A stretch of 64,000 nt of DNA from Bolinopsis microptera. Lineage: Eukaryota; Ctenophora; Tentaculata; Lobata; Bolinopsidae. Shown here one piece after another: positions 1 through 64,000 of this stretch; position 1 is the first letter of the stretch; every line of letters starts with the position of its first letter. A model generated the notes under the pieces. That model worked only from the letters and a program-made list of their open reading frames with translations. It had not been told where the DNA came from and did no database searches. Position numbers and translations under genes: made by a program. The stretch covers positions 18,403,571 through 18,467,570 of the forward strand of contig NC_087079.1 of NCBI RefSeq assembly GCF_026151205.1, in the 5' to 3' direction.

Positions 1-142
1 GCCTTAACAGATGCTGCAGGAGAGTTGTTTCTGGGCGAGCGTCTGTTTTGTGGTGGTGGTGTTGGAATTCTCTTCATGACTGTGGATTGATCACGGGGAT
101 GTGCTGAGTGCCCTCTGGGCTGCCACCACCGGCGAATTAGCT

Positions 143-185
143 GCACCTCAAATTATTTGTTATATAGTAGTGTTGAAAGTATTCC
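143..185 (+). repeat. Dispersed ~37-base repeat, copy 1
   Basis: A block beginning CTCAAATTATTTGTTATATA and ending near GTTGAAAGTATT recurs almost unchanged at 14150-14187 and in shortened form at 26857-26892. The flanks of the three sites are unrelated. It looks like a conserved terminal segment of a transposable element; the family is not identified. Confidence 0.6.
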
Positions 186-332
186 TGGACGCACTACTGG
201 TTCAAGAAACGTTATCCACGACGGATACCGCTACTGCCTGGATAATTAGAAGCGCGACGACAGGACCTACTGGCGATCCACTGGGAAGATCTGCTCCGGA
301 CGTCTCAGTCTGATGAACGACACTACTGTGAC

Positions 333-775
333 CAGTACGCTTAGATGGCAAGTACGTACGGTACAGGGCTTTAAGTACGTACGGTACAGCTACTTTTAAA
401 GGTACGTACCGTACAGGCACTGTAAGGTACAATCTATTTTCAAATTTTTAGAATCAACTTCAGTGAATTACTTGCAATTTTTGATTAGTATATTATCATC
501 ATAATTTTTGAGATAGAACTAGAAGTCGAAAATAAACACACAAATTAACCGGTACTACACTACTACTACTTGTAATTATCGTTAAACTCAAAGCTTCATC
601 CTTTTGTTGCAGTATACGAACACCAGCTTTTCAGCTAGCTCAGGTCGCAACCTTAATCTACGCTTGTCCATTGCTATCAACTGGATTTGTACCTTTCAGC
701 CTACTTTATTAAGTACGTACCGTACAGCTAATTTAAAGGTACGTACCGTACGTACTTGCCATCTTAGCCAGTACG
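333..775. mobile_element. Hairpin MITE-like element with inverted ends
   Basis: The left arm (about 333-420) and right arm (about 710-775) are inverted copies. Both contain the block 'CTTAGATGGCAAGTACGTAC' or its complement, and both repeat the unit GTACGTACGGTACAG. The interior (420-710) has no recognisable coding. It lies directly upstream of the MULE transposase remnant and may be a non-autonomous element inserted there. No clear target duplication was identified. Confidence 0.5.
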
Positions 776-1140
776 AAGACTTATTCCCACCCTCCTACTC
801 CTGCAGCAAACTCTGTCAACGGAAAGCTTCCGATACTGACCTCCCTACGAAACACCTAATTGCTGATGCTGTTGGACATTATGAAGCCCTCTTGGATGAG
901 CTCCTTGCTTTTGGAGTCGACCCTCAATCTGTCATGAGTGACTACGAGAGAGCCCTGATAAACGCTGTGGAGACAACCTGTATACTACCAAGAGAGGATG
1001 CTTCTTCCACCACAAGCAAGCACTTTGGAGGAAGATGCAGCAACATGACCTAGTCCCGGAATACAACGCAGAGAACTCAGCAGTACGGAAGTACTTTAAG
1101 ATGATCGGTGCTATTGCCTTCGTGGACCTAATCTTCGTGG
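773..1140 (+). pseudogene. MULE transposase domain remnant
   Basis: Two adjacent frames read as the core of a Mutator-like (MULE) transposase domain. The first frame ends with VMSDYERALINAV (about 931-969), the usual aspartate-containing block. After a frameshift near 970-995 a second frame reads GCFFHHKQALWRKMQQHDL (about 996-1052), the CFFH..QALWRK block, followed by KYFKMIGAIAFV (about 1086-1121). These match the D...CxFH...LWR..A-F-V pattern of metazoan MULE transposases. The reading frame is interrupted and the N- and C-terminal parts are missing, so it is a dead fragment. MULE identity comes from motif recognition, not a search. Confidence 0.65.
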
Positions 1141-1254
1141 ACCTAATCTTCGTGGATTGTAATCTTTGATTTTATATTTAACCCCATATTTACTCATACA
1201 CGACTACACTCTTGTCATTAAAACTTAAAAATGGAAAGTCAAATTTTTATTGCG

Positions 1255-1470
1255 TAAAGTGTTTTGTCGCACTTTAGTTCGTGTCGCACTACAGTCCAGG
1301 TAGCGCACTGTAGTGCGACAGTGTCGGCCTTGAAATTTCTCTGTCGCACTAGGGTACGTGTCGCACTACGATCCAGGTAGCGTACTCTACTGCGACAGTG
1401 TCGATCTTGGAGGTTTCGCACTAGGGTACATGTCGCACTAGAGTACGTGTCGCACTACAGTACGTGACCC
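1255..1470. repeat. Short inverted/direct repeats of TGTCGCACTA
   Basis: The decamer TGTCGCACTA and its complement recur about nine times, interspersed with GTACGTG or ATCCAGGTAGCG. This forms a locally self-complementary minisatellite of about 200 bases. No coding potential. Confidence 0.6.
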
Positions 1471-1662
1471 GAACTGCTGAAGGTAATTCGTTAGAAGGCT
1501 TACCTACATCTCGATCCCGGGGTGCGGATAGAAGAAAAACATTATTTATAGTCTTGGACACTTATAACTAGCTGATAGCACAGACTACGTTTTTGTTAGG
1601 AAGAATTAGGGTCCGCAAATATGATGTCATTGTCAAAGTATGAGTATTTACTTTGATAGACA

Positions 1663-1870
1663 CCCGGCTTAGTTGTAGTGAACGTACGGAACGTTCACTA
1701 AAAATAGTTTGTGAACGCGTTCGCTAAAAGATTTAACGTTCGGAACATAAGGTAAAGGAAGGTTAATCAGATTTGAAATATTAACACGTCGACACGCCAT
1801 CGTTTCCCGCAATTTTACTTGTTCTAGATGAGTTAGAAGAGTTTTAGCGCGCGTGCATGCACGTGTCAGC
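1663..1870 (+). repeat. Dispersed repeat family A, copy 1
   Basis: This ~200-base block contains GAACGTTCACTAAAAATAG, GTGAACGCGTTCGC and a distal GATGAGTTAG...GCGCGCGTGCATG segment. It recurs in inverse orientation at 6955-7135 (nearly full) and 8880-8990 (proximal half). The self-complementary GAACGTTC and GAACGCGTTC cores suggest the end of a DNA transposon. Confidence 0.6.
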
Positions 1871-2329
1871 AGAAAATATTTTAAATGCTAATAATTCAGG
1901 TATTTAATGAAAAAATATGTTAGTCTCATTATCGTATAATGGTCAGCATCCGCAATGTCTATCAGTACAGCATCTCTACGTAATTGTGTACACTGTATAG
2001 TACACGGAATGAAGTATCGAGCATTAACAGATATATGTGTCATCATTAATTATGGATGAAAATACCTTTGAACTATTGAAAGTTGATGATCAATAAACGT
2101 CATGCGGTTTGCTACAAGTACAGTCAAGTTAGTATAAGATCTGTCGAAATTCGAGTGAAATTATTTTCATTCCCATACATTCAAAAACTGAGCCAGTAAA
2201 CCTTATTAATATTTAGACATGATAAGTAAAAGTAACTCCAATCATTCAAATTTTTCGTCTGGTGTATGTGAGATTTTTCCCTCCAAATACTTTACCGGCT
2301 GATAAACATTAAATAATATATTTCATGTA

Positions 2330-2435
2330 CACATCTGTTTTCCAAACAGTTTAAGTTAAAGACTAAAGTTACCGGTACGTGACCAGAACTGCATTGAGTG
2401 CACACGTGCGAATTTGATTTTACGCACGAATTAGT
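2330..2435 (+). repeat. Dispersed repeat family B, copy 1
   Basis: The block CCAAACAGTTTAAGTTAAAG followed by ACGTGACC...GTGCACACGTGCGAAT...TTTTACGC recurs at 3470-3760 and at 8205-8420. The other copies continue into GAAAGAGAATCT and CGCGCGGGGAATAAT...GGTCACGT. It is a dispersed repeat of unknown family; no ORF. Confidence 0.5.
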
Positions 2436-3139
2436 ATTAAATGTTAGACCAAGAAATTGATCTAACACACAACTGTACTTCTGTACACTTCAATGATTGG
2501 GCTGATGACTCCAGTGAAAGGGCTGGTGACTCTAGCGAAAGTGCTGGTGACGAGGAGAAAGACCATAAACCAGGGATTCCTTCGGGAGCATGTAAGATTA
2601 TATCCAAAGTTTGTTCGCCAATGGGGTGTGTCTGGGTGTCAAAGATCTTCAAGGTGGGTGCTACTTGTGATGAACTCTAGAAGGATGGGATGGTAATACT
2701 CGGTCTGGCCGTCTGGAAGCCCATATAGTTCCAGTTCAGAAACCGATTAAGGAGGTGCGGCTACTGATGAGAAGTCTCCTTAAAGTTTATTTGGGTTAGA
2801 AACGCCATCTGGATCCCTACCCTCGCACAAGATTATTCTCAATTTTCTTGTTGTGTTCCACAATTCTACCAATAAGTATACTTACCTTTATGTACATGAT
2901 ATCTTTCTATAGCATATTCTCTATACAATAGGTAGTGTTTCTCCTATAATAATATATTGTACATGACAGACATAGAACTTATCCTGACTGTCATCTTTTG
3001 CGGACCCTAATTCTTCCTAACAAAAACGTAGTCTGTGCTATCAGCTAGTTATAAGTGTCCAAGACTATAAATAATGTTTTTCTTCTATCCGCACCCCGGG
3101 ATCGAGATGTAAGCCTTCTAACGAATTACCTTCAGCAGT

Positions 3140-4580
3140 TCCATAACTTAAGGTAGATACCATACTATACTACTTGTATCACGTCGCGATCCCCACCGAC
3201 ATGTCATTACTTTCTCTAAGTAGATCTTGAAGTGAAAATTGTTTCCGATTTTAGCGTTGATGTCGCTGAAAATTTCCGTGGTTGTTAGATTTGCCAAAAG
3301 CAAAAGTTCTTACTTCTTTCTGATCAAGGTATTCCATTAGCGTTGCATCACCATTAGCCTTAGGTAAAGGTATAAAATTCGATAACTGTTTTATCGTCTT
3401 ATCGGTATCCGCATGATTTTCTGATCTAATTCTACCGGCCGAATGGCAAAGCGATAAACATTATTTTTCATAACACATCCGCGTTTTCCGACCAGTTTAA
3501 GTTAAACAAGGTTAACGGTGACCAGTCCTGTGGACAATGACATGGAGCCTATTACCTATGACTATAAATTTATAATAATGCAATTCACAGAATTGCATTT
3601 TGACGTACTTTTGGGAGTACCAAAAGCGCGCAAACTTAATATATTTGACGCGCGAATCTGTTTTTGAAAGAAACTGATCAAAGTGAAAGAGAATCTAATT
3701 TGTAATAACATCGCGCGGGGAATAATATTGGTCACGTACGTGTAATATTAAAACTATACTATAAGTATACGAATACCTAACGATTCCCTTAAAAATAAGG
3801 ATAATCTATAAATCACTTTGACGTGGGACTGGGAAGCTATTCTCGCACATAACTTTTACTTACGAATCCAAAATTACTAGGTCTAGAGAAGGTTCCAAAA
3901 TCAAACCAGCAATGATAAGTTTATCTTATTGAACTTTAATTAACTTTAATTTTGAATCGACACCAATTCAAATTGAACGCTCGAGAGTCTGAGAAGAGGC
4001 CCCAGCTAGGGCATAGCGTACATATATTAATATCCGTTTAACCTTAAAGTTAAATAGTCTGCCCATTTACGTTCAAGTCAACGCCCGTACGTAAACGTTT
4101 GAATGCCTCCGGGCTCCGAGCGTTCATTTTAATGTCCGTTTTTAACTTTAAATGGATACAATGAGATAAAACTATGTTGTCGGAATTAGACAGTAAATAC
4201 CTAAACAACAATGAATAAAAATAAGTCACTAGTATAGCAATAAGCAAATAATAATAAAATTATTGCTCCTTAATTCGTGAATTTTTCATAAGACGCAAAC
4301 TTGTGTTAACATAAATATAATAACATAAATATAATAACATAAATAATAATAAGGTCTCGCTGCTTGTTAACTGTGGGGCGGTTTCTTTTTTTGTTTATCA
4401 CCCAGTCGTACAAGCTCCAATTCGTCTCACAGGGTGAGGCTGATGTCGATTGCGACAGCGCTTTCGTTGGAAAACTCTGTAGTTCGGGTACCTCTCAACC
4501 GAAGTTGCTCCACCAAGAGACTGGACCGTCAAAATCTTGAGGCAGCGTCAGTAGAGAATAAGCCTCTTTTCTCTCGGTAG
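3140..4580. other. Non-genic stretch with repeat family B
   Basis: AT-rich DNA without a supportable gene. It contains a diverged family-B repeat at about 3420-3760 and a short three-copy 'ATAACATAAATA' repeat near 4308-4346. The region 4390-4600 is richer in GC and leads into the LINE fragment; it may be additional decayed LINE sequence. Confidence 0.5.
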
Positions 4581-4599
4581 AACGTGTACTGCGAAATTA

Positions 4600-5999
4600 A
4601 AGTATCTTCTTCTTTGTTGCGCCGTCACACCTTCAAACTCTATATCCACGAGCTCTCGATCAGACTTGAACAAATCGAGGAATTGGATGTACCTTTATTA
4701 AACGGTGTAAAAGTAAGTCACCTCCTATGGGCAGATGACCTGGTACTCTTAGCGCTGGATGCGGGCAGCTTACAGAAACTGCTCAATTGCTTGCATGACT
4801 ATGCTGAAAAGTGGGAGCTGTCTGTGAATATCAACAAAACCAGCGTGATGGTCTTTAACACAAGCTCACGAATACTGAAATGTGCTTACGGCTTCAAACT
4901 AGGCAACTTGGACATCGCACCCGTCAGAAAATACTGCTATCTAGGAATCCAGTTCTCCCTGAACGGTTCCTTCAAGCAAGCAATCGATGAACTTAGGAAG
5001 AAAGCTCTTCGCTCATTCTTCTCTCTGAGACGAACTATTGACACGAGAGCCCTTACCACTAGCACGATGCTAAAACTCATTGATAGCTTAGTCAAGCCAG
5101 TGGCCACATATGGATGCCCTATTTGGCTGCCATCAACCAACATCGTGAAAGCCATCCTCTCAAAAAATCAAGAAGCGAGTCTTCCCAAAGCAGCAGCAAA
5201 AGATGCTCTTGAAACTACTCACTTGAAAATTCTTAAATGGATATTGGGTGTCCACAAAAAGGCAAATAACAACTTCTGCTACGGAGATACAGGTAGAACC
5301 CCCTGGACAGTAACCGTCCTCCCTCAATGTATTGCCTACTTCTGTAGAGCATCACAAGCGGTTGTAGGTAACGTGAACACCCTGCACCATACATTTCAGG
5401 AACAGAAACAACTGAACCTTACCTGGTATGATGCATGGTCTACTATCATCAAGACTAGCACTGTCGCTAAGCCACACCTACCCCACACCCTTGCGGCTCG
5501 TGAACACATACACGAAACATTTGTCAACCACTGGAAGAAGGATCTTCACAACCAGCCTAAAATGTCATTCTACACTGCGGTCAAAGCTGAGTTTGGTGAA
5601 GAACTGTACTTACAGCTCCCATGCAGGGTCAAAAGAGCTAACATTGCAAAACTTCGATCTAGCAGTCACGATCTGAGGATTGAGAAAGGTCGCTACACTG
5701 GAGATCGCTACAACACAGCACTGAAAACATGTCGCTTTTGCTGCTCCTCAGACACCGACGTCATGCGGTTCTTCGAAGAACTACCATTCTTTGAAACACC
5801 TATCCTTGAAACCGAGGACCACGTTATAAATGAATGCCCCAGCTACAACTCCCTCCGGTCCAACCTCTCAGACAACCTTAAAAGCCTCATAATGCTCAAA
5901 GAATATGGGGCCATCATGAACTCATTCCATGCTACTGAATTTGGAAAGTACCTCACAGAATCCTTTCACCTTCGACATCCTCCTGAAAAGAAGTCCTAG
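4600..5999 (+). CDS. 5'-truncated LINE reverse transcriptase (C-terminal half)
   Basis: The long open frame encodes the C-terminal part of a non-LTR retrotransposon reverse transcriptase. It opens just before RT motif C, where SHLLWADDLVLLALD (about 4717-4760) holds the catalytic Asp pair. It continues through thumb and connection blocks (YCYLGIQFS, KPVATYGCPIWL, LKWILGVHKK) to a C-terminal C-x2-C...H-x4-C knuckle (CRFC...EDHVINEC, about 5731-5838). The endonuclease domain and RT motifs A and B are missing, as in typical 5'-truncated insertions. The frame is open for 460 codons, so this copy is younger than most repeats here. The blocks parallel the full LINE at 32-39 kb, but the two are clearly distinct at the residue level. 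The start is the truncation point, not a true initiator. Confidence 0.85.
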
Positions 6000-6405
6000 T
6001 TATCACCTCCTATGAAGTCCTAGCAATCACCACCTAACAGACTCTTCAAACCTTCGAAATCCTATGATTAAGTCCTAATCCTCGCTTCACGTCCCCTACT
6101 CATCTCCTTCAACGTCCCATCACCTTATGTAGTTTAACATATCTCCTTGGACTTGCTTTTATGCACACATCCAGAATTTCTATTAGCATTTAAATTATTA
6201 TATTTGATTTTATTTCCACTTCGTGATATTGTAACGCGGTTAAATTTTAAGATTTTATTTTCATACTTTTATTCGGCTTTTGTTTTATATATGAACTTAT
6301 TTATGAATTGATGTATAGCCAAAACGAGTCCGTTAGTGTTCTCCTTGGTAATTTCAAGTTTAATTCCAGTTTAATTTAATTCCAGTTTAATTCCAGTTTA
6401 ATTCC
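6000..6405 (+). mobile_element. LINE 3' UTR and repetitive tail
   Basis: A non-coding AT-rich 3' UTR follows the RT stop codon. It ends in a short repetitive tail at about 6355-6405 built from 'AGTTTAATTCC' units. Non-poly(A) simple-repeat tails of this sort are common for CR1/L2-type LINEs and mark the likely 3' end of the insertion. Confidence 0.6.
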
Positions 6406-6675
6406 ACCACGTGTCCATGACATCTAGAAACTCCTTCCAAGTAGTAGAATAATATTGATTGCTCAATGAAATAAATGATTACGATTAAAATGTGGTATAT
6501 AAGTCGTTCGTTTTTGGTGAAGTATTATCAGTTGCCATCATCAACAACAGCTATTCCAATTCCTGACATGGTACTCTTCTGTCTAATGGACGAAATTAAT
6601 GGACCCACCGCCTCCCGTAAGGTTGCTTAATCGTTTAATAAGCCTTGACACCACCGCTGATTGAAATTCGCGTGC

Positions 6676-6759
6676 GATGATGTGAACCCTGCTTGATTCA
6701 GGGGATGATGTGAACCCTGCTTGATTCAGGGGATGATGTGAACCCTGCTTGATTCAGGG
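6676..6759 (+). repeat. 28-base tandem repeat, three copies
   Basis: Three perfect head-to-tail copies of a 28-base unit (GATGATGTGAACCCTGCTTG plus ATTCAGGG) lie immediately before a diverging fourth start (GATACTG). Non-coding minisatellite. Confidence 0.9.
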
Positions 6760-6954
6760 GATACTGTCATTATGCAGTAATTATCTGGTAGACAGGTGTT
6801 CGTGGACAGTTGTCCGCGGACAGTGGTCGGGCTATCTCGATACTGCCGAAACTCCTTCCAGACATCCTGATTCGTGTGTTGATCAAATCCCTGATATATA
6901 AGCCGGGTGAACACAAAACCCTAGAAACACTATATAGCGGAGTTTTAGGGCCTG

Positions 6955-7135
6955 AAAAGTGAAACGTGCATGCATGCGCGCTAAAACTCTCCTAACTCAT
7001 CTAGAACATGTAAAATTGCGGGAAACGATGGCGTGTCGACGTGTTGATATTTTAAATCTGATTAACGTTCCTTTACCATTATGTTGCGAACGTTAAAATC
7101 TTTTAGCGAACGCGTTCACAAACTATTTTTAGTGG
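6955..7135 (-). repeat. Dispersed repeat family A, copy 2 (inverted)
   Basis: Inverse copy of 1663-1870, including the GCATGCATGCGCGC end, GGCGTGTCGACGTGTT and AGCGAACGCGTTCACAAAC. With copy 1 it brackets the 1.67-kb element and the truncated LINE, so the pair may be remnants of one larger element. Confidence 0.6.
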
Positions 7136-7139
7136 TCTG

Positions 7140-8880
7140 TACCTAATTAATGACGGCTAAACTAGGTAAATTTGCGCATGAACCTATCAATATAGGGACT
7201 GATGAAATCAAGGCAGTTAGTGGCACAGAAATCGAAAGGATTAGTGATTTCATAAATCAGTAGTCAATGACTAGACAGGGTTATTGAAAATTACAAAGAA
7301 TAAAATGGCGTCTGGACTTGGGACCAGCTCATAGCACAGTTCATTAATGCAATCTGAAAACCATTCTGCTAGCTAAAAGTAAAAAATGATTTTGTTAGGT
7401 AAAACGTACTGAAAATTAAAATTAAGATTAAAAATTGAAAACGAACTGAACTAAAAAAAAGAATGACACGTCATGCTAAAATACATATTCCGAAGTAAAA
7501 TTAATCCCAAATTTTCCCCAAATGTTAAAATACTTGTCGACGAAGATTTCAAACCGTTTGCGCAAGGTGCAGCAATATTAAAACTTTGTCGTGCAAGTTT
7601 ACGAACTAAATTTTTACAATCCAAAATAAAACTGTTATAAGAACTATTAATACGAGCTAACGAACTAACTGACTAATAAATTTACCATAATACTGGCCTT
7701 TGGGATTATTCCCATCTAATAGGGATAATTAATGACATCAAAATTATAATCGTTCCTCTTGTCGTAAAGTTTTTAAAAAAATTTTCCCTTATAAATATTG
7801 ATAGTGATAGTAATTAGTAAGACTAATATCTAAAAAGTCAGTTTCACGAACTGAAGTATTATTTTTATTCATAATCATCTCTGGAGGATATATTTCACTT
7901 AAAACTCGGTCTAATAGACCAAAATCATATATAAGACCATAACATACAGATTATACTTTTCCGAGCCACCGTTGAGCTATATTGTTCTAAATCTATGGCT
8001 GAGACCCATTGGATATCGGTTAGTTGCTGTTTGATAACTATAAGCGTATCAATGGTTGTTACAGTAGGTAAGCCCTCAACAGTTGAATACCATCCCCAAG
8101 CCAACAGTGATGATTAGTCGAAGCATAATGAAACTAGCCAAGTATTTAGCGAGACACAATGATGAACTGGCCGATCAAGCACTTTTTGGGATTCCCAGCA
8201 TAAAATAACAACACCTGTTTCCAAACAGTTAAAGTTAAAGATTATAAACTTACCGTTGCCTAATTCTGAGAACATGGAACGCACACGTGCCAATATGATT
8301 TTACGCGCGAATTACCCAGAATTAACTGAAACTGAATGCTGAAAGAGAATCTTATCAGTTATCGGCTACCTATCGCGTCGCGCGGGGAATAATTTTGGTC
8401 ACGTTCATCATTTTGTGTTCCCTTTTAAATACAATTACCAGTGCAGAGAGTGGTTTCAGAAACGCAAATTCAACTTGCAAAGATCAATTTACCTGGGTAC
8501 GGTACCTCGCTCAGGCTTTTGCATTTATTAAGTTAAACACATTGATTTAACATTGAACATATTATGGCGATTAAAAATATGTCTATAGCAGATAGGGCGG
8601 AATGACAGGTTTAGCAACGCCCAGGAATTACAAGCAGCAAATTCTGCTACTGCTAGTGCTATCACGGAGAATCAAATCAAATATCATAGTGGTACCGTGG
8701 CATGTCCTGTGTCCATTCTTGGTCAGCGTTGTATAGGTTGCATGGATTAGAATAAGTCCCTGCTTGCTGTTGGCGTTGCTGCGGTGAGGCTGGCTGGAAC
8801 AATTGTCGGAGAACTCTTTGGCTTCATTCTCTCTTCACTTCTTTCTCCGCACAAAACTGTTTAATCCGTGGGAGGCCCTG
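7140..8880. other. AT-rich non-genic DNA with repeat family B
   Basis: No gene supported. A family-B copy lies at 8205-8420. Near 8605-8640 (GGCGGAATGACAGG) there is a diverged relative of the ~80-base MITE found intact at 10.2, 41.3 and 43.8 kb. The rest shows short interrupted frames only. Confidence 0.5.
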
Positions 8881-8990
8881 TTTTAACGTTCCTTATGTTC
8901 CAAACGTTAAAATCTTTTAGCGAACGCGTTCACAGACTATTTTTAGTGAACGTTCCGTACGAATTCACTACAAGTACAACTAAGCTATAA
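8880..8990 (-). repeat. Dispersed repeat family A, copy 3 (inverted, partial)
   Basis: Proximal part of family A in inverse orientation, containing AGCGAACGCGTTCACAGAC, TTAGTGAACGTTCCGTACG and a flanking ACAACTAAGC that matches the flank of copy 1 (about 1664-1680). Confidence 0.55.
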
Positions 8991-8999
8991 GGGCAAAAT

Positions 9000-10150
9000 C
9001 ATCGATTAGAGGCTTTTATCTTAAAGAGTGAACCGGAAGTGGAACGTGAAACAGATCATATTGCACGGTGGAGAACCAAACTAGCAACTTTTCTATTATG
9101 AATACGTTCAGTAGGTGAAAATTATTGTTATTAATTTTTACCTGTCAGATACGTAAAATAACAAAGTAATCTCTCCGTTAGGCGTTCGGGTAGGAGAAAT
9201 AAGCAAGCTGATAAGAGACAATGAAATTACAAACGTATGCAATTAGTGTGTGGCGTGAGGTATATTTACTTTAATTTTTAGTGCCGACTTTAGCTTCAAT
9301 GATATCACCGCGCACCGTTAACATACTCATAGTCTGGACAGCACCCTTCTAAATCCGAAAAGTGTCATGCTTGTAGTAAATATTTGGTAGAATTCGGTCC
9401 AGGACAAGCTATTAAATTTTTTGCTGCGCTCCGGTCTATCACAGCAGTTTTCCTAATACCGTAGAGAAGTTTTTTTTTATTAACAAATAAAACTCGATTA
9501 CTAGACTCCTAGCCTGATACGAACTAAATTAAAAATTGCTCATAATGAACTTATCATCTTATCATTGATCATAAATAAAATAAATGCTGTTAGCTGTGAG
9601 CTTTTGCTGGTCCCATGAATATAATTCAATGGATATGATATAATATAAATATTCATATACTAATATAATACAATTATTCAAACAATATACACATAATATA
9701 GTAATGACCCTATATAAAATCAACCCTTAAAGAATTCAAAAAATTCCCTTAACAATCAAAAATTACCCCTTGGCCTTGTGGCTCCAAGTTAAGATCTAGA
9801 CTGTTTATATCAACAATGTTTTTTTCTTGCACCCCTGTCTCCACGGAGAGAAATCACTGTTGTTGTATTCATATACTTGCACATTTACGAGTCTTCTGAA
9901 TCTATTATATTACATAATACACGACTTCTCATTCATAATTCATATCAAACATTTATATACTCATGCAGCGAGAACAAAATATTTAGTGTCGAAACTAACA
10001 CAAGCAGTCATATTGCCGTGTTGTAAAACGGCCGACCGTTTACTACAAGTTAAGCATCAGTCAAGTCAAATCAAATCAAAACATAGTTTTAAAAAACGTA
10101 TACGCTATCTGCAACATTTGACATCTAGCACAACGTGCACAGTCTGGTTT
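9000..10150. other. AT-rich non-genic DNA
   Basis: No supportable gene. 9610-9720 is an extreme AT stretch of ATATAATA-like words. The frame at 9827-10195 is low-complexity, matches no family and overlaps a MITE, so I do not call it. Confidence 0.5.
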
Positions 10151-10161
10151 AGTCAACAATG

Positions 10162-10240
10162 TTACCTGGGAACCTCAGGCTATCATGTTCGTTAATGAAT
10201 AGAGATTCGGCGGAATGACAGGCTGAGCGCTGCCCAATAA
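10162..10240 (+). mobile_element. Ultra-short (~80-base) MITE, copy 1, with target duplication
   Basis: The element begins TTACCTGGGAACC and ends GCTGCCCAATAA. It is flanked on both sides by CAACAATG (10154-10161 and 10242-10249); one further T is shared if the 9-base repeat TCAACAATG is taken. It shares the core AATAGAGATT.GGCGGAATGACAGGCTGAGCGC with copies at 41266-41344 and 43841-43923. The TTAC...GTAA-type ends and 8-9-base duplications point to cut-and-paste insertion (hAT- or Mutator-like). Confidence 0.75.
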
Positions 10241-10324
10241 TCAACAATGCAGCTCTAAACGCTGCGGACTTGCTATTATAAAAATTGATGAGCGCTCGAT
10301 TTGAAATCCCGACGCGCATAAAAA

Positions 10325-10549
10325 CTGCCACTAACTGCTACTAACTGCCACTAACTGCCACTAACTGCCACTAACTGCTACTGTCGCGCGCAAATGCGTG
10401 GGCGCGATTGTAGCAGTTAGTGGCAGTTAGTGGCAGTTAGTGGCAGTTTGTAGCAGTTAGTGGCAGTTTGTGGCAGTTAGTGCAGTTTGTGGCAGTTAGT
10501 GGCAGTTTGTGGCAGTTAGTGGCAGTTTGTAGCAGTTAGTGACAGTTTA
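10325..10549. repeat. Inverted pair of 10-base repeat arrays
   Basis: Left array 10325-10383 repeats TGCCACTAAC or TGCTACTAAC. Right array 10411-10549 repeats the complement, GTTAGTGGCA with GTTTGTGGCA variants. They are separated by a GC-rich 27-base spacer rich in CGCG words. The two arrays are fully complementary in unit sequence, so single-stranded DNA or RNA from here would fold into a long hairpin with slipping registers. Confidence 0.9.
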
Positions 10550-10559
10550 TTTGCACTTA

Positions 10560-10780
10560 GCTCCTCCTGTGACCAGGACGCGCGCCGAGTTGGACTCGTC
10601 GACGGTCCTGTTCCAATATATGGAACAGATATTTTACGAGTATCACCCGTTAAGCCGTGGACAGTGGATGGACAAAATTGGGATTGAAATAACAAATATA
10701 TCAAAATATTTCTTGCGCCGCGCGCATTTTCATCACTCTTCATCCCCTCTGTGAAGCTATTAGAACTTTCCTGATACCTT
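10560..10780 (+). repeat. Segment shared with the 45-61 kb array
   Basis: Contains ACTCGTCGACGGTC, GGAACAGATATTTTACGAG and TATCACCCGTTAA. These match the block at the start of every unit in the 45-61 kb array (for example 45240-45300), so this is a dispersed copy of that block. It is followed by CGCGCG-rich DNA and 'CCAATCCGT' words also found near 12650. Confidence 0.6.
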
Positions 10781-11099
10781 GCCAATCCGTATTAACACCA
10801 ATCCGTGTTCTTTCTTTTGATTGGTCGGCGTCCACTGTAAGCCTTCCTTGCGGTTGCTTTCACAACGCGTCCCCATTCTCCAACTCCTGCTGCTAAAGAG
10901 AGAGAGACTCCCAAGTTATATACCATAATATATTATACATAGATATCGACAACAGACTCCGAGAGTCTTGAAGTTCTGTTACCACCGCCCCTGGTGCAAC
11001 CCCTTACGGGTTAACGATGAGGAGACAGGGACTTCCAGGGACGGTCTGGCCTGCTACGTGCAACTCGTAGGAGTATGCAATGTTCCTGTAACGTCACTG

Positions 11100-12480
11100 T
11101 AGACCTTTCCTCTGTCGTTGTTTTGAGTGTCCGATTCAAAAACCAAATCCTAGGGTACACGAGACGTGGAAGCCTGTGAGCGTTTTAGAGTCTGTTAAGT
11201 GTTAGAGTCCTAGGTTACACGAGACGTCGTAGCCTGTGAGCGTGTTAAATCCTAGGGTTACACGAGACATGGTAGCCTGTGAGCGTGTAGACTGCTCCTC
11301 TATCGTTGTTTGAGAGTCCGATCCAAACCAAATCATAGGGTACACGAGGCGTGGTAGCCTTTGAACGTGTAAAATCCTGGGGTTACACGAGACATGGTAG
11401 CCTGTGAGCGTGTAGTCCGCTCCTCAATCGTTGTTTTGAGTGTCCGATCCAAAACCAAATCCTAGGGTACACGAGACGTGGGAGCTGTTAGCGTGTTAGA
11501 ATCTGTTAAGTGTTAGAGTCCTAGGGTTACACGAGACGTGGTAGCCTGTGAGCGTGTTAAATCCTAAGGTTACACGAGACTTGATAGCCTGTGAGCGTGT
11601 TAAATCCTGGGGTTACACGAGACGTGGTAGTCTATGAGCGTGTAGACCGCTCCTCTATCGTTGTTTTGAGTTTCCGATCCAAAACCAAATCCTAGGGTAC
11701 ACGAGACGTGGAAGCCTGTGAACATGTTAGAGTCTGTTAAGTGTTAGAGTCCTGGGGTTACACGAGACATGGTAAGCCTGTGAGCGATAGACCGCGCTCC
11801 TCTCGTTGTTTTGAGTGTCCGATCCAAAACAAATCCTAGGGTACACAAGGCGTGGTAGCCTTGTGAGCGTGTTAGAGTCTGTAAGTGAGTCCTAGGGTTA
11901 CACGAGACGTGGTAGTCTGTGAGCGTGCTAAATCCTGGGGTTACAGGAGACATGGAATCCTGTGAACGTGTCAAATCCTGGGGTTACACGAGACATGGTA
12001 GCCTGTGAGCGTGTAGACCGCTCCTCAATCGTTGTTTTGAGTGTCCGATCCAAAACCAAATCCTAGGGTTCACGAGACGTGGGAGCCTGTGAGTGTGTGT
12101 TAAATCTGTTAAGTGTTAGAGTCCTAGGGTTACACGAGACGTGGTAGTCTGTGAGCGTGCTAAATCCTGGGGTTACACGAGACATGGTAGCTTGTGAGCG
12201 TGTAGACCGCTCCTCTATCGTTGTTTTCAGTGTCCGATTCAAAACCAAATCCTGGGGTTCACGAGACGTGGGAGCCTGTGAGTGTGTGAGAATCTGTTAA
12301 GTGTTAGAGTCCTAGGGTTACACGAGACGTGGTAGTCTGTGAGCGTGCTAAATCCTGGGGTTACACGAGACATGGTAGCTTGTGAGCGTGTAGACCGCTC
12401 CTCTATCGTTGTTTTCAGTGTCCGATTCAAAACCAAATCCTGGGTTACACGTCATGTGGGATCCTGTGAGCGTGTTAGTT
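11100..12480. repeat. Higher-order satellite, ~1.4 kb
   Basis: The basic ~43-45-base unit is TCCTAGGGTTACACGAGACG followed by TGGTAGCCTGTGAGCGTGTTAAA. A second block containing CGCTCCTCTATCGTTGTTTT, GAGTGTCCGATCCAAAACCAAA recurs every few units, giving a higher-order period of roughly 180-300 bases. The last two large units (starting near 12063 and 12239) are almost identical over ~180 bases, which points to recent unequal exchange at the right end. The short frames here are satellite translations, not genes. Confidence 0.9.
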
Positions 12481-12639
12481 TCCTGCGGAAGGTGTTATTT
12501 GCCTGTGGGAAAAGCTGTTATGCTGCGGTTTTAAGGTTAGTAGAGGCTATTAGAGCCTTTCCTTGTTGTAGAGATGGCTAGTCCCTTCCTTTGCATAGGT
12601 AGAAACACCCATGCACCTCCCGTTCAAACCGGTGAGGTT

Positions 12640-12832
12640 TTTCGTGGGGCACCAATCCGTGTTAACATCAACTACAGTTTTCCGGTAATTCTCTGAGACA
12701 TTACTGTAATGTGAAACTTTGCACAGATGAAACGAATCCTTAGCTATCTCCCTAGACTAGGTACCACTGGGATTCAACCCTAGAACTTCAGTACAGAGCT
12801 GGAAGCTCTAACTAATCGGCCACGTAGCCATT
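12640..12832 (-). mobile_element. tRNA-like SINE remnant
   Basis: On the minus strand the segment at 12832-12760 reads like a tRNA 5' region. An A-box-like TGGCTACGTGGCCGATTAG is followed by an anticodon-arm-like stretch and a B-box-like GGGTTGAATCCC. The 3' acceptor strand does not pair with the 5' end and the B-box lacks the usual GGTTCGA, so it is not a functional tRNA. The downstream minus-strand sequence would be the SINE body. Confidence 0.4.
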
Positions 12833-13109
12833 TGTACGATCAGACGTTAAAAATCAAAGAGAAGAAATATTTAAGGTGCATAAAAACGATTGTGACATTA
12901 CGTAGGATTATCAAAATTGATACCAATGTCCATTTGAGCACAAACACTTACAATTCTATTCATTTAACATTTTCTGCTGCTCCTACTGTAGCGAAAAGTT
13001 CTGTGAGAGGGATAACGAAAGGGAGACACTTTACATGTGTGCTAAAGGCAGTTGTGTTGTGCAGATAAGTGAAAATTTCTATTAATACGACAAACAACTA
13101 TCCAGACTA

Positions 13110-13420
13110 TCACATCCACTTGCATGGGACTTGAGCAGATAACTTAAGAAGACAATCTACTAGACCTTGCATTCTGTATGTCATGAAGGGAGAGTACTGA
13201 GTGCTTTTTGTTAGCAATTTGTATTCCTTTTGTTGGCAGCAATAAGAGCCGTAGGGGGAGTTCCATCCCAATCTTACAGATCTACAGGACTCATGCTGCC
13301 GCTGAGCTGAAGCAGTAGAGGGGATGGCTACTTCTCTGGGATCTAACACATCCTGAATCAGACCAACACTATGTCCCAACGGCACTGGTGTTGGGATGTC
13401 TGCCCCCGGTGCCTGCCCGG
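13110..13420 (-). other. Unassigned coding-like frame
   Basis: A minus-strand frame of about 100 codons is open from near 13420 to the stop at 13110. It has balanced composition and no low complexity (contains GLIQDVLDPREVAIPS and LLKLSAQVPCKWM). I do not recognise the family. It has no visible partner exon and sits in repeat-rich DNA, so a retroelement fragment or chance frame are both possible. Confidence 0.25.
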
Positions 13421-14285
13421 ATCAATAAGCAGTCAAGCATCATGATGTTAAAACGTTGAGCATTCTCAACCAGCAGATCTGGGAACTCCCACGAAGGACC
13501 GAAACAGATCTAAATAGACAATTAGCAAATCGGAAAAGTAGACTCGAATTTGTTTATATAATTTATAAAGCGTATGTTATTGCCACGTTAAGGGGCCTGT
13601 TAATAATTAATTAAATTATTAGCTATAATAATTTAATAATTATCTTACAGATCGATGAGATTGAGGAGTTATCAATTGTCCTCATATTAGCTCATTCTGT
13701 CATGAGAGTGACAACCTGTGGATCAGATATTGTCTATATTTAGATCCCTGCACAGATTTTCCTTACCACTTCCATCCTATGTCCAACTAAGATTTCCAGT
13801 ATATTAAAGTAAGAGAACCATTTCCGAACAGCAGAATTCACAACTCTGATTTCTGTCCTTTCATTACTTCTATCCAATAGAATCACTTCCAAGGTTTTGG
13901 GAGCTCCAAACATGATGTAATTCGTTAGCAAATATTCACTTCACAATTTTAAATCAACTCCAAATTTTACTTGACAATTGAACCATCAACCTTTTCTATG
14001 TAAACCTTCTTGTTCATACTATTTTCATACATAATTGAATCAGATAATGATTTTAGGGATAATATCCGGTAGTAGAGACTAGGTAAGACAAGTGAAGCTA
14101 CTGTTTAGGAGGAAACGCGAGCTTTCAGTGTGCTACACTTTCATCAGGCTCAAATTATTTGTTATATAGTAGTGTTGAAAGTATTAAAAATAATTGGATC
14201 ACTTTGCTTAATTACTCGCCAAAAGAAATGCTATATATCTAATTTCTTGAGAACATTGTTTTAATCTTTAACCTTCTGTTAGGGA
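13420..14285. other. Non-genic stretch
   Basis: AT-rich DNA with no supportable coding. It contains copy 2 of the ~37-base dispersed repeat at 14150-14187, preceded by GAGCTTTCAGTGTGCTACAC, which resembles a transposon end. Confidence 0.5.
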
Positions 14286-14291
14286 TTAGCA

Positions 14292-14367
14292 ATGACCCTG
14301 TTCCATTTGGTAACTGCTTTGCTCTGGCATATTTCCCCTACCTCATAGTGTACAAGAACTCTAAACT
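14292..14367 (+). pseudogene. TMEM147: TMEM147 exon 1 (one-base frameshift)
   Basis: Translation gives MTLFH, then after a one-base shift FGNCFALAYFPYLIVYKNSKL. This is the highly conserved N-terminus and first membrane helix of TMEM147, an ER multipass protein and core subunit of the BOS complex of the translocon. The exon ends in a canonical donor (GTGAGT). One T is missing in the run after CCA (CCATTTGG where CCATTTTGG would restore frame). With that base the exon ends in the phase that joins exon 2. The intact splice sites show this is not a processed copy. The missing base may be a homopolymer sequencing error or a real lesion. Confidence 0.75.
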
Positions 14368-14560
14368 GTGAGTATAAATTAGATTATACTCAATCTGTTA
14401 ACAATTTACTTAGATTACTTCATCTGTTGCTAATTATTTAATCGAAAATTAAGATTATTCAATTATCATATTTAGTTTAGCTTGAATTCTACTCACAATT
14501 TACTATCTTCAGTGTTGCAATAAATTCCTTGATTTTATACAAATAAATTTTGTATTTCAG

Positions 14561-14628
14561 ATCAGAGTACAGTTCGTTCTGGCATGTGTGAAAGCGCGAG
14601 GTGTAACTGTTTGACACAGCTATGCAAG
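14561..14628 (+). pseudogene. TMEM147: TMEM147 exon 2 (frameshifted)
   Basis: Bounded by TATTTCAG and GTGAGA. It opens in the phase set by exon 1 (SEYSSFW), then shifts to CVKARGVT and again to TQLCK. This parallels the TMEM147 order SEY..FWKCV..GVT....QLCK. At least two small indels are needed to read it through, and uncorrected it hits stop codons. It encodes the first lumenal loop and the start of the second helix. Confidence 0.7.
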
Positions 14629-14816
14629 GTGAGAATATCCTGCTAATCTAGCTCTGCTCACCTCTTGGGTTAATATCGGATATCTTTCTTAAATATATGT
14701 GCTTGGTAGAGCTACTTAGTTTTAAAAATATCTGCAGGGGAGCCTGTGTATTTTATTATATTAAAAAACACATACATATGTAAATATGAAGTTTGTACTC
14801 ATTTTTCTGTATGCAG

Positions 14817-14988
14817 ATGATAATCCTGGCTACCTTCTTCCCCACCTACGAAGTACCAGTGGGGAAGATTGACCTTCACGGTGAACTCATGAAGGGAGCA
14901 GTGGAGCTGTTTGATCTTATCGGACTCTTCGTCATTATATCTCAACAGATTGGGAGAGGTGATCTCAAAATATTAGGTCGCTGGAGTC
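14817..14988 (+). CDS. TMEM147: TMEM147 exon 3
   Basis: This exon lies between TGTATGCAG and GTACGT and is open throughout. It encodes MIILATFFPTYE, then GELMKGAVELFDLIGL. These correspond to the LATFFPT.E and GEFMKA...ADLIGL blocks conserved in TMEM147. Near the 3' end the residues read GRWS where the family pattern predicts VAGVG. A +1/-1 pair (extra G after ATATTA, missing G before the donor) would restore the expected sequence without changing overall phase. The exon ends in phase 1, matching exon 4. Confidence 0.8.
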
Positions 14989-15140
14989 GTACGTTCTTGA
15001 ACTTTTGTTAACTAAAAGATATTAAAACATTATAAGATTTAACGTAGAGCCTTCGTTTGCATTAGTATTCATACCCCACTTATGGAACCAAAAGATTGCC
15101 CCTTTGCTTGACATAATATCTACATTGTTCTTGTCACCAG

Positions 15141-15256
15141 GATGGGCCATGGCTGAGCTGATCAGCATGAGGCTCCTTCCTCTTTGGGTCGGAGCACGCG
15201 GTATTGAATTCAGCTGGAAGTATATCCAACTTAGTTTCGAGGCTAACATCAGCTTG
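15141..15256 (+). CDS. TMEM147: TMEM147 exon 4
   Basis: Acceptor TTGTCACCAG, donor GTTCGT. It translates without interruption as [20 protein letters not shown] followed by [18 protein letters not shown]. This is nearly identical to the most conserved block of TMEM147 ([16 protein letters not shown]) and is the strongest evidence for the gene identity. Entry phase 1 and exit phase 0 agree with the neighbouring exons. Confidence 0.88.
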
Positions 15257-15406
15257 GTTCGTTTTATTTTCTTTACTTTTTTCTGTTCAATATAAATAAT
15301 AAACTTCTCTGTTGATTTGCTTTTGTGTCATCAGATTTAATCAACGAGATAAATTGTATCAACGAGATAAGTGCGTCTCGAATTTACAGTTCGTTTCTCT
15401 CTCCAG

Positions 15407-15528
15407 GCTCATCACATAATAATGGCGATGTTGATCTGGATGTGACGAGGAACAACATAGAGAGGTCCTGTGCTCCCCCTCATAATATCCCTGCTCCTCC
15501 TCTGGCAGCTCCAAAACAAACCTCTTGA
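15407..15528 (+). pseudogene. TMEM147: TMEM147 exon 5 (frameshifted); last exon absent
   Basis: Acceptor TCTCTCTCCAG, phase 0 as required. It reads AHHIIMAMLIWM, then TGA. A missing G (GGATGTGA for GGATGGTGA) would continue as VTRNNIER. A second shift gives PLIISLLLLWQLQNKPL, a hydrophobic helix in the expected place, before a GTAAGT donor. The C-terminal exon (last two helices of the family) is not found in the following 1 kb. Truncation plus several single-base shifts favours a decaying duplicate, although error-prone sequence over a real gene is not excluded. Confidence 0.65.
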
Positions 15529-15529
15529 G

Positions 15530-16600
15530 TAAGTTTAACCTTCGCGTTAAGGTGCTTTATGTTCGCGAATATCAGCCGAAAAAGATGTACGGTCAAGCCA
15601 TTGAGAAACTAGTCTGTACAGTGAAACTTCAAATTTCAAATCCGCATTTGTTATTGTATCGGATCAATTTTTACCAGAGCAACAAATTTCTAATCACGCA
15701 GATATTAGATTATTCAATATGGAAAATTGTTGTACACTGTAAGTGGTTGTATTCAATTTTAGACAAATAAAACTACAAATTCGGGTCTTATCTCGGAAAG
15801 TGATAAGGAAGTATAGAAAACATTTTTTTGGTTTTTTGGGAAATATCCTCTTTTTTTGTGTTTTTTGAGATATACATCCTGTTTTTTTTTGCTTTTTTTA
15901 ACGTTTTGTGATAGTACAATGGTATAATACAAACTCAATTAAAAATGATATAGTAGATGAAATGCTAGTGTTTGATCAGCTGTTTTCTTGATCCATCTTC
16001 GTTTTGGAGTCCTCGTCCTACTACACGGCCGCCCTTCATTCATGAGTCTGCTTTGTTTCTGGTCTCCGACGTGAGAGTCTAATCCAATTCTGGAATTATA
16101 GACAGGAATAGTCTTGGTAGTCCTCGATCTTGTCTATTTTTTCTAGGCTTGCTAGTTGCGAACTTCATCTCTTCGCCATACTGTTGGGTGCATGCTTATA
16201 AGCGGGATAAAGCTAGAATTAGTCCCACAGAAAAGATCTTCGAACTCGGTTCAAGATGGTTCCGATTGTCTAATACGTTCCAATCGGTTCTTCATAAACG
16301 CCTTCAGTTCTTCGACAATTCAGAAAGTCCATCACCGATGGAGGTAGCTTTGCTATCCACCGCATACGCAGCGCAGCGGTATGTGCCTTTCCTAAACAAC
16401 GAGTTCTTCACTCGAGGTGAGGAAACCTTTTTTTTTCCTTCTCCCGTTCGGAAGTAATGAAAACGTAGGCTTTTGCCGGGGTACGTGTTTCACCCTTTGC
16501 ACGACCAATTGCAATCGTTATAATCGATTTGTTCGTCATCTTCGACACTTCCGAGAAGAGCCACTAGATTGACGTAGATATTATGTCGTCGTCAGACGCT
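15530..16600. other. Non-genic stretch with T-rich tract
   Basis: 15815-15905 is a T-rich low-complexity tract (TTTTTTTGG...TTTTTTTGTG). A + strand frame at 16149-16457 (about 100 codons) has mixed composition but no recognisable domain. I leave it as an unassigned frame. Confidence 0.4.
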
Positions 16601-16980
16601 CAAGGTAATTCATACATGAGGAATGTTGGGCTGTATCCAGAGTGACTGGGGTCTCGTAAGACAGAATTCCAGTTTGATAACGATGAGAGAATCATTTTGG
16701 TTTTTAAGTATTCTTTTCGTAGATTGTCCTTTTCCATCCTGGAGTACAGAGAGGAGACGTACTTCGGGTAATGAATGTTGCTTTGACTAGAATCAGAACA
16801 AGCAGTCCTTTGGGCGTGTCCGACTCTCCAACACTTGTGACAAGCCCCAAGGCAAGCGAGTGAGAGTCGGTTAAGGTACCAAACGCGATTAACTGAATGA
16901 GTGCCTTTCTGAGTCTTTGATATTGTAGGATGCTGAGTTCTGCCACCTTTATCAAATTTGTCAGATGATAGTAACTTCAA
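16600..16980 (-). pseudogene. Retroelement gag-like fragment with zinc knuckle
   Basis: A minus-strand frame of 126 codons contains CHKCWRVGHAQRTAC (about 16812-16856). This has C-x2-C-x4-H spacing, with the final Cys one residue later than the C-x2-C-x4-H-x4-C consensus, and would fit exactly with a one-base indel. Such knuckles typify gag or ORF1 proteins of retroelements. The flanking residues are basic and polar (EKDNLRKEYLKTK). No RT or protease is nearby, so it is an orphan fragment. Confidence 0.4.
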
Positions 16981-17339
16981 ATTCTTTCAAGATCGTCCTT
17001 TCCGTTAGGTCATCGCGGGTATGCAGTAGTCGGTAACACCAAACTTTCTATCCCACAGAAAATTGTTAAACATTTATATTATCGTGTAAATTAGCAAACT
17101 ACTTAAAGTAGAGAGTTAGAGTGCAGACGTCCGTAGGATTTGAAAAGCCAATGCTGCGATGTACCTTCTTGTAAAGTGCCTGACATTATTTTCATAAAGT
17201 TGCCCCAATTGTCTCAAGATACCTCCGGAATCACTAACTTTACGTAACGCGCAAAGACTTAAGATCATCGTAAGTCTGGAGCGCACGCATTTTCGGACTT
17301 AATTAAATTGATGTGACTAGCTTACGGCTGTTTAGCTCT

Positions 17340-18460
17340 GATTTGCTCTCGGACCCGATAGGAAATTCAAATCCTATGGGATCCTAGAGCTAATCCTAGC
17401 GAGATAGGATTAAACAATTCCGAGTGGCGATAGGATTTGCTCTCGGACACGATAGGAAATTTAATCTTACGATCCGAGAGCTAATCCTAGCAGAGATAGA
17501 ATTAAACAATTCCGAGTGGCGATAGGATTTGCTCTCGGACCGAATAGGAAAATTCAAATCCTACAGGATCCGAGAGCAAACCTAGCGCAGTAGGATTAAA
17601 CAATTCCGAGTGGCGATAAGATTTGCCCTCGGACACGATAGGAAATTCGAGAATCCTACGAAGGATCCGAGAGCTAATCCTAGCGGAGATAGGATTAAAC
17701 AATTCCGAGTGGCGATAGGATTTGCTCTCGGACCCCCGATAGGAAAATTAAATCTTACGGGATCCGAGAGCTAAATCTAGGCGCAGTAGGATTAAACAAT
17801 TCCGAGTGGCGATAAGATTTGCCCTCGGACACGATAGGAAATTCAAATCCTACGGGATCCTAGAGCTAATCCTAGCGGAGATAGGATTAAACAATTCCGA
17901 GTGGCGATAGGATTGGCTCTCGGACACGATAGGAAATTATAAATCTTACGGGATCCGAGAGCTAATCCAAGCAGAGATAGAATTAAACAATTTCCGAGTG
18001 GCGATAGGATTTGCTCTCGGACCCGATAGGAAATTCAAATCCTACAGGATCCGAGAGCAAATCCTAGCGCAGTAGGATTAAACAATTCCGAGTGGCGATA
18101 AGATTTGCCCTCGGACACGATAGGAAATTCAAATCCTACGGATCCGAGAGCTAGTTCCTGCGGAGATAGGATTAAACAATTCCGAGTGGCGATAGGAATT
18201 TGCTCTCGGACCCGATAGGAAATTTCAATCTTACGGGATCCGAGAGCTAATCCTAGCGGAGATAGAATTAAACAATTCCGAGTGGCGATAGTATTGCTCT
18301 CGGACACGATTAGGAAATTCAAATCCTACGGATTCCGAGAGCTAATCCTAGCGGAGATAGGATTAAATAATTCAGAGTGGCGAAAGGATTTTCTATCGGA
18401 CCCGATAGGATAATAAAATACTATGGGATCCGAGAGCAAGTCTGAAAGGCGATAGCATTT
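17340..18460. repeat. ~95-base satellite, about 11 units
   Basis: The unit contains AACAATTCCGAGTGGCGATA, GGATTTGCTCTCGGAC, GATAGGAAATTCAAATCCTA and GATCCGAGAGCTAATCCTAG. Landmarks recur at intervals of about 92-97 bases. Within each unit GCTCTCGGA and TCCGAGAGC are inverse complements, as are GATAGGATT and AATCCTA, so every unit can fold on itself. The last unit is degenerate. The short minus-strand frames are satellite translations. Confidence 0.92.
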
Positions 18461-18519
18461 GGAAATTGGAGCAATTTAATTGAAGAAGATACAATTTAGT
18501 TCATTTAGGATACTATAAA

Positions 18520-18705
18520 CCCTTTTTCTTGTAGTATTCTTCAAGTTAATAACAGGGTACCTGCAGTACTCTTCAGGTAAACTTTAGGTACCAGTACCTT
18601 GTGTATTCTTCAATTTTAAAATCAGGGTACCTTGCAGTACTTTAAAGTTCATTCAGGGTACCTTGTAGTATTCTGCAAGTTAACATCAGGGTACCAGTGG
18701 CGTAA
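18520..18705. repeat. Imperfect ~40-base tandem repeats (GGTACC-rich)
   Basis: Four or five degenerate copies of a unit containing CAGGGTACC, TGTAGTATTCTTCAAG and TTAA. Non-coding. Confidence 0.65.
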
Positions 18706-18984
18706 CGAAGGCCCCGCTAGTCGCGACTATTCTTTCCCAATTTTGCGCGCTCCGAAACTACAATCCACAAATCACTTCCACACTTTCCTTGAATGTTACT
18801 CGTATATTATTGTCAAAAATTGCACAAACATTATGAATGAGATTATAGGGTTTGCTCAAATTCCCAATAAGATCTGTCCAATTTCCGGATCATATAATTT
18901 CAAGACAGGCCCTAATGGGTCAAATTATAAAGTTTCACCTACGTATTAGTGTACATAACAGCCGGGGTGCGCTTCATATTCCTG

Positions 18985-19155
18985 TAACTTTAGTAATCCT
19001 AACTATTCTCATTCTCAGACTGCAAAGGGACACTGTTCCACGTAAAATTTTGTAATCCTAACTATTTCTCATTCTCAGACTGCTAGTACACTGTTCCACG
19101 TAACTTTAGTAATCCTAACTATTCCCATTCTCAGACTGCTAGAACGCTGTTCCCT
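18985..19155 (+). repeat. ~58-base tandem repeat, three copies
   Basis: Three copies of a unit containing TAATCCTAACTATTCTCATT, CTCAGACTGC and ACACTGTTCCACGTAA. They differ by point changes and 1-2-base indels. Confidence 0.85.
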
Positions 19156-19159
19156 GTCT

Positions 19160-22100
19160 CCTCGTTTGGTATACTCTCCATTAACGTCTGTAACAATGCT
19201 GGTCGGGCTACGCTACCCATCTTACATTAACCTCTGTATCCAAAACAACTCCTGGGGCAACCCCAAGGTACCGTTACTTCTCTTATTTTATTTCCACCTT
19301 AGATGTATTCATACTAATTATTTTGTTGAGCAAATTGTGTCTATTTTCTTTAGGCTGTTATCGTTTTTTTAAATTTACAGCACTGTTGCCGGTGCCCTGG
19401 CAAATAAGAACAAAAATGAATTATGATAAACAGCATTTGATATTTCCTTTATTTCAGTATCATTAAAACCCCACTAAGTTCCTGCAAAAGTCTTCCTGAC
19501 TCCCTGTTAACGCCCCACAACGGAAAATCCAGTATTGGGAAGACAAGTTATACGATTTCCCGGGATTTGTAACACCTTGAGATTTCACTATCGAAATTCT
19601 AATATTATTAGGGATCGTTCCCTAATTCACATAACTGTAAGCCAGATTTTGAACTTTCAGACCCCCATGCTCCCCCGTTTTAGTCTTGACACGTAGCTAC
19701 TGACCAGAAATTACACTAGCGCAAGCTTTTCTCCCTGGGCGTAATATGTGAACGGTCCCTTGGTGCAATAATCGAATATTTCTTGGACGTGGTATGTTTT
19801 ATTTTCAACTCCATTTACTTTTTTTTTAAAGGGTTTAAACTTTGAGTATCTATTATGTAATGTTGTATACTGTTTTCGAACGCATTTATTTTGTTTGTTT
19901 GCTGATAAATTGATGAATCAACATTCTCATTATATTTTAAAGGGTAGTTTAGAACTTAGAATAGAATAGAATAGAATGAATCAAATTTTAACACAGCTGA
20001 ACACAATTGGACACAAAATTAATCTCCGTTGTTGTCTCAACAAGTACAGTACAGTGAGGACAAGCAACACGCCCCATTATATTTACCAACAACTGAGCAA
20101 TTATTGCCAAAAATCAAACACATGTCCAAAATTAAATAGATTAAAAAAGCCAATCCCAAAAAATGGGTATCCAAACGACCCAAAACTACTTCAGTTACAG
20201 TTGTAGATCAAAAAGCGACTTGTAAGATGTATTTTGTACTTAAATAAAGCTAGACATGAACCTCTACATTGTTCAGCTGAAAAACTGGCCTAGTGCCAGC
20301 CCCGCACATAGCCCGTTCCAGCGCTCTAAGTTTGAAGGGTCTGACCCGCATGGACCACCAGTCCCACCCTCTCTGGCGGGGTCACTGCAAGTTGAACACC
20401 TGAGCAGCAGCGGACGGGTGTCTAGTATGGTCTCAGCGAACCTGGAGCCCTCTGTTAACAGTTCCTCTAGATCGGAGCAGCAATTGTCATAATGTTCAGC
20501 TAGATCTTTGTAGTTGAGATATCTTTGGAAGCTATTCTGGACCCTTCTAGTAAACCTGGGGTTATAAGGTTTACTTAAATATATAACTTTAAATAATTTG
20601 TTCATTCCACCCCCGCAAATGACTTGATAGTCACGTAATCCAATATACCCCAGTAAGCAATACCTTTATTTACAATAATAAAGCATTTTTAACTCCACAA
20701 ATCACTACTAGTTTCTAACACATGCACAAATTTCGAATAGTTCTATTCCACTATAGCCATTTTAAAATGCATAATTATAAATATATTTCTTAATAATTTA
20801 CTAATATTATAATAGCTTGGCCGATGGCTCATCGCAATACGCCTTGTTATTGACAAAAAGGTTATTTTGCACATGCAATTAGCGCATTTGCATTTGCACG
20901 TGCAAACATCTTTTTCTATAATAATTCTAGTTACAAGTAAGAGAAATGATTCATTTCTGTTGTGATCGTCCGCTATTCCTATGCTCTTCCAATGATTTAT
21001 GAGAAGGCACAAAAGTTTATAAACAGGCCCAACTCCGAGTGAGTGGAGATCGTAGGCTACCAATGGCAATAGGCAATTTACCCCGCCGATAAAAAACTTA
21101 CCGCCGATATGTCTCTGCTCTGCGTTGAGTTCGTGCGGGAAGTAAGTTTCTGTCGTTAAGAAAACTGCAACCTCGATGCAGGCTATTTTTAATCGCTAAA
21201 AGAAGGTAAATGTCCATAACCCGCACCATTAAATACTGGATACTAGCCCCGAGTAATAATTAGATTAGAGACCGGTTTTAGAAAATAAGGGGAAAATGAA
21301 AGCCGTCGTGCTGGCTGCATATATTTATAACCAAAATTAGAAACTTAAAACTATAACATTTAGTAATACTCAGCGTTTAAACTAACGAATGCAGAATGGG
21401 ATTAAAGGGAAGCGTGTCATGTGCGAAAGTGCATATTTTTTTGAAAATATTTAACTCCTTGCTTGTTCAATTTCTTTTAAGAACTGAAATCCGAATGCGA
21501 AAATCTATGCAATTTTCAGGATCGAATTTTGAATTTTTTTTTACTATGACATGCTTTTTTTTAAATTTTAATTTTAGTGTTATAGAGCCTACTAAAAGTA
21601 CTGTTTGCCGAAGAATAATCAAAGTCATAAACGGGGGGAAAGCCGTTCGCATGTTAAACAATGCATCCACTTTCAAAAGAGAAAGTAATATCATAATATC
21701 AGATACGAAACTACCAATGACCCAATGATATAATGATTATAATTAATAGTGGTAATGCCCTAAATTTCTTCGAAATCGAAATACTGCATACTGACCGCGG
21801 GTAAATAAGTGAAACGTTGCCCGACTCCCCGTGGGGCAGTTCATTTTAAAAGATCGGCCAATAAGATCAGCCAACATTTATAATAAATCTGATATCAGAT
21901 AGTGCAATCAACACTAACAGAAACGTGGGGTTTTTTGAGTGCTACCACTCTAAGTCAAATAATTTCTTTTAACTTCGGTTCCAAGTTCGATTCACGCCCT
22001 TCTTAAATCTCATCGCTCAACTTTGAACTTTGTCCTCCATTAAAAATCCTCAAAAATAGAACCCATTTTCTAAAAGTTTTTTTGGTTATCATAACGTCAT

Positions 22101-22280
22101 TTTCTGGTTATTATAGCACCAATTTTCATTGACGTATTAATACTCAATGGTCAAACAGTTGCATTGGATTGAAATCACATGTGAAATAGGGAAGGGCTCT
22201 TATCTTACTAATTTTGCTCGCCCAAAAAATTCACGTGACTTTGGTTTTTATGGTTTTTGGGAGCCGTACAAAACATTTTT
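19160..22280. other. Intergenic DNA without supportable genes
   Basis: Contains an AGAAT microsatellite near 19955-19977. A minus-strand frame at 20273-20605 is GC-richer than its surroundings (contains LEELLTEGSRFAETILDTRP) and could be an exon fragment; I do not recognise it. The frames at 20743-21069 and 21396-21728 are AT-biased and unconvincing. Confidence 0.4.
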
Positions 22281-22287
22281 AACATAA

Positions 22288-22329
22288 GGGTCGTTCACAT
22301 ATTACGTAATCAATATTTTAGCAATTTTT

Positions 22330-22367
<38 letters not shown>

Positions 22368-22812
22368 TTTCCCCTAATCAACCGTAATCAAGACCCACCC
22401 CCCCCCTGACAGCAATATTAAAGTAATTTAGGCCTGACACCCCCCTCGACTTTTTTCCTAGAAAACACCTTTCTCTACGTTTCATGCTACTCTTTATCAT
22501 GCTATCATGATGAGCCAAATCATTGTTACCGGCCAAGCACCTTCTAAACCCACTTATTTTTATAGCCGGATATTCGATCAATTTCTAAATTTATCACTAT
22601 CAGAGTGAAATTGAGTGAAATTTTAAAATTTAAAAAATTCTCAATTTTTATTATTCTAGAGGGTAAAAAAAAAAATGTTGATTACGTAAAACAACGATCG
22701 TTGATTTCCGAAACCCCCCCCCCCCCGACCGAAACCCCCCCCCCCCGTAATCAACCGTAACATTTGTAAACCCCCTCCCCCTCGGCTGATTACGTAATAT
22801 GTGAACGAACCC
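22288..22812. mobile_element. MITE with poly-C, TAA target duplication
   Basis: Terminal inverted repeats GGGTCGTTCACATATTACGT and the complement ACGTAATATGTGAACGAACCC are flanked by TAA on both sides (22285-22287 and 22813-22815). A 3-base TAA duplication is characteristic of PIF/Harbinger-type insertion. The interior has a run of 37 C (22331-22367) and two more C-runs near 22715-22747. A second, 156-base member lies at 40133-40288. There is no coding capacity. Confidence 0.8.
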
Positions 22813-22814
22813 TA

Positions 22815-23650
22815 ATGATAAACCTAATCCCAACCCTAACCATAACCCCGAAGCTATCCATAACCCTTACCAGTACCACAACCCTAACCCGCGAGCCCTA
22901 AACAATCGAATTCAGTTTTTACTAACCTGTCACGTGACCAAAAACTTTTTTTGCCCATAACTTTCCAGGAAGCATTTTACCCTACGTCATGGAGGTGATT
23001 CGGAATCAGCGTCCAAAAATACACCGATAAATCAAATTTCACACCCAAAGGGCCTTTTCACAAGAATTCTCTTTAAATTTGGGCGAGCGAAATTTTTCTC
23101 GAATGGTTTCTGATGAGAGGGTTTCCCAAATGGTCCCGCATGGTGACTTTGGTTCCTCGTTTTAAACGCACTCAAACCCAAGCACAACTTACAGCACGTT
23201 CGGCTATAAGGGTAACGTGGGGACTCGGCTGAAACCACATTAGTCATTACATTTCCTTTTCGAGAAAAATCTTACTTTAAACTAAAGAGACCACATTGTG
23301 AGGAAAGTCTCAGGCATGGCTGGGGGCAACCAAAATCCAAAATTCAACATTAAGAACCCGAATAAATTTCTAACTTTCGACGCATTAATATTTGGGAAAA
23401 GTGCAGTGTGCCGTGGCCTTACAACATCGATATTTTGAAGAAGTCGTTATAAATGTTGACAATATTGCAACATTTGGTGACCTCCTACCCTAGGCTAAGC
23501 ATATCTGAAAACAAATATTTAATTCCTACTTTTTTGCCCTTCCCGATAGGAAGGGAAACAACTCGGCGACAAAGTTTACGGAACATTTTTTTTTCCCCAG
23601 TGACACTGCTTGTTAAAATCTCGGGGACGGGAATAAATATCATTCTCTCA
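22815..23650. other. Non-genic stretch
   Basis: 22815-22895 contains scattered degenerate AACCCTAA-like words. The remainder has no supportable coding or recognisable repeat. Confidence 0.4.
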
Positions 23651-23653
23651 TGA

Positions 23654-26600
23654 CAGTGTGTAACTGTCCATAATGAAAAGTTGTTATCTCACCTTTTTTT
23701 ACGCTAATATAATGCATTAAATAGGGGTGCAATAACTGGGAGGGAGATAACATTGTTATCCCCCCTGGTCCATCCTTTGCGCTGAATGTTGCTAATTATT
23801 TTAAAAACAAAATTGCCATAACTTATGTTCTGAAAAATATTTTTGCTTTCAAAAATTTTACAGAATGTCAATAACAAGTAGTCAAACATTTGTGGCAAGT
23901 TTTTGTGTGAGTGTGACTTCACTGAGCTTATTTGACCAATTAAAATAATAGCAACATCTCAGCGACCTGTAACAATTTTAAGAGATAAGGATGTGTCCTT
24001 TAGAAAGTTTGACTCTGGAGTGTTATATGTAGTAATATTAAACGTCGTTAATTTCCGATGTAAATGCTGCATTCGCAGCATCATTTCGTAGATCACAGAG
24101 AATAACATTTACCAACTCGTCAAACTCGTTGGATAAAATTATTTTTCACAACTCAAAGTTGTGAAAATAATTTTATCACAAATTTTAACATGAAAGTAAC
24201 TGCTTATTATTTTATTTTATGATGCACTCTGAAGTACTTATAAAGACACACATTATAGTTTATATCAGAGAAGATGTTTGTTGGAATACAAAAACTTTGT
24301 TTGCTAAATAATACAACTTTATTGAGAACAGGACAACAAATAAAAGAGAAAGAAAGTATTTTTTTAACATTTTTACTTAAATATCTGACTGAATATCTAA
24401 GAAATTGCTAGAATAATCAAGTCAAAACGTTTCCAAGCATGCTTTTTCAGTAGATTGTGTTCTAGTCCGTCAGTTAGGGCAATTACCTGAAATGATAGTA
24501 GAGGGCCTGATTTGCGAGCTCTCAAAGGTCTTTGTATCACGTTGCGACCCCCACGGTCGTTTCACTATAGGGGAGCCGCGCACATTCGTGCGCGGCGGGT
24601 CATACAACGTATGACAAAAAGGTCTTAAAAACCGAAAAAACTTCGGAGCCCTAAAATTCAGACTGGGAAAATCGCCCATTTCACATTGGCCAAGCCCATT
24701 TTTAGTACCAAAATGTCCAGGCACAATTTGAGAGAAATATATATAATGTCATTCCTAACATGTTAGGGGTCAAAAACTAATGTTTTTTTGCACGACGAAT
24801 CGATGGCAAGGTTCTTAAGGTTCTAAAACACATTTTTTTTGCAAAAACTAAAGAAAATTATAATTTTAACGCGCCAAATTTTTCAGTCCCCGATTAATAA
24901 AATTGTTCAAAATCGATTTCCTGAAATGTTTGGTATCTAAACCCATGTTTTTTGTACGACAGGCCGATATTGACAAATATTCGCAATGGGGCACATTTAT
25001 CTAAGACTTATGAATCAATAATGCTCTAACATGCTTATTTTGTAGAGAAATTGGGCAAAAAAACGGTAATTTTTGGGTACACCAATACAATTACCAATTT
25101 GGTAATTCGTTTTTTCTTTTTAAAGCAAATTTCACGTTGCAATTTTCAAGATCGGTTTATGGCTATCGATAGGGCAAGGGCTTAATATGCTATTTATGGT
25201 TTTGATACAATCCTTCAGCACCTGACATAGGCAATAGGGGTCACAAACCCATAAAGTAAAGATGTCAGGACTGGGCAGTGGCCGATAAATATTTGATAAT
25301 TACTTGGACTGGAATATCTTTTCAACGGTTATTGACATCTTTAAAACCCGTATTGACTATTGAACGTGGAGTAAAACTTCTAATCTATTTGTAGCTCAGG
25401 CGATGTGCCCCCGAACCTCACGTCCTGAGTGACAGTGGGCCTTATCGATCATGAGCCGCAAATCACAATGGCTTTTGGGCCTCAGAGACACAGAGTCATA
25501 CTACACACCAAACATTTCAGGAAATCGAATTTTGAACAATTTTATTAATTGCGACTGAAAAAATTGGCACGTTAACAACTATTTCTTTCAGATTTTTTGC
25601 AAAAAATAAGTGATTTAGAGCTTTAAGAACCTTGCCAATCGACTGGTCGTGCAAAAAAAAAATAGATTTAGACCCCTAACATGTTAGGAATGACATTATA
25701 AAATATTTCTCTCAAATTTTGCCTGGACATTGGTACCAAAAATGGGGGTGGCCAAAATTGGGGATTTTCCATCTGAATTTTAGGGCTCCGAAGTTTTTTC
25801 GTTTTAAAGACCTTTGAGAGCCCCCAAAAAAAGTTCACCCCCCTACATGATGCAGGTAATTACCTGATTTTTTCCATAACTGACTATAATAAACAACAAT
25901 TTGTTGAGCCCCGCTGATAAAAGAACGCAGTAAGCGTCGCAGGAAACAGCTGGTGTTGAACATTGTCTTACAACGCCGCTAACGTCTTCAACCCGCTTCT
26001 CGACTGATAAGAGAGTTTGCACTTTTATAATTGAAACATAAAAAAATTTTTTTGTATAAATTTCATATGTAAACCCTAATTAGTGGTGATTTTGCTAATA
26101 CTAATTGTTAATTGTATCCAATAACCCAAAATTTATGTGTTTTACTCCTCATTAACATCTTACTATGTAAATTAAAGCGAGACGAAATATGGATAATGGG
26201 TGGATCCGTACCATTTTACTGACACCACGGCATCAACTTAACGCGACTTTCCGCATAAACCGTAAAAAAATATACAACTGCAAACTCTTTTTTACTGGGG
26301 GTTACCATCAATAGCTGGCGCTATCTAGCGCCAAAAATAAATGATTACCTTCACAACGCTTGAGATAGCCACCGGAGATTTCACCCCCAGAAACTGTTCT
26401 TGAGTCGATTCCTTTCCGGGAGAGTGAACTTTTTGGATGCGTCTCGTATGTGATACCTCCACAGTCTAGTAGGGAAGGTGGCATTTAAGGTGAATTGATA
26501 TTTTTACCATGATTTTTGCATATCTTTTGTGTATTAAATTTCAAAATAATCGATTAATTTTTCTAATTTATCATCAAAATTAACTGCAAGTTTGAACTGA

Positions 26601-27783
26601 CCGGATCGTATGAGACATTCGCTCTGAGCCTTCAGAAACTGTCGTATTTGGCTGTTCCTGCGCTGTAGCCGCTCAGATATTACCACGTTCTTGCTCCAAG
26701 TCCCTGGAAGAAAAAATTCCATTTAATAATTACCTCAGGTTTTATATAGACCTTTTTTGGGAGTTCCAAATAATTTCTGATTATTCCTGATTTCTTGCGA
26801 CAAATGATACTGCACGAAAGGATAAACGACGTTTCAAAGTAACAACTTCGTTTTCAGCTCAAATTATTTGTTATATATAGTGTTGAATTGGTGCAAGACT
26901 CAAGAGACTAAAATAATTATTACCTATTCAATTCGCGTTTTTGACACCACTTGGCCGGGGTCCAAATTTTGTAGTATACATAATAAGCAGTTTTCATCAC
27001 GCATATATTATTATAATGTGATAACATTATTTTCACAACTTTGAGTTGTGAAAATAGTCCCAACTCTCAAACTCGTTGGATAAAACGAGTTTTTTAATCC
27101 CGAGGTTTTTACCTCATGTTATCAATTAAAGCAGTGAGTAAATGCATTCTCTGATGATACGAAATGAAGCTACGAATGCAGCATTTACATAGGAAATTAA
27201 CGACCGATATATTAAATACATATAACATCCAATCCAAACTTTTTAGAGGACACATCCTATCTTTTAAAAATTGTTACAGGTCGCTGAGATGTTGCAAAAT
27301 TATTTAAAATTGGTCAAAAAGCTCAGTGAAGCTCACACTCACACAAAATTTGCCACAAATGTTTGACTACTTGTTTTTGACATTCTTAAAATTTGAAGCA
27401 AAAATATTTATCAGAACATAAGTTAAGGCATTTCCCCCTGTTTTTAAAATAATTAGCAACATCTCAGCGACTAAGGAAAGACCAGGGAGATAACAATAGT
27501 TATCTCCCCCCCCTATTTACCGTTAATCACACCCTAAATGTAGTACCAGGGTTGACCATTGTTAATAAATCGGCCCCGGGCGCGCGCTACTTCGTAACAC
27601 TTGCCATCGAGAAGAAAGCGGCGCGCGCTACTTCGAAGAAATTTAGACGAGTAACAACCGTCAAGTACCAGGAGATAAAAATAGTTATCTCCCTCCCAGT
27701 TATTGCACCCCTATTTAATGCATTATATTAGCGTAAACAAGAGTGAGATAACAACTTTTACATTATGGACAGTTACACACTGA
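23654..27783. mobile_element. Large nested inverted-repeat (foldback) element
   Basis: Outer arms 23654-24190 and 27004-27783 are inverse copies. Shared blocks include GTGTAACTGTCCATAATG, ATAATGCATTAAATAGGGGT, CATTTGTGGCAAGTTTT and CAACATCTCAGCGACCTGTA. Inside lie a second pair of inverse arms, 24463-24942 and 25505-25888 (shared CCTAACATGTTAGG, CTAAAATTCAGA, CCTGAAATGTTTGGT). Each outer arm also carries a TTTTCACAACT..AGTTGTGAAAA hairpin (about 24145-24172 and 27029-27056). No transposase is seen. The simplest reading is one foldback transposon inserted into another. Confidence 0.75.
26066..26950 (+). repeat. ~0.9-kb dispersed repeat C, copy 1
   Basis: This block matches 27846-27944 plus 30310-31040 in the same orientation. 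Shared landmarks: TTAATTGTATCCAATAACCC, AAAGCGAGACGAA, CATCAACTTAACGCGACTTT, AATAGCTGGCGCTATCTAGC, AGGTGGCATTTAAGGT, TTATTACCTATT.AATTCGCG. It is an uninterrupted copy. It contains copy 3 of the 37-base repeat at 26857. Confidence 0.8.
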
Positions 27784-28229
27784 TCACGAAGAATGGTACT
27801 TATACCCAACCTAAAAATGGCGCACCTGATTTTGTGTATAATTACATATGTTAACCCTAATTAGGTGATTTTTTCTAATGCGAATTGTTAATTGTATCCA
27901 ATAACCCAATTGAGTGTGTTACTCCTCATTAACAGATGAACATGAAATTGGGACTGGTACAGGGTTTGGGGCCCGTCCTCCCCGCTAGACCCATGTTTCT
28001 CTAAACCCATCATGTCACAGCCTACCGCACACAAAAAACAATCACTCCAAGTTAATTTTCGAAAGAAACCCGAGTATCGCTAAACCACCAAAAGAGGACT
28101 TTCTTATTCACAACGGTTTCAAGAAACGAATTCCCCGCAATCAACACAACCCATCTGGGGTAAAATATTCACACCACAACGTCATTACTAAAACTTTGAA
28201 ATGTAGCTTTAGAGAATATTGGGGTCCCT

Positions 28230-29575
28230 GTATTAGGGAGTGGCGCCATCGACAGTGGGGCCGCGCGTGCCGACTGTAGGATGGTTTTTTAGCGCTAATT
28301 TCGGGCCAGCACAATTTTCTTCAAAGCAAACAAATAGATATTAAGTATCCTTTCCGACCTCTGATTGCAACAAAAAATTGTAAGCTTACTCACTAGCATT
28401 CAAGAGGAAAGTGTCCGAAAGTTTAAAGCATATCCAACCATCAGACATTATTGTGACAGCTAAAAGCAGCGTATTTGTCCCCATTTTGCTCACTATATCA
28501 ACTCTCTGATATCCACAAATTTTTCGGACAGTTGTGAAAGCCCTATTGGAAAGGTCGTCGCCAATTTTCAGAATGATCTCATTCAAGGAACTGAAGATAT
28601 ATCCAATAATAGACACAAAAATCACGAATTTGGTCAAATTTGGTCAAATTACGCGACTTTTACAGCTAATTTTGCTCCAAAAGCCGCGCACACATCAAAT
28701 ATGGCACCTAGGCAAAACTCACTGATCTTCCAAAAAGGTATGAAAAATTTGGGAACCGTGAAAATCTCACAGCCCTCTAGAAAACAAGGGTACAAAAATT
28801 TTAAAAATCCGAGCAAGTTTATTTTTATTGGGGCAAACCCCCTACCTGTATCAACACTCTCACGGAAATTAGAATTCTATCGTGACCTAAAATCAAAAAT
28901 TTTAAAAAAGAGTATTACCAAGAGTATACCCATAGACAGTGTCATTAGGGATGCGCCATCGACAGTGAGCCGCGCGTGCCGACTGTAGGATGGTTTTTTT
29001 AGCGCTAATTTCGGCCAGCACAATTTTCTTCAAACAAATAAATATTGAGTATCCTTCCCGACCTCCAATTGCAACAAAAATTAGTAAGCTTACTCATAGA
29101 CTTAAAAAGGGAAAGTGTCCGAAAAATTTAAAGCATATCCAAATCAAACCATTATGTTACAGCTAAAAGCAGCGTATTTTGCCCCATTTTGATCACAGTA
29201 TCAACTCCGATATCCACCAAATTTTTCGGACAGTGTAAAATCTAATGGTGAAGGTCGCGCTAATTTCAGAATGAAACTCATTTAAGGAGACTGAAGAAAA
29301 ACCAGAAAAATCGTACAAAAAATGTGTCCAAAATTGGACGAATTATGGTCAAATTACGCGACTTTTACGCTACTATTTGTCTCCAAAAGCCGCGCACCAT
29401 CAAATATGGAAGGTGCACTTATCGCAATTCATCAGATCTTTCCCCAAGAAGTATGACAAATTTGTATTGATGAAAATTCCACACTCACAGTCTCTAGAAA
29501 ACACAGGTACAAAAACTTTATACAATCCGAGCAAGTTTAATTTTATCGTGCACCTCCTAGTTCCTTAAATATCAG
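28230..29575 (+). repeat. Imperfect ~0.62-kb tandem duplication
   Basis: 28230-28850 and 28945-29575 are direct copies. Shared blocks: GCCATCGACAGTG, CCGACTGTAGGATGGTTTTT, AGCGCTAATTTCGG, TTAAAGCATATCCAA, CAAATTACGCGACTTTTAC, ATCCGAGCAAGTTTA. They differ by many indels, so the duplication is old. It lies inside the insertion that splits repeat C. Confidence 0.8.
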
Positions 29576-29763
29576 ACCGATGCTAATAACACAAGACAGC
29601 AGATACGTGCACATCGACTCGAATTGAACTTGGCCGAAATAAACAAACTCCTCGTGATTAGCTAATATCTCCGGTGCATTAAGTTATATGTCAGTATAAT
29701 TGAGATGAAGATCACTTCCTTTAACCATTGTGATCAAACGCATTGCATCGAGGCGAAAAGTCC

Positions 29764-29790
29764 TATAAAAGGGGACACAGATCCATTCAC
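29764..29790 (+). promoter_or_regulatory. Possible TATA-type core promoter
   Basis: CCTATAAAAGGGG is followed about 20 bases on by CCATTCAC, an initiator-like sequence. The GC-flanked TATAAAAG is close to ideal for an RNA polymerase II core promoter or an LTR. No recognisable gene follows; the next ATG (29940) opens a frame of only 25 codons. Confidence 0.3.
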
Positions 29791-31039
29791 ACATAATCAA
29801 ATCCAATCAAACCATCAGCGACATCTTATACTGTTCACACACTGTCAACCCTTGAGCAAACTACCTCAAAATACAACATTCAACAACCTTTAAATCATTG
29901 AATTAATCACTAACGAAAGTCAAAGCCCACCTCAACGAAGATGTCGTTTTGCTATATTTTGCCACTACGTGAATTAACAACCGCAAGAAATTCGTCTGAC
30001 TCTCTGGCCAATACATGAACACTGAAAATCACTGAACCAGCGCTTATGTTTCTTTTCGCGCAACATCTAGTGCAAAGTGGCCATGGCTCAATACAAGCAT
30101 TACAGCATTATCAAGCTGACTGAAAACAAAAATATATGTTGTCAAAATCTTTTATTTTTTCACTTTTAAGTTTATAGATATATTAATATAATAAATTCAC
30201 CATCTACAGAAATTGTAATTATCATAACAGTTACTAAATGTAGCTCAAGATATTAAATTTGTATTCCATGTTAGTTCCTTGTATATCCATAACAACAAAC
30301 TAATATTTAAAGCGAGACGAATTATAAGGATATGAAGTGCATGTGATACGTACCATTTTACAACACACGGCATCAACTTAACGCGACTTTCCGCAAAACC
30401 TTAAAATAAAAATACAAGCTAAAACTTTTTGACATGAGGTGTTGCTTCACAATAGCTGGCGCTATCTAGCCCAAAAATAATTGTTACCATCAACATCGCT
30501 TGAGATAGCCAACCAGGAGATTTCCCCCGAGGAAACTGTTCTTTGAGGTCGAAGTCTTTTCGCAAGATAACTTTTATTTGTATGCGGTCTCGTATGTGAT
30601 ACCTTCCACAGACCCTAGTAGAGAAGGTGGCATTTAAGGTTGAATTGATATTTTACCAGTGATTTTGCATATCTTATGTGAAATAAATTTCAAGAAAACC
30701 AATTAATATCTAATTAACATCAAATAATTAACTGCAAGTTTGAACTGCCAGGAAGGGGGGGGACTAGAGGGGGGGTGGGGAGGGGGGGTTTTAGGTACGC
30801 GAACGTTTGAGACACTCGCTACTTAGCCTCAATGAAACAGACAAATTTGGGCGTTAGCCTCGCAGTAGCCGCTCAGATATTTACCAGCTTATCTTGCGAC
30901 TACAAGGACCCCCAGTAAAAAATATATCCATTACCTCAGCATTAAAGCAGGAACCCCGTATAACCTTAAATGTGTGACAAGACTCAAGACTCAAAAGACA
31001 AAAATAATTATTACCTATTAATTCGCGTTTTTGACATCA

Positions 31040-32185
31040 CTTTATTACTCAATTGCTTTCTGTTTACAGCACTTTTAAAGCTCCTCGATTTACCACTGAC
31101 ACCGTGACGTGTTTTGCTTTTAATCGCTTAGCGTGGCCATTATAGTGGTGCAGGAACTGTTCCTGCCCCTCCGCCTAACCCTAACACAATTCCTGTACAT
31201 ATTTTGAACTGGAATTGGGACTGGATTTGATTCTTTTTTTGGCTTAAAATGACCGGGTTTGTGGTTCTACTCGCCTATATATCGTACAACGATCAGGGAC
31301 CCGATTATGTATAACATCATTTGTAATGATACCTACACACTCAACCACCCTAGTAAACTGCACATCTTCGCTCCTCATTTTAAATTAACTTTAGTCATTT
31401 TACCTTACACGCCAGACGTACTTCCGTGTCTTGGAACTTACTCATAATATATACCGATTCAACTCACTAATTGAATAAGACGTATTGTTTAAAAGTACTT
31501 GTTATATTTCGAAGAGTGAACTGCAGAGGCACCACCCCAGAACCTAAAAATAGACTTGGGCTCATGGCCATGTTTATGTTGATTGCTTTTGAATTCTTGA
31601 GTGTCTCTAAATATGTAAACATGATACTGATAGGAATGTAATAGTGCCCCAACGCCCTATTTTATTTGATGAGTGGACTTTGCAAGATTTGTGTTGAAGA
31701 TTTTTTCGATTACCATTTTATTGATCGCTCCGAATATTTAGTGGTAGTAGTCAGTGCCAGGGTTACTAGGTATCTCCTCGCTTGTGGCCACGTTCGTCGC
31801 GCTCGCGTGCCTGCGCTCGCTTTTTCCGAGACCCGTCCGACCCAATGCGGCAGAGCCGACTTTCCGCGTATCACTAAGAAGCAATAGAAACGCCCATTCT
31901 CGAATATTCTATCACCTCACCAACTCTCACACATACCAGTATGCCATAATTAAAATTAGGGGAGAAACATTGGAATCAAAATTTGAGCAAAATTTAAGAC
32001 CAATTTTAAGTGTAAAAAAACACTTTGACAAAGTATCAGGTTTTTTTGACATTTGTTTTTATGATGGTCCGTTTTGCTCTATCGTCGGCACATTGAATTC
32101 TCTAAATTTCATTTGAAACCTTTGATACCTACATTCAACTGGGGGGACGCTTATTATACGAGAAAAAAAGTATATCTACCTAGAC
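31040..32185. other. Non-genic stretch with a CpG-rich patch
   Basis: 31790-31865 is unusually rich in CpG (CGTTCGTCGCGCTCGCGTGC) compared with the AT-rich surroundings. Short frames overlap here but match nothing. I see no repeat copies elsewhere in the window. Confidence 0.4.
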
Positions 32186-32249
32186 CACCTTGGGGTTGAG
32201 TGGGGGTTTGTTTGGGTGGCCAATCCTCATCAGCAACTTCAATTTTTTT

Positions 32250-32456
32250 ATGTCTAAAATAAGATCTCTCCGATTAACTCCAGATCACAGAACTCAAACA
32301 GCACTCCTAAGAAAGCACACCCCACGGAAAACTCTTTTCAAGCAGTCAACCATCTCGCTTACCAAAAACCTTAAGTCCGTACTGAATCCGGAGAGAGATC
32401 TCGCGCAGAATGAGAGTTACTCCGAGCCAGAGCAGCAGTGGCCATCTGGAGTGTAA
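32250..32456 (+). pseudogene. LINE ORF1 N-terminal basic segment
   Basis: From the ATG at 32250 a 68-codon frame rich in Lys/Arg (MSKIRSLRLTPDHRTQ, LLRKHTPRKTLFKQS) fits a nucleic-acid-binding N-terminus. A change of frame at about 32440 gives a Cys-rich stretch (SGHLECKCDECR) that could be the start of a zinc finger, but it soon meets a stop. The true ORF1 start is likely this ATG or one lost to decay. Confidence 0.4.
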
Positions 32457-32566
32457 ATGTGATGAGTGCAGGTGAGAGGAGTGTCAGATGACGAAGGAAG
32501 TTAGTGAGTGTAGTCGAGTCAAGACAAGAGGAAAAGAAACAGTCCAAATAAACCAAAGGCCATCAC

Positions 32567-33180
32567 GGAGAACGGGTATACATCCTGGATCAAAGGAAAA
32601 AGAAATGTACTTTACACTACATCGAGGATTTTATTGACTTCGACGCCGCTGAACGGCTGCTTAGTGAGCTGAATGTTGATATATCGAATTACCCTAACCA
32701 AACGAGTAGCCGTCAAGAGATAAATCTGGAGATCGAGATGATTGCGTAGAGTCTGAGGGTCATCCAGATGACTCGACCCCGGAGAGTAACCTTAGAAATC
32801 AGATCAGCTACCTCACCAAGAAAATCGAGAAATCAGCGAGCTCAATATTTGAAATTAATACAACTATCACCAACATAGTATTCAGGCCGACTCCCAAGTT
32901 ATAACGATCTTATCCCCTACGAAACACTAGCTGAATACATGGGGCGAAACCCACAGTTGCCCAGTCTTTCCCCTTGGGCCCCAAGATCACTCAAACTGAA
33001 ACGGGGAACTAAAGTAACCCATTTGGTGCCCATGCCACTCAGGATCCTCTGTGTGTTCTCTCAGGAAATTCCACTCTTGAGTACATGGCATCCATACCTA
33101 GAGGAAAGAGTGATATTCAAAACGAACAACTTCTTCTTTTTTTCATGGATCTCCTTCCAACTGCGATCGAGGAAAATGTG
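32567..33180 (+). pseudogene. AlkB-like (2OG-Fe(II) dioxygenase fold) segment of LINE ORF1, decayed
   Basis: Successive frames align with the AlkB fold in order. An N-terminal strand/helix reads CTLHYIEDFIDFDAAERLL (about 32600-32660, cf. AlkB '.Y...F....EA..L...L'). A core reads NPQLPSLSPWAPRSLKL (about 32947-33000, cf. 'P.IAS.S.G..R.F...'). A C-terminal part reads GSLCVLSGNSTLEYMASIPR (cf. 'GSL..M.......HS.P'). The residues expected to bind iron are not seen: the HxD position reads YET and the second His position reads Ala. The C-terminal Arg block reads NEQLLLFF. So the copy would be catalytically dead by decay, or the domain may be structural. At least three frameshifts occur. Identification rests on pattern matching and needs a profile search. 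Confidence 0.55.
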
Positions 33181-33251
33181 TAAGTGACCAGACCTCAGTC
33201 TCATCTCTGTCAGAAACGGCTCCCTCTCAATCTTCTACAGATGGTGGATTT

Positions 33252-33490
33252 AGTGTAGATGACCCTTTCAGACCTGACTTTATAACTTAGAAATAGATAC
33301 TGGACTACAAATGACCCTTAACAAGACGACGGAGATACCTGACATTATTACACATCAGCAACTTCAAGGATCTAATGTAGATGATCCCTTCAGACCTGAC
33401 TTTAACTTAGAAAAAAGATAATGGACTACAAATGACCTTTAACAAGACGACCGGATATCCCTGACATTATTATCACCTCAACCAGCGGTC
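33252..33490 (+). repeat. ~120-base tandem duplication inside LINE ORF1
   Basis: Two copies of a block with GTAGATGA.CC.TTCAGACC, TGGACTACAAATGACC and TTAACAAGACGAC..GATA.C lie side by side (about 33252-33375 and 33377-33490). They occupy the linker between the AlkB-like segment and the coiled coil. The frame is broken in both. Confidence 0.8.
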
Positions 33491-33879
33491 CCTGATATCA
33501 AACTGACCGAAGCGCAGACCTCTTACTTAACTGAGCAAGGCAGATCTAGTTTGTTGGATAGTAATCCAATCATCAGGTCGCCCTCTGCGTCACTTCATCT
33601 GGATGTTAACAAAGATGATCTCAACGTTGGCCCTGCAACTCCCGAAGACACCGAAAGGACAGTTATTCTTATGGAGAACCACACGGTCGCTCCCGAGACA
33701 CTTATTACTTGTGTTTGCTCATCTTCCTGAACCCATCCTCAACGAGGAACTAACGAGGAATGGTTGCTCCACAGAAGGATCTGTTTACAGAAAGGAGAGC
33801 AAGAATGATGAATGTGATGTCTAGACCCGAAGAACCAGCAAGGAAATCTCTGAATAGGGACTTAGATTCGAAACTCCCC

Positions 33880-34229
33880 TCTCTCGCATGGGTCCAGACT
33901 GTTATCGAAAACCAAGTTATTGACGTAAGCAGGAGTTGGAGAAACTTACATCTGAGGTTAACAGCCTTAAGTGCTCCGATACTAGCATCCAGCAAATCGA
34001 AAAACTACTAGAGGTTGGCAAGAAGGAAATGCAAAAGGTCAAAGACCTCTGGGAGAAAAACTTGTCAGCTACCACACGGATCAAAAACAGAGTAGACGAA
34101 GTTTTCACGGAGATTTCTATAGCGGAAACGAAAACGGACGAAGTAGACAAAAGTGTTCAAAAACTAAAGTTTGACCTCAAAAAACTACTACAACAGTGCA
34201 TTCTTTCGGGAAGACGGACAGCTGATTAA
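33880..34229 (+). pseudogene. LINE ORF1 coiled-coil segment
   Basis: The frame open at 33936-34229 encodes a heptad-like, Lys/Glu-rich helix (IEKLLEVGKKEMQKVKDLWE, TRIKNRVDEVFTEISIAETK, VQKLKFDLKKLL). It follows an LPSLAWVQTVIENQVID stretch in another frame. Coiled coils that trimerise ORF1 proteins are usual in LINEs, and this would be the oligomerisation region. No independent function is suggested. Confidence 0.65.
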
Positions 34230-34559
34230 AGAAATTCACAAAATAGTCACTAGTCAGAAGGATGGAATGGCGTGAGTACCGATGTCCACCTGACTATTCC
34301 CCTAATGACGATGATTTATCACACACTCCACCCTACCAACCTCCCTCACCCTTTCGAGATCAAAGAACTCACAGTAGAGAAAACAACCTGCTGGTCCCCG
34401 AAGAAACAATGGATTCAGCATGACTTCCTCGGCCTCTCGAGCTCAGAATCTCTACTCAAGCTCAGAACTCCAACTTTACCAGAACTCAGAACCTCAATTT
34501 CACCAGGACTCAGAACTCCGACTTCACCACTCGTCAAACTTCAGGATCCACCACACCCT

Positions 34560-35201
34560 CAAAAGTGTTCAAGACGACCCTCATCTCAGACTCAATCCTG
34601 AGACATGTCCAGGGTATGGACACCAAGAATGCTCTCGGAAAGAACCATGAATTGACCCTAATCAACAAGCGGGACACAGGTGGACTTAAAGACCAACATG
34701 TCAAAGGACGAATTATTAAGAACACAACCTGATTTCATCTATGTTCACCTAGGAGTCAATGATGCCAACCAAAACTTCGACCTAAGGGTAAGTCTCGACA
34801 ACATATTTCAATTTTCACTATTCGTAGAGGAATCCCTGATAGGTACAAAGTTATTCTTCTCAATGCCCGCTATGACATCTGACAATGAAGCGAACGCAAG
34901 GATTGGGGAGATAAGGGATGCAATTTGGGGAATTTGTGACCGTAACTAATAAAACGAACGCAAACCCTTCAAAGAGCGGTCTTTGTATTATAACCCCAAC
35001 GCAAACTTCATGCATGATGATCATCTGATAGGAGAATATCACACGAACGATGGAGTCCACCTTTCAACAAGAGGCAAAGAGGTCATTCTAGGAAACTTCC
35101 GTCACAGCATCCATGAAATGACAAGGACTGCTTCTCAACAAGCCAAAGAAAAGTCCGTTCTACAGGGGGATTGGACCTTCTCTCCTCTTAGTCGAATGTG
35201 A
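34560..35201 (+). pseudogene. LINE ORF1 SGNH/GDSL esterase segment
   Basis: Three hallmark blocks of SGNH hydrolases appear in order. TLISDSILRHV (about 34577-34609) carries the nucleophile Ser of a GDS-like block I. VHLGVNDANQ (about 34743-34772) is the G-x-N-D block III. NDGVHLSTRGKEVIL (about 35046-35090) carries the catalytic D-x-x-H of block V. Esterase domains of this type occur in ORF1 of CR1/L2 LINEs and have been linked to membrane or lipid association. A stop and frame change near 34950 separate block III from block V, so this copy is not expressed intact. A Ser/Asn/Thr-rich linker with repeated NFTRTQN-like units precedes the domain. Confidence 0.75.
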
Positions 35202-35229
35202 TTACAGCTGACATAGATTCTCATTTATA

Positions 35230-36450
35230 CACATTATACCATGACTAGAAACACACAAAAAAATACACAGGTTTCAATTAATAAAAATAGCATAAAATAC
35301 TTTCTTGGAATATCCAATCGCCTTCATCAGTAGATGGGAGCAAATTTGAAATAGAATCATTTCAAAATGTTATCAAAGATCATGACATAGCCTGTCTTCA
35401 GGAAATTAGGAGAGAGGTTCACTTGGTAGGATATCGATCAATCTGCAACATAAGGAAAAGACGGTAAATCAGGAGGTGTCGGTATCCTCATTAAAATGAG
35501 CTTATTGAAGGGATTGAGTTTATCAAGAATACAGAGTGTTCAGACTACCTAGTTTGTCGACTAGACAAGGATTCTTTAACCTATCAGAAGATACATTTAT
35601 AGTTAACGTTTTACATTAGACCATTTAATTCATCAGCTTCAAACCCGACTGACAATGGCAAAGATGCTCTAAAAAACATTGAAGACGTTGTGAACGAACT
35701 TCGGGAGGAGGGCGAAGTCATATTGTGTGGGACTTTAACTCTCGTATAGGACAAAAAACGGGTATGATAAGAGAAGACTCAACCAACGTTGTTCCCTTAC
35801 CAGACGATTAAGAGCCTGACAACTTTCTCCCCCGAAACTCACTAGACTCTATCACAAATACTTACGGTACACACTTTCTTAACCTAGTCAAACATAACCA
35901 ACTCACTATTCTGAATGGCCGTACCCTAGGAGATCTTGTAGGAAACTTCACAAGTATCCAAAAAAATGGGTGCAGCGTTATTGATTACATTGCAGTGACC
36001 AACTCCACAAAGATCAGAATCAACTACTTCAAAATCTTGACATTCACCGAGCATTCTGATCATAAGCCCCTCAGTACTGAATTACAATGCAATAGATTCG
36101 CGATCAACAAATGCGCCCCATTACAGGACACTTATCAGACAGCGCCAACCAGATACATTATCAACGAAGAGAACAAGACGACTTTTTCGAAGCTCAGTCA
36201 GAAAATCTATCATTGACCTTAATCCATGAACTTCAATCGAACATCGACTTACTCACCAATCAAAATATTTTAGCAGACAATGACCGTAATTATGAAACTG
36301 AACTCAAAGACATTAACAAACGACTTTCAGAACACCTTCGCGACATGGCCTCGAAGTGTTTCAAACAAACCAAGCCACCCAAAAAATCTCACACCTCAAA
36401 CAAACCTTGGTTTAACTGGAAAACGAGATTAGGTAAAAGAGAATTTCGTT
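35230..36450 (+). pseudogene. LINE ORF2 APE-type endonuclease, frameshifted
   Basis: Motifs of the apurinic-endonuclease-like domain are recognisable in order: ACLQEIRREV (about 35389, catalytic Glu), VILCGDFNSR after a one-base shift (about 35717), SVIDYIAVTNS (about 35976, D-Y) and FTEHSDHKPLS (about 36042-36074, the S-D-H motif). The domain nicks target DNA to prime reverse transcription. Several single-base frameshifts, often in homopolymers (GGGAC for GGGGAC), interrupt it. Confidence 0.75.
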
Positions 36451-36534
36451 AAAGCTACAGATGCAACCTCAAAATTCCCGTCAAACAACCTTATACGTGA
36501 AAACTATTATCTTGTCAAGGGTAGCTATAAGCGT

Positions 36535-38907
36535 TTGAAGAACTCTGCCAAAAACGAATTCTTCGCACGTATGAATGAGGACATAGAGGGGGGGAAAATT
36601 CTCAACTGGCAATCTTTCAAAAAACTAAAAAATCAGAAAAAGGAAACTTTAAATTTTGACAGTCATGATATGAATAGATTCGAGACTTTTTTTGGTAACC
36701 TATATTCCGATAACCACAAAACAATAAATGAAAATAAAAAAGTTTCTATGATTGATCAAGCTGACTTGATAAATCAAGGTGCAACTCATCCTGAGTCACT
36801 CAACTCCTTAATCACCAAAACAGAACTTGACTCTAGTATAAAATCCCTAAAAAATGGTAAAGCTTCCTCACTCGACATGATTAATAACGAAATTATAAAA
36901 TCTCTGGACACCAATCATAAATTGATTATGTTGAACCTCTTCAACGCCTGCTTCTCACAAGGAATTTATCCCTGGAACGTCAGCATTATATCTCCACTTC
37001 ATAAAAAGGGTAATAAATCAGATCCTGACAACTACCGTGCAGTTGCTGTCAGCAGTGTCATAGGAAAACTATTTTCAACTATTCTCTTAGAACGACTCAT
37101 TCGCTTCCGCTCTGAAAACTGCCCTGATCCACCTAACCAACTAGGCTTCACAAAGAAAGCTCAAACATACGATCACATACTAACCATGAAAACTATAGCT
37201 TCAAAATATAAACTTTTGGGGAAACCTGTATATGCAGTATTTGTTGATTTTAAAAAAGCATTCGACTCAGTCTGCCGTCAAGCCCTTTTCCTCAAACTCG
37301 CAAAAAATGGCATAACTGGAAACTTCTACAATGTCCTCAAAAATATGTACTCAAACTCGTACGCTTACATAAAATTATCTGGTCACCTCAGTAAACGCTT
37401 CCAGATACGTAAAGGTACAGAACAAGGTCACCCACTCTCACCTGATCTTTTTAAAGTTTTTCTCAGTGATATGTCCTGCCTCCTAGATTTTCCAAATTGC
37501 CCCGTACTTTCAAATTTGACTGTTAGCCACCTACTGTGGGCGGATGACCTTATACTCCTTTCACTCGACCAGGAAACCACTCAAAAGCAACTTAATATTC
37601 TCGGTAATTTTTGTAAGGAGTGGGGCATTGAAATCAATGAACTCAAAACTCAAGCAGTCATCTTTGGTAAGAAAACGTTAAAACAGGACATACAAAACAT
37701 CAAATTTACACTCAACGGATCTAATCTTGAAATTGTTGACAGTTATTGTTACCTTGGATTTGAACTTCATCAATCGGGTCAAGTACAGATCGCTCAACAA
37801 AACCTTAAAACCAAAGCAATGCGTGCATTTTTTGGCCTGAAAAGGGTTGTCATGCGTTCAAAGTTATCTTTTAAAGCACTCCTTACACTGTTCGACTCTC
37901 TCATCAAGCCCATTCTATTATATGGTGCTCCGATATGGACACCCACTAGTACGATCAATAAATCTCTTTGCAAAACGATTAACTCGACAGAAGCAACCGC
38001 TACTAACTTACTTAAAAAAATCAGCGCCTCTCTGCAAGAAAGAGTGCATATTTCATTCCTAAAATGGGCATTGGGAGTCCATCGTAAAGCATCAAATGTA
38101 GGTGTTTGGGGAGAAACAGGAAGAATTCCTTTGATTTATCAATCAATTCGCTTAACGTTAAATTACTTCAAAAGGCTAAATACAAAATCAAAGTCGAATT
38201 CGTTTGTCACTGCAGCCATAAAAGAACAAAAATCACTAAACTTACCTTGGTATCGATACATAAAACCACTCCTTGAACTAGATGAAATTTACAAACTAGA
38301 TCACGTAACTGCGCACCGAATTCTCAATACAAATGCAGCTAACAAAGCCGCGCCCAACCCTGTAAGTGATCACAAATTATTAAAAGACTCCCTCATAAAT
38401 CAGTCAAATTTTAGTCAATCCATCAAACCACTATGCAGCAAAAAGTATAGAATTCCTAAAATCATCGAAGCTCTAACCAATCAATTCAAAAAATGTTGGC
38501 AATATCAAAAATCTACTTCTTCTAAACTCTCATTCTATCACTCAATCAAACACACCTTCAACCGAGAGCCCTACTTATACTTATGCAAAGGCTTTTCTCG
38601 TCGTTACAGTACCACAAAACTTAGAATCAGCGCACATGATCTCCATATTGAAAGAGGCAGATACTCCAACACACCCCGTGAGCAAAGACTATGTGGTTGG
38701 TGCCAATCAAGTATGGGCGTTGAGACCATCGAAGACGAGTCGCATGTTCTTTACATATGTGACTTGTATTCAAAACAGAGGTCGAAATTAGTCAAAAATC
38801 TTTCTCAAATGCCAATCATTGAAATAAGCAATGAAATCACCGACTCCAGCAATATCAATGAAACAAATCTCAAAGATCATCTCATGGAAATTTTGTCTCC
38901 TTACTAA
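36535..38907 (+). CDS. LINE ORF2 reverse transcriptase, open for 790 codons
   Basis: An uninterrupted frame covers the RT domain and C-terminus of ORF2. Landmarks: SPLHKKGNKSDPDNYRAVAV (motif 1 region), AVFVDFKKAFDSV (motif A, about 37234), GTEQGHPLSPDLFKVFL (motif B, about 37414), SHLLWADDLILLSLD (motif C with the catalytic Asp pair, about 37525), YCYLGFELHQSG, and a C-terminal C-x2-C...H-x4-C knuckle (LCGWCQ...ESHVLYIC, about 38690-38760). The start given is the first codon after the last frameshift, not an initiator. The enzyme copies the element RNA at a nicked target. All catalytic residues are present although the upstream endonuclease is broken. Confidence 0.9.
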   Translation: MKNSAKNEFFARMNEDIEGGKILNWQSFKKLKNQKKETLNFDSHDMNRFETFFGNLYSDNHKTINENKKVSMIDQADLINQGATHPESLNSLITKTELDSSIKSLKNGKASSLDMINNEIIKSLDTNHKLIMLNLFNACFSQGIYPWNVSIISPLHKKGNKSDPDNYRAVAVSSVIGKLFSTILLERLIRFRSENCPDPPNQLGFTKKAQTYDHILTMKTIASKYKLLGKPVYAVFVDFKKAFDSVCRQALFLKLAKNGITGNFYNVLKNMYSNSYAYIKLSGHLSKRFQIRKGTEQGHPLSPDLFKVFLSDMSCLLDFPNCPVLSNLTVSHLLWADDLILLSLDQETTQKQLNILGNFCKEWGIEINELKTQAVIFGKKTLKQDIQNIKFTLNGSNLEIVDSYCYLGFELHQSGQVQIAQQNLKTKAMRAFFGLKRVVMRSKLSFKALLTLFDSLIKPILLYGAPIWTPTSTINKSLCKTINSTEATATNLLKKISASLQERVHISFLKWALGVHRKASNVGVWGETGRIPLIYQSIRLTLNYFKRLNTKSKSNSFVTAAIKEQKSLNLPWYRYIKPLLELDEIYKLDHVTAHRILNTNAANKAAPNPVSDHKLLKDSLINQSNFSQSIKPLCSKKYRIPKIIEALTNQFKKCWQYQKSTSSKLSFYHSIKHTFNREPYLYLCKGFSRRYSTTKLRISAHDLHIERGRYSNTPREQRLCGWCQSSMGVETIEDESHVLYICDLYSKQRSKLVKNLSQMPIIEISNEITDSSNINETNLKDHLMEILSPY

Positions 38908-39385
38908 ACTGTAATTCCTCAAAAACACCAGAGCCTCCATATTCACTGCCACCGCTCACTTGATATTCAACCAAACACCCCACAGTATACTCAATTTCAA
39001 GAAAGGCGCTCCTATGCTGTCAACTGTGTGTGCACTTTTTTCCTTCGCTGCTCCGAAGAGCGAAATAGCTTCACCGAAGATACGCGTCAGCGTAATTCAA
39101 ATGCACGAAACTTAAACAATTTTACTATCAATTTGGTGAGAACCTCGCGAATTAGTCATAATTAAGACTCAAGGATAACCCTGGCCCTGACTTCAAGCAA
39201 AGATGATTGTTTTCATTAACTTCTGTAAACAATTATGACGGTCCATGATAATGGATCTATAATTTAATTTTAATCCTGTGTAAATCCTGTGTAATCCTGT
39301 GTAAATCCTTGGGGGTCCACATTTTGGGCTCTAAAACACAAAATCAGGTGCGCCATTTTTAGGTGGGGTATAAGTACCATTATGT

Positions 39386-39475
39386 AACTCTAATTAGTCA
39401 GTCACTAACTCTAATTAGTTAGTCACTAACTCTAATTAGGTAGTCACTAACTCTAATTAGTTAGTCACTAACTGT
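39386..39475 (+). repeat. 20-21-base tandem repeat, four copies
   Basis: Four copies of CTAATTAGTTAGTCACTAACT with single-base variants, just beyond the LINE tail. Confidence 0.85.
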
Positions 39476-39479
39476 ATAT

Positions 39480-40130
39480 TTTTTATAGGGTACATTTTGT
39501 TACTGATTGTACATTGAAAATCAAAAAGTTGCACATGTGAGGACACGCCCAAATATTTTTAATCTATTACAATTGCAAATGAATGGGAAAAGCGAGCGAC
39601 CGATTTCATTCTCGGTATAATCAATTTGCATTTGCGGACGGTAATTATTCGAATTAATATCATTTCCTTTTGCTTGGGAGAGAGAGACACTGCATGTTGC
39701 GGTCCACTCTACCCATGATTATGGGTTTTGGTCAAATAAATACTGACAAATTTATATATCCTACCTGGTACGATAAGTTCGTTACACAAGCCATAGTTGC
39801 ATGTTTCAATTGCACAGGCATAATCCTTCAAATCGTCCAAAGTATTTTCAAATTCAGATTTTAATCCCCTACATTTATCCAAGTCTGATGACGTGCATCT
39901 GCCGCCTTCATACATTTATAACTTTTCATATAGCTGAACCTGCTACCCTCATAGAAGGTCGTGGCAAGAGATGCGCACACGTCTTTTCCGGCCGGACACT
40001 GAGAAAAGACAATTTTATTATTTACCACCATATTTTCACATATAAATCAATCAATAAACATACATTCGAATAAATAATACCCAACTAAATTTTGGCCCTA
40101 GATGCTTAGATGGTAACATACTATAGGGCC
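39480..40130. other. Non-genic stretch
   Basis: No supportable gene or repeat. The frames at 39670-39864 and 39801-40073 overlap in different frames and match nothing. Confidence 0.4.
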
Positions 40131-40132
40131 AG

Positions 40133-40288
40133 GGGTCGTTCACATATTACGCAATCACTTTTTTTACCATCCCCCCCCCCCCCCCTCCGTAATCAGTTTT
40201 ACACATAGCTATTGTATCAAGATTACACTAGCGTAATCATTTGGAAACCACCTCCCCCTCGGCTGATTACGTAATATGTGAACGACCT
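40133..40288. mobile_element. MITE with C-rich core, short member
   Basis: The ends GGGTCGTTCACATATTACGC and ACGTAATATGTGAACGACC are the same terminal repeats as the element at 22288-22812. The interior (~115 bases) has a short C-run and CTCCCCCTCGGCTGATTACG shared with the longer member. Confidence 0.75.
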
Positions 40289-40289
40289 C

Positions 40290-41260
40290 CTATTATAAAT
40301 AGAATTGAGTGGAATAAATCCATACGCTAGCAGCTAACTGGCTATACCTGTTGAACGCTGTATTTGGTACAGGTATTTTTAACCCCTGATTTCAAATTTG
40401 CGTCCAGGCATTTCCAACAAGTAAGCGATTGAGCTCGTGCCACCATTGCCACTATTATAGCTATTGCTATATTCATTTTAGCTTCTTTGCTTTAGGCTAC
40501 TGTAGATATATTGTTAATAAATGTCAGTTTTGATATTGAAAAAACAGGACTGTTTATCCCGACCTAGGATACAGCCGATGAAATGTAACTCAACGCAATG
40601 AAAACAACCGATGATACAATAATAAGGACTTGCACGTGCAGACAAAGACGAAGTTTCACTCAATAAATCAAACCGGGTTAAGTGAATAAGGAGTAGGATC
40701 GTTAAAACTGTGCAGGGATTATTTACAAAATAACACCGCAACTTATTATCTATCCCGTTTCTTAGCAGTATCCCAGAGGGGTTTATAGCAGCCTACAAAA
40801 GCTACAATCAGACAGTAAGCTCAGCTACAACAACAATAAAACATACCTTACCCTTATTCTTAAATCCAAATTTATAAACTGCTGTACTATACGCAGTGAG
40901 TATCCGAGGTGCCGTGCAGCTCTATCCGCATTATCTTAAATGATTAGAGGTATCTATAACATATAACTTATTGTTCCATTGAAAACTTACTGTTTTATTT
41001 GATTGTTTGACTTAATAGTTAGAGTATGAGGTCAGCTGAGCACCAACTGACCAACTTAGGCCCCTTCCAGCCATTGCCACGCTACCATCTAATATGGCAG
41101 GTTTTATAGAAAGGCTGATAATCACTTTGAAGCCTTAATATGATTCCAGAAAAATTAACCGCCAATCGAAATCATCCTGCCTATTTATCTTATTCGCGCA
41201 GGGATGTATCCCAAGCGATTATTTAATCGAGTTGTTGATTATTAGAAAAGTCTGCAAAAA
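40290..41260. other. Non-genic stretch
   Basis: AT-rich, no supportable coding, no repeats recognised. Confidence 0.4.
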
Positions 41261-41265
41261 TATGA

Positions 41266-41344
41266 TTACCTGAGGACCCCAGGCTTTAATGTTGGTAAAC
41301 GAATAGAGATTAGGCGGAATGACAGGCTGAGCGCGGCCCAGTAA
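41266..41344 (+). mobile_element. Ultra-short (~80-base) MITE, copy 2, with 8-base target duplication
   Basis: 79 bases, TTACCTGAGGACCCCAGG to GCGCGGCCCAGTAA. It is flanked by perfect AAATATGA repeats (41258-41265 and 41345-41352). Same orientation as copy 1. Confidence 0.85.
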
Positions 41345-41354
41345 AAATATGACA

Positions 41355-42590
41355 AAACCTGCTTCATCTTTCCACTACCTATAACCCACAGCAGGTTCGT
41401 TCTAATTAGACAGGTTTTCCGTTAAATAAAAAGTCGAATGCTGCAGATTTAATGCATATCCTGCGTAAGCTTAGATAATTCGAATCAATTTGTTGCGTGA
41501 TTAAACCTAAATTGGCAGGTTTTGTAATTAAGTTTAAGGTGGACAAAAATGTTGATTTTTGCAGGATTTGTCAAAATAGCAGGTTTTTGGATAATTTGAG
41601 TGTACATTGTACAATGTGGTAAAAAGTGCATAATAACGAAGTTCATAAAAGCATGAAAACAATTATGTAATATATATATATATACGATGACAATTTAAAA
41701 ACGAGGAAACAGCTGATAATAATGAATGACAATTTGCAATTACCCAAGAAAAATTATAAACCAATCTATCGCATCTACAGGCTGAAGACAAAGTGCCGTT
41801 ATCCTGTGCTTATACAGGCACAGCAGGCTCAGAGCTTTGTTTGATAAGGTATTGTAGATACCTCATGCTGTTCGGCTTTGTATTGGAGATTCCTTAAGGC
41901 AAGATGATCAAGAATAGACGGCTTCAAGTCTCCGCCGTACTCCGTTTTATCGATTCGTTAGTTATAATACGTACATAACTTCACAATGTACAGGGTGTAA
42001 ACTGTAACCAGCTACCTTACGAGACATATTTATGTTTGACATACCTTATCGGACCTTATTTGATTTTGAACGGACATTATGTGAACGGACATTATGTTGA
42101 ACGGACGTTAAAATTAACGCTCGCATTGACATACGTTGCATGCCACTTTTCGCGCGCGAAGTTCAAAACCATCAAAAATCCGAATTTGTAAATCAATTTT
42201 TCAATACAACAAGTAAGAAATTGAAAAGCAGTCGTTGACGTTAGGCATTAAAAATGTTAAATGCTGTGCAGATGAGGTATGAAGGTACGTCGGCCATATC
42301 CTTCGGAAGATATCCCGGTTTTCGAATTCTAAATCATCGAGATGGCTGGTATGGTAGAAGATATCGTCGTTGACATGAACCACCGAAGGTAGCCTTTGCC
42401 GGTAACACGACTCCTGTCCGACAGCGACATCTGTCCGACTCAGGGTACCAGAAAAAAACGACATCTGTCCGAAATTGTGATCTGATTTCAATACGACATA
42501 CATTTCCAATTAGAGACATGATCTGAACTTTTACTTGCTAATTTGTATACGTAACATTTCCGATTTGAGATATGATCTGAGCCATAGTTT
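41355..42590. other. Non-genic stretch with short repeats
   Basis: Contains a TA microsatellite near 41670, three GAACGGACATTATGT-like units at about 42069-42110, and three ACATCTGTCCGA words at about 42410-42475. No gene. Confidence 0.45.
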
Positions 42591-42840
42591 ACTGCCTGCC
42601 TGCCTGCCAAGATCGATCCAGATGAAATCTGGAACGAGTTTCGTGTCAACGCTTCTCTCCATTTATATCTATCACACATGAGCAAACGCAGCTGGTCAGG
42701 TTCCATTACAGTGTCTTCAAGTAGAACGTCCAGGAAGGTCTTATGTGGTCATCCTTGATAACGCTGGCCATAGGATGGTTGCCAAAAAGAAGTTGTTGAG
42801 CAGGTTGGTCCTGTAGACGGTATGTTACGTGGTTATTGAG
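42590..42840 (-). pseudogene. RTE-like LINE 3' fragment
   Basis: On the minus strand frames read PHKTFLDVLLEDTVMEPDQL followed by RLLMCDRYKWREAL. This resembles the extreme C-terminus of RTE-like reverse transcriptases (G-R-P...D.L..DT....L..LM.DR..WR). Upstream LQDQPAQQLLFG fits the preceding block in a shifted frame. It is a short, broken fragment. Confidence 0.5.
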
Positions 42841-43765
42841 TTATTGACTATTGTATAATGTACACGCGCCTATCAAAATAGGATTTCTATCGTGGGAATA
42901 GCTACAGAGGTATGGAACTATAATTATTATGAGAAACCCCGGCACTGGTCATATCCGGCGGTTTTTACATTTACGAACCGACTAGCTAGACAGCTATTGA
43001 CAGTCTGACAGGGTGGCTCACTCAAATTTGAACTTTGACACGTCCAAATTCCACGTTAAATCGAGGCTTTAATGTAGTAACCAGATTCATTATAAATAAC
43101 ATTTATGTCATGATAATCAATATGACCATCAGCTGGTTAGGCTAGCGTGTAATAAATATGTAATAAATTGTTGGTATGGTGACCAGCCTCACAGAGCTAG
43201 CTCTATGAGGCTGGTCAACAAACCGGTAGGACAATAAGAAAATGTAAAACATGCCCCGTCAATAGGTCTCAGCAAACCTTAAGTTAACATAAGTTGAAAT
43301 ATGCCGTACGGATGCCTATTATGGATCGCTTCCCCCTGGTTTAAAGTTCTGGCTGAAGATTGATTAAAAATGGAATTTTCAACTAAAACGATAAATGAGG
43401 AAGGAATTTAAACAGGCAACAAAGAATTTGCTTCATGGGTCATGTGCTGACATGCACCCTGTTAGCGTTCACGTGCACCCTCCCAGTTTCTAATTCTAGT
43501 AATTTGATCTCATGCAGAATATGCAGCAGGGGTGCCGACCAGAGTAACAGGTCAGTGTTAGCAAGTTAGAACAGTGACTATTGAATGTATGATAGATAAC
43601 AGCCTATACTACAGCGGTGGATCTAAATGTCACAGGTCAAACCCGGGGTGGACTATTTACATTGAGCGTCCCAACGGCTCCTAGCTGACACATGGTAGAA
43701 CCTGGTAAGCTCGGGAAATTGAGTCAAACTTAACCCTAATTGTCATGTCCTCCTGTAGGTTTTAC
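42840..43765. other. Non-genic stretch
   Basis: No supportable coding. It contains a short inverted pair around 43183-43219 (GACCAGCCTC / GAGGCTGGTC). Confidence 0.45.
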
Positions 43766-44073
43766 GGTTCTTTTGCGATAGTCAAAACGCGACAACTAGC
43801 GCTGGATGGCGACAACTAGCGCTGGATGGCGACAATTATCTTACTGGGCCGCGCTCAGCCTGTCATTCCGCCTAATCTCTATCCGGTTGTTTACCAACAT
43901 TAAAGCCTGGGGTCCTCAGGTAACAATTATCGAACATATATATTTTGCGCTGGCCAGCGTTATCCAGCGCTGGATAGCGACAACTAGCGCTGGATGGCGA
44001 CAACTAGCGCTGGATAGCGCTAGTTGTCGCCATCCAGCGCTAGTTGTCGCGTTTTGACTATCGCAAAAGAACC
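43766..44073. mobile_element. Foldback MITE with GCGCTGGAT units, carrying a nested MITE
   Basis: The element begins GGTTCTTTTGCGATAGTCAA and ends in the exact complement. The arms extend into repeated GCGACAACTAGCGCTGGATG units. The ~80-base MITE (43841-43923) is inserted in its left half with a target duplication, so the foldback element is older. Its right end abuts the first homology to the 2.6-kb array. Confidence 0.8.
43841..43923 (-). mobile_element. Ultra-short (~80-base) MITE, copy 3, with 8-base target duplication
   Basis: 83 bases, TTACTGGGCCGCGCTCAGCC to GGGGTCCTCAGGTAA, flanked by CAATTATC at 43833-43840 and 43924-43931. It is the reverse complement of copies 1 and 2. Confidence 0.88.
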
Positions 44074-44506
44074 AAATAACGGACTACCTCATAATCATAT
44101 CAGGCTTGGTCAAATTGTTTATGTCCCCAGAATCAATCTCACCAAATCCAATCTGGACAAAAGGTTTTTCAACTTTGTTCTGAGATCTTTGCTCCAGTAA
44201 TTGGTAATGTTGTAGGTTTATAATAACATAAACCCGCCACGCAAAGGGTTTATATAACAGATCATCCCGCGCTAGCGGGATGATCTGATAAACACTTATA
44301 CGAGTGCGCGCAGCGCACGAGTTTTGTGTTAATATGTAATCCCGAAGCGCCAGCTGAGGGATTACATTTATTTAGCCCTGAGCGTGAAGTGTTTATGGAT
44401 TATAATTATCTCCGGCGATTTCGACAAGGGATTTATACTTTAGAAGAGAGTGATAAAATAGTTTTTATTTCGGAATACGGGTCTGATTTTAGTAATATTT
44501 TCATTT

Positions 44507-44716
44507 CTATTTGTGATGGTGATAACAAGTGATACGATAACGTACTAACAGTCGTTGAACAGGAATTTGGTCAAAGTCATTGAAGTCACGAGCAAATCTG
44601 GATGACTGAAGCCAAGAATTAAATTTGTTTAGAGCCCAGTTGTTGACTTTAACTGTACTGTCCGGAACACGATTGGAAAGCAGTTCATCAATCTGAATGT
44701 CAATCCGATCTGTCAT
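44507..44716 (-). pseudogene. Possible tyrosine-recombinase (Crypton-like) N-terminal fragment
   Basis: A minus-strand frame reads IQIDELLSNRVPDSTVKVNN followed by WALNKFNSWLQS. The pattern resembles the start of the SAM-like DNA-binding domain in Crypton-derived/ZMYM-type tyrosine-recombinase proteins (P..T......L..F..WL). No catalytic domain follows. It is located inside the ~1-kb insertion, so it may be that element's residual coding. Confidence 0.35.
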
Positions 44717-44923
44717 AGTGGAGCAATAGCTTGAACGTTAGCAGGAACAAGAGCTGGAAGGAGAGCAAGCAAAACAATACTATTTTTAGGGCACGGACAA
44801 GGGTAGCTGGCTAGTCGCCAACTTCTCACGCCACGCGTTGGAGAAATTCCAAGAATTAGCTGCTTTGGCAACGTTCCCAGGAATTTGCGTGTAAAAGAAG
44901 TGGACGGTTACGATGTTTCATAT

Positions 44924-45007
44924 CACGTGGTGCGCTTTCGTGTCACGTGGTATAGACTCGGCGTATGCTATTGGTGGCACGTGGTACGCACGTGACGCGC
45001 CCACGTG
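44924..45007. promoter_or_regulatory. Cluster of five CACGTG E-boxes
   Basis: Perfect CACGTG palindromes start at 44924, 44944, 44978, 44989 and 45002. This is the canonical bHLH (USF/MYC/MAX-class) binding core. No gene start is recognisable next to it. Confidence 0.5.
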
Positions 45008-45631
45008 ATCGCGCGTCTAACTGTTCTACTATTATCGAGTTCTAATCAGCAGTATCATTGATTATTGTAAGTCGGAGAATTGAATGATAAACATCAGTTA
45101 CGACTAAAAAGCGGGCCGGGTTTATATAAATTTCCGGGGCGGGATGATATCACCTTGAGATGTTTATCTAACAGCGGGCCGGGCTGAGTGATAATATGAT
45201 CCCGCGTCGAAATCCCGGAAATATTTATAACCTACCAAAACTCGTCGACGGTCTTGTCGTAGTATTTGGAACAAATATTTTACGAGTATCACCTGTCAAA
45301 TCCAATGTACTAAATAAAAGAATTTGTAATCAAAATAATTGGAGCAACATTTAAATAAGAACCATGTCAGCTGTAAGTGTAAGTGTAAGTACAACTACAA
45401 TTTCAGTATAAATGAAATTATAAAAATAAAAGCGATCCTAAAACCGTCAGTAAAATAGAAATATTTGCTTCGCATCAGTTTGAAAACGATACATGAACTA
45501 ATAGTCATACTGCCACCATATTAAATATTCGATCCCAGCCACACCAAATGATTCAAATAACGACTAAAAACACCACAAATAATACATTTATTCTTGCGGA
45601 TGAAGGGTGCGGGCGAACATGGCACATGCAC

Positions 45632-45978
45632 TCATATACTCCCAGGAGTCCCCCGAGGTTTAGTATAAAGCGGTGTTTTAAGTCTAGTAGGGGTCACTGT
45701 CACTGACGCCGGCCTGAACGGGGAACCTATCTTAACTGGAGTAGTTAACATTGAGTTCATAGTTAGGGGCGAGTCCCACTGAGACGAAGTGGATTTGAGA
45801 CGTCTGTAGCTGGCGGTGGTTAGGAAGACGATCCCAATGACGATTAGAAGGACGAGGAGTCCCAGGACGACAGTGGGGAGGAGAGTGCTGATAAGTTCGG
45901 AAAACTCCAGTTTAATGGGAGGTGGAGTTAGGTCGGGTTCTGAGGGTGTTATCAGTACTTCGTACACTTCCTTCTGAC
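45632..45978 (-). CDS. NUP210: NUP210-type terminal exon, copy 1 (most distal)
   Basis: This is the furthest copy from the upstream exons in transcription order. The acceptor is CTGTTCCAACAG (the other copies read CATCAG). It encodes the same 114 residues as the other six: a short lumenal end (QKEVYEVLITPSEPDLTPPP), a membrane helix of about 23 residues (LLPTVVLGLLVLLIVIGIVF) and a basic, Ser/Thr/Pro-rich cytoplasmic tail with TP and SP sites (SPFRPASVTVTPTRLKTP). The AATAAA hexamer is at 45592-45587. The copy uses ATT for the Ile of PIKL, like copy 2. Confidence 0.75.
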
Positions 45979-47122
45979 CTGTTGGAACAGAGTTAGAGAC
46001 TAACATACTGAAGTTATTAGTTTTAGGATTTTACCGATTAATTTGATGAAAGGTGCGAGGAAAAACCTTTCTAACCTTTTAATTGATATTCAGGCAACAT
46101 ATTATTCAGAACATGCTAGATTGAACAGTTTAAATGTTATCAACGCATTTAAATCTGATATTAAACACAATCTTAGCCAATAGCACACTGAATAGACCAG
46201 TTGTTAAAAACGCTCTTTTCAAACATTATACATGAAGTTATACGCAATAAGACTGAACACAGGATTGAGCACATCTCAAAAAATCGTTTAGCCGTACTTA
46301 ACTTATTTGATAACCTTGAGCAACATATTATTCAGAACATGCTAGATTGAACAGTTTAAATGTTATCAATCTGTGAATTTTAAATCTGTGAAATTTTGAA
46401 CAAATTTTTGAAAAATTTCGTGCTTCAAAAATTAATTTTGGTACTAAAAGTTGTGTCTGACTAAGCTCATTACGATCCTGTAAGAATTATTTCTAAATAT
46501 TCAATATTTTAGGAGTCCCACATATAACAGCTCGACGTTATCGTGCTACACGGTGAATTGTCATTATTCACACTTAGAGGCAACTTTTGGTAGGTACCAA
46601 ATTTATCGAAAATCAGAGACAACAAATTCTGTGCCAGCTCATTCATGGCGCTTATTACATAGCAGTGCCGTAGGATGAAAAGTTTGAAAATTGGTTAGAA
46701 ATTTTCAGAAAATGTGTTATTGGACTGCCGATCTGGGGAGCAACCTAGGGCCCTCTATATATTCATGCCCATTGTAGGCTGCTACCCCGATCCCCGAGAC
46801 TTCGTCTTACTTTCGTCTGGTTTCCACTCTCTCTTCATACCAAGTTACTAGCTAGGTAACAAGGTAATCGAGGAGACAGTTTTCAACGTAACAACGATTT
46901 CAGCCGGTTCGGACAAATCTTTGTTCTACCAACTGAACAACAAATCAGTGCACTGCCATCTGTACGCGTCCTCACACACTGTTCTTAAACCAGAGTTAGC
47001 TTTATACCAACATAGTTCACGAAATATTTACTTGTATGTACCCCTAATCATCGAATTACCAGCCAATTTCACGCTATTACAACTCCCTGCAACTCCACTG
47101 CAACTCCAAGCTCTTAATTACG

Positions 47123-47361
47123 CCTTATATGGATGTGTAATGAGCTGTGCAAATATCACGTGCTAGAAGCAGCTCTTAATTGCGCCTTATATGGTGCGTA
47201 ATCGGGTCTGCATGATAGCTCAATGTCACGCGCTATACATCCAACCAGTAAACGCGCTCAATCGATATCTCGTGACTGTCACGTGACAGCTATCCAAGGA
47301 AATTCTCTATATGGCGCCTCCGGTGTAAACTAGGAAAGAGCTAGTTTGAGCCTTAAATAGG
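47123..47361 (+). promoter_or_regulatory. CArG/E-box/TATA-like module (unit 1; repeated in every unit)
   Basis: Two perfect CArG boxes CCTTATATGG (47123-47132 and 47185-47194), CACGTG at 47157-47162, the palindrome GTCACGTGAC at 47278-47287, and CTTAAATAG near 47352 followed by the PLAT-type exon ~150 bases on. CArG boxes bind SRF and CACGTG binds bHLH factors. The equivalent module is present in units 2-6 with little change. Whether it drives transcription is inference. Confidence 0.5.
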
Positions 47362-47503
47362 CGGACACCGCTAATATTTATTAACTTCTACCATCACCCA
47401 AGCAGGTGGCGGTGGAGCTGAAAGTTAGCCTGTGTGAGATCACTATTCCTGCGATATCAGACAAGAGCACGCTTCACACATTCTAGCGAGCCTCCCTTTA
47501 CAG

Positions 47504-47645
47504 GAGGATTCTCATGGAATTGAAGTAAAGAAGTACTTATACTTTACGTGTAACAGATGGTTAGTCAGATCTGAAGACGACGGGGAGATCGTCCGGGAGC
47601 TGATCGCTACGGATGACAACGGAGTGCCTATAAGCTCTGCAGAAG
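47504..47645 (+). CDS. PLAT-domain exon, copy 1
   Basis: 142 bases between a good acceptor (CCTCCCTTTACAG) and a donor (AAG|GTGGGC). It translates in one frame containing KKYLYFTCNRWLVRSEDDGE and IVRELIA, the C-terminal strands of a PLAT/LH2 domain (F.C..WL....DDG...REL) as in LOXHD1 or polycystin-like proteins. It encodes about a third of a PLAT domain; no flanking PLAT exons are seen in the window. Relative to later copies it differs by amino-acid changes only (His/Tyr, Val/Ala, Asp/Glu and others). It is probably a captured exon, and its expression is unknown. Confidence 0.5.
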
Positions 47646-48313
47646 GTGGGCCTCTATTTGAACTGTGTGGGGTTCAGAGCTGTTGTACGGAACAATGTTG
47701 ATTACACTTCAGGTTTAATAACCTGCACTATCAACAATGTTGATAACACAAGCGATAGCGCCCTATCTGATGTCTCTTCTTCCCAGTTTCAGATCACTAG
47801 GCCTCTAACCAGACGAAGTTTTCGTTACAAAAAACCGGAAATCGTTATCTCTTTAACTTTTGACAAAAGGTATTTCAACTTTGTTCTGAGATCTTTGCTC
47901 CAGTAATTAGTAATGTTGTAGGTTTATAACCTACCAAGACTCGTCGACGGTCTTGTCGTAGTATTTCGGAACAAATATTTTACGAGTATCACCTGTTAAA
48001 TCCAATGTACTAAATAAAAGAATTTGTAATCAAAATAATTGTAGCAACATTTAAATAAGAACCATGTCAGCTGTAAGTACAATTTCAGTATAAATGAAAT
48101 TATAAAAATAAAAGCAATCCTAAAACCTTCAGTAAAATTGAAATACTTGCTTCGCATCAGTTTGAAAACGATACATGAACTAATATTCACACTGCCACCA
48201 TATTCAATATTCGATCCCAGCCACACCAAATGATTCAAATAACGACTAAAAACACCACAAATAATACATTTATTCTTGCGGATGAAGGGTGCGGGCGAAC
48301 ATGGCACATGCAC

Positions 48314-48660
48314 TCATATACTCCCAGGAGTCCCCCGAGGTTTAGTATAAAGCGGTGTTTTAAGTCTAGTAGGGGTCACTGTCACTGACGCCGGCCTGAA
48401 CGGGGAACCTATCTTAACTGGAGTAGTTAACATTGAGTTCATAGTTAGGGGCGAGTCCCACTGAGACGAAGTGGATTTGAGACGTCTGTAGCTGGCGGTG
48501 GTTAGGAAGACGATCCCAATGACGATTAGAAGGACGAGGAGTCCCAGGACGACAGTGGGGAGGAGAGTGCTGATAAGTTCGGAAAACTCCAGTTTAATGG
48601 GAGGTGGAGTTAGGTCGGGTTCTGAGGGTGTTATCAGTACTTCGTACACTTCCTTCTGAC
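48314..48660 (-). CDS. NUP210: NUP210-type terminal exon, copy 2
   Basis: Acceptor CTGTTCCATCAG, AATAAA at 48274-48269, same 114-residue product. Base sequence equals copy 1 within the exon. The following spacer retains GATGAAAGGTGCGAGGAAAGAG and CAGCAGTTTCTAG as in copy 7, then jumps directly to AATCAGAGACAACAAATTC. A ~0.4-kb deletion therefore makes this unit the shortest. Confidence 0.75.
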
Positions 48661-49658
48661 CTGATGGAACAGAGTTAGAGACTAACATACTGAAGTTATT
48701 AGTTTTAACATTTTACCGATTAATTTGATGAAAGGTGCGAGGAAAGAGTTTGGTGTTTTTACCAGCAGTTTCTAGAATCAGAGACAACAAATTCTGTGCC
48801 AGCTCATGGCGCTTATTACATATAATAGCAGTGGCGTAGGACTGATGAAAAGTTTGAAAATTAGAAATTTTCAGAAAATGTGTTATTGGACTGCCGATCT
48901 GGGGAGCAACCTAGGGCCCTCTATATATTCATGCCCATTGTAGGCTGCTACCCCGATCCCCGAGACTTCGTCTTACTTTCGTCTGGTTTCCACTCTCTCT
49001 TCATACCAAGTTACTAGCTAGGTAACAAGGTAATCGAGGAGACAGTTTTCAACGTAACAACGATTTCAGCCGGTTCGGACAAATCTTTGTTCTACCAACT
49101 GAACAACAAATCAGTGCACTGCCATCTGTACGCGTCCTCACACACTGTTCTTAAACCAGAGTTAGCTTTATACCAACATAGTTCACGAAATATTTACTTG
49201 TATGTACCCCTAATCATCGAATTACCACCCAATTTCACGCTATTACAACTCCCTGCAACTCCACTGCTCTTAATTACGCCTTATATGGATGTGTAATGAG
49301 CTGTGCAAATATCACGTGCTAGAAGCAGCTCTTAATTGCGCCTTATATGGTGCGTAATCGGGTCTGCATGATAGCTCAATGTCACGCGCTATACATCCAA
49401 CCAGTAAACGCGCTCAATCGATATCTCGTGACTGTCACGTGACAGCTATCCAAGGAAATTCTCTATATGGCGCCTCCAGTGTAAACTAGGAAAGAGCTAG
49501 TTTGAGCCTTAAATATGCGGGATATTTAATATTTATTAACTTCTACCATCACCCAAGCAGGTGGCGGTGGAGCTGAAAGTTGGCCTGTGTGAGATCGGTA
49601 TTCCTGCGATATCAGACAAGAGCACGCTTCACACACTCTGGCGAGCCTCCCTTTACAG

Positions 49659-49800
49659 GAGGACTCTTATGGAATTAAAGAAAAGAAGTACTTATACTTT
49701 ACGTGTAACAGATGGTTAACCAGATCTGAAGACGACGGGGAGATCGTCCGGGAGCAGATCGCTACGGATGAAAACGGAGTGCCTATAAGCTCTGCAGAAG
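49659..49800 (+). CDS. PLAT-domain exon, copy 2
   Basis: Open across 142 bases with the same splice signals. It reads EDSYGIKEKK at the start, WLTRSEDDGE in the core, and has Gln in place of Leu in the REL motif (REQIA), a change at a conserved PLAT position. Confidence 0.45.
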
Positions 49801-50340
49801 GTGGGCCTCTATTTGAACTGCGTGGGGTTCAGAGTTGTACGGAACAATGTTGATTACACTTCAGGTTTAATAACCTGCACTATTAACAATGTTGATAACA
49901 CAAGCGATAGCGCCCTATCTGATGTCTCTTCTTCCCAGTTTCAGATCACTAGGCCTCTAACCAGACGAGGTTTTCGTTACAAAAAACCGGAAATCGTTAT
50001 CTCTTTAACTTTTGGTTTCTGGGCTCGTCTAAATTTCTTCGAAGTATAAAATTATCTGCATTGATCTGAAACGAATTATTAAAATAACGGACTACCTCAT
50101 ATCAGGCTTGGTCAAATTGTTTATGTCCCCAGAATCAATCTCACCAATCTGGACAAAAGCTTTTTCAACTTTGTTCTGAGATCTTTGCTCCAGTAATTGG
50201 TAATGTTGTAGGTTTATAACCTACCAAGACTCGTCGACGGTCTTGTCGTAGTATTCGGAACAAATATTTTACGAGTATCACCTGTTAAATCCAATGTACT
50301 AAATAAAAGAATTTGTAATCAAAATAATTGTAGCAACATT

Positions 50341-50397
50341 TAAATAAGAACCATGTCAGCTGTTAGTAGTACTAACAGCTGACATGGTTCTTATTTA
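50341..50397. repeat. 57-base perfect palindrome (unit 3)
   Basis: Arms of 28 bases (TAAATAAGAACCATGTCAGC to GTTAGTA, then complement) around a single central G. The other units have only the left arm start (AAGAACCATGTCAGCTGTAAG), so the right arm is a local inverted copy of existing sequence, found again only at 52976-53032. Confidence 0.95.
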
Positions 50398-50643
50398 CTA
50401 ATAGTACAATTTCAGTATTTTAAATGAAATTATAAAAATAAAAGCAATCCTAAAACCGTCAGTTAAATTGAAATACTTGCTTCGCATCAGTTTGAAAACG
50501 ATACATGAACTAATAGTCACACTGCCACCATGTTCAATATTCGATCCCAGCCACACCAAATGATTCAAATAACGACTAAAAACACCACAAATAATACATT
50601 TATTCTTGCGGATGAAGGGTGCGGGCGAACATGGCACATGCAC

Positions 50644-50990
50644 TCATATACTCCCAGGAGTCCCCCGAGGTTTAGTATAAAGCGGTGTTTTAAGTCTAGT
50701 AGGGGTCACTGTCACTGACGCCGGCCTGAACGGGGAACCTATCTTAACTGGAGTAGTTAACATTGAGTTCATAGTTAGGGGCGAGTCCCACTGAGACGAA
50801 GTGGATTTGAGACGTCTGTAGCTGGCGGTGGTTAGGAAGACGATCCCAATGACGATTAGAAGGACGAGGAGTCCCAGGACGACAGTGGGGAGGAGAGTGC
50901 TGATAAGTTCGGAAAACTCCAGTTTGATGGGAGGTGGAGTTAGGTCGGGTTCTGAGGGTGTTATCAGTACTTCGTACACTTCCTTCTGAC
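50644..50990 (-). CDS. NUP210: NUP210-type terminal exon, copy 3
   Basis: AATAAA at 50604-50599 and acceptor CATCAG. It has ATC instead of ATT for Ile in PIKL, shared with copies 4-7. Product unchanged. Upstream of the acceptor the spacer switches to the AT-rich type (GTAATACAATATTTGTGATA). Confidence 0.75.
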
Positions 50991-52268
50991 CTGATGGAAC
51001 AGAGTTAGAGACTAACATACTGAAGTTATTAGTTTTAACATTTTACCGATTATTTGTAATACAATATTTGTGATATTATGTTAGTAATTAAAACTAATTA
51101 AAAGAATTCAAACTTGCAAATTTCAATTTGCAGTTTCTGAATGTTATCAATCTGTGGATTTTTAATCTGTGAAATTTTGAACAAATTTTTGAAAAATTTC
51201 GTGCTTCAAAAATTAATTTTGGTACTAAAAGTTGCGTCTGACTAAGCTCATTACGATCCTGTAAGAATTATGTCAAAATATTCAATATGTTAGGAGTCCC
51301 ACATACAGCTCGACGTTATCGTGCTACACGGTGAATTTTCATTATTCACACTTAGAGGCAACTTTTGGTACCAAATTTATCGAAAATCAGAGACAACAAA
51401 TTCTGTGCCAGCTCATGGCGCTTATTACATATAATAGCAGTGGCGTAGCGACTGATGAAAAGTTTGAAAATTAGAAATTTTCAGAAAATGTGTTATTGGA
51501 CTGCCGATTTGGGGAGCAACCTAGGGCCCTCTATATATTCATGCCCATTGTAGGCTGCTACCCCGATCCCCGAGACTTCGTCTTACTTTCGTCTGGTTTC
51601 CACTCTCTCTTCATACCAAGTTACTAGCTAGGTAACAAGGTAATCGAGGAGACAGTTTTCGACGTAACAACGATTTCAGCCGGTTCGGACAAATCTTTGT
51701 TCTACCAACTGAACAACAAATCAGTGCACTGCCATCTGTACGCGTCCTCACACACTGTTCTTAAACCAGAGTTAGCTTTATACCAACATAGTTCACGAAA
51801 TATTTACTTGTATGTACCCCTAATCATCGAATTACCACCCAATTTCACGCTATTACAACTCCCTGCAACTCCACTGCTCTTAATTACGCCTTATATGGAT
51901 GTGTAATGAGCTGTGCAAATATCACGTGCTAGAAGCAGCTCTTAATTGCGCCTTATATGGTGCGTAATCGGGTCTGCATGATAGCTCAATGTCACGCGCT
52001 ATACATCCAACCAGTAAACGCGCTCAATCGATATCTCGTGACTGTCACGTGACAGCTATCCAAGGAAATTCTCTATATGGCGCTTCCGGTGTAAACTAGG
52101 AAAGAGCTAGTTTGAGCCTTAAATATGCGGGATATTTAATATTTATTAACTTCTACCATCACCCAAGCAGGTGGCGGTGGAGCTGAAAGTTGGCCTGTGT
52201 GAGATCGCTATTCCTGCGATATCAGACAAGAGCACGCTTCACACATTCTGGCGAGCCTCCCTTTACAG

Positions 52269-52410
52269 GAGGACTCTTATGGAATTAAAGAAAAGGAGTA
52301 CTTATACTTTACGTGTAACAGATGGTTAGCCAGATCTGAAGACGACGGGGAGATCGTCCGGGAGCTGATCGCTACGGATGAAAACGGAGTGCCTATAAGC
52401 TCTGCAGAAG
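52269..52410 (+). CDS. PLAT-domain exon, copy 3
   Basis: Open, with WLARSEDDGE in the core. A Lys-to-Glu change precedes YLYFTC (KEKEYLYF). Splice signals conserved. Confidence 0.45.
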
Positions 52411-52975
52411 GTGGGCCTCTATTTGAACTGTGTGGGGTTCAGAGTTATACAGAACAATGTTGATTGCACTTCAGGTTTAATAACCTGCACTATTAACAAT
52501 GTTGATGACACAATTGCGATAGCGCCCTATCTGATGTCTCTTCTTCCCAGTTTCAGATCACTAGGCCTCTAACCAGACGAAGTTTTCGTTACAAAAAACC
52601 GGAAATCGTTATCTCTTTAACTTTTGAAGTAAGGCCCTGGCCAGTAAGGGTTTCTGGGCTCGTCTAAATTTCTTCGAAGTATAAAATTATCTGCATTGAT
52701 CTGAAACGAATTATTAAAATAACGGACTACCTCATATAAGGCTTGGTCACATTGTTTATGTCCCCAGAATCAATCTCACCAATCTGGACAAAAGGTTTTT
52801 CAACTTTGTTCTGAGATCTTTGCTCCAGTAATTGGTAATGTTGTAGGTTTATAACCTACCAAGACTCGTCGACGGTCTTGTCGTAGTATTTGGAACAAAT
52901 ATTTTACGAGTATCACCTGTTAAATCCAATGTACTAAATAAAAGAATTTGTAATCAAAATAATTGTAGCAACATT

Positions 52976-53032
52976 TAAATAAGAACCATGTCAGCTGTTA
53001 GTAGTACTAACAGCTGACATGGTTCTTATTTA
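52976..53032. repeat. 57-base perfect palindrome (unit 4)
   Basis: Identical to the palindrome at 50341-50397. This links units 3 and 4 as sister duplicates. Confidence 0.95.
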
Positions 53033-53278
53033 CTAATAGTACAATTTCAGTATTTTAAATGAAATTATAAAAATAAAAGCAATCCTAAAACCGTCAGTTA
53101 AATTGAAATACTTGCTTCGCATCAGTTTGAAAACGATACATGAACTAATAGTCACACTGCCACCATGTTCAATATTCGATCCCAGCCACACCAAATGATT
53201 CAAATAACGACTAAAAACACCACAAATAATACATTTATTCTTGCGGATGAAGGGTGCGGGCGAACATGGCACATGCAC

Positions 53279-53625
53279 TCATATACTCCCAGGAGTCCCC
53301 CGAGGTTTAGTATAAAGCGGTGTTTTAAGTCTAGTAGGGGTCACTGTCACTGACGCCGGCCTGAACGGGGAACCTATCTTAACTGGAGTAGTTAACATTG
53401 AGTTCATAGTTAGGGGCGAGTCCCACTGAGACGAAGTGGATTTGAGACGTCTGTAGCTGGCGGTGGTTAGGAAGACGATCCCAATGACGATTAGAAGGAC
53501 GAGGAGTCCCAGGACGACAGTGGGGAGGAGAGTGCTGATAAGTTCGGAAAACTCCAGTTTGATGGGAGGTGGAGTTAGGTCGGGTTCTGAGGGTGTTATC
53601 AGTACTTCGTACACTTCCTTCTGAC
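53279..53625 (-). CDS. NUP210: NUP210-type terminal exon, copy 4
   Basis: Exon bases identical to copy 3; AATAAA at 53239-53234; acceptor CATCAG. Together with the shared palindrome this makes it the sister of copy 3. Confidence 0.75.
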
Positions 53626-54902
53626 CTGATGGAACAGAGTTAGAGACTAACATACTGAAGTTATTAGTTTTAACATTTTACCGATTATTTGTAATACAAT
53701 ATTTGTGATATTATGTTAGTAATTAAAACTAATTAAAAGAATTCAAACTTGCAAATTTCAATTTGCAGTTTCTGAATGTTATCAATCTGTGGATTTTTAA
53801 TCTGTGAAATTTTGAACAAATTTTTGAAAAATTTCGTGCTTCAAAAATTAATTTTGGTACTAAAAGTTGCGTCTGACTAAGCTCATTACGATCCTGTAAG
53901 AATTATGTCAAAATATTCAATATGTTAGGAGTCCCACATACAGCTCGACGTTATCGTGCTACACGGTGAATTTTCATTATTCACACTTAGAGGCAACTTT
54001 TGGTACCAAATTTATCGAAAATCAGAGACAACAAATTCTGTGCCAGCTCATGGCGCTTATTACATATAATAGCAGTGGCGTAGGACTGATGAAAAGTTTG
54101 AAAATTAGAAATTTTCAGAAAATGTGTTATTGGACTGCCGATCTGGGGAGCAACCTAGGGCCCTCTATATATTCATGCCCATTGTAGGCTGCTACCCCGA
54201 TCCCCGAGACTTCGTCTTACTTTCGTCTGGTTTCCACTCTCTCTTCATACCAAGTTACTAGCTAGGTAACAAGGTAATCGAGGAGACAGTTTTCAACGTA
54301 ACAACGATTTCAGCCGGTTCGGACAAATCTTTGTTCTACCAACTGAACAACAAATCAGTGCACTGCCATCTGTACGCGTCCTCACACACTGTTCTTAAAC
54401 CAGAGTTAGCTTTATACCAACATAGTTCACGAAATATTTACTTGTATGTACCCCTAATCATCGAATTACCACCCAATTTCACGCTATTACAACTCCCTGC
54501 AACTCCACTGCTCTTAATTACGCCTTATATGGATGTGTAATGAGCTGTGCAAATATCACGTGCTAGAAGCAGCTCTTAATTGCGCCTTATATGGTGCGTA
54601 ATCGGGTCTGCATGATAGCTCAATGTCACGCGCTATACATCCAACCAGTAAACGCGCTCAATCGATATCTCGTGACTGTCACGTGACAGCTATCCAAGGA
54701 AATTCTCTATATGGCGCCTCCGGTGTAAACTAGGAAAGAGCTAGTTTGAGCCTTAAATAGGCGGGATATTTAATATTTATTAACTTCTACCATCACCCAA
54801 GCAGGTGGCGGTGGAGCTGAAAGTTGGCCTGTGTGAGATCGCTATTCCTGCGATATCAGACAAGAGCACGCTTCACACATTCTGGCGAGCCTCCCTTTAC
54901 AG

Positions 54903-55044
54903 GAGGACTCTTATGGAATTAAAGAAAAGAAGTACTTATACTTTACGTGTAACAGATGGTTAGCCAGATCTGAAGACGACGGGGAGATCGTCCGGGAGCT
55001 GATCGCTACGGATGAAAACGGAGTGCCTATAAGCTCTGCAGAAG
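54903..55044 (+). CDS. PLAT-domain exon, copy 4
   Basis: Open; reads GIKEKKYLYFTC and WLARSEDDGE. It differs from copy 3 by Glu-to-Lys before YLYF. Confidence 0.45.
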
Positions 55045-55882
55045 GTGGGCCTCTATTTGAACTGTGTGGGGTTCAGAGTTATACAGAACAATGTTGATTG
55101 CACTTCAGGTTTAATAACCTGCACTATTAACAATGTTGATGACACAATGCGATAGCGCCCTATCTGATGTCTCTTCTTCCCAGTTTCAGATCACTAGGCC
55201 TCTAACCAGACGAAGTTTTCGTTACAAAAAACCGGAAATCGTTATCTCTTTAACTTTTGAAGTAAGGCCCTGGCCAGTAAGGGTTTCTGGGCTCGTCTAA
55301 ATTTCTTCGAAGTATAAAATTATCTGCATTGATCTGAAACGAATTATTAAAATAACGGACTACCTCATATAAGGCTTGGTCACATTGTTTATGTCCCCAG
55401 AATCAATCTCACCAATCTGGACAAAAGGTTTTTCAACTTTGTTCTGAGATCTTTGCTCCAGTAATTGGTAATGTTGTAGGTTTATAACCTACCAAGACTC
55501 GTCGACGGTCTTGTCGTAGTATTTGGAACAAATATTTTACGAGTATCACCTGTTAAATCCAATGTACTAAATAAAAGAATTTGTAATCAAAATAATTGTA
55601 GCAACATTTAAATAAGAACCATGTCAGCTGTAAGTACAACTACAATTTCAGTATAAATGAAATTATAAAAATAAAAGCAATCCTAAAACCGTCAGTAAAA
55701 TTGAAATATTTGCTTCGCATCACTTTGAAAACGATACATGAACTAATAGTCACACTGCCACCATATTCAATGTTCGATCCCAGCCACAGTCCACACCAAA
55801 TGATTCAAATAACGACTAAAACACCACAAATAATACATTTATTCTTGCGGATGAAGGGTGCGGGCGAACATGGCACATGCAC

Positions 55883-56229
55883 TCATATACTCCCAGGAGT
55901 CCCCCGAGGTTTAGTATAAAGCGGTGTTTTAAGTCTAGTAGGGGTCACTGTCACTGACGCCGGCCTGAACGGGGAACCTATCTTAACTGGAGTAGTTAAC
56001 ATTGAGTTCATAGTTAGGGGCGAGTCCCACTGAGACGAAGTGGATTTGAGACGTCTGTAGCTGGCGGTGGTTAGGAAGACGATCCCAATGACGATTAGAA
56101 GGACGAGGAGTCCCAGGACGACAGTGGGGAGGAGAGTGCTGATAAGTTCGGAAAACTCCAGTTTGATGGGAGGTGGAGTTAGGTCGGGTTCTGAGGGTGT
56201 TATCAGTACTTCGTACACTTCCTTCTGAC
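55883..56229 (-). CDS. NUP210: NUP210-type terminal exon, copy 5
   Basis: Exon bases as copies 3 and 4; AATAAA at 55843-55838. The adjoining 3' UTR carries the CACAGTCCACACC variant shared only with copy 6 and lacks the palindrome. Confidence 0.75.
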
Positions 56230-57516
56230 CTGATGGAACAGAGTTAGAGACTAACATACTGAAGTTATTAGTTTTAACATTTTACCGATTATTTGTAATA
56301 CAATATTTGTGATATTATGTTAGTAATTAAAACTAATTAAAAGAATTCAAACTTGCAAATTTCAATTTGCAGTTTCTGAATGTTATCAATCTGTGGATTT
56401 TTAATCTGTGAAATTTTGAACAAATTTTTGAAAAATTTCGTGCTTCAAAAATTAATTTTGGTACTAAAAGTTGCGTCTGACTAAGCTCATTACGATCCTG
56501 TAAGAATTATGTCAAAATATTCAATATGTTAGGAGTCCCACATACAGCTCGACGTTATCGTGCTACACGGTGAATTTTCATTATTCACACTTAGAGGCAA
56601 CTTTTGGTACCAAATTTATCGAAAATCAGAGACAACAAATTCTGTGCCAGCTCATGGCGCTTATTACATATAATAGCAGTGGCGTAGGACTGATGAAAAG
56701 TTTGAAAATTAGAAATTTTCAGAAAATGTGTTATTGGACTGCCGATCTGGGGAGCAACCTAGGGCCCTCTATATATTCATGCCCATTGTAGGCTGCTACC
56801 CCGATCCCCGAGACTTCGTCTTACTTTCGTCTGGTTTCCACTCTCTCTTCATACCAAGTTACTAGCTAGGTAACAAGGTAATCGAGGAGACAGTTTTCAA
56901 CGTAACAACGATTTCAGCCGGTTCGGACAAATCTTTGTTCTACCAACTGAACAACAAATCAGTGCACTGCCATCTGTACGCGTCCTCACACACTGTTCTT
57001 AAACCAGAGTTAGCTTTATACCAACATAGTTCACGAAATATTTACTTGTATGTACCCCTAATCATCGAATTACCACCCAATTTCACGCTATTACAACTCC
57101 CTGCAACTCCACTGCAACTCCAAGCTCTTAATTACGCCTTATATGGATGTGTAATGAGCTGTGCAAATATCACGTGCTAGAAGCAGCTCTTAATTGCGCC
57201 TTATATGGTGCGTAATCGGGTCTGCATGATAGCTCAATGTCACGCGCTATACATCCAACCAGTAAACGCGCTCAATCGATATCTCGTGACTGTCACGTGA
57301 CAGCTATCCAAGGAAATTCTCTATATGGCGCCTCCGGTGTAAACTAGGAAAGAGCTAGTTTGAGCCTTAAATAGGCGGGATATTTAATATTTATTAACTT
57401 CTACCATCACCCAAGCAGGTGGCGGTGGAGCTGAAAGTTGGCCTGTGTGAGATCGCTATTCCTGCGATATCAGACAAGAGCACGCTTCACACATTCTGGC
57501 GAGCCTCCCTTTACAG

Positions 57517-57658
57517 GAGGACTCTTATGGAATTAAAGAAAAGGAGTACTTATACTTTACGTGTAACAGATGGTTAGCCAGATCTGAAGACGACGGGGAG
57601 ATCGTCCGGGAGCTGATCGCTACGGATGAAAACGGAGTGCCTATAAGCTCTGCAGAAG
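57517..57658 (+). CDS. PLAT-domain exon, copy 5
   Basis: Open; KEKEYLYF variant as copy 3, WLARSEDDGE core. Splice signals conserved. Confidence 0.45.
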
Positions 57659-58497
57659 GTGGGCCTCTATTTGAACTGTGTGGGGTTCAGAGTTATACAG
57701 AACAATGTTGATTGCACTTCAGGTTTAATAACCTGCACTATTAACAATGTTGATGACACAATTGCGATAGCGCCCTATCTGATGTCTCTTCTTCCCAGTT
57801 TCAGATCACTAGGCCTCTAACCAGACGAAGTTTTCGTTACAAAAAACCGGAAATCGTTATCTCTTTAACTTTTGAAGTAAGGCCCTGGCCAGTAAGGGTT
57901 TCTGGGCTCGTCTAAATTTCTTCGAAGTATAAAATTATCTGCATTGATCTGAAACGAATTATTAAAATAACGGACTACCTCATATAAGGCTTGGTCACAT
58001 TGTTTATGTCCCCAGAATCAATCTCACCAATCTGGACAAAAGGTTTTTCAACTTTGTTCTGAGATCTTTGCTCCAGTAATTGGTAATGTTGTAGGTTTAT
58101 AACCTACCAAGACTCGTCGACGGTCTTGTCGTAGTATTTGGAACAAATATTTTACGAGTATCACCTGTTAAATCCAATGTACTAAATAAAAGAATTTGTA
58201 ATCAAAATAATTGTAGCAACATTTAAATAAGAACCATGTCAGCTGTAAGTACAACTACAATTTCAGTATAAATGAAATTATAAAAATAAAAGCAATCCTA
58301 AAACCGTCAGTAAAATTGAAATATTTGCTTCGCATCACTTTGAAAACGATACATGAACTAATAGTCACACTGCCACCATATTCAATGTTCGATCCCAGCC
58401 ACAGTCCACACCAAATGATTCAAATAACGACTAAAACACCACAAATAATACATTTATTCTTGCGGATGAAGGGTGCGGGCGAACATGGCACATGCAC

Positions 58498-58844
58498 TCA
58501 TATACTCCCAGGAGTCCCCCGAGGTTTAGTATAAAGCGGTGTTTTAAGTCTAGTAGGGGTCACTGTCACTGACGCCGGCCTGAACGGGGAACCTATCTTA
58601 ACTGGAGTAGTTAACATTGAGTTCATGGTTAGGGGCGAGTCCCACTGAGACGAAGTGGATTTGAGACGTCTGTAGCTGGCGGTGGTAAGGAAGACGATCC
58701 CAATGACGATTAGAAGGACGAGGAGTCCCAGGACGACAGTGGGGAGGAGAGTGCTGATAAGTTCGGAAAACTCCAGTTTGATGGGAGGTGGAGTTAGGTC
58801 GGGTTCTGAGGGTGTTATCAGTACTTCGTACACTTCCTTCTGAC
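58498..58844 (-). CDS. NUP210: NUP210-type terminal exon, copy 6
   Basis: Two private base changes, in the Thr codon of LTM (ACT to ACC) and the Leu codon of FLTT (CTA to CTT). Both are silent, so the product is unchanged. AATAAA at 58458-58453. Confidence 0.75.
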
Positions 58845-60130
58845 CTGATGGAACAGAGTTAGAGACTAACATACTGAAGTTATTAGTTTTAACATTTTAC
58901 CGATTATTTGTAATACAATATTTGTGATATTATGTTAGTAATTAAAACTAATTAAAAGAATTCAAACTTGCAAATTTCAATTTGCAGTTTCTGAATGTTA
59001 TCAATCTGTGGATTTTTAATCTGTGAAATTTTGAACAAATTTTTGAAAAATTTCGTGCTTCAAAAATTAATTTTGGTACTAAAAGTTGCGTCTGACTAAG
59101 CTCATTACGATCCTGTAAGAATTATGTCAAAATATTCAATATGTTAGGAGTCCCACATACAGCTCGACGTTATCGTGCTACACGGTGAATTTTCATTATT
59201 CACACTTAGAGGCAACTTTTGGTACCAAATTTATCGAAAATCAGAGACAACAAATTCTGTGCCAGCTCATGGCGCTTATTACATATAATAGCAGTGGCGT
59301 AGGACTGATGAAAAGTTTGAAAATTAGAAATTTTCAGAAAATGTGTTATTGGACTGCCGATCTGGGGAGCAACCTAGGGCCCTCTATATATTCATGCCCA
59401 TTGTAGGCTGCTACCCCGATCCCCGAGACTTCGTCTTACTTTCGTCTGGTTTCCACTCTCTCTTCATACCAAGTTACTAGCTAGGTAACAAGGTAATCGA
59501 GGAGACAGTTTTCAACGTAACAACGATTTCAGCCGGTTCGGACAAATCTTTATTCTACCAACTGAACAACAAATCAGTGCACTGCCATCTGTACGCGTCC
59601 TCACACACTGTTCTTAAACCAGAGTTAGCTTTATACCAACATAGTTCACGAAATATTTACTTGTATGTACCCCTAATCATCGAATTACCACCCAATTTCA
59701 CGCTATTACAACTCCCTGCAACTCCACTGCAACTCCAAGCTCTTAATTACGCCTTATATGGATGTGTAATGAGCTGTGCAAATATCACGTGCTAGAAGCA
59801 GCTCTTAATTGCGCCTTATATGGTGCGTAATCGGGTCTGCATGATAGCTCAATGTCACGCGCTATACATCCAACCAGTAAACGCGCTCAATCGATATCTC
59901 GTGACTGTCACGTGACAGCTATCCAAGGAAATTCTCTATATGGCGCCTCCGGTGTAAACTAGGAAAGAGCTAGTTTGAGCCTTAAATAGGCGGGATATTT
60001 AATATTATTAACTTCTACCATCACCCAAGCAGGTGGCGGTGGAGCTGAAAGTTGGCCTGTGTGAGATCGCTATTCCTGCGATATCAGACAAGAGCACGCT
60101 TCACACATTCTGGCGAGCCTCCCTTTACAG

Positions 60131-60272
60131 GAGGACTCTTATGGAATTAAAGAAAAGAAGTACTTATACTTTACGTGTAACAGATGGTTAGCCAGATCTG
60201 AAGACGACGGGGAGATCGTCCGGGAGCTGATCGCTACGGATGAAAACGGAGTGCCTATAAGCTCTGCAGAAG
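60131..60272 (+). CDS. PLAT-domain exon, copy 6
   Basis: Open; KEKKYLYF variant as copy 4, WLARSEDDGE core. Downstream this unit lacks the AGG present after CAGATCACT in the other units, so any further reading frame there differs between units. Confidence 0.45.
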
Positions 60273-61093
60273 GTGGGCCTCTATTTGAACTGTGTGGGGT
60301 TCAGAGTTGTACGGAACAATGTTGATTACACTTCAGGTTTAATAACCTGCACTATTAACAATGTTGATAACACAAGCGATAGCGCCCTATCTGATGTCTC
60401 TTCTTCCCAGTTTCAGATCACTGCCTCTAACCAGACGAAGTTTTCGTTACAAAAAACCGGAAATCGTTATCTCTTTAAAGTAAGGCCCTGGCCAGTAAGG
60501 GTTTCTGGGCTCGTCTAAATTTCTTCGAAGTATAAAATTATCTGCATTGATCTGAAACGAATTATTAAAATAACGGACTACCTCATATAAGGCTTGGTCA
60601 AATTGTTTATGTCCCCAGAATCAATCTCACCAATCTGGACAAAAGGTTTTTCAACTTTGTTCTGAGATCTTTGCTCCAGTAATTGGTAATGTTGTAGGTT
60701 TATAACCTACCAAGACTCGTCGACGGTCTTGTCGTAGTATTTGGAACAAATATTTTACGAGTATCACCTGTTAAATCCAATGTACTAAATAAAAGAATTT
60801 GTAATCAAAATAATTGTAGCAACATTTAAATAAGAACCATGTCAGCTGTAAGTACAACTACAATTTCAGTATAAATGAAATTATAAAAATAAAAGCAATC
60901 CTAAAACTGTCAGTTAAATTGAAATACTTGCTTCGCATCAGTTTGAAAACGATACATGAACTAATAGTCACACTGCCACCATATTCAATATTCGATCCCA
61001 GCCACACCAAATGATTCAAATAACGACTAAAACACCACAAATAATACATTTATGCTTGCGGATGAAGGGTGCGGGCGAACATGGCACATGCAC

Positions 61094-61440
61094 TCATATA
61101 CTCCCAGGAGTCCCCCGGGGTTTTGTATAAAGCGGTGTTTTAAGTCTAGTAGGGGTCACTGTCACTGACGCCGGCCTGAACGGGGAACCTATCTTAACTG
61201 GAGTAGTTAACATTGAGTTCATAGTTAGGGGCGAGTCCCACTGAGACGAAGTGGATTTGAGACGTCTGTAGCTGGCGGTGGTTAGGAAGACGATCCCAAT
61301 GACGATTAGAAGGACGAGGAGTCCCAGGACGACAGTGGGGAGGAGAGTGCTGATAAGTTCGGAAAACTCCAGTTTGATGGGAGGTGGAGTTAGGTCGGGT
61401 TCTGAGGGTGTTATCAGTACTTCGTACACTTCCTTCTGAC
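61094..61440 (-). CDS. NUP210: NUP210 terminal exon, copy 7 (proximal to upstream exons)
   Basis: The copy directly contiguous with the upstream exons and presumably the ancestral position. It joins exon n-1 in phase (G|GT, glycine) after acceptor CTCTTCCATCAG. The product is the lumenal end, a membrane helix (about residues 32-54 of 114) and the TP/SP-rich tail identical to all other copies. Two private silent changes lie in the YTKPRG stretch (ACT to ACA, CCT to CCC). The hexamer at 61054-61049 is CATAAA, where all other copies have AATAAA. Confidence 0.78.
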
Positions 61441-61592
61441 CTGATGGAAGAGAGTTAGAGACTACTGAAGTTATTAGTTTTAGGATTTTACCGATTAATT
61501 TGATGAAAGGTGCGAGGCAAGAGTTTGGTGTTTTTACCAGCAGTTTCTAGCGAAACAAAACAAAGCAGCTAACCCAAGACCCAAGTACTAAC

Positions 61593-61719
61593 CAGAAGTA
61601 GGACAGAGAAAAGTGAGAGAATGGACAGCCTGGGTGTTCCAGTTGAGCAGGGATAGGTGGAAGTGAGACGAGGTTTTAATAATGTTCAGATCACCGCCAG
61701 CTCTGTCGTCTAACGTCAC
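61593..61719 (-). CDS. NUP210: NUP210 exon n-1 (lumenal domain)
   Basis: 127 bases, acceptor CCTTGTTCAG, donor GTTAGT. It reads VTLDDRAGGDLNIIKTSSHF followed by HLSLLNWNTQAVHSLTFLCP and TSG. It enters in phase 0 and exits in phase 1, which matches every copy of the terminal exon. The pattern of a beta-rich segment followed by L.F..P.T.Q just before the membrane helix parallels the C-terminal lumenal part of NUP210. It is single-copy in the window. Confidence 0.72.
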
Positions 61720-61947
61720 CTGAACAAGGTTCCAGCTTTGAGCTAGTTTGTAATTTTATAAATAAATATAAAATTATATAAATAATAGACTGACCCGACG
61801 GTCACTGCATTGCCTGGGGAGTGGCGTCATGTTTCTCTATGCTAATGTTTTGGAGAATTGGCTACCTAGAAAATATCGGATTGTGCGAAGCAAAACTTTA
61901 AAAGGCAAGACAGAGTGGTTCTCTACCCCCTAGTCTATAATATTTAC

Positions 61948-62039
61948 CTGAACAAGCGAAAATTCTCCCTCCACAAGGAAGATATCAGTAGTAGGACTCT
62001 CTGAAGAGAGAGAAGTCTTCTCTCCAGATAACTTAAAAC
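61948..62039 (-). CDS. NUP210: NUP210 exon n-2 (lumenal domain)
   Basis: 92 bases, acceptor TTTCTACAG, donor GTAAAT. It reads FKLSGEKTSLSSESPTTDIF and LVEGEFSLVQ, in phase with both neighbours (2 bases, 30 codons). The order FxxxxxxxxLS..SP....f.....e......V is that of the NUP210 region following the 'VPF' block. Confidence 0.7.
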
Positions 62040-62224
62040 CTGTAGAAAGTTATGAAACTTGCAGTTAGTGGTACGTTAAAGTGTCTGTATCTGTTATTAG
62101 TACGGTCTACCAAGATAATCTCTAGTCACGATGTGTGATGTCATAACACGTGTGTCATACTCGAAGTCTACTCGAAAAAGTAATTGTTTCTGGAGGTTAA
62201 AAATGTAAGGGCAAGTTTACTCAC

Positions 62225-62305
62225 GTGATACGAATGGTATCTGGATGGAGCTGGATACAGCACCCTTTACTTTTACAGTCACCAGCGGAGATACGGTCGA
62301 TACAG
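62225..62305 (-). CDS. NUP210: NUP210 exon n-3 (lumenal domain)
   Basis: 81 bases, acceptor ATTTTTTGCAG, donor GTGAGTAAAC. It reads VSTVSPLVTVKVKGAVSSSI then QIPFVS, joining exon n-2 in phase. The 'V.V.G.....IQIPF' stretch corresponds to a conserved lumenal strand of gp210-type proteins. NUP210 is ~1,900 residues in animals, so most of the gene must lie beyond the window or be missing; no further exon is recognisable to the right. Confidence 0.68.
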
Positions 62306-63090
62306 CTGCAAAAAATAATCGGTTAGATCTGCTGAATAAGTGGTTTAATTGGTGGTTTTGTAACTAATATGATACTTAAGTTTCTCACTTTCTGTCCCTT
62401 CTCTCTTTCTCCTTTCTGTCCCTCCCTCACAGACTTACCTTACATTCCGTAATTTTTAATTAAGTTTGAGTGTGTTCTTTCACTCTCACTGGTAATATTT
62501 CATAATTTTGTTTGAGGTATGTACATTTTACTTCGGTCACTTGAAATTGCTTTTTTTCGGAGGCTTCGGTGCTGGTTTCGACTGAGCGGGTTCATACTTT
62601 TGCAACTTCTTAACTGCCAAAATTGTTACACTAGTTGGCCATTGCATTGGTAGACACAATCTTAGCAAAATACTGCTAAATTGCAGTATTAAATTGCAGT
62701 ACCTATTAAATTACAGTATTACATTTTCATATTAAATACGCAAACGATAGCCATCTTGTATGCCATGCTCCCGGAAATTATTAGACTGAAAATAGTCCAA
62801 ATTTCAAAGAATATCTTTATAATCATTAATGTAATATCTTAATCTCGGTATCGTGTTATTGCAACGGTCATCATGTATAATGTTCTATTCAGTATTCTCA
62901 ACAGTCGATATATGTAAACTATAAGCATTTGAATAAGATGTGGGTAATAATAGGGAGGCGGTGCAAGCCTTTCAAACAGATTAACAGATCAAGTTAAATT
63001 ATATTACGTGTCATATCAGCTTTAAATTGATATTACAACCCTGTCCATTAAGAAGGTGGTAGCCACGTGACCACTTTCATCCATTCAGCT
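62306..63090. other. Intronic/intergenic stretch
   Basis: AT-rich with pyrimidine tracts near 62395-62430. One donor-like site (minus, GTAAGT near 62432) has no open frame preceding it. No gene supported. Confidence 0.4.
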
Positions 63091-63094
63091 AATA

Positions 63095-63775
63095 TTCATT
63101 ATTCAGCCAACATATTATTCAGAACATGCTAGATTGAACAGTTTAAATGTTATCAATCTGTGAATTTTTAATCTGTGAAATTTTGAACAAATTTTTGAAA
63201 AATTTCGTGCTAAAAGTTGCGTCTGACTAAGCTCATTACGATCCTGTAAGAATTATTTCAAAATATTCAATATGTTAGGAGTCCCACATACAGCTCGACG
63301 TTATCGTGCTACACGGTGAATTTTCATTATTCACACTTAGAGGCATTTTTTGGTACCAAATTTATCGATCAAAATCAGAGACAACAAATTCTGTGCCAGC
63401 TCATGGCGCTTATTACATAGCAGTGCCGTAGGATGAAAAGTTTGAAAATTAGTTACAAATTTTCAGAAAATGTGTTATTGGACTGCCGATCTGGGGAGCA
63501 ACCTAGGGCCCTCTATATATTCATGCCCATTGTAGGCTGCATCCCCGATCCCCGAGACTTCGTCTTACTTTCGTCTGGTTTCCACTCTCTCTTCATACCA
63601 AGTTACTAGCTAGGTAACAAGGTAATCGAGGAGACAGTTTTCAACGTAACAACGATTTCAGCCGGTTCGGACAAATCTTTATTCTAACCATTTGAACAAC
63701 AAATCAGTGCACTTCCATCTGTACGCGCCCTCACACACTGTTCTAAAACCAAAGTTAACTTTATAACCAACATAG
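63095..63775 (+). repeat. Displaced partial copy of the array unit
   Basis: Matches the central part of unit 1 (about 46315-47020): CATATTATTCAGAACATGCT, CTCGACGTTATCGTGCTACA, TGGACTGCCGATCTGGGGAG and AACTAGCTAGGTAACAAGG-like blocks. The match is lost near 63775. It lies upstream of the NUP210 exons in the minus-strand sense, so it may be where the array spacer was derived from. Confidence 0.85.
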
Positions 63776-64000
63776 TTTATATAAACAAAAGCTCTAAGAA
63801 ACAGATAGTAAACAAAGTAAACATTTCTGTCCCCTAATCTTTCTCAAACAAAAGTCATGCAATTTGCATACTTCTCCATTTAACTCTATTCTGAGCAATT
63901 AACGTTAAATAGTTCAAATCACATAAATTATTTAACGATAATTTTCGGACACTAAGGTCGTGTAGAATCAGTGAGAAAAGGTTGACCGGTTCCCCCCCTT
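63776..64000. other. Non-genic end of window
   Basis: AT-rich; no feature recognised. Confidence 0.4.

Follow-up and report, generated by a model that had tools for sequence, protein, structure and literature searches.

Terminal exons at the end of contig C8

The window is a 64-kb stretch of the Bolinopsis microptera genome (C8:18403571-18467570) with a GC content of 39.7%, and its right edge is the end of contig C8 (18467570). The genome that we searched comprises 264,652,675 bases (264.65 Mb) in 232 contigs, of which C2, C7, C11, C12 and C13 are 15-23 Mb each; PMC11797021 gives 13 chromosomes, 265 Mb, 346 scaffolds and 38.5% GC for this species. A search of the window for TTAGGGTTAGGG found none, and thus no sign that the end of C8 is the end of a chromosome. 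There were no tRNAs in the window and no Rfam matches at window positions 44000-64000.

On the minus strand, the window carries three exons, A, B and C, followed by seven copies of a 347-bp terminal exon, D (Table 1). The first-pass annotation had described three in-phase exons at 62305-61593, and we found that their AG/GT borders and their phase with D agree with this description. Joined in the order A, B, C and D, they give a 214-amino-acid reading with a strong hydropathy peak, a 19-residue stretch that begins at residue 132 and has a mean of 3.05. The account of the seven terminal exons was likewise accurate in coordinates, acceptors, open frames, stops and hexamers. Each of the seven shows an AG acceptor, an unbroken reading frame, the common end ...KPRGTPGSI before the stop, and a poly(A) hexamer at one fixed place; copies 2 to 7 are 98.8-99.4% identical to copy 1, which lies 152 bp from exon C. 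Several complete terminal exons thus stand behind one common donor; the changes among them are silent and, as had been proposed, every window copy encodes the same protein tail.

Table 1. Positions of the exons, repeats and insertion in the 64-kb window
Feature	Window position	Strand	Remarks
Whole window	1..64000		Second version, collinear with C8:~16470000-16528429; at contig end
Exon A	62225..62305	-	81 bp; opens the 214-aa readable tail; AG/GT borders, in-phase frame
Exon B	61948..62039	-	92 bp; AG/GT borders, in phase
Exon C (penultimate)	61593..61719	-	127 bp; AG/GT borders, in phase
Exon D copy 1	61094..61440	-	Transmembrane helix and ~60-aa tail; hexamer CATAAA
Exon D copy 2	58498..58844	-	Hexamer AATAAA
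Exon D copy 3	55883..56229	-	Hexamer AATAAA
Exon D copy 4	53279..53625	-	Hexamer AATAAA
Exon D copy 5	50644..50990	-	Hexamer AATAAA
Exon D copy 6	48314..48660	-	Hexamer AATAAA; preceding piece of intron C-D longer than in copies 2-5
Exon D copy 7	45632..45978	-	Hexamer AATAAA
Dispersed repeat in unit (unit 1 as example)	59176..60164	-	~0.9-1 kb; also on C2, C7, C9, C11, C12 and C13
Incomplete copy of the unit repeat region	63146..63777	-	Upstream of exon A; ~92% identical
Insertion in copy 7 unit	44223..45224		~1 kb; TTATAAA at both flanks; break in unit alignment with 7-bp overlap

Alignment within the window showed that D belongs to a repeat unit of ~2.6 kb, and these unit alignments rule out chance similarity of the D copies. 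The tandem units differ from each other by substitutions and indels. Copies 2 to 5 have one common junction, at which downstream sequence is joined to intron C-D at TAATCGGTAAAAT. The junctions of copies 6 and 7, which retain longer, differing stretches of this intron, are unlike it, indicating that at least two, and probably three, junctions were involved. The dispersed repeat of ~0.9-1 kb within the units also occurs in further tandem arrays elsewhere and may have helped unequal exchange.

Variation among the seven window copies of D falls on 5 of 116 third positions, while the 231 first and second positions are invariant. All five substitutions are silent; they stand at exon offsets 64, 157, 217, 316 and 322 and distinguish some of the copies. 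Sites just downstream of D vary at about the third-position rate (20/391), in a count that ends 757 bases past the start of the exon, where the insertion interrupts copy 7. First and second positions differed from downstream sites (Fisher P = 9e-5, or 0.005 with copy 7 dropped) and from third positions (P = 0.004), and the chance that five of five changes are silent is 0.0015-0.002, given that 27-29% of random changes are silent; these values are rough, because the copies are not independent.

Relation of exons A to D to NUP210

Direct sequence comparison revealed a second copy of the locus on the same contig: C8:18398416-18467570 is collinear over at least 69 kb with C8:16465000-16528429, hereafter the internal version. 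The first-pass annotation had assigned exons A to D to NUP210, and the sequence upstream of the cassettes lends some indirect weight to this label. Among five NUP210 Ig-domain models searched genome-wide, three gave matches above the Pfam cut-off, each at this locus: domain 1 (C8:16714878-16714979, 31.3 bits), domain 2 (C8:16705967-16708512, best 39.6 bits) and domain 7 (C8:16693073-16693487, best 43.2 bits). All three lie on the minus strand, which is the strand of the cassettes, and follow one another in order toward them. Direct scans added weak matches, also in order, to domain 3 (~16697.3-16697.8 kb; 20.4 and 22.4 bits against a cut-off of 27) and to domain 15 (~16668.4 kb; 15.8 bits, E = 0.011). 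Unrelated sub-cut-off matches with E values of 0.04-0.09, of nearly the same weakness as that of domain 15, arose in direct scans too.

Exons A to D themselves, which had been proposed for a profile check against NUP210, showed no detectable similarity to it. These short, split exons matched zero Pfam families at E<=10, and a comparison with the PDB returned two non-significant matches, neither of them to NUP210 and neither a credible chain; two upstream peptides matched nothing in the PDB. Searched genome-wide, the domain 15 model gave nothing over the cut-off and the domain 16 model gave two matches that fell short of it (on C6 and C7), with none at exons A to D. The link between these exons and the upstream NUP210 exons is therefore positional, and it is by position rather than by sequence that we consider exons A to D likely to be the end of NUP210.

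Alternatively, exons A to D could come from a different gene that lies downstream of NUP210 and also encodes a single-pass membrane protein, as their lack of a match to the NUP210 models would allow, together with the ~44 kb that separate the last, weak NUP210 domain match from exon A. We regard this as unlikely: no gene was recognised when the minus strand at 16626000-16665999 was scanned with Pfam (one match was below the cut-off), we found no alternative candidate end for the NUP210 locus, and the single helix followed by a tail of ~60 residues agrees with the end of NUP210, which consists of one helix and a short tail.

Two versions of the locus on C8

The window and the internal version are identical in places and divergent in others. 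There were zero differences in 11 consecutive 1-kb blocks from 18399394 and in 7 from 18440762; between these runs, differences rose gradually, with many single-base indels in both directions. The lowest stretch between the two versions was 1.4 kb aligned at 88%. From 16516464 to ~16525400, the internal version resembles raw reads, with 59-134 mismatches, 46-77 deletion runs and 3-13 insertion runs per kb, and 417 of the 628 deletion runs are of 1 bp. According to PMC10232365, the assembly was made by wtdbg, gap closing with TGS-GapCloser, haplotig removal and polishing with pilon; unpolished reads used for gap filling would explain the raw-read-like trace.

The occurrence of letter-identical 1-kb blocks beside stretches with 1-bp indels and raw-read-like sequence suggests that one locus was probably assembled twice on C8. 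Around exons A to D copy 1, the two versions differ by ~2%; the first D hexamer is CATAAA in the window and AATAAA in the internal version, and four amino acids differ in exons A to C. These differences, including the amino acids of B and C, and the 88% stretch leave room for explanations other than a simple double assembly, namely a second allele, a mosaic or a real segmental duplication.

If the end of C8 had arisen by a real and recent segmental duplication, the animal would have two such loci. The extent of the collinearity would fit this explanation, as would the ~2% difference around exons A to D copy 1 and the presence of seven D exons in one version and five in the other. We nevertheless think it improbable: identical stretches of 11 kb and 7 kb beside differences that are mostly 1-bp indels are the mark of a molecule assembled twice, and the second copy stands at a contig end with a run of N farther left. 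This run starts at 18369287, to the left of the compared piece; two probes farther left had no match at the guessed internal places, one of the probes being more than half N. A search with 10 kb of the left flank returned mostly a dispersed 4.3-kb repeat among the 34 of 8217 candidates scored, and the internal copy was not among the matches listed.

The two versions also bear on the number of terminal exons. The seven copies described by the first-pass annotation are present in the window, whereas the internal version has five D matches after its last A-C set (16525871, 16523404, 16521019, 16518633 and 16516054). The further claim that a single penultimate exon lies upstream of all D copies holds in the window only, as the genome contains more A-C sets. 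Two further cassettes lie upstream of the last internal A-C set, one comprising A-D (with its D at 16532801-16533147) and one B-D (with its D at 16540545-16540891); an N gap follows at C8:16548409-16548508. Beyond the gap, C8:16593732-16640601, compared outside 16600000-16605999, matches 16482917-16548408 in order, in pieces that are mostly 86-98% identical and partly rearranged, and is on this sequence evidence the probable other haplotype. Two A-D cassettes, whose D exons are at 16616727-16617073 and 16622912-16623258, lie in this stretch, and we found no D-only unit there. The additional C8 cassettes have AG/GT borders.

A search of the whole genome with the 214-amino-acid protein returned 30 matches, every one of them on C8 (34/34 candidates scored); three raw-quality internal D copies were not among the matches listed, so that poor copies in other places may have escaped this search as well. 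We found the D-only array in one of the versions of the locus. The array would occur once per haplotype carrying it, with either five or seven copies of D; the internal version is poor exactly where copy number matters, and seven may be correct.

The silent-only pattern refers to the window copies, outside which lie copies X_c2, X_c3, X5, Y_c1 and Y_c2. Exon D has one amino-acid change each in X_c2 and X_c3 and none in X5, Y_c1 and Y_c2; copy X1 (16525871-16525525), whose frame indels disrupt, was excluded from this reading. Exon B encodes the residue E in the window and the residue D in the five other cassettes, and exons A to C have three further changes in X1 and one in X_c2. Some of the differences in exons A to C are perhaps sequence errors.

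Origin and use of the array

Taken together, we think it probable that this is a NUP210-like 3' end that was duplicated recently and repeatedly, at a locus that was redundantly assembled, and that the D copies farther on are for the most part silent spares. Duplication would have produced the cassettes, namely two of A-D in one probable haplotype and two of A-D with one of B-D in the other, and a run of ~2.6-kb D-only units. Either unequal recombination or slippage during replication, around intron C-D and the repeat-rich flanks, is the likely process. We infer that the first cassette reached would complete the transcript, with splicing and cleavage at the D closest to its exon C, and that later copies would rarely be used. 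The D copies would be identical in protein because they are young and were derived, through turnover of the array, from a selected exon; we read the silent-only pattern as suggesting that a selected copy was duplicated recently, through unequal exchange.

The D copies had been proposed instead to be used as alternative last exons, with exon C joined to any of them, yielding the same protein with varied 3' UTRs or poly(A) sites. Acceptor, frame, stop and hexamer are kept in every window copy, the first having the weaker CATAAA, and all coding changes are silent, whereas the downstream part is about as variable as the third positions. However, the silent-only pattern comprises five sites, and it fits young copies of one selected exon as well as it fits the use of several copies. 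Moreover, the first copy, so close to exon C, is complete in acceptor, stop and hexamer, the first D of the internal version has AATAAA, extra cassettes with their own D lie upstream, and the probable second haplotype yielded no D-only unit. Use as alternative last exons is therefore improbable in our view. It is very improbable that the locus is a polymorphic array of interchangeable terminal exons, several of them used, in which selection keeps the protein identical and copy number varies between haplotypes; if it were, one nuclear-pore membrane protein would be made with many 3' ends.

Recent duplication at a redundantly assembled locus, the reading that we prefer, would provide an example of a gene 3' end that is seemingly duplicating now in a repeat-rich genome, and the locus is a natural test of which among several identical terminal exons transcripts use. 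It also calls for caution, as copy number taken from one assembled stretch can reflect a locus assembled twice. We know of no terminal-exon array at NUP210, and literature searches on NUP210 together with terminal exons, with exon duplication or with ctenophores found no such array. Similarly, a search for alternative last exons with tandem terminal-exon duplication found nothing; neither result is proof of absence from print.

Three known systems can be compared with this locus. False assembly duplications, as described in PMC9516828, resemble it in the second copy, collinear and almost identical, that stands at a contig end and in the gap-joined probable haplotype beside the internal copy. 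They would explain only the outer of the duplications at this locus; the tandem units differ by substitutions as well as indels. The locus resembles that of the nuclear pore membrane glycoprotein NUP210/gp210 in its same-strand upstream Ig-like domains and in exons whose end comprises a single hydrophobic helix with a ~60-residue tail; it differs in that its last four exons have no detectable match to NUP210 models and that the 3' end is multiplied. With tandem exon duplication and tandem alternative exons, it shares head-to-tail copies in which splice sites and frame are kept. Classical tandem alternative exons are diversified, whereas the copies within the window encode an identical protein and their use is putative.

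Repeats in the window and on other contigs

The ~2.6-kb tandem unit that contains the terminal exon of the probable NUP210 gene carries a dispersed repeat, which is also present in arrays or clusters on three other contigs of the same genome, C7, C2 and C13. Copies within the C7 array are mutually ~99.5–99.75% identical, and the C2 unit also contains an open frame, the end of which is a membrane-helix-like stretch. The complex tandem repeats in the window have periods that include 43 bp and 95 bp, besides others.

Positions of the repeats and associated features
Feature	Position	Spacing or arrangement
Dispersed repeat in unit	window 59176-60164	
C7 array	C7:17869305-17880778	spacing ~3.53 kb
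C2 array	C2:793605-826360	period 5.3 kb
C13 occurrences	C13:2100092-2237604	loose cluster
Complex tandem repeat	window 11199-12475	
Complex tandem repeat	window 17340-18437	
4.3-kb repeat	window 35000-39300	
Open stretch	window 36433-38904	plus strand
Insertion	window 44223-45224	~1 kb

Assembly of contig C8

At C8:16516464-16525400, within a large contig, one-base deletions are abundant and the sequence is raw-read-like. Leftward of the contig-end piece (C8:18398416-18467570), we looked for the left limit of the window's duplication and did not find it; a run of N lies on this side, from C8:18369287 to at least 18370999.

Putative mobile elements

Among the matches listed, the 4.3-kb repeat has 95–100% identical counterparts at many genome sites. 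Together with the 824-codon open stretch that overlaps it, this sequence probably represents a young retrotransposon. The insertion, in the last unit (copy 7), has TTATAAA at each flank, a pairing that resembles a target-site duplication.
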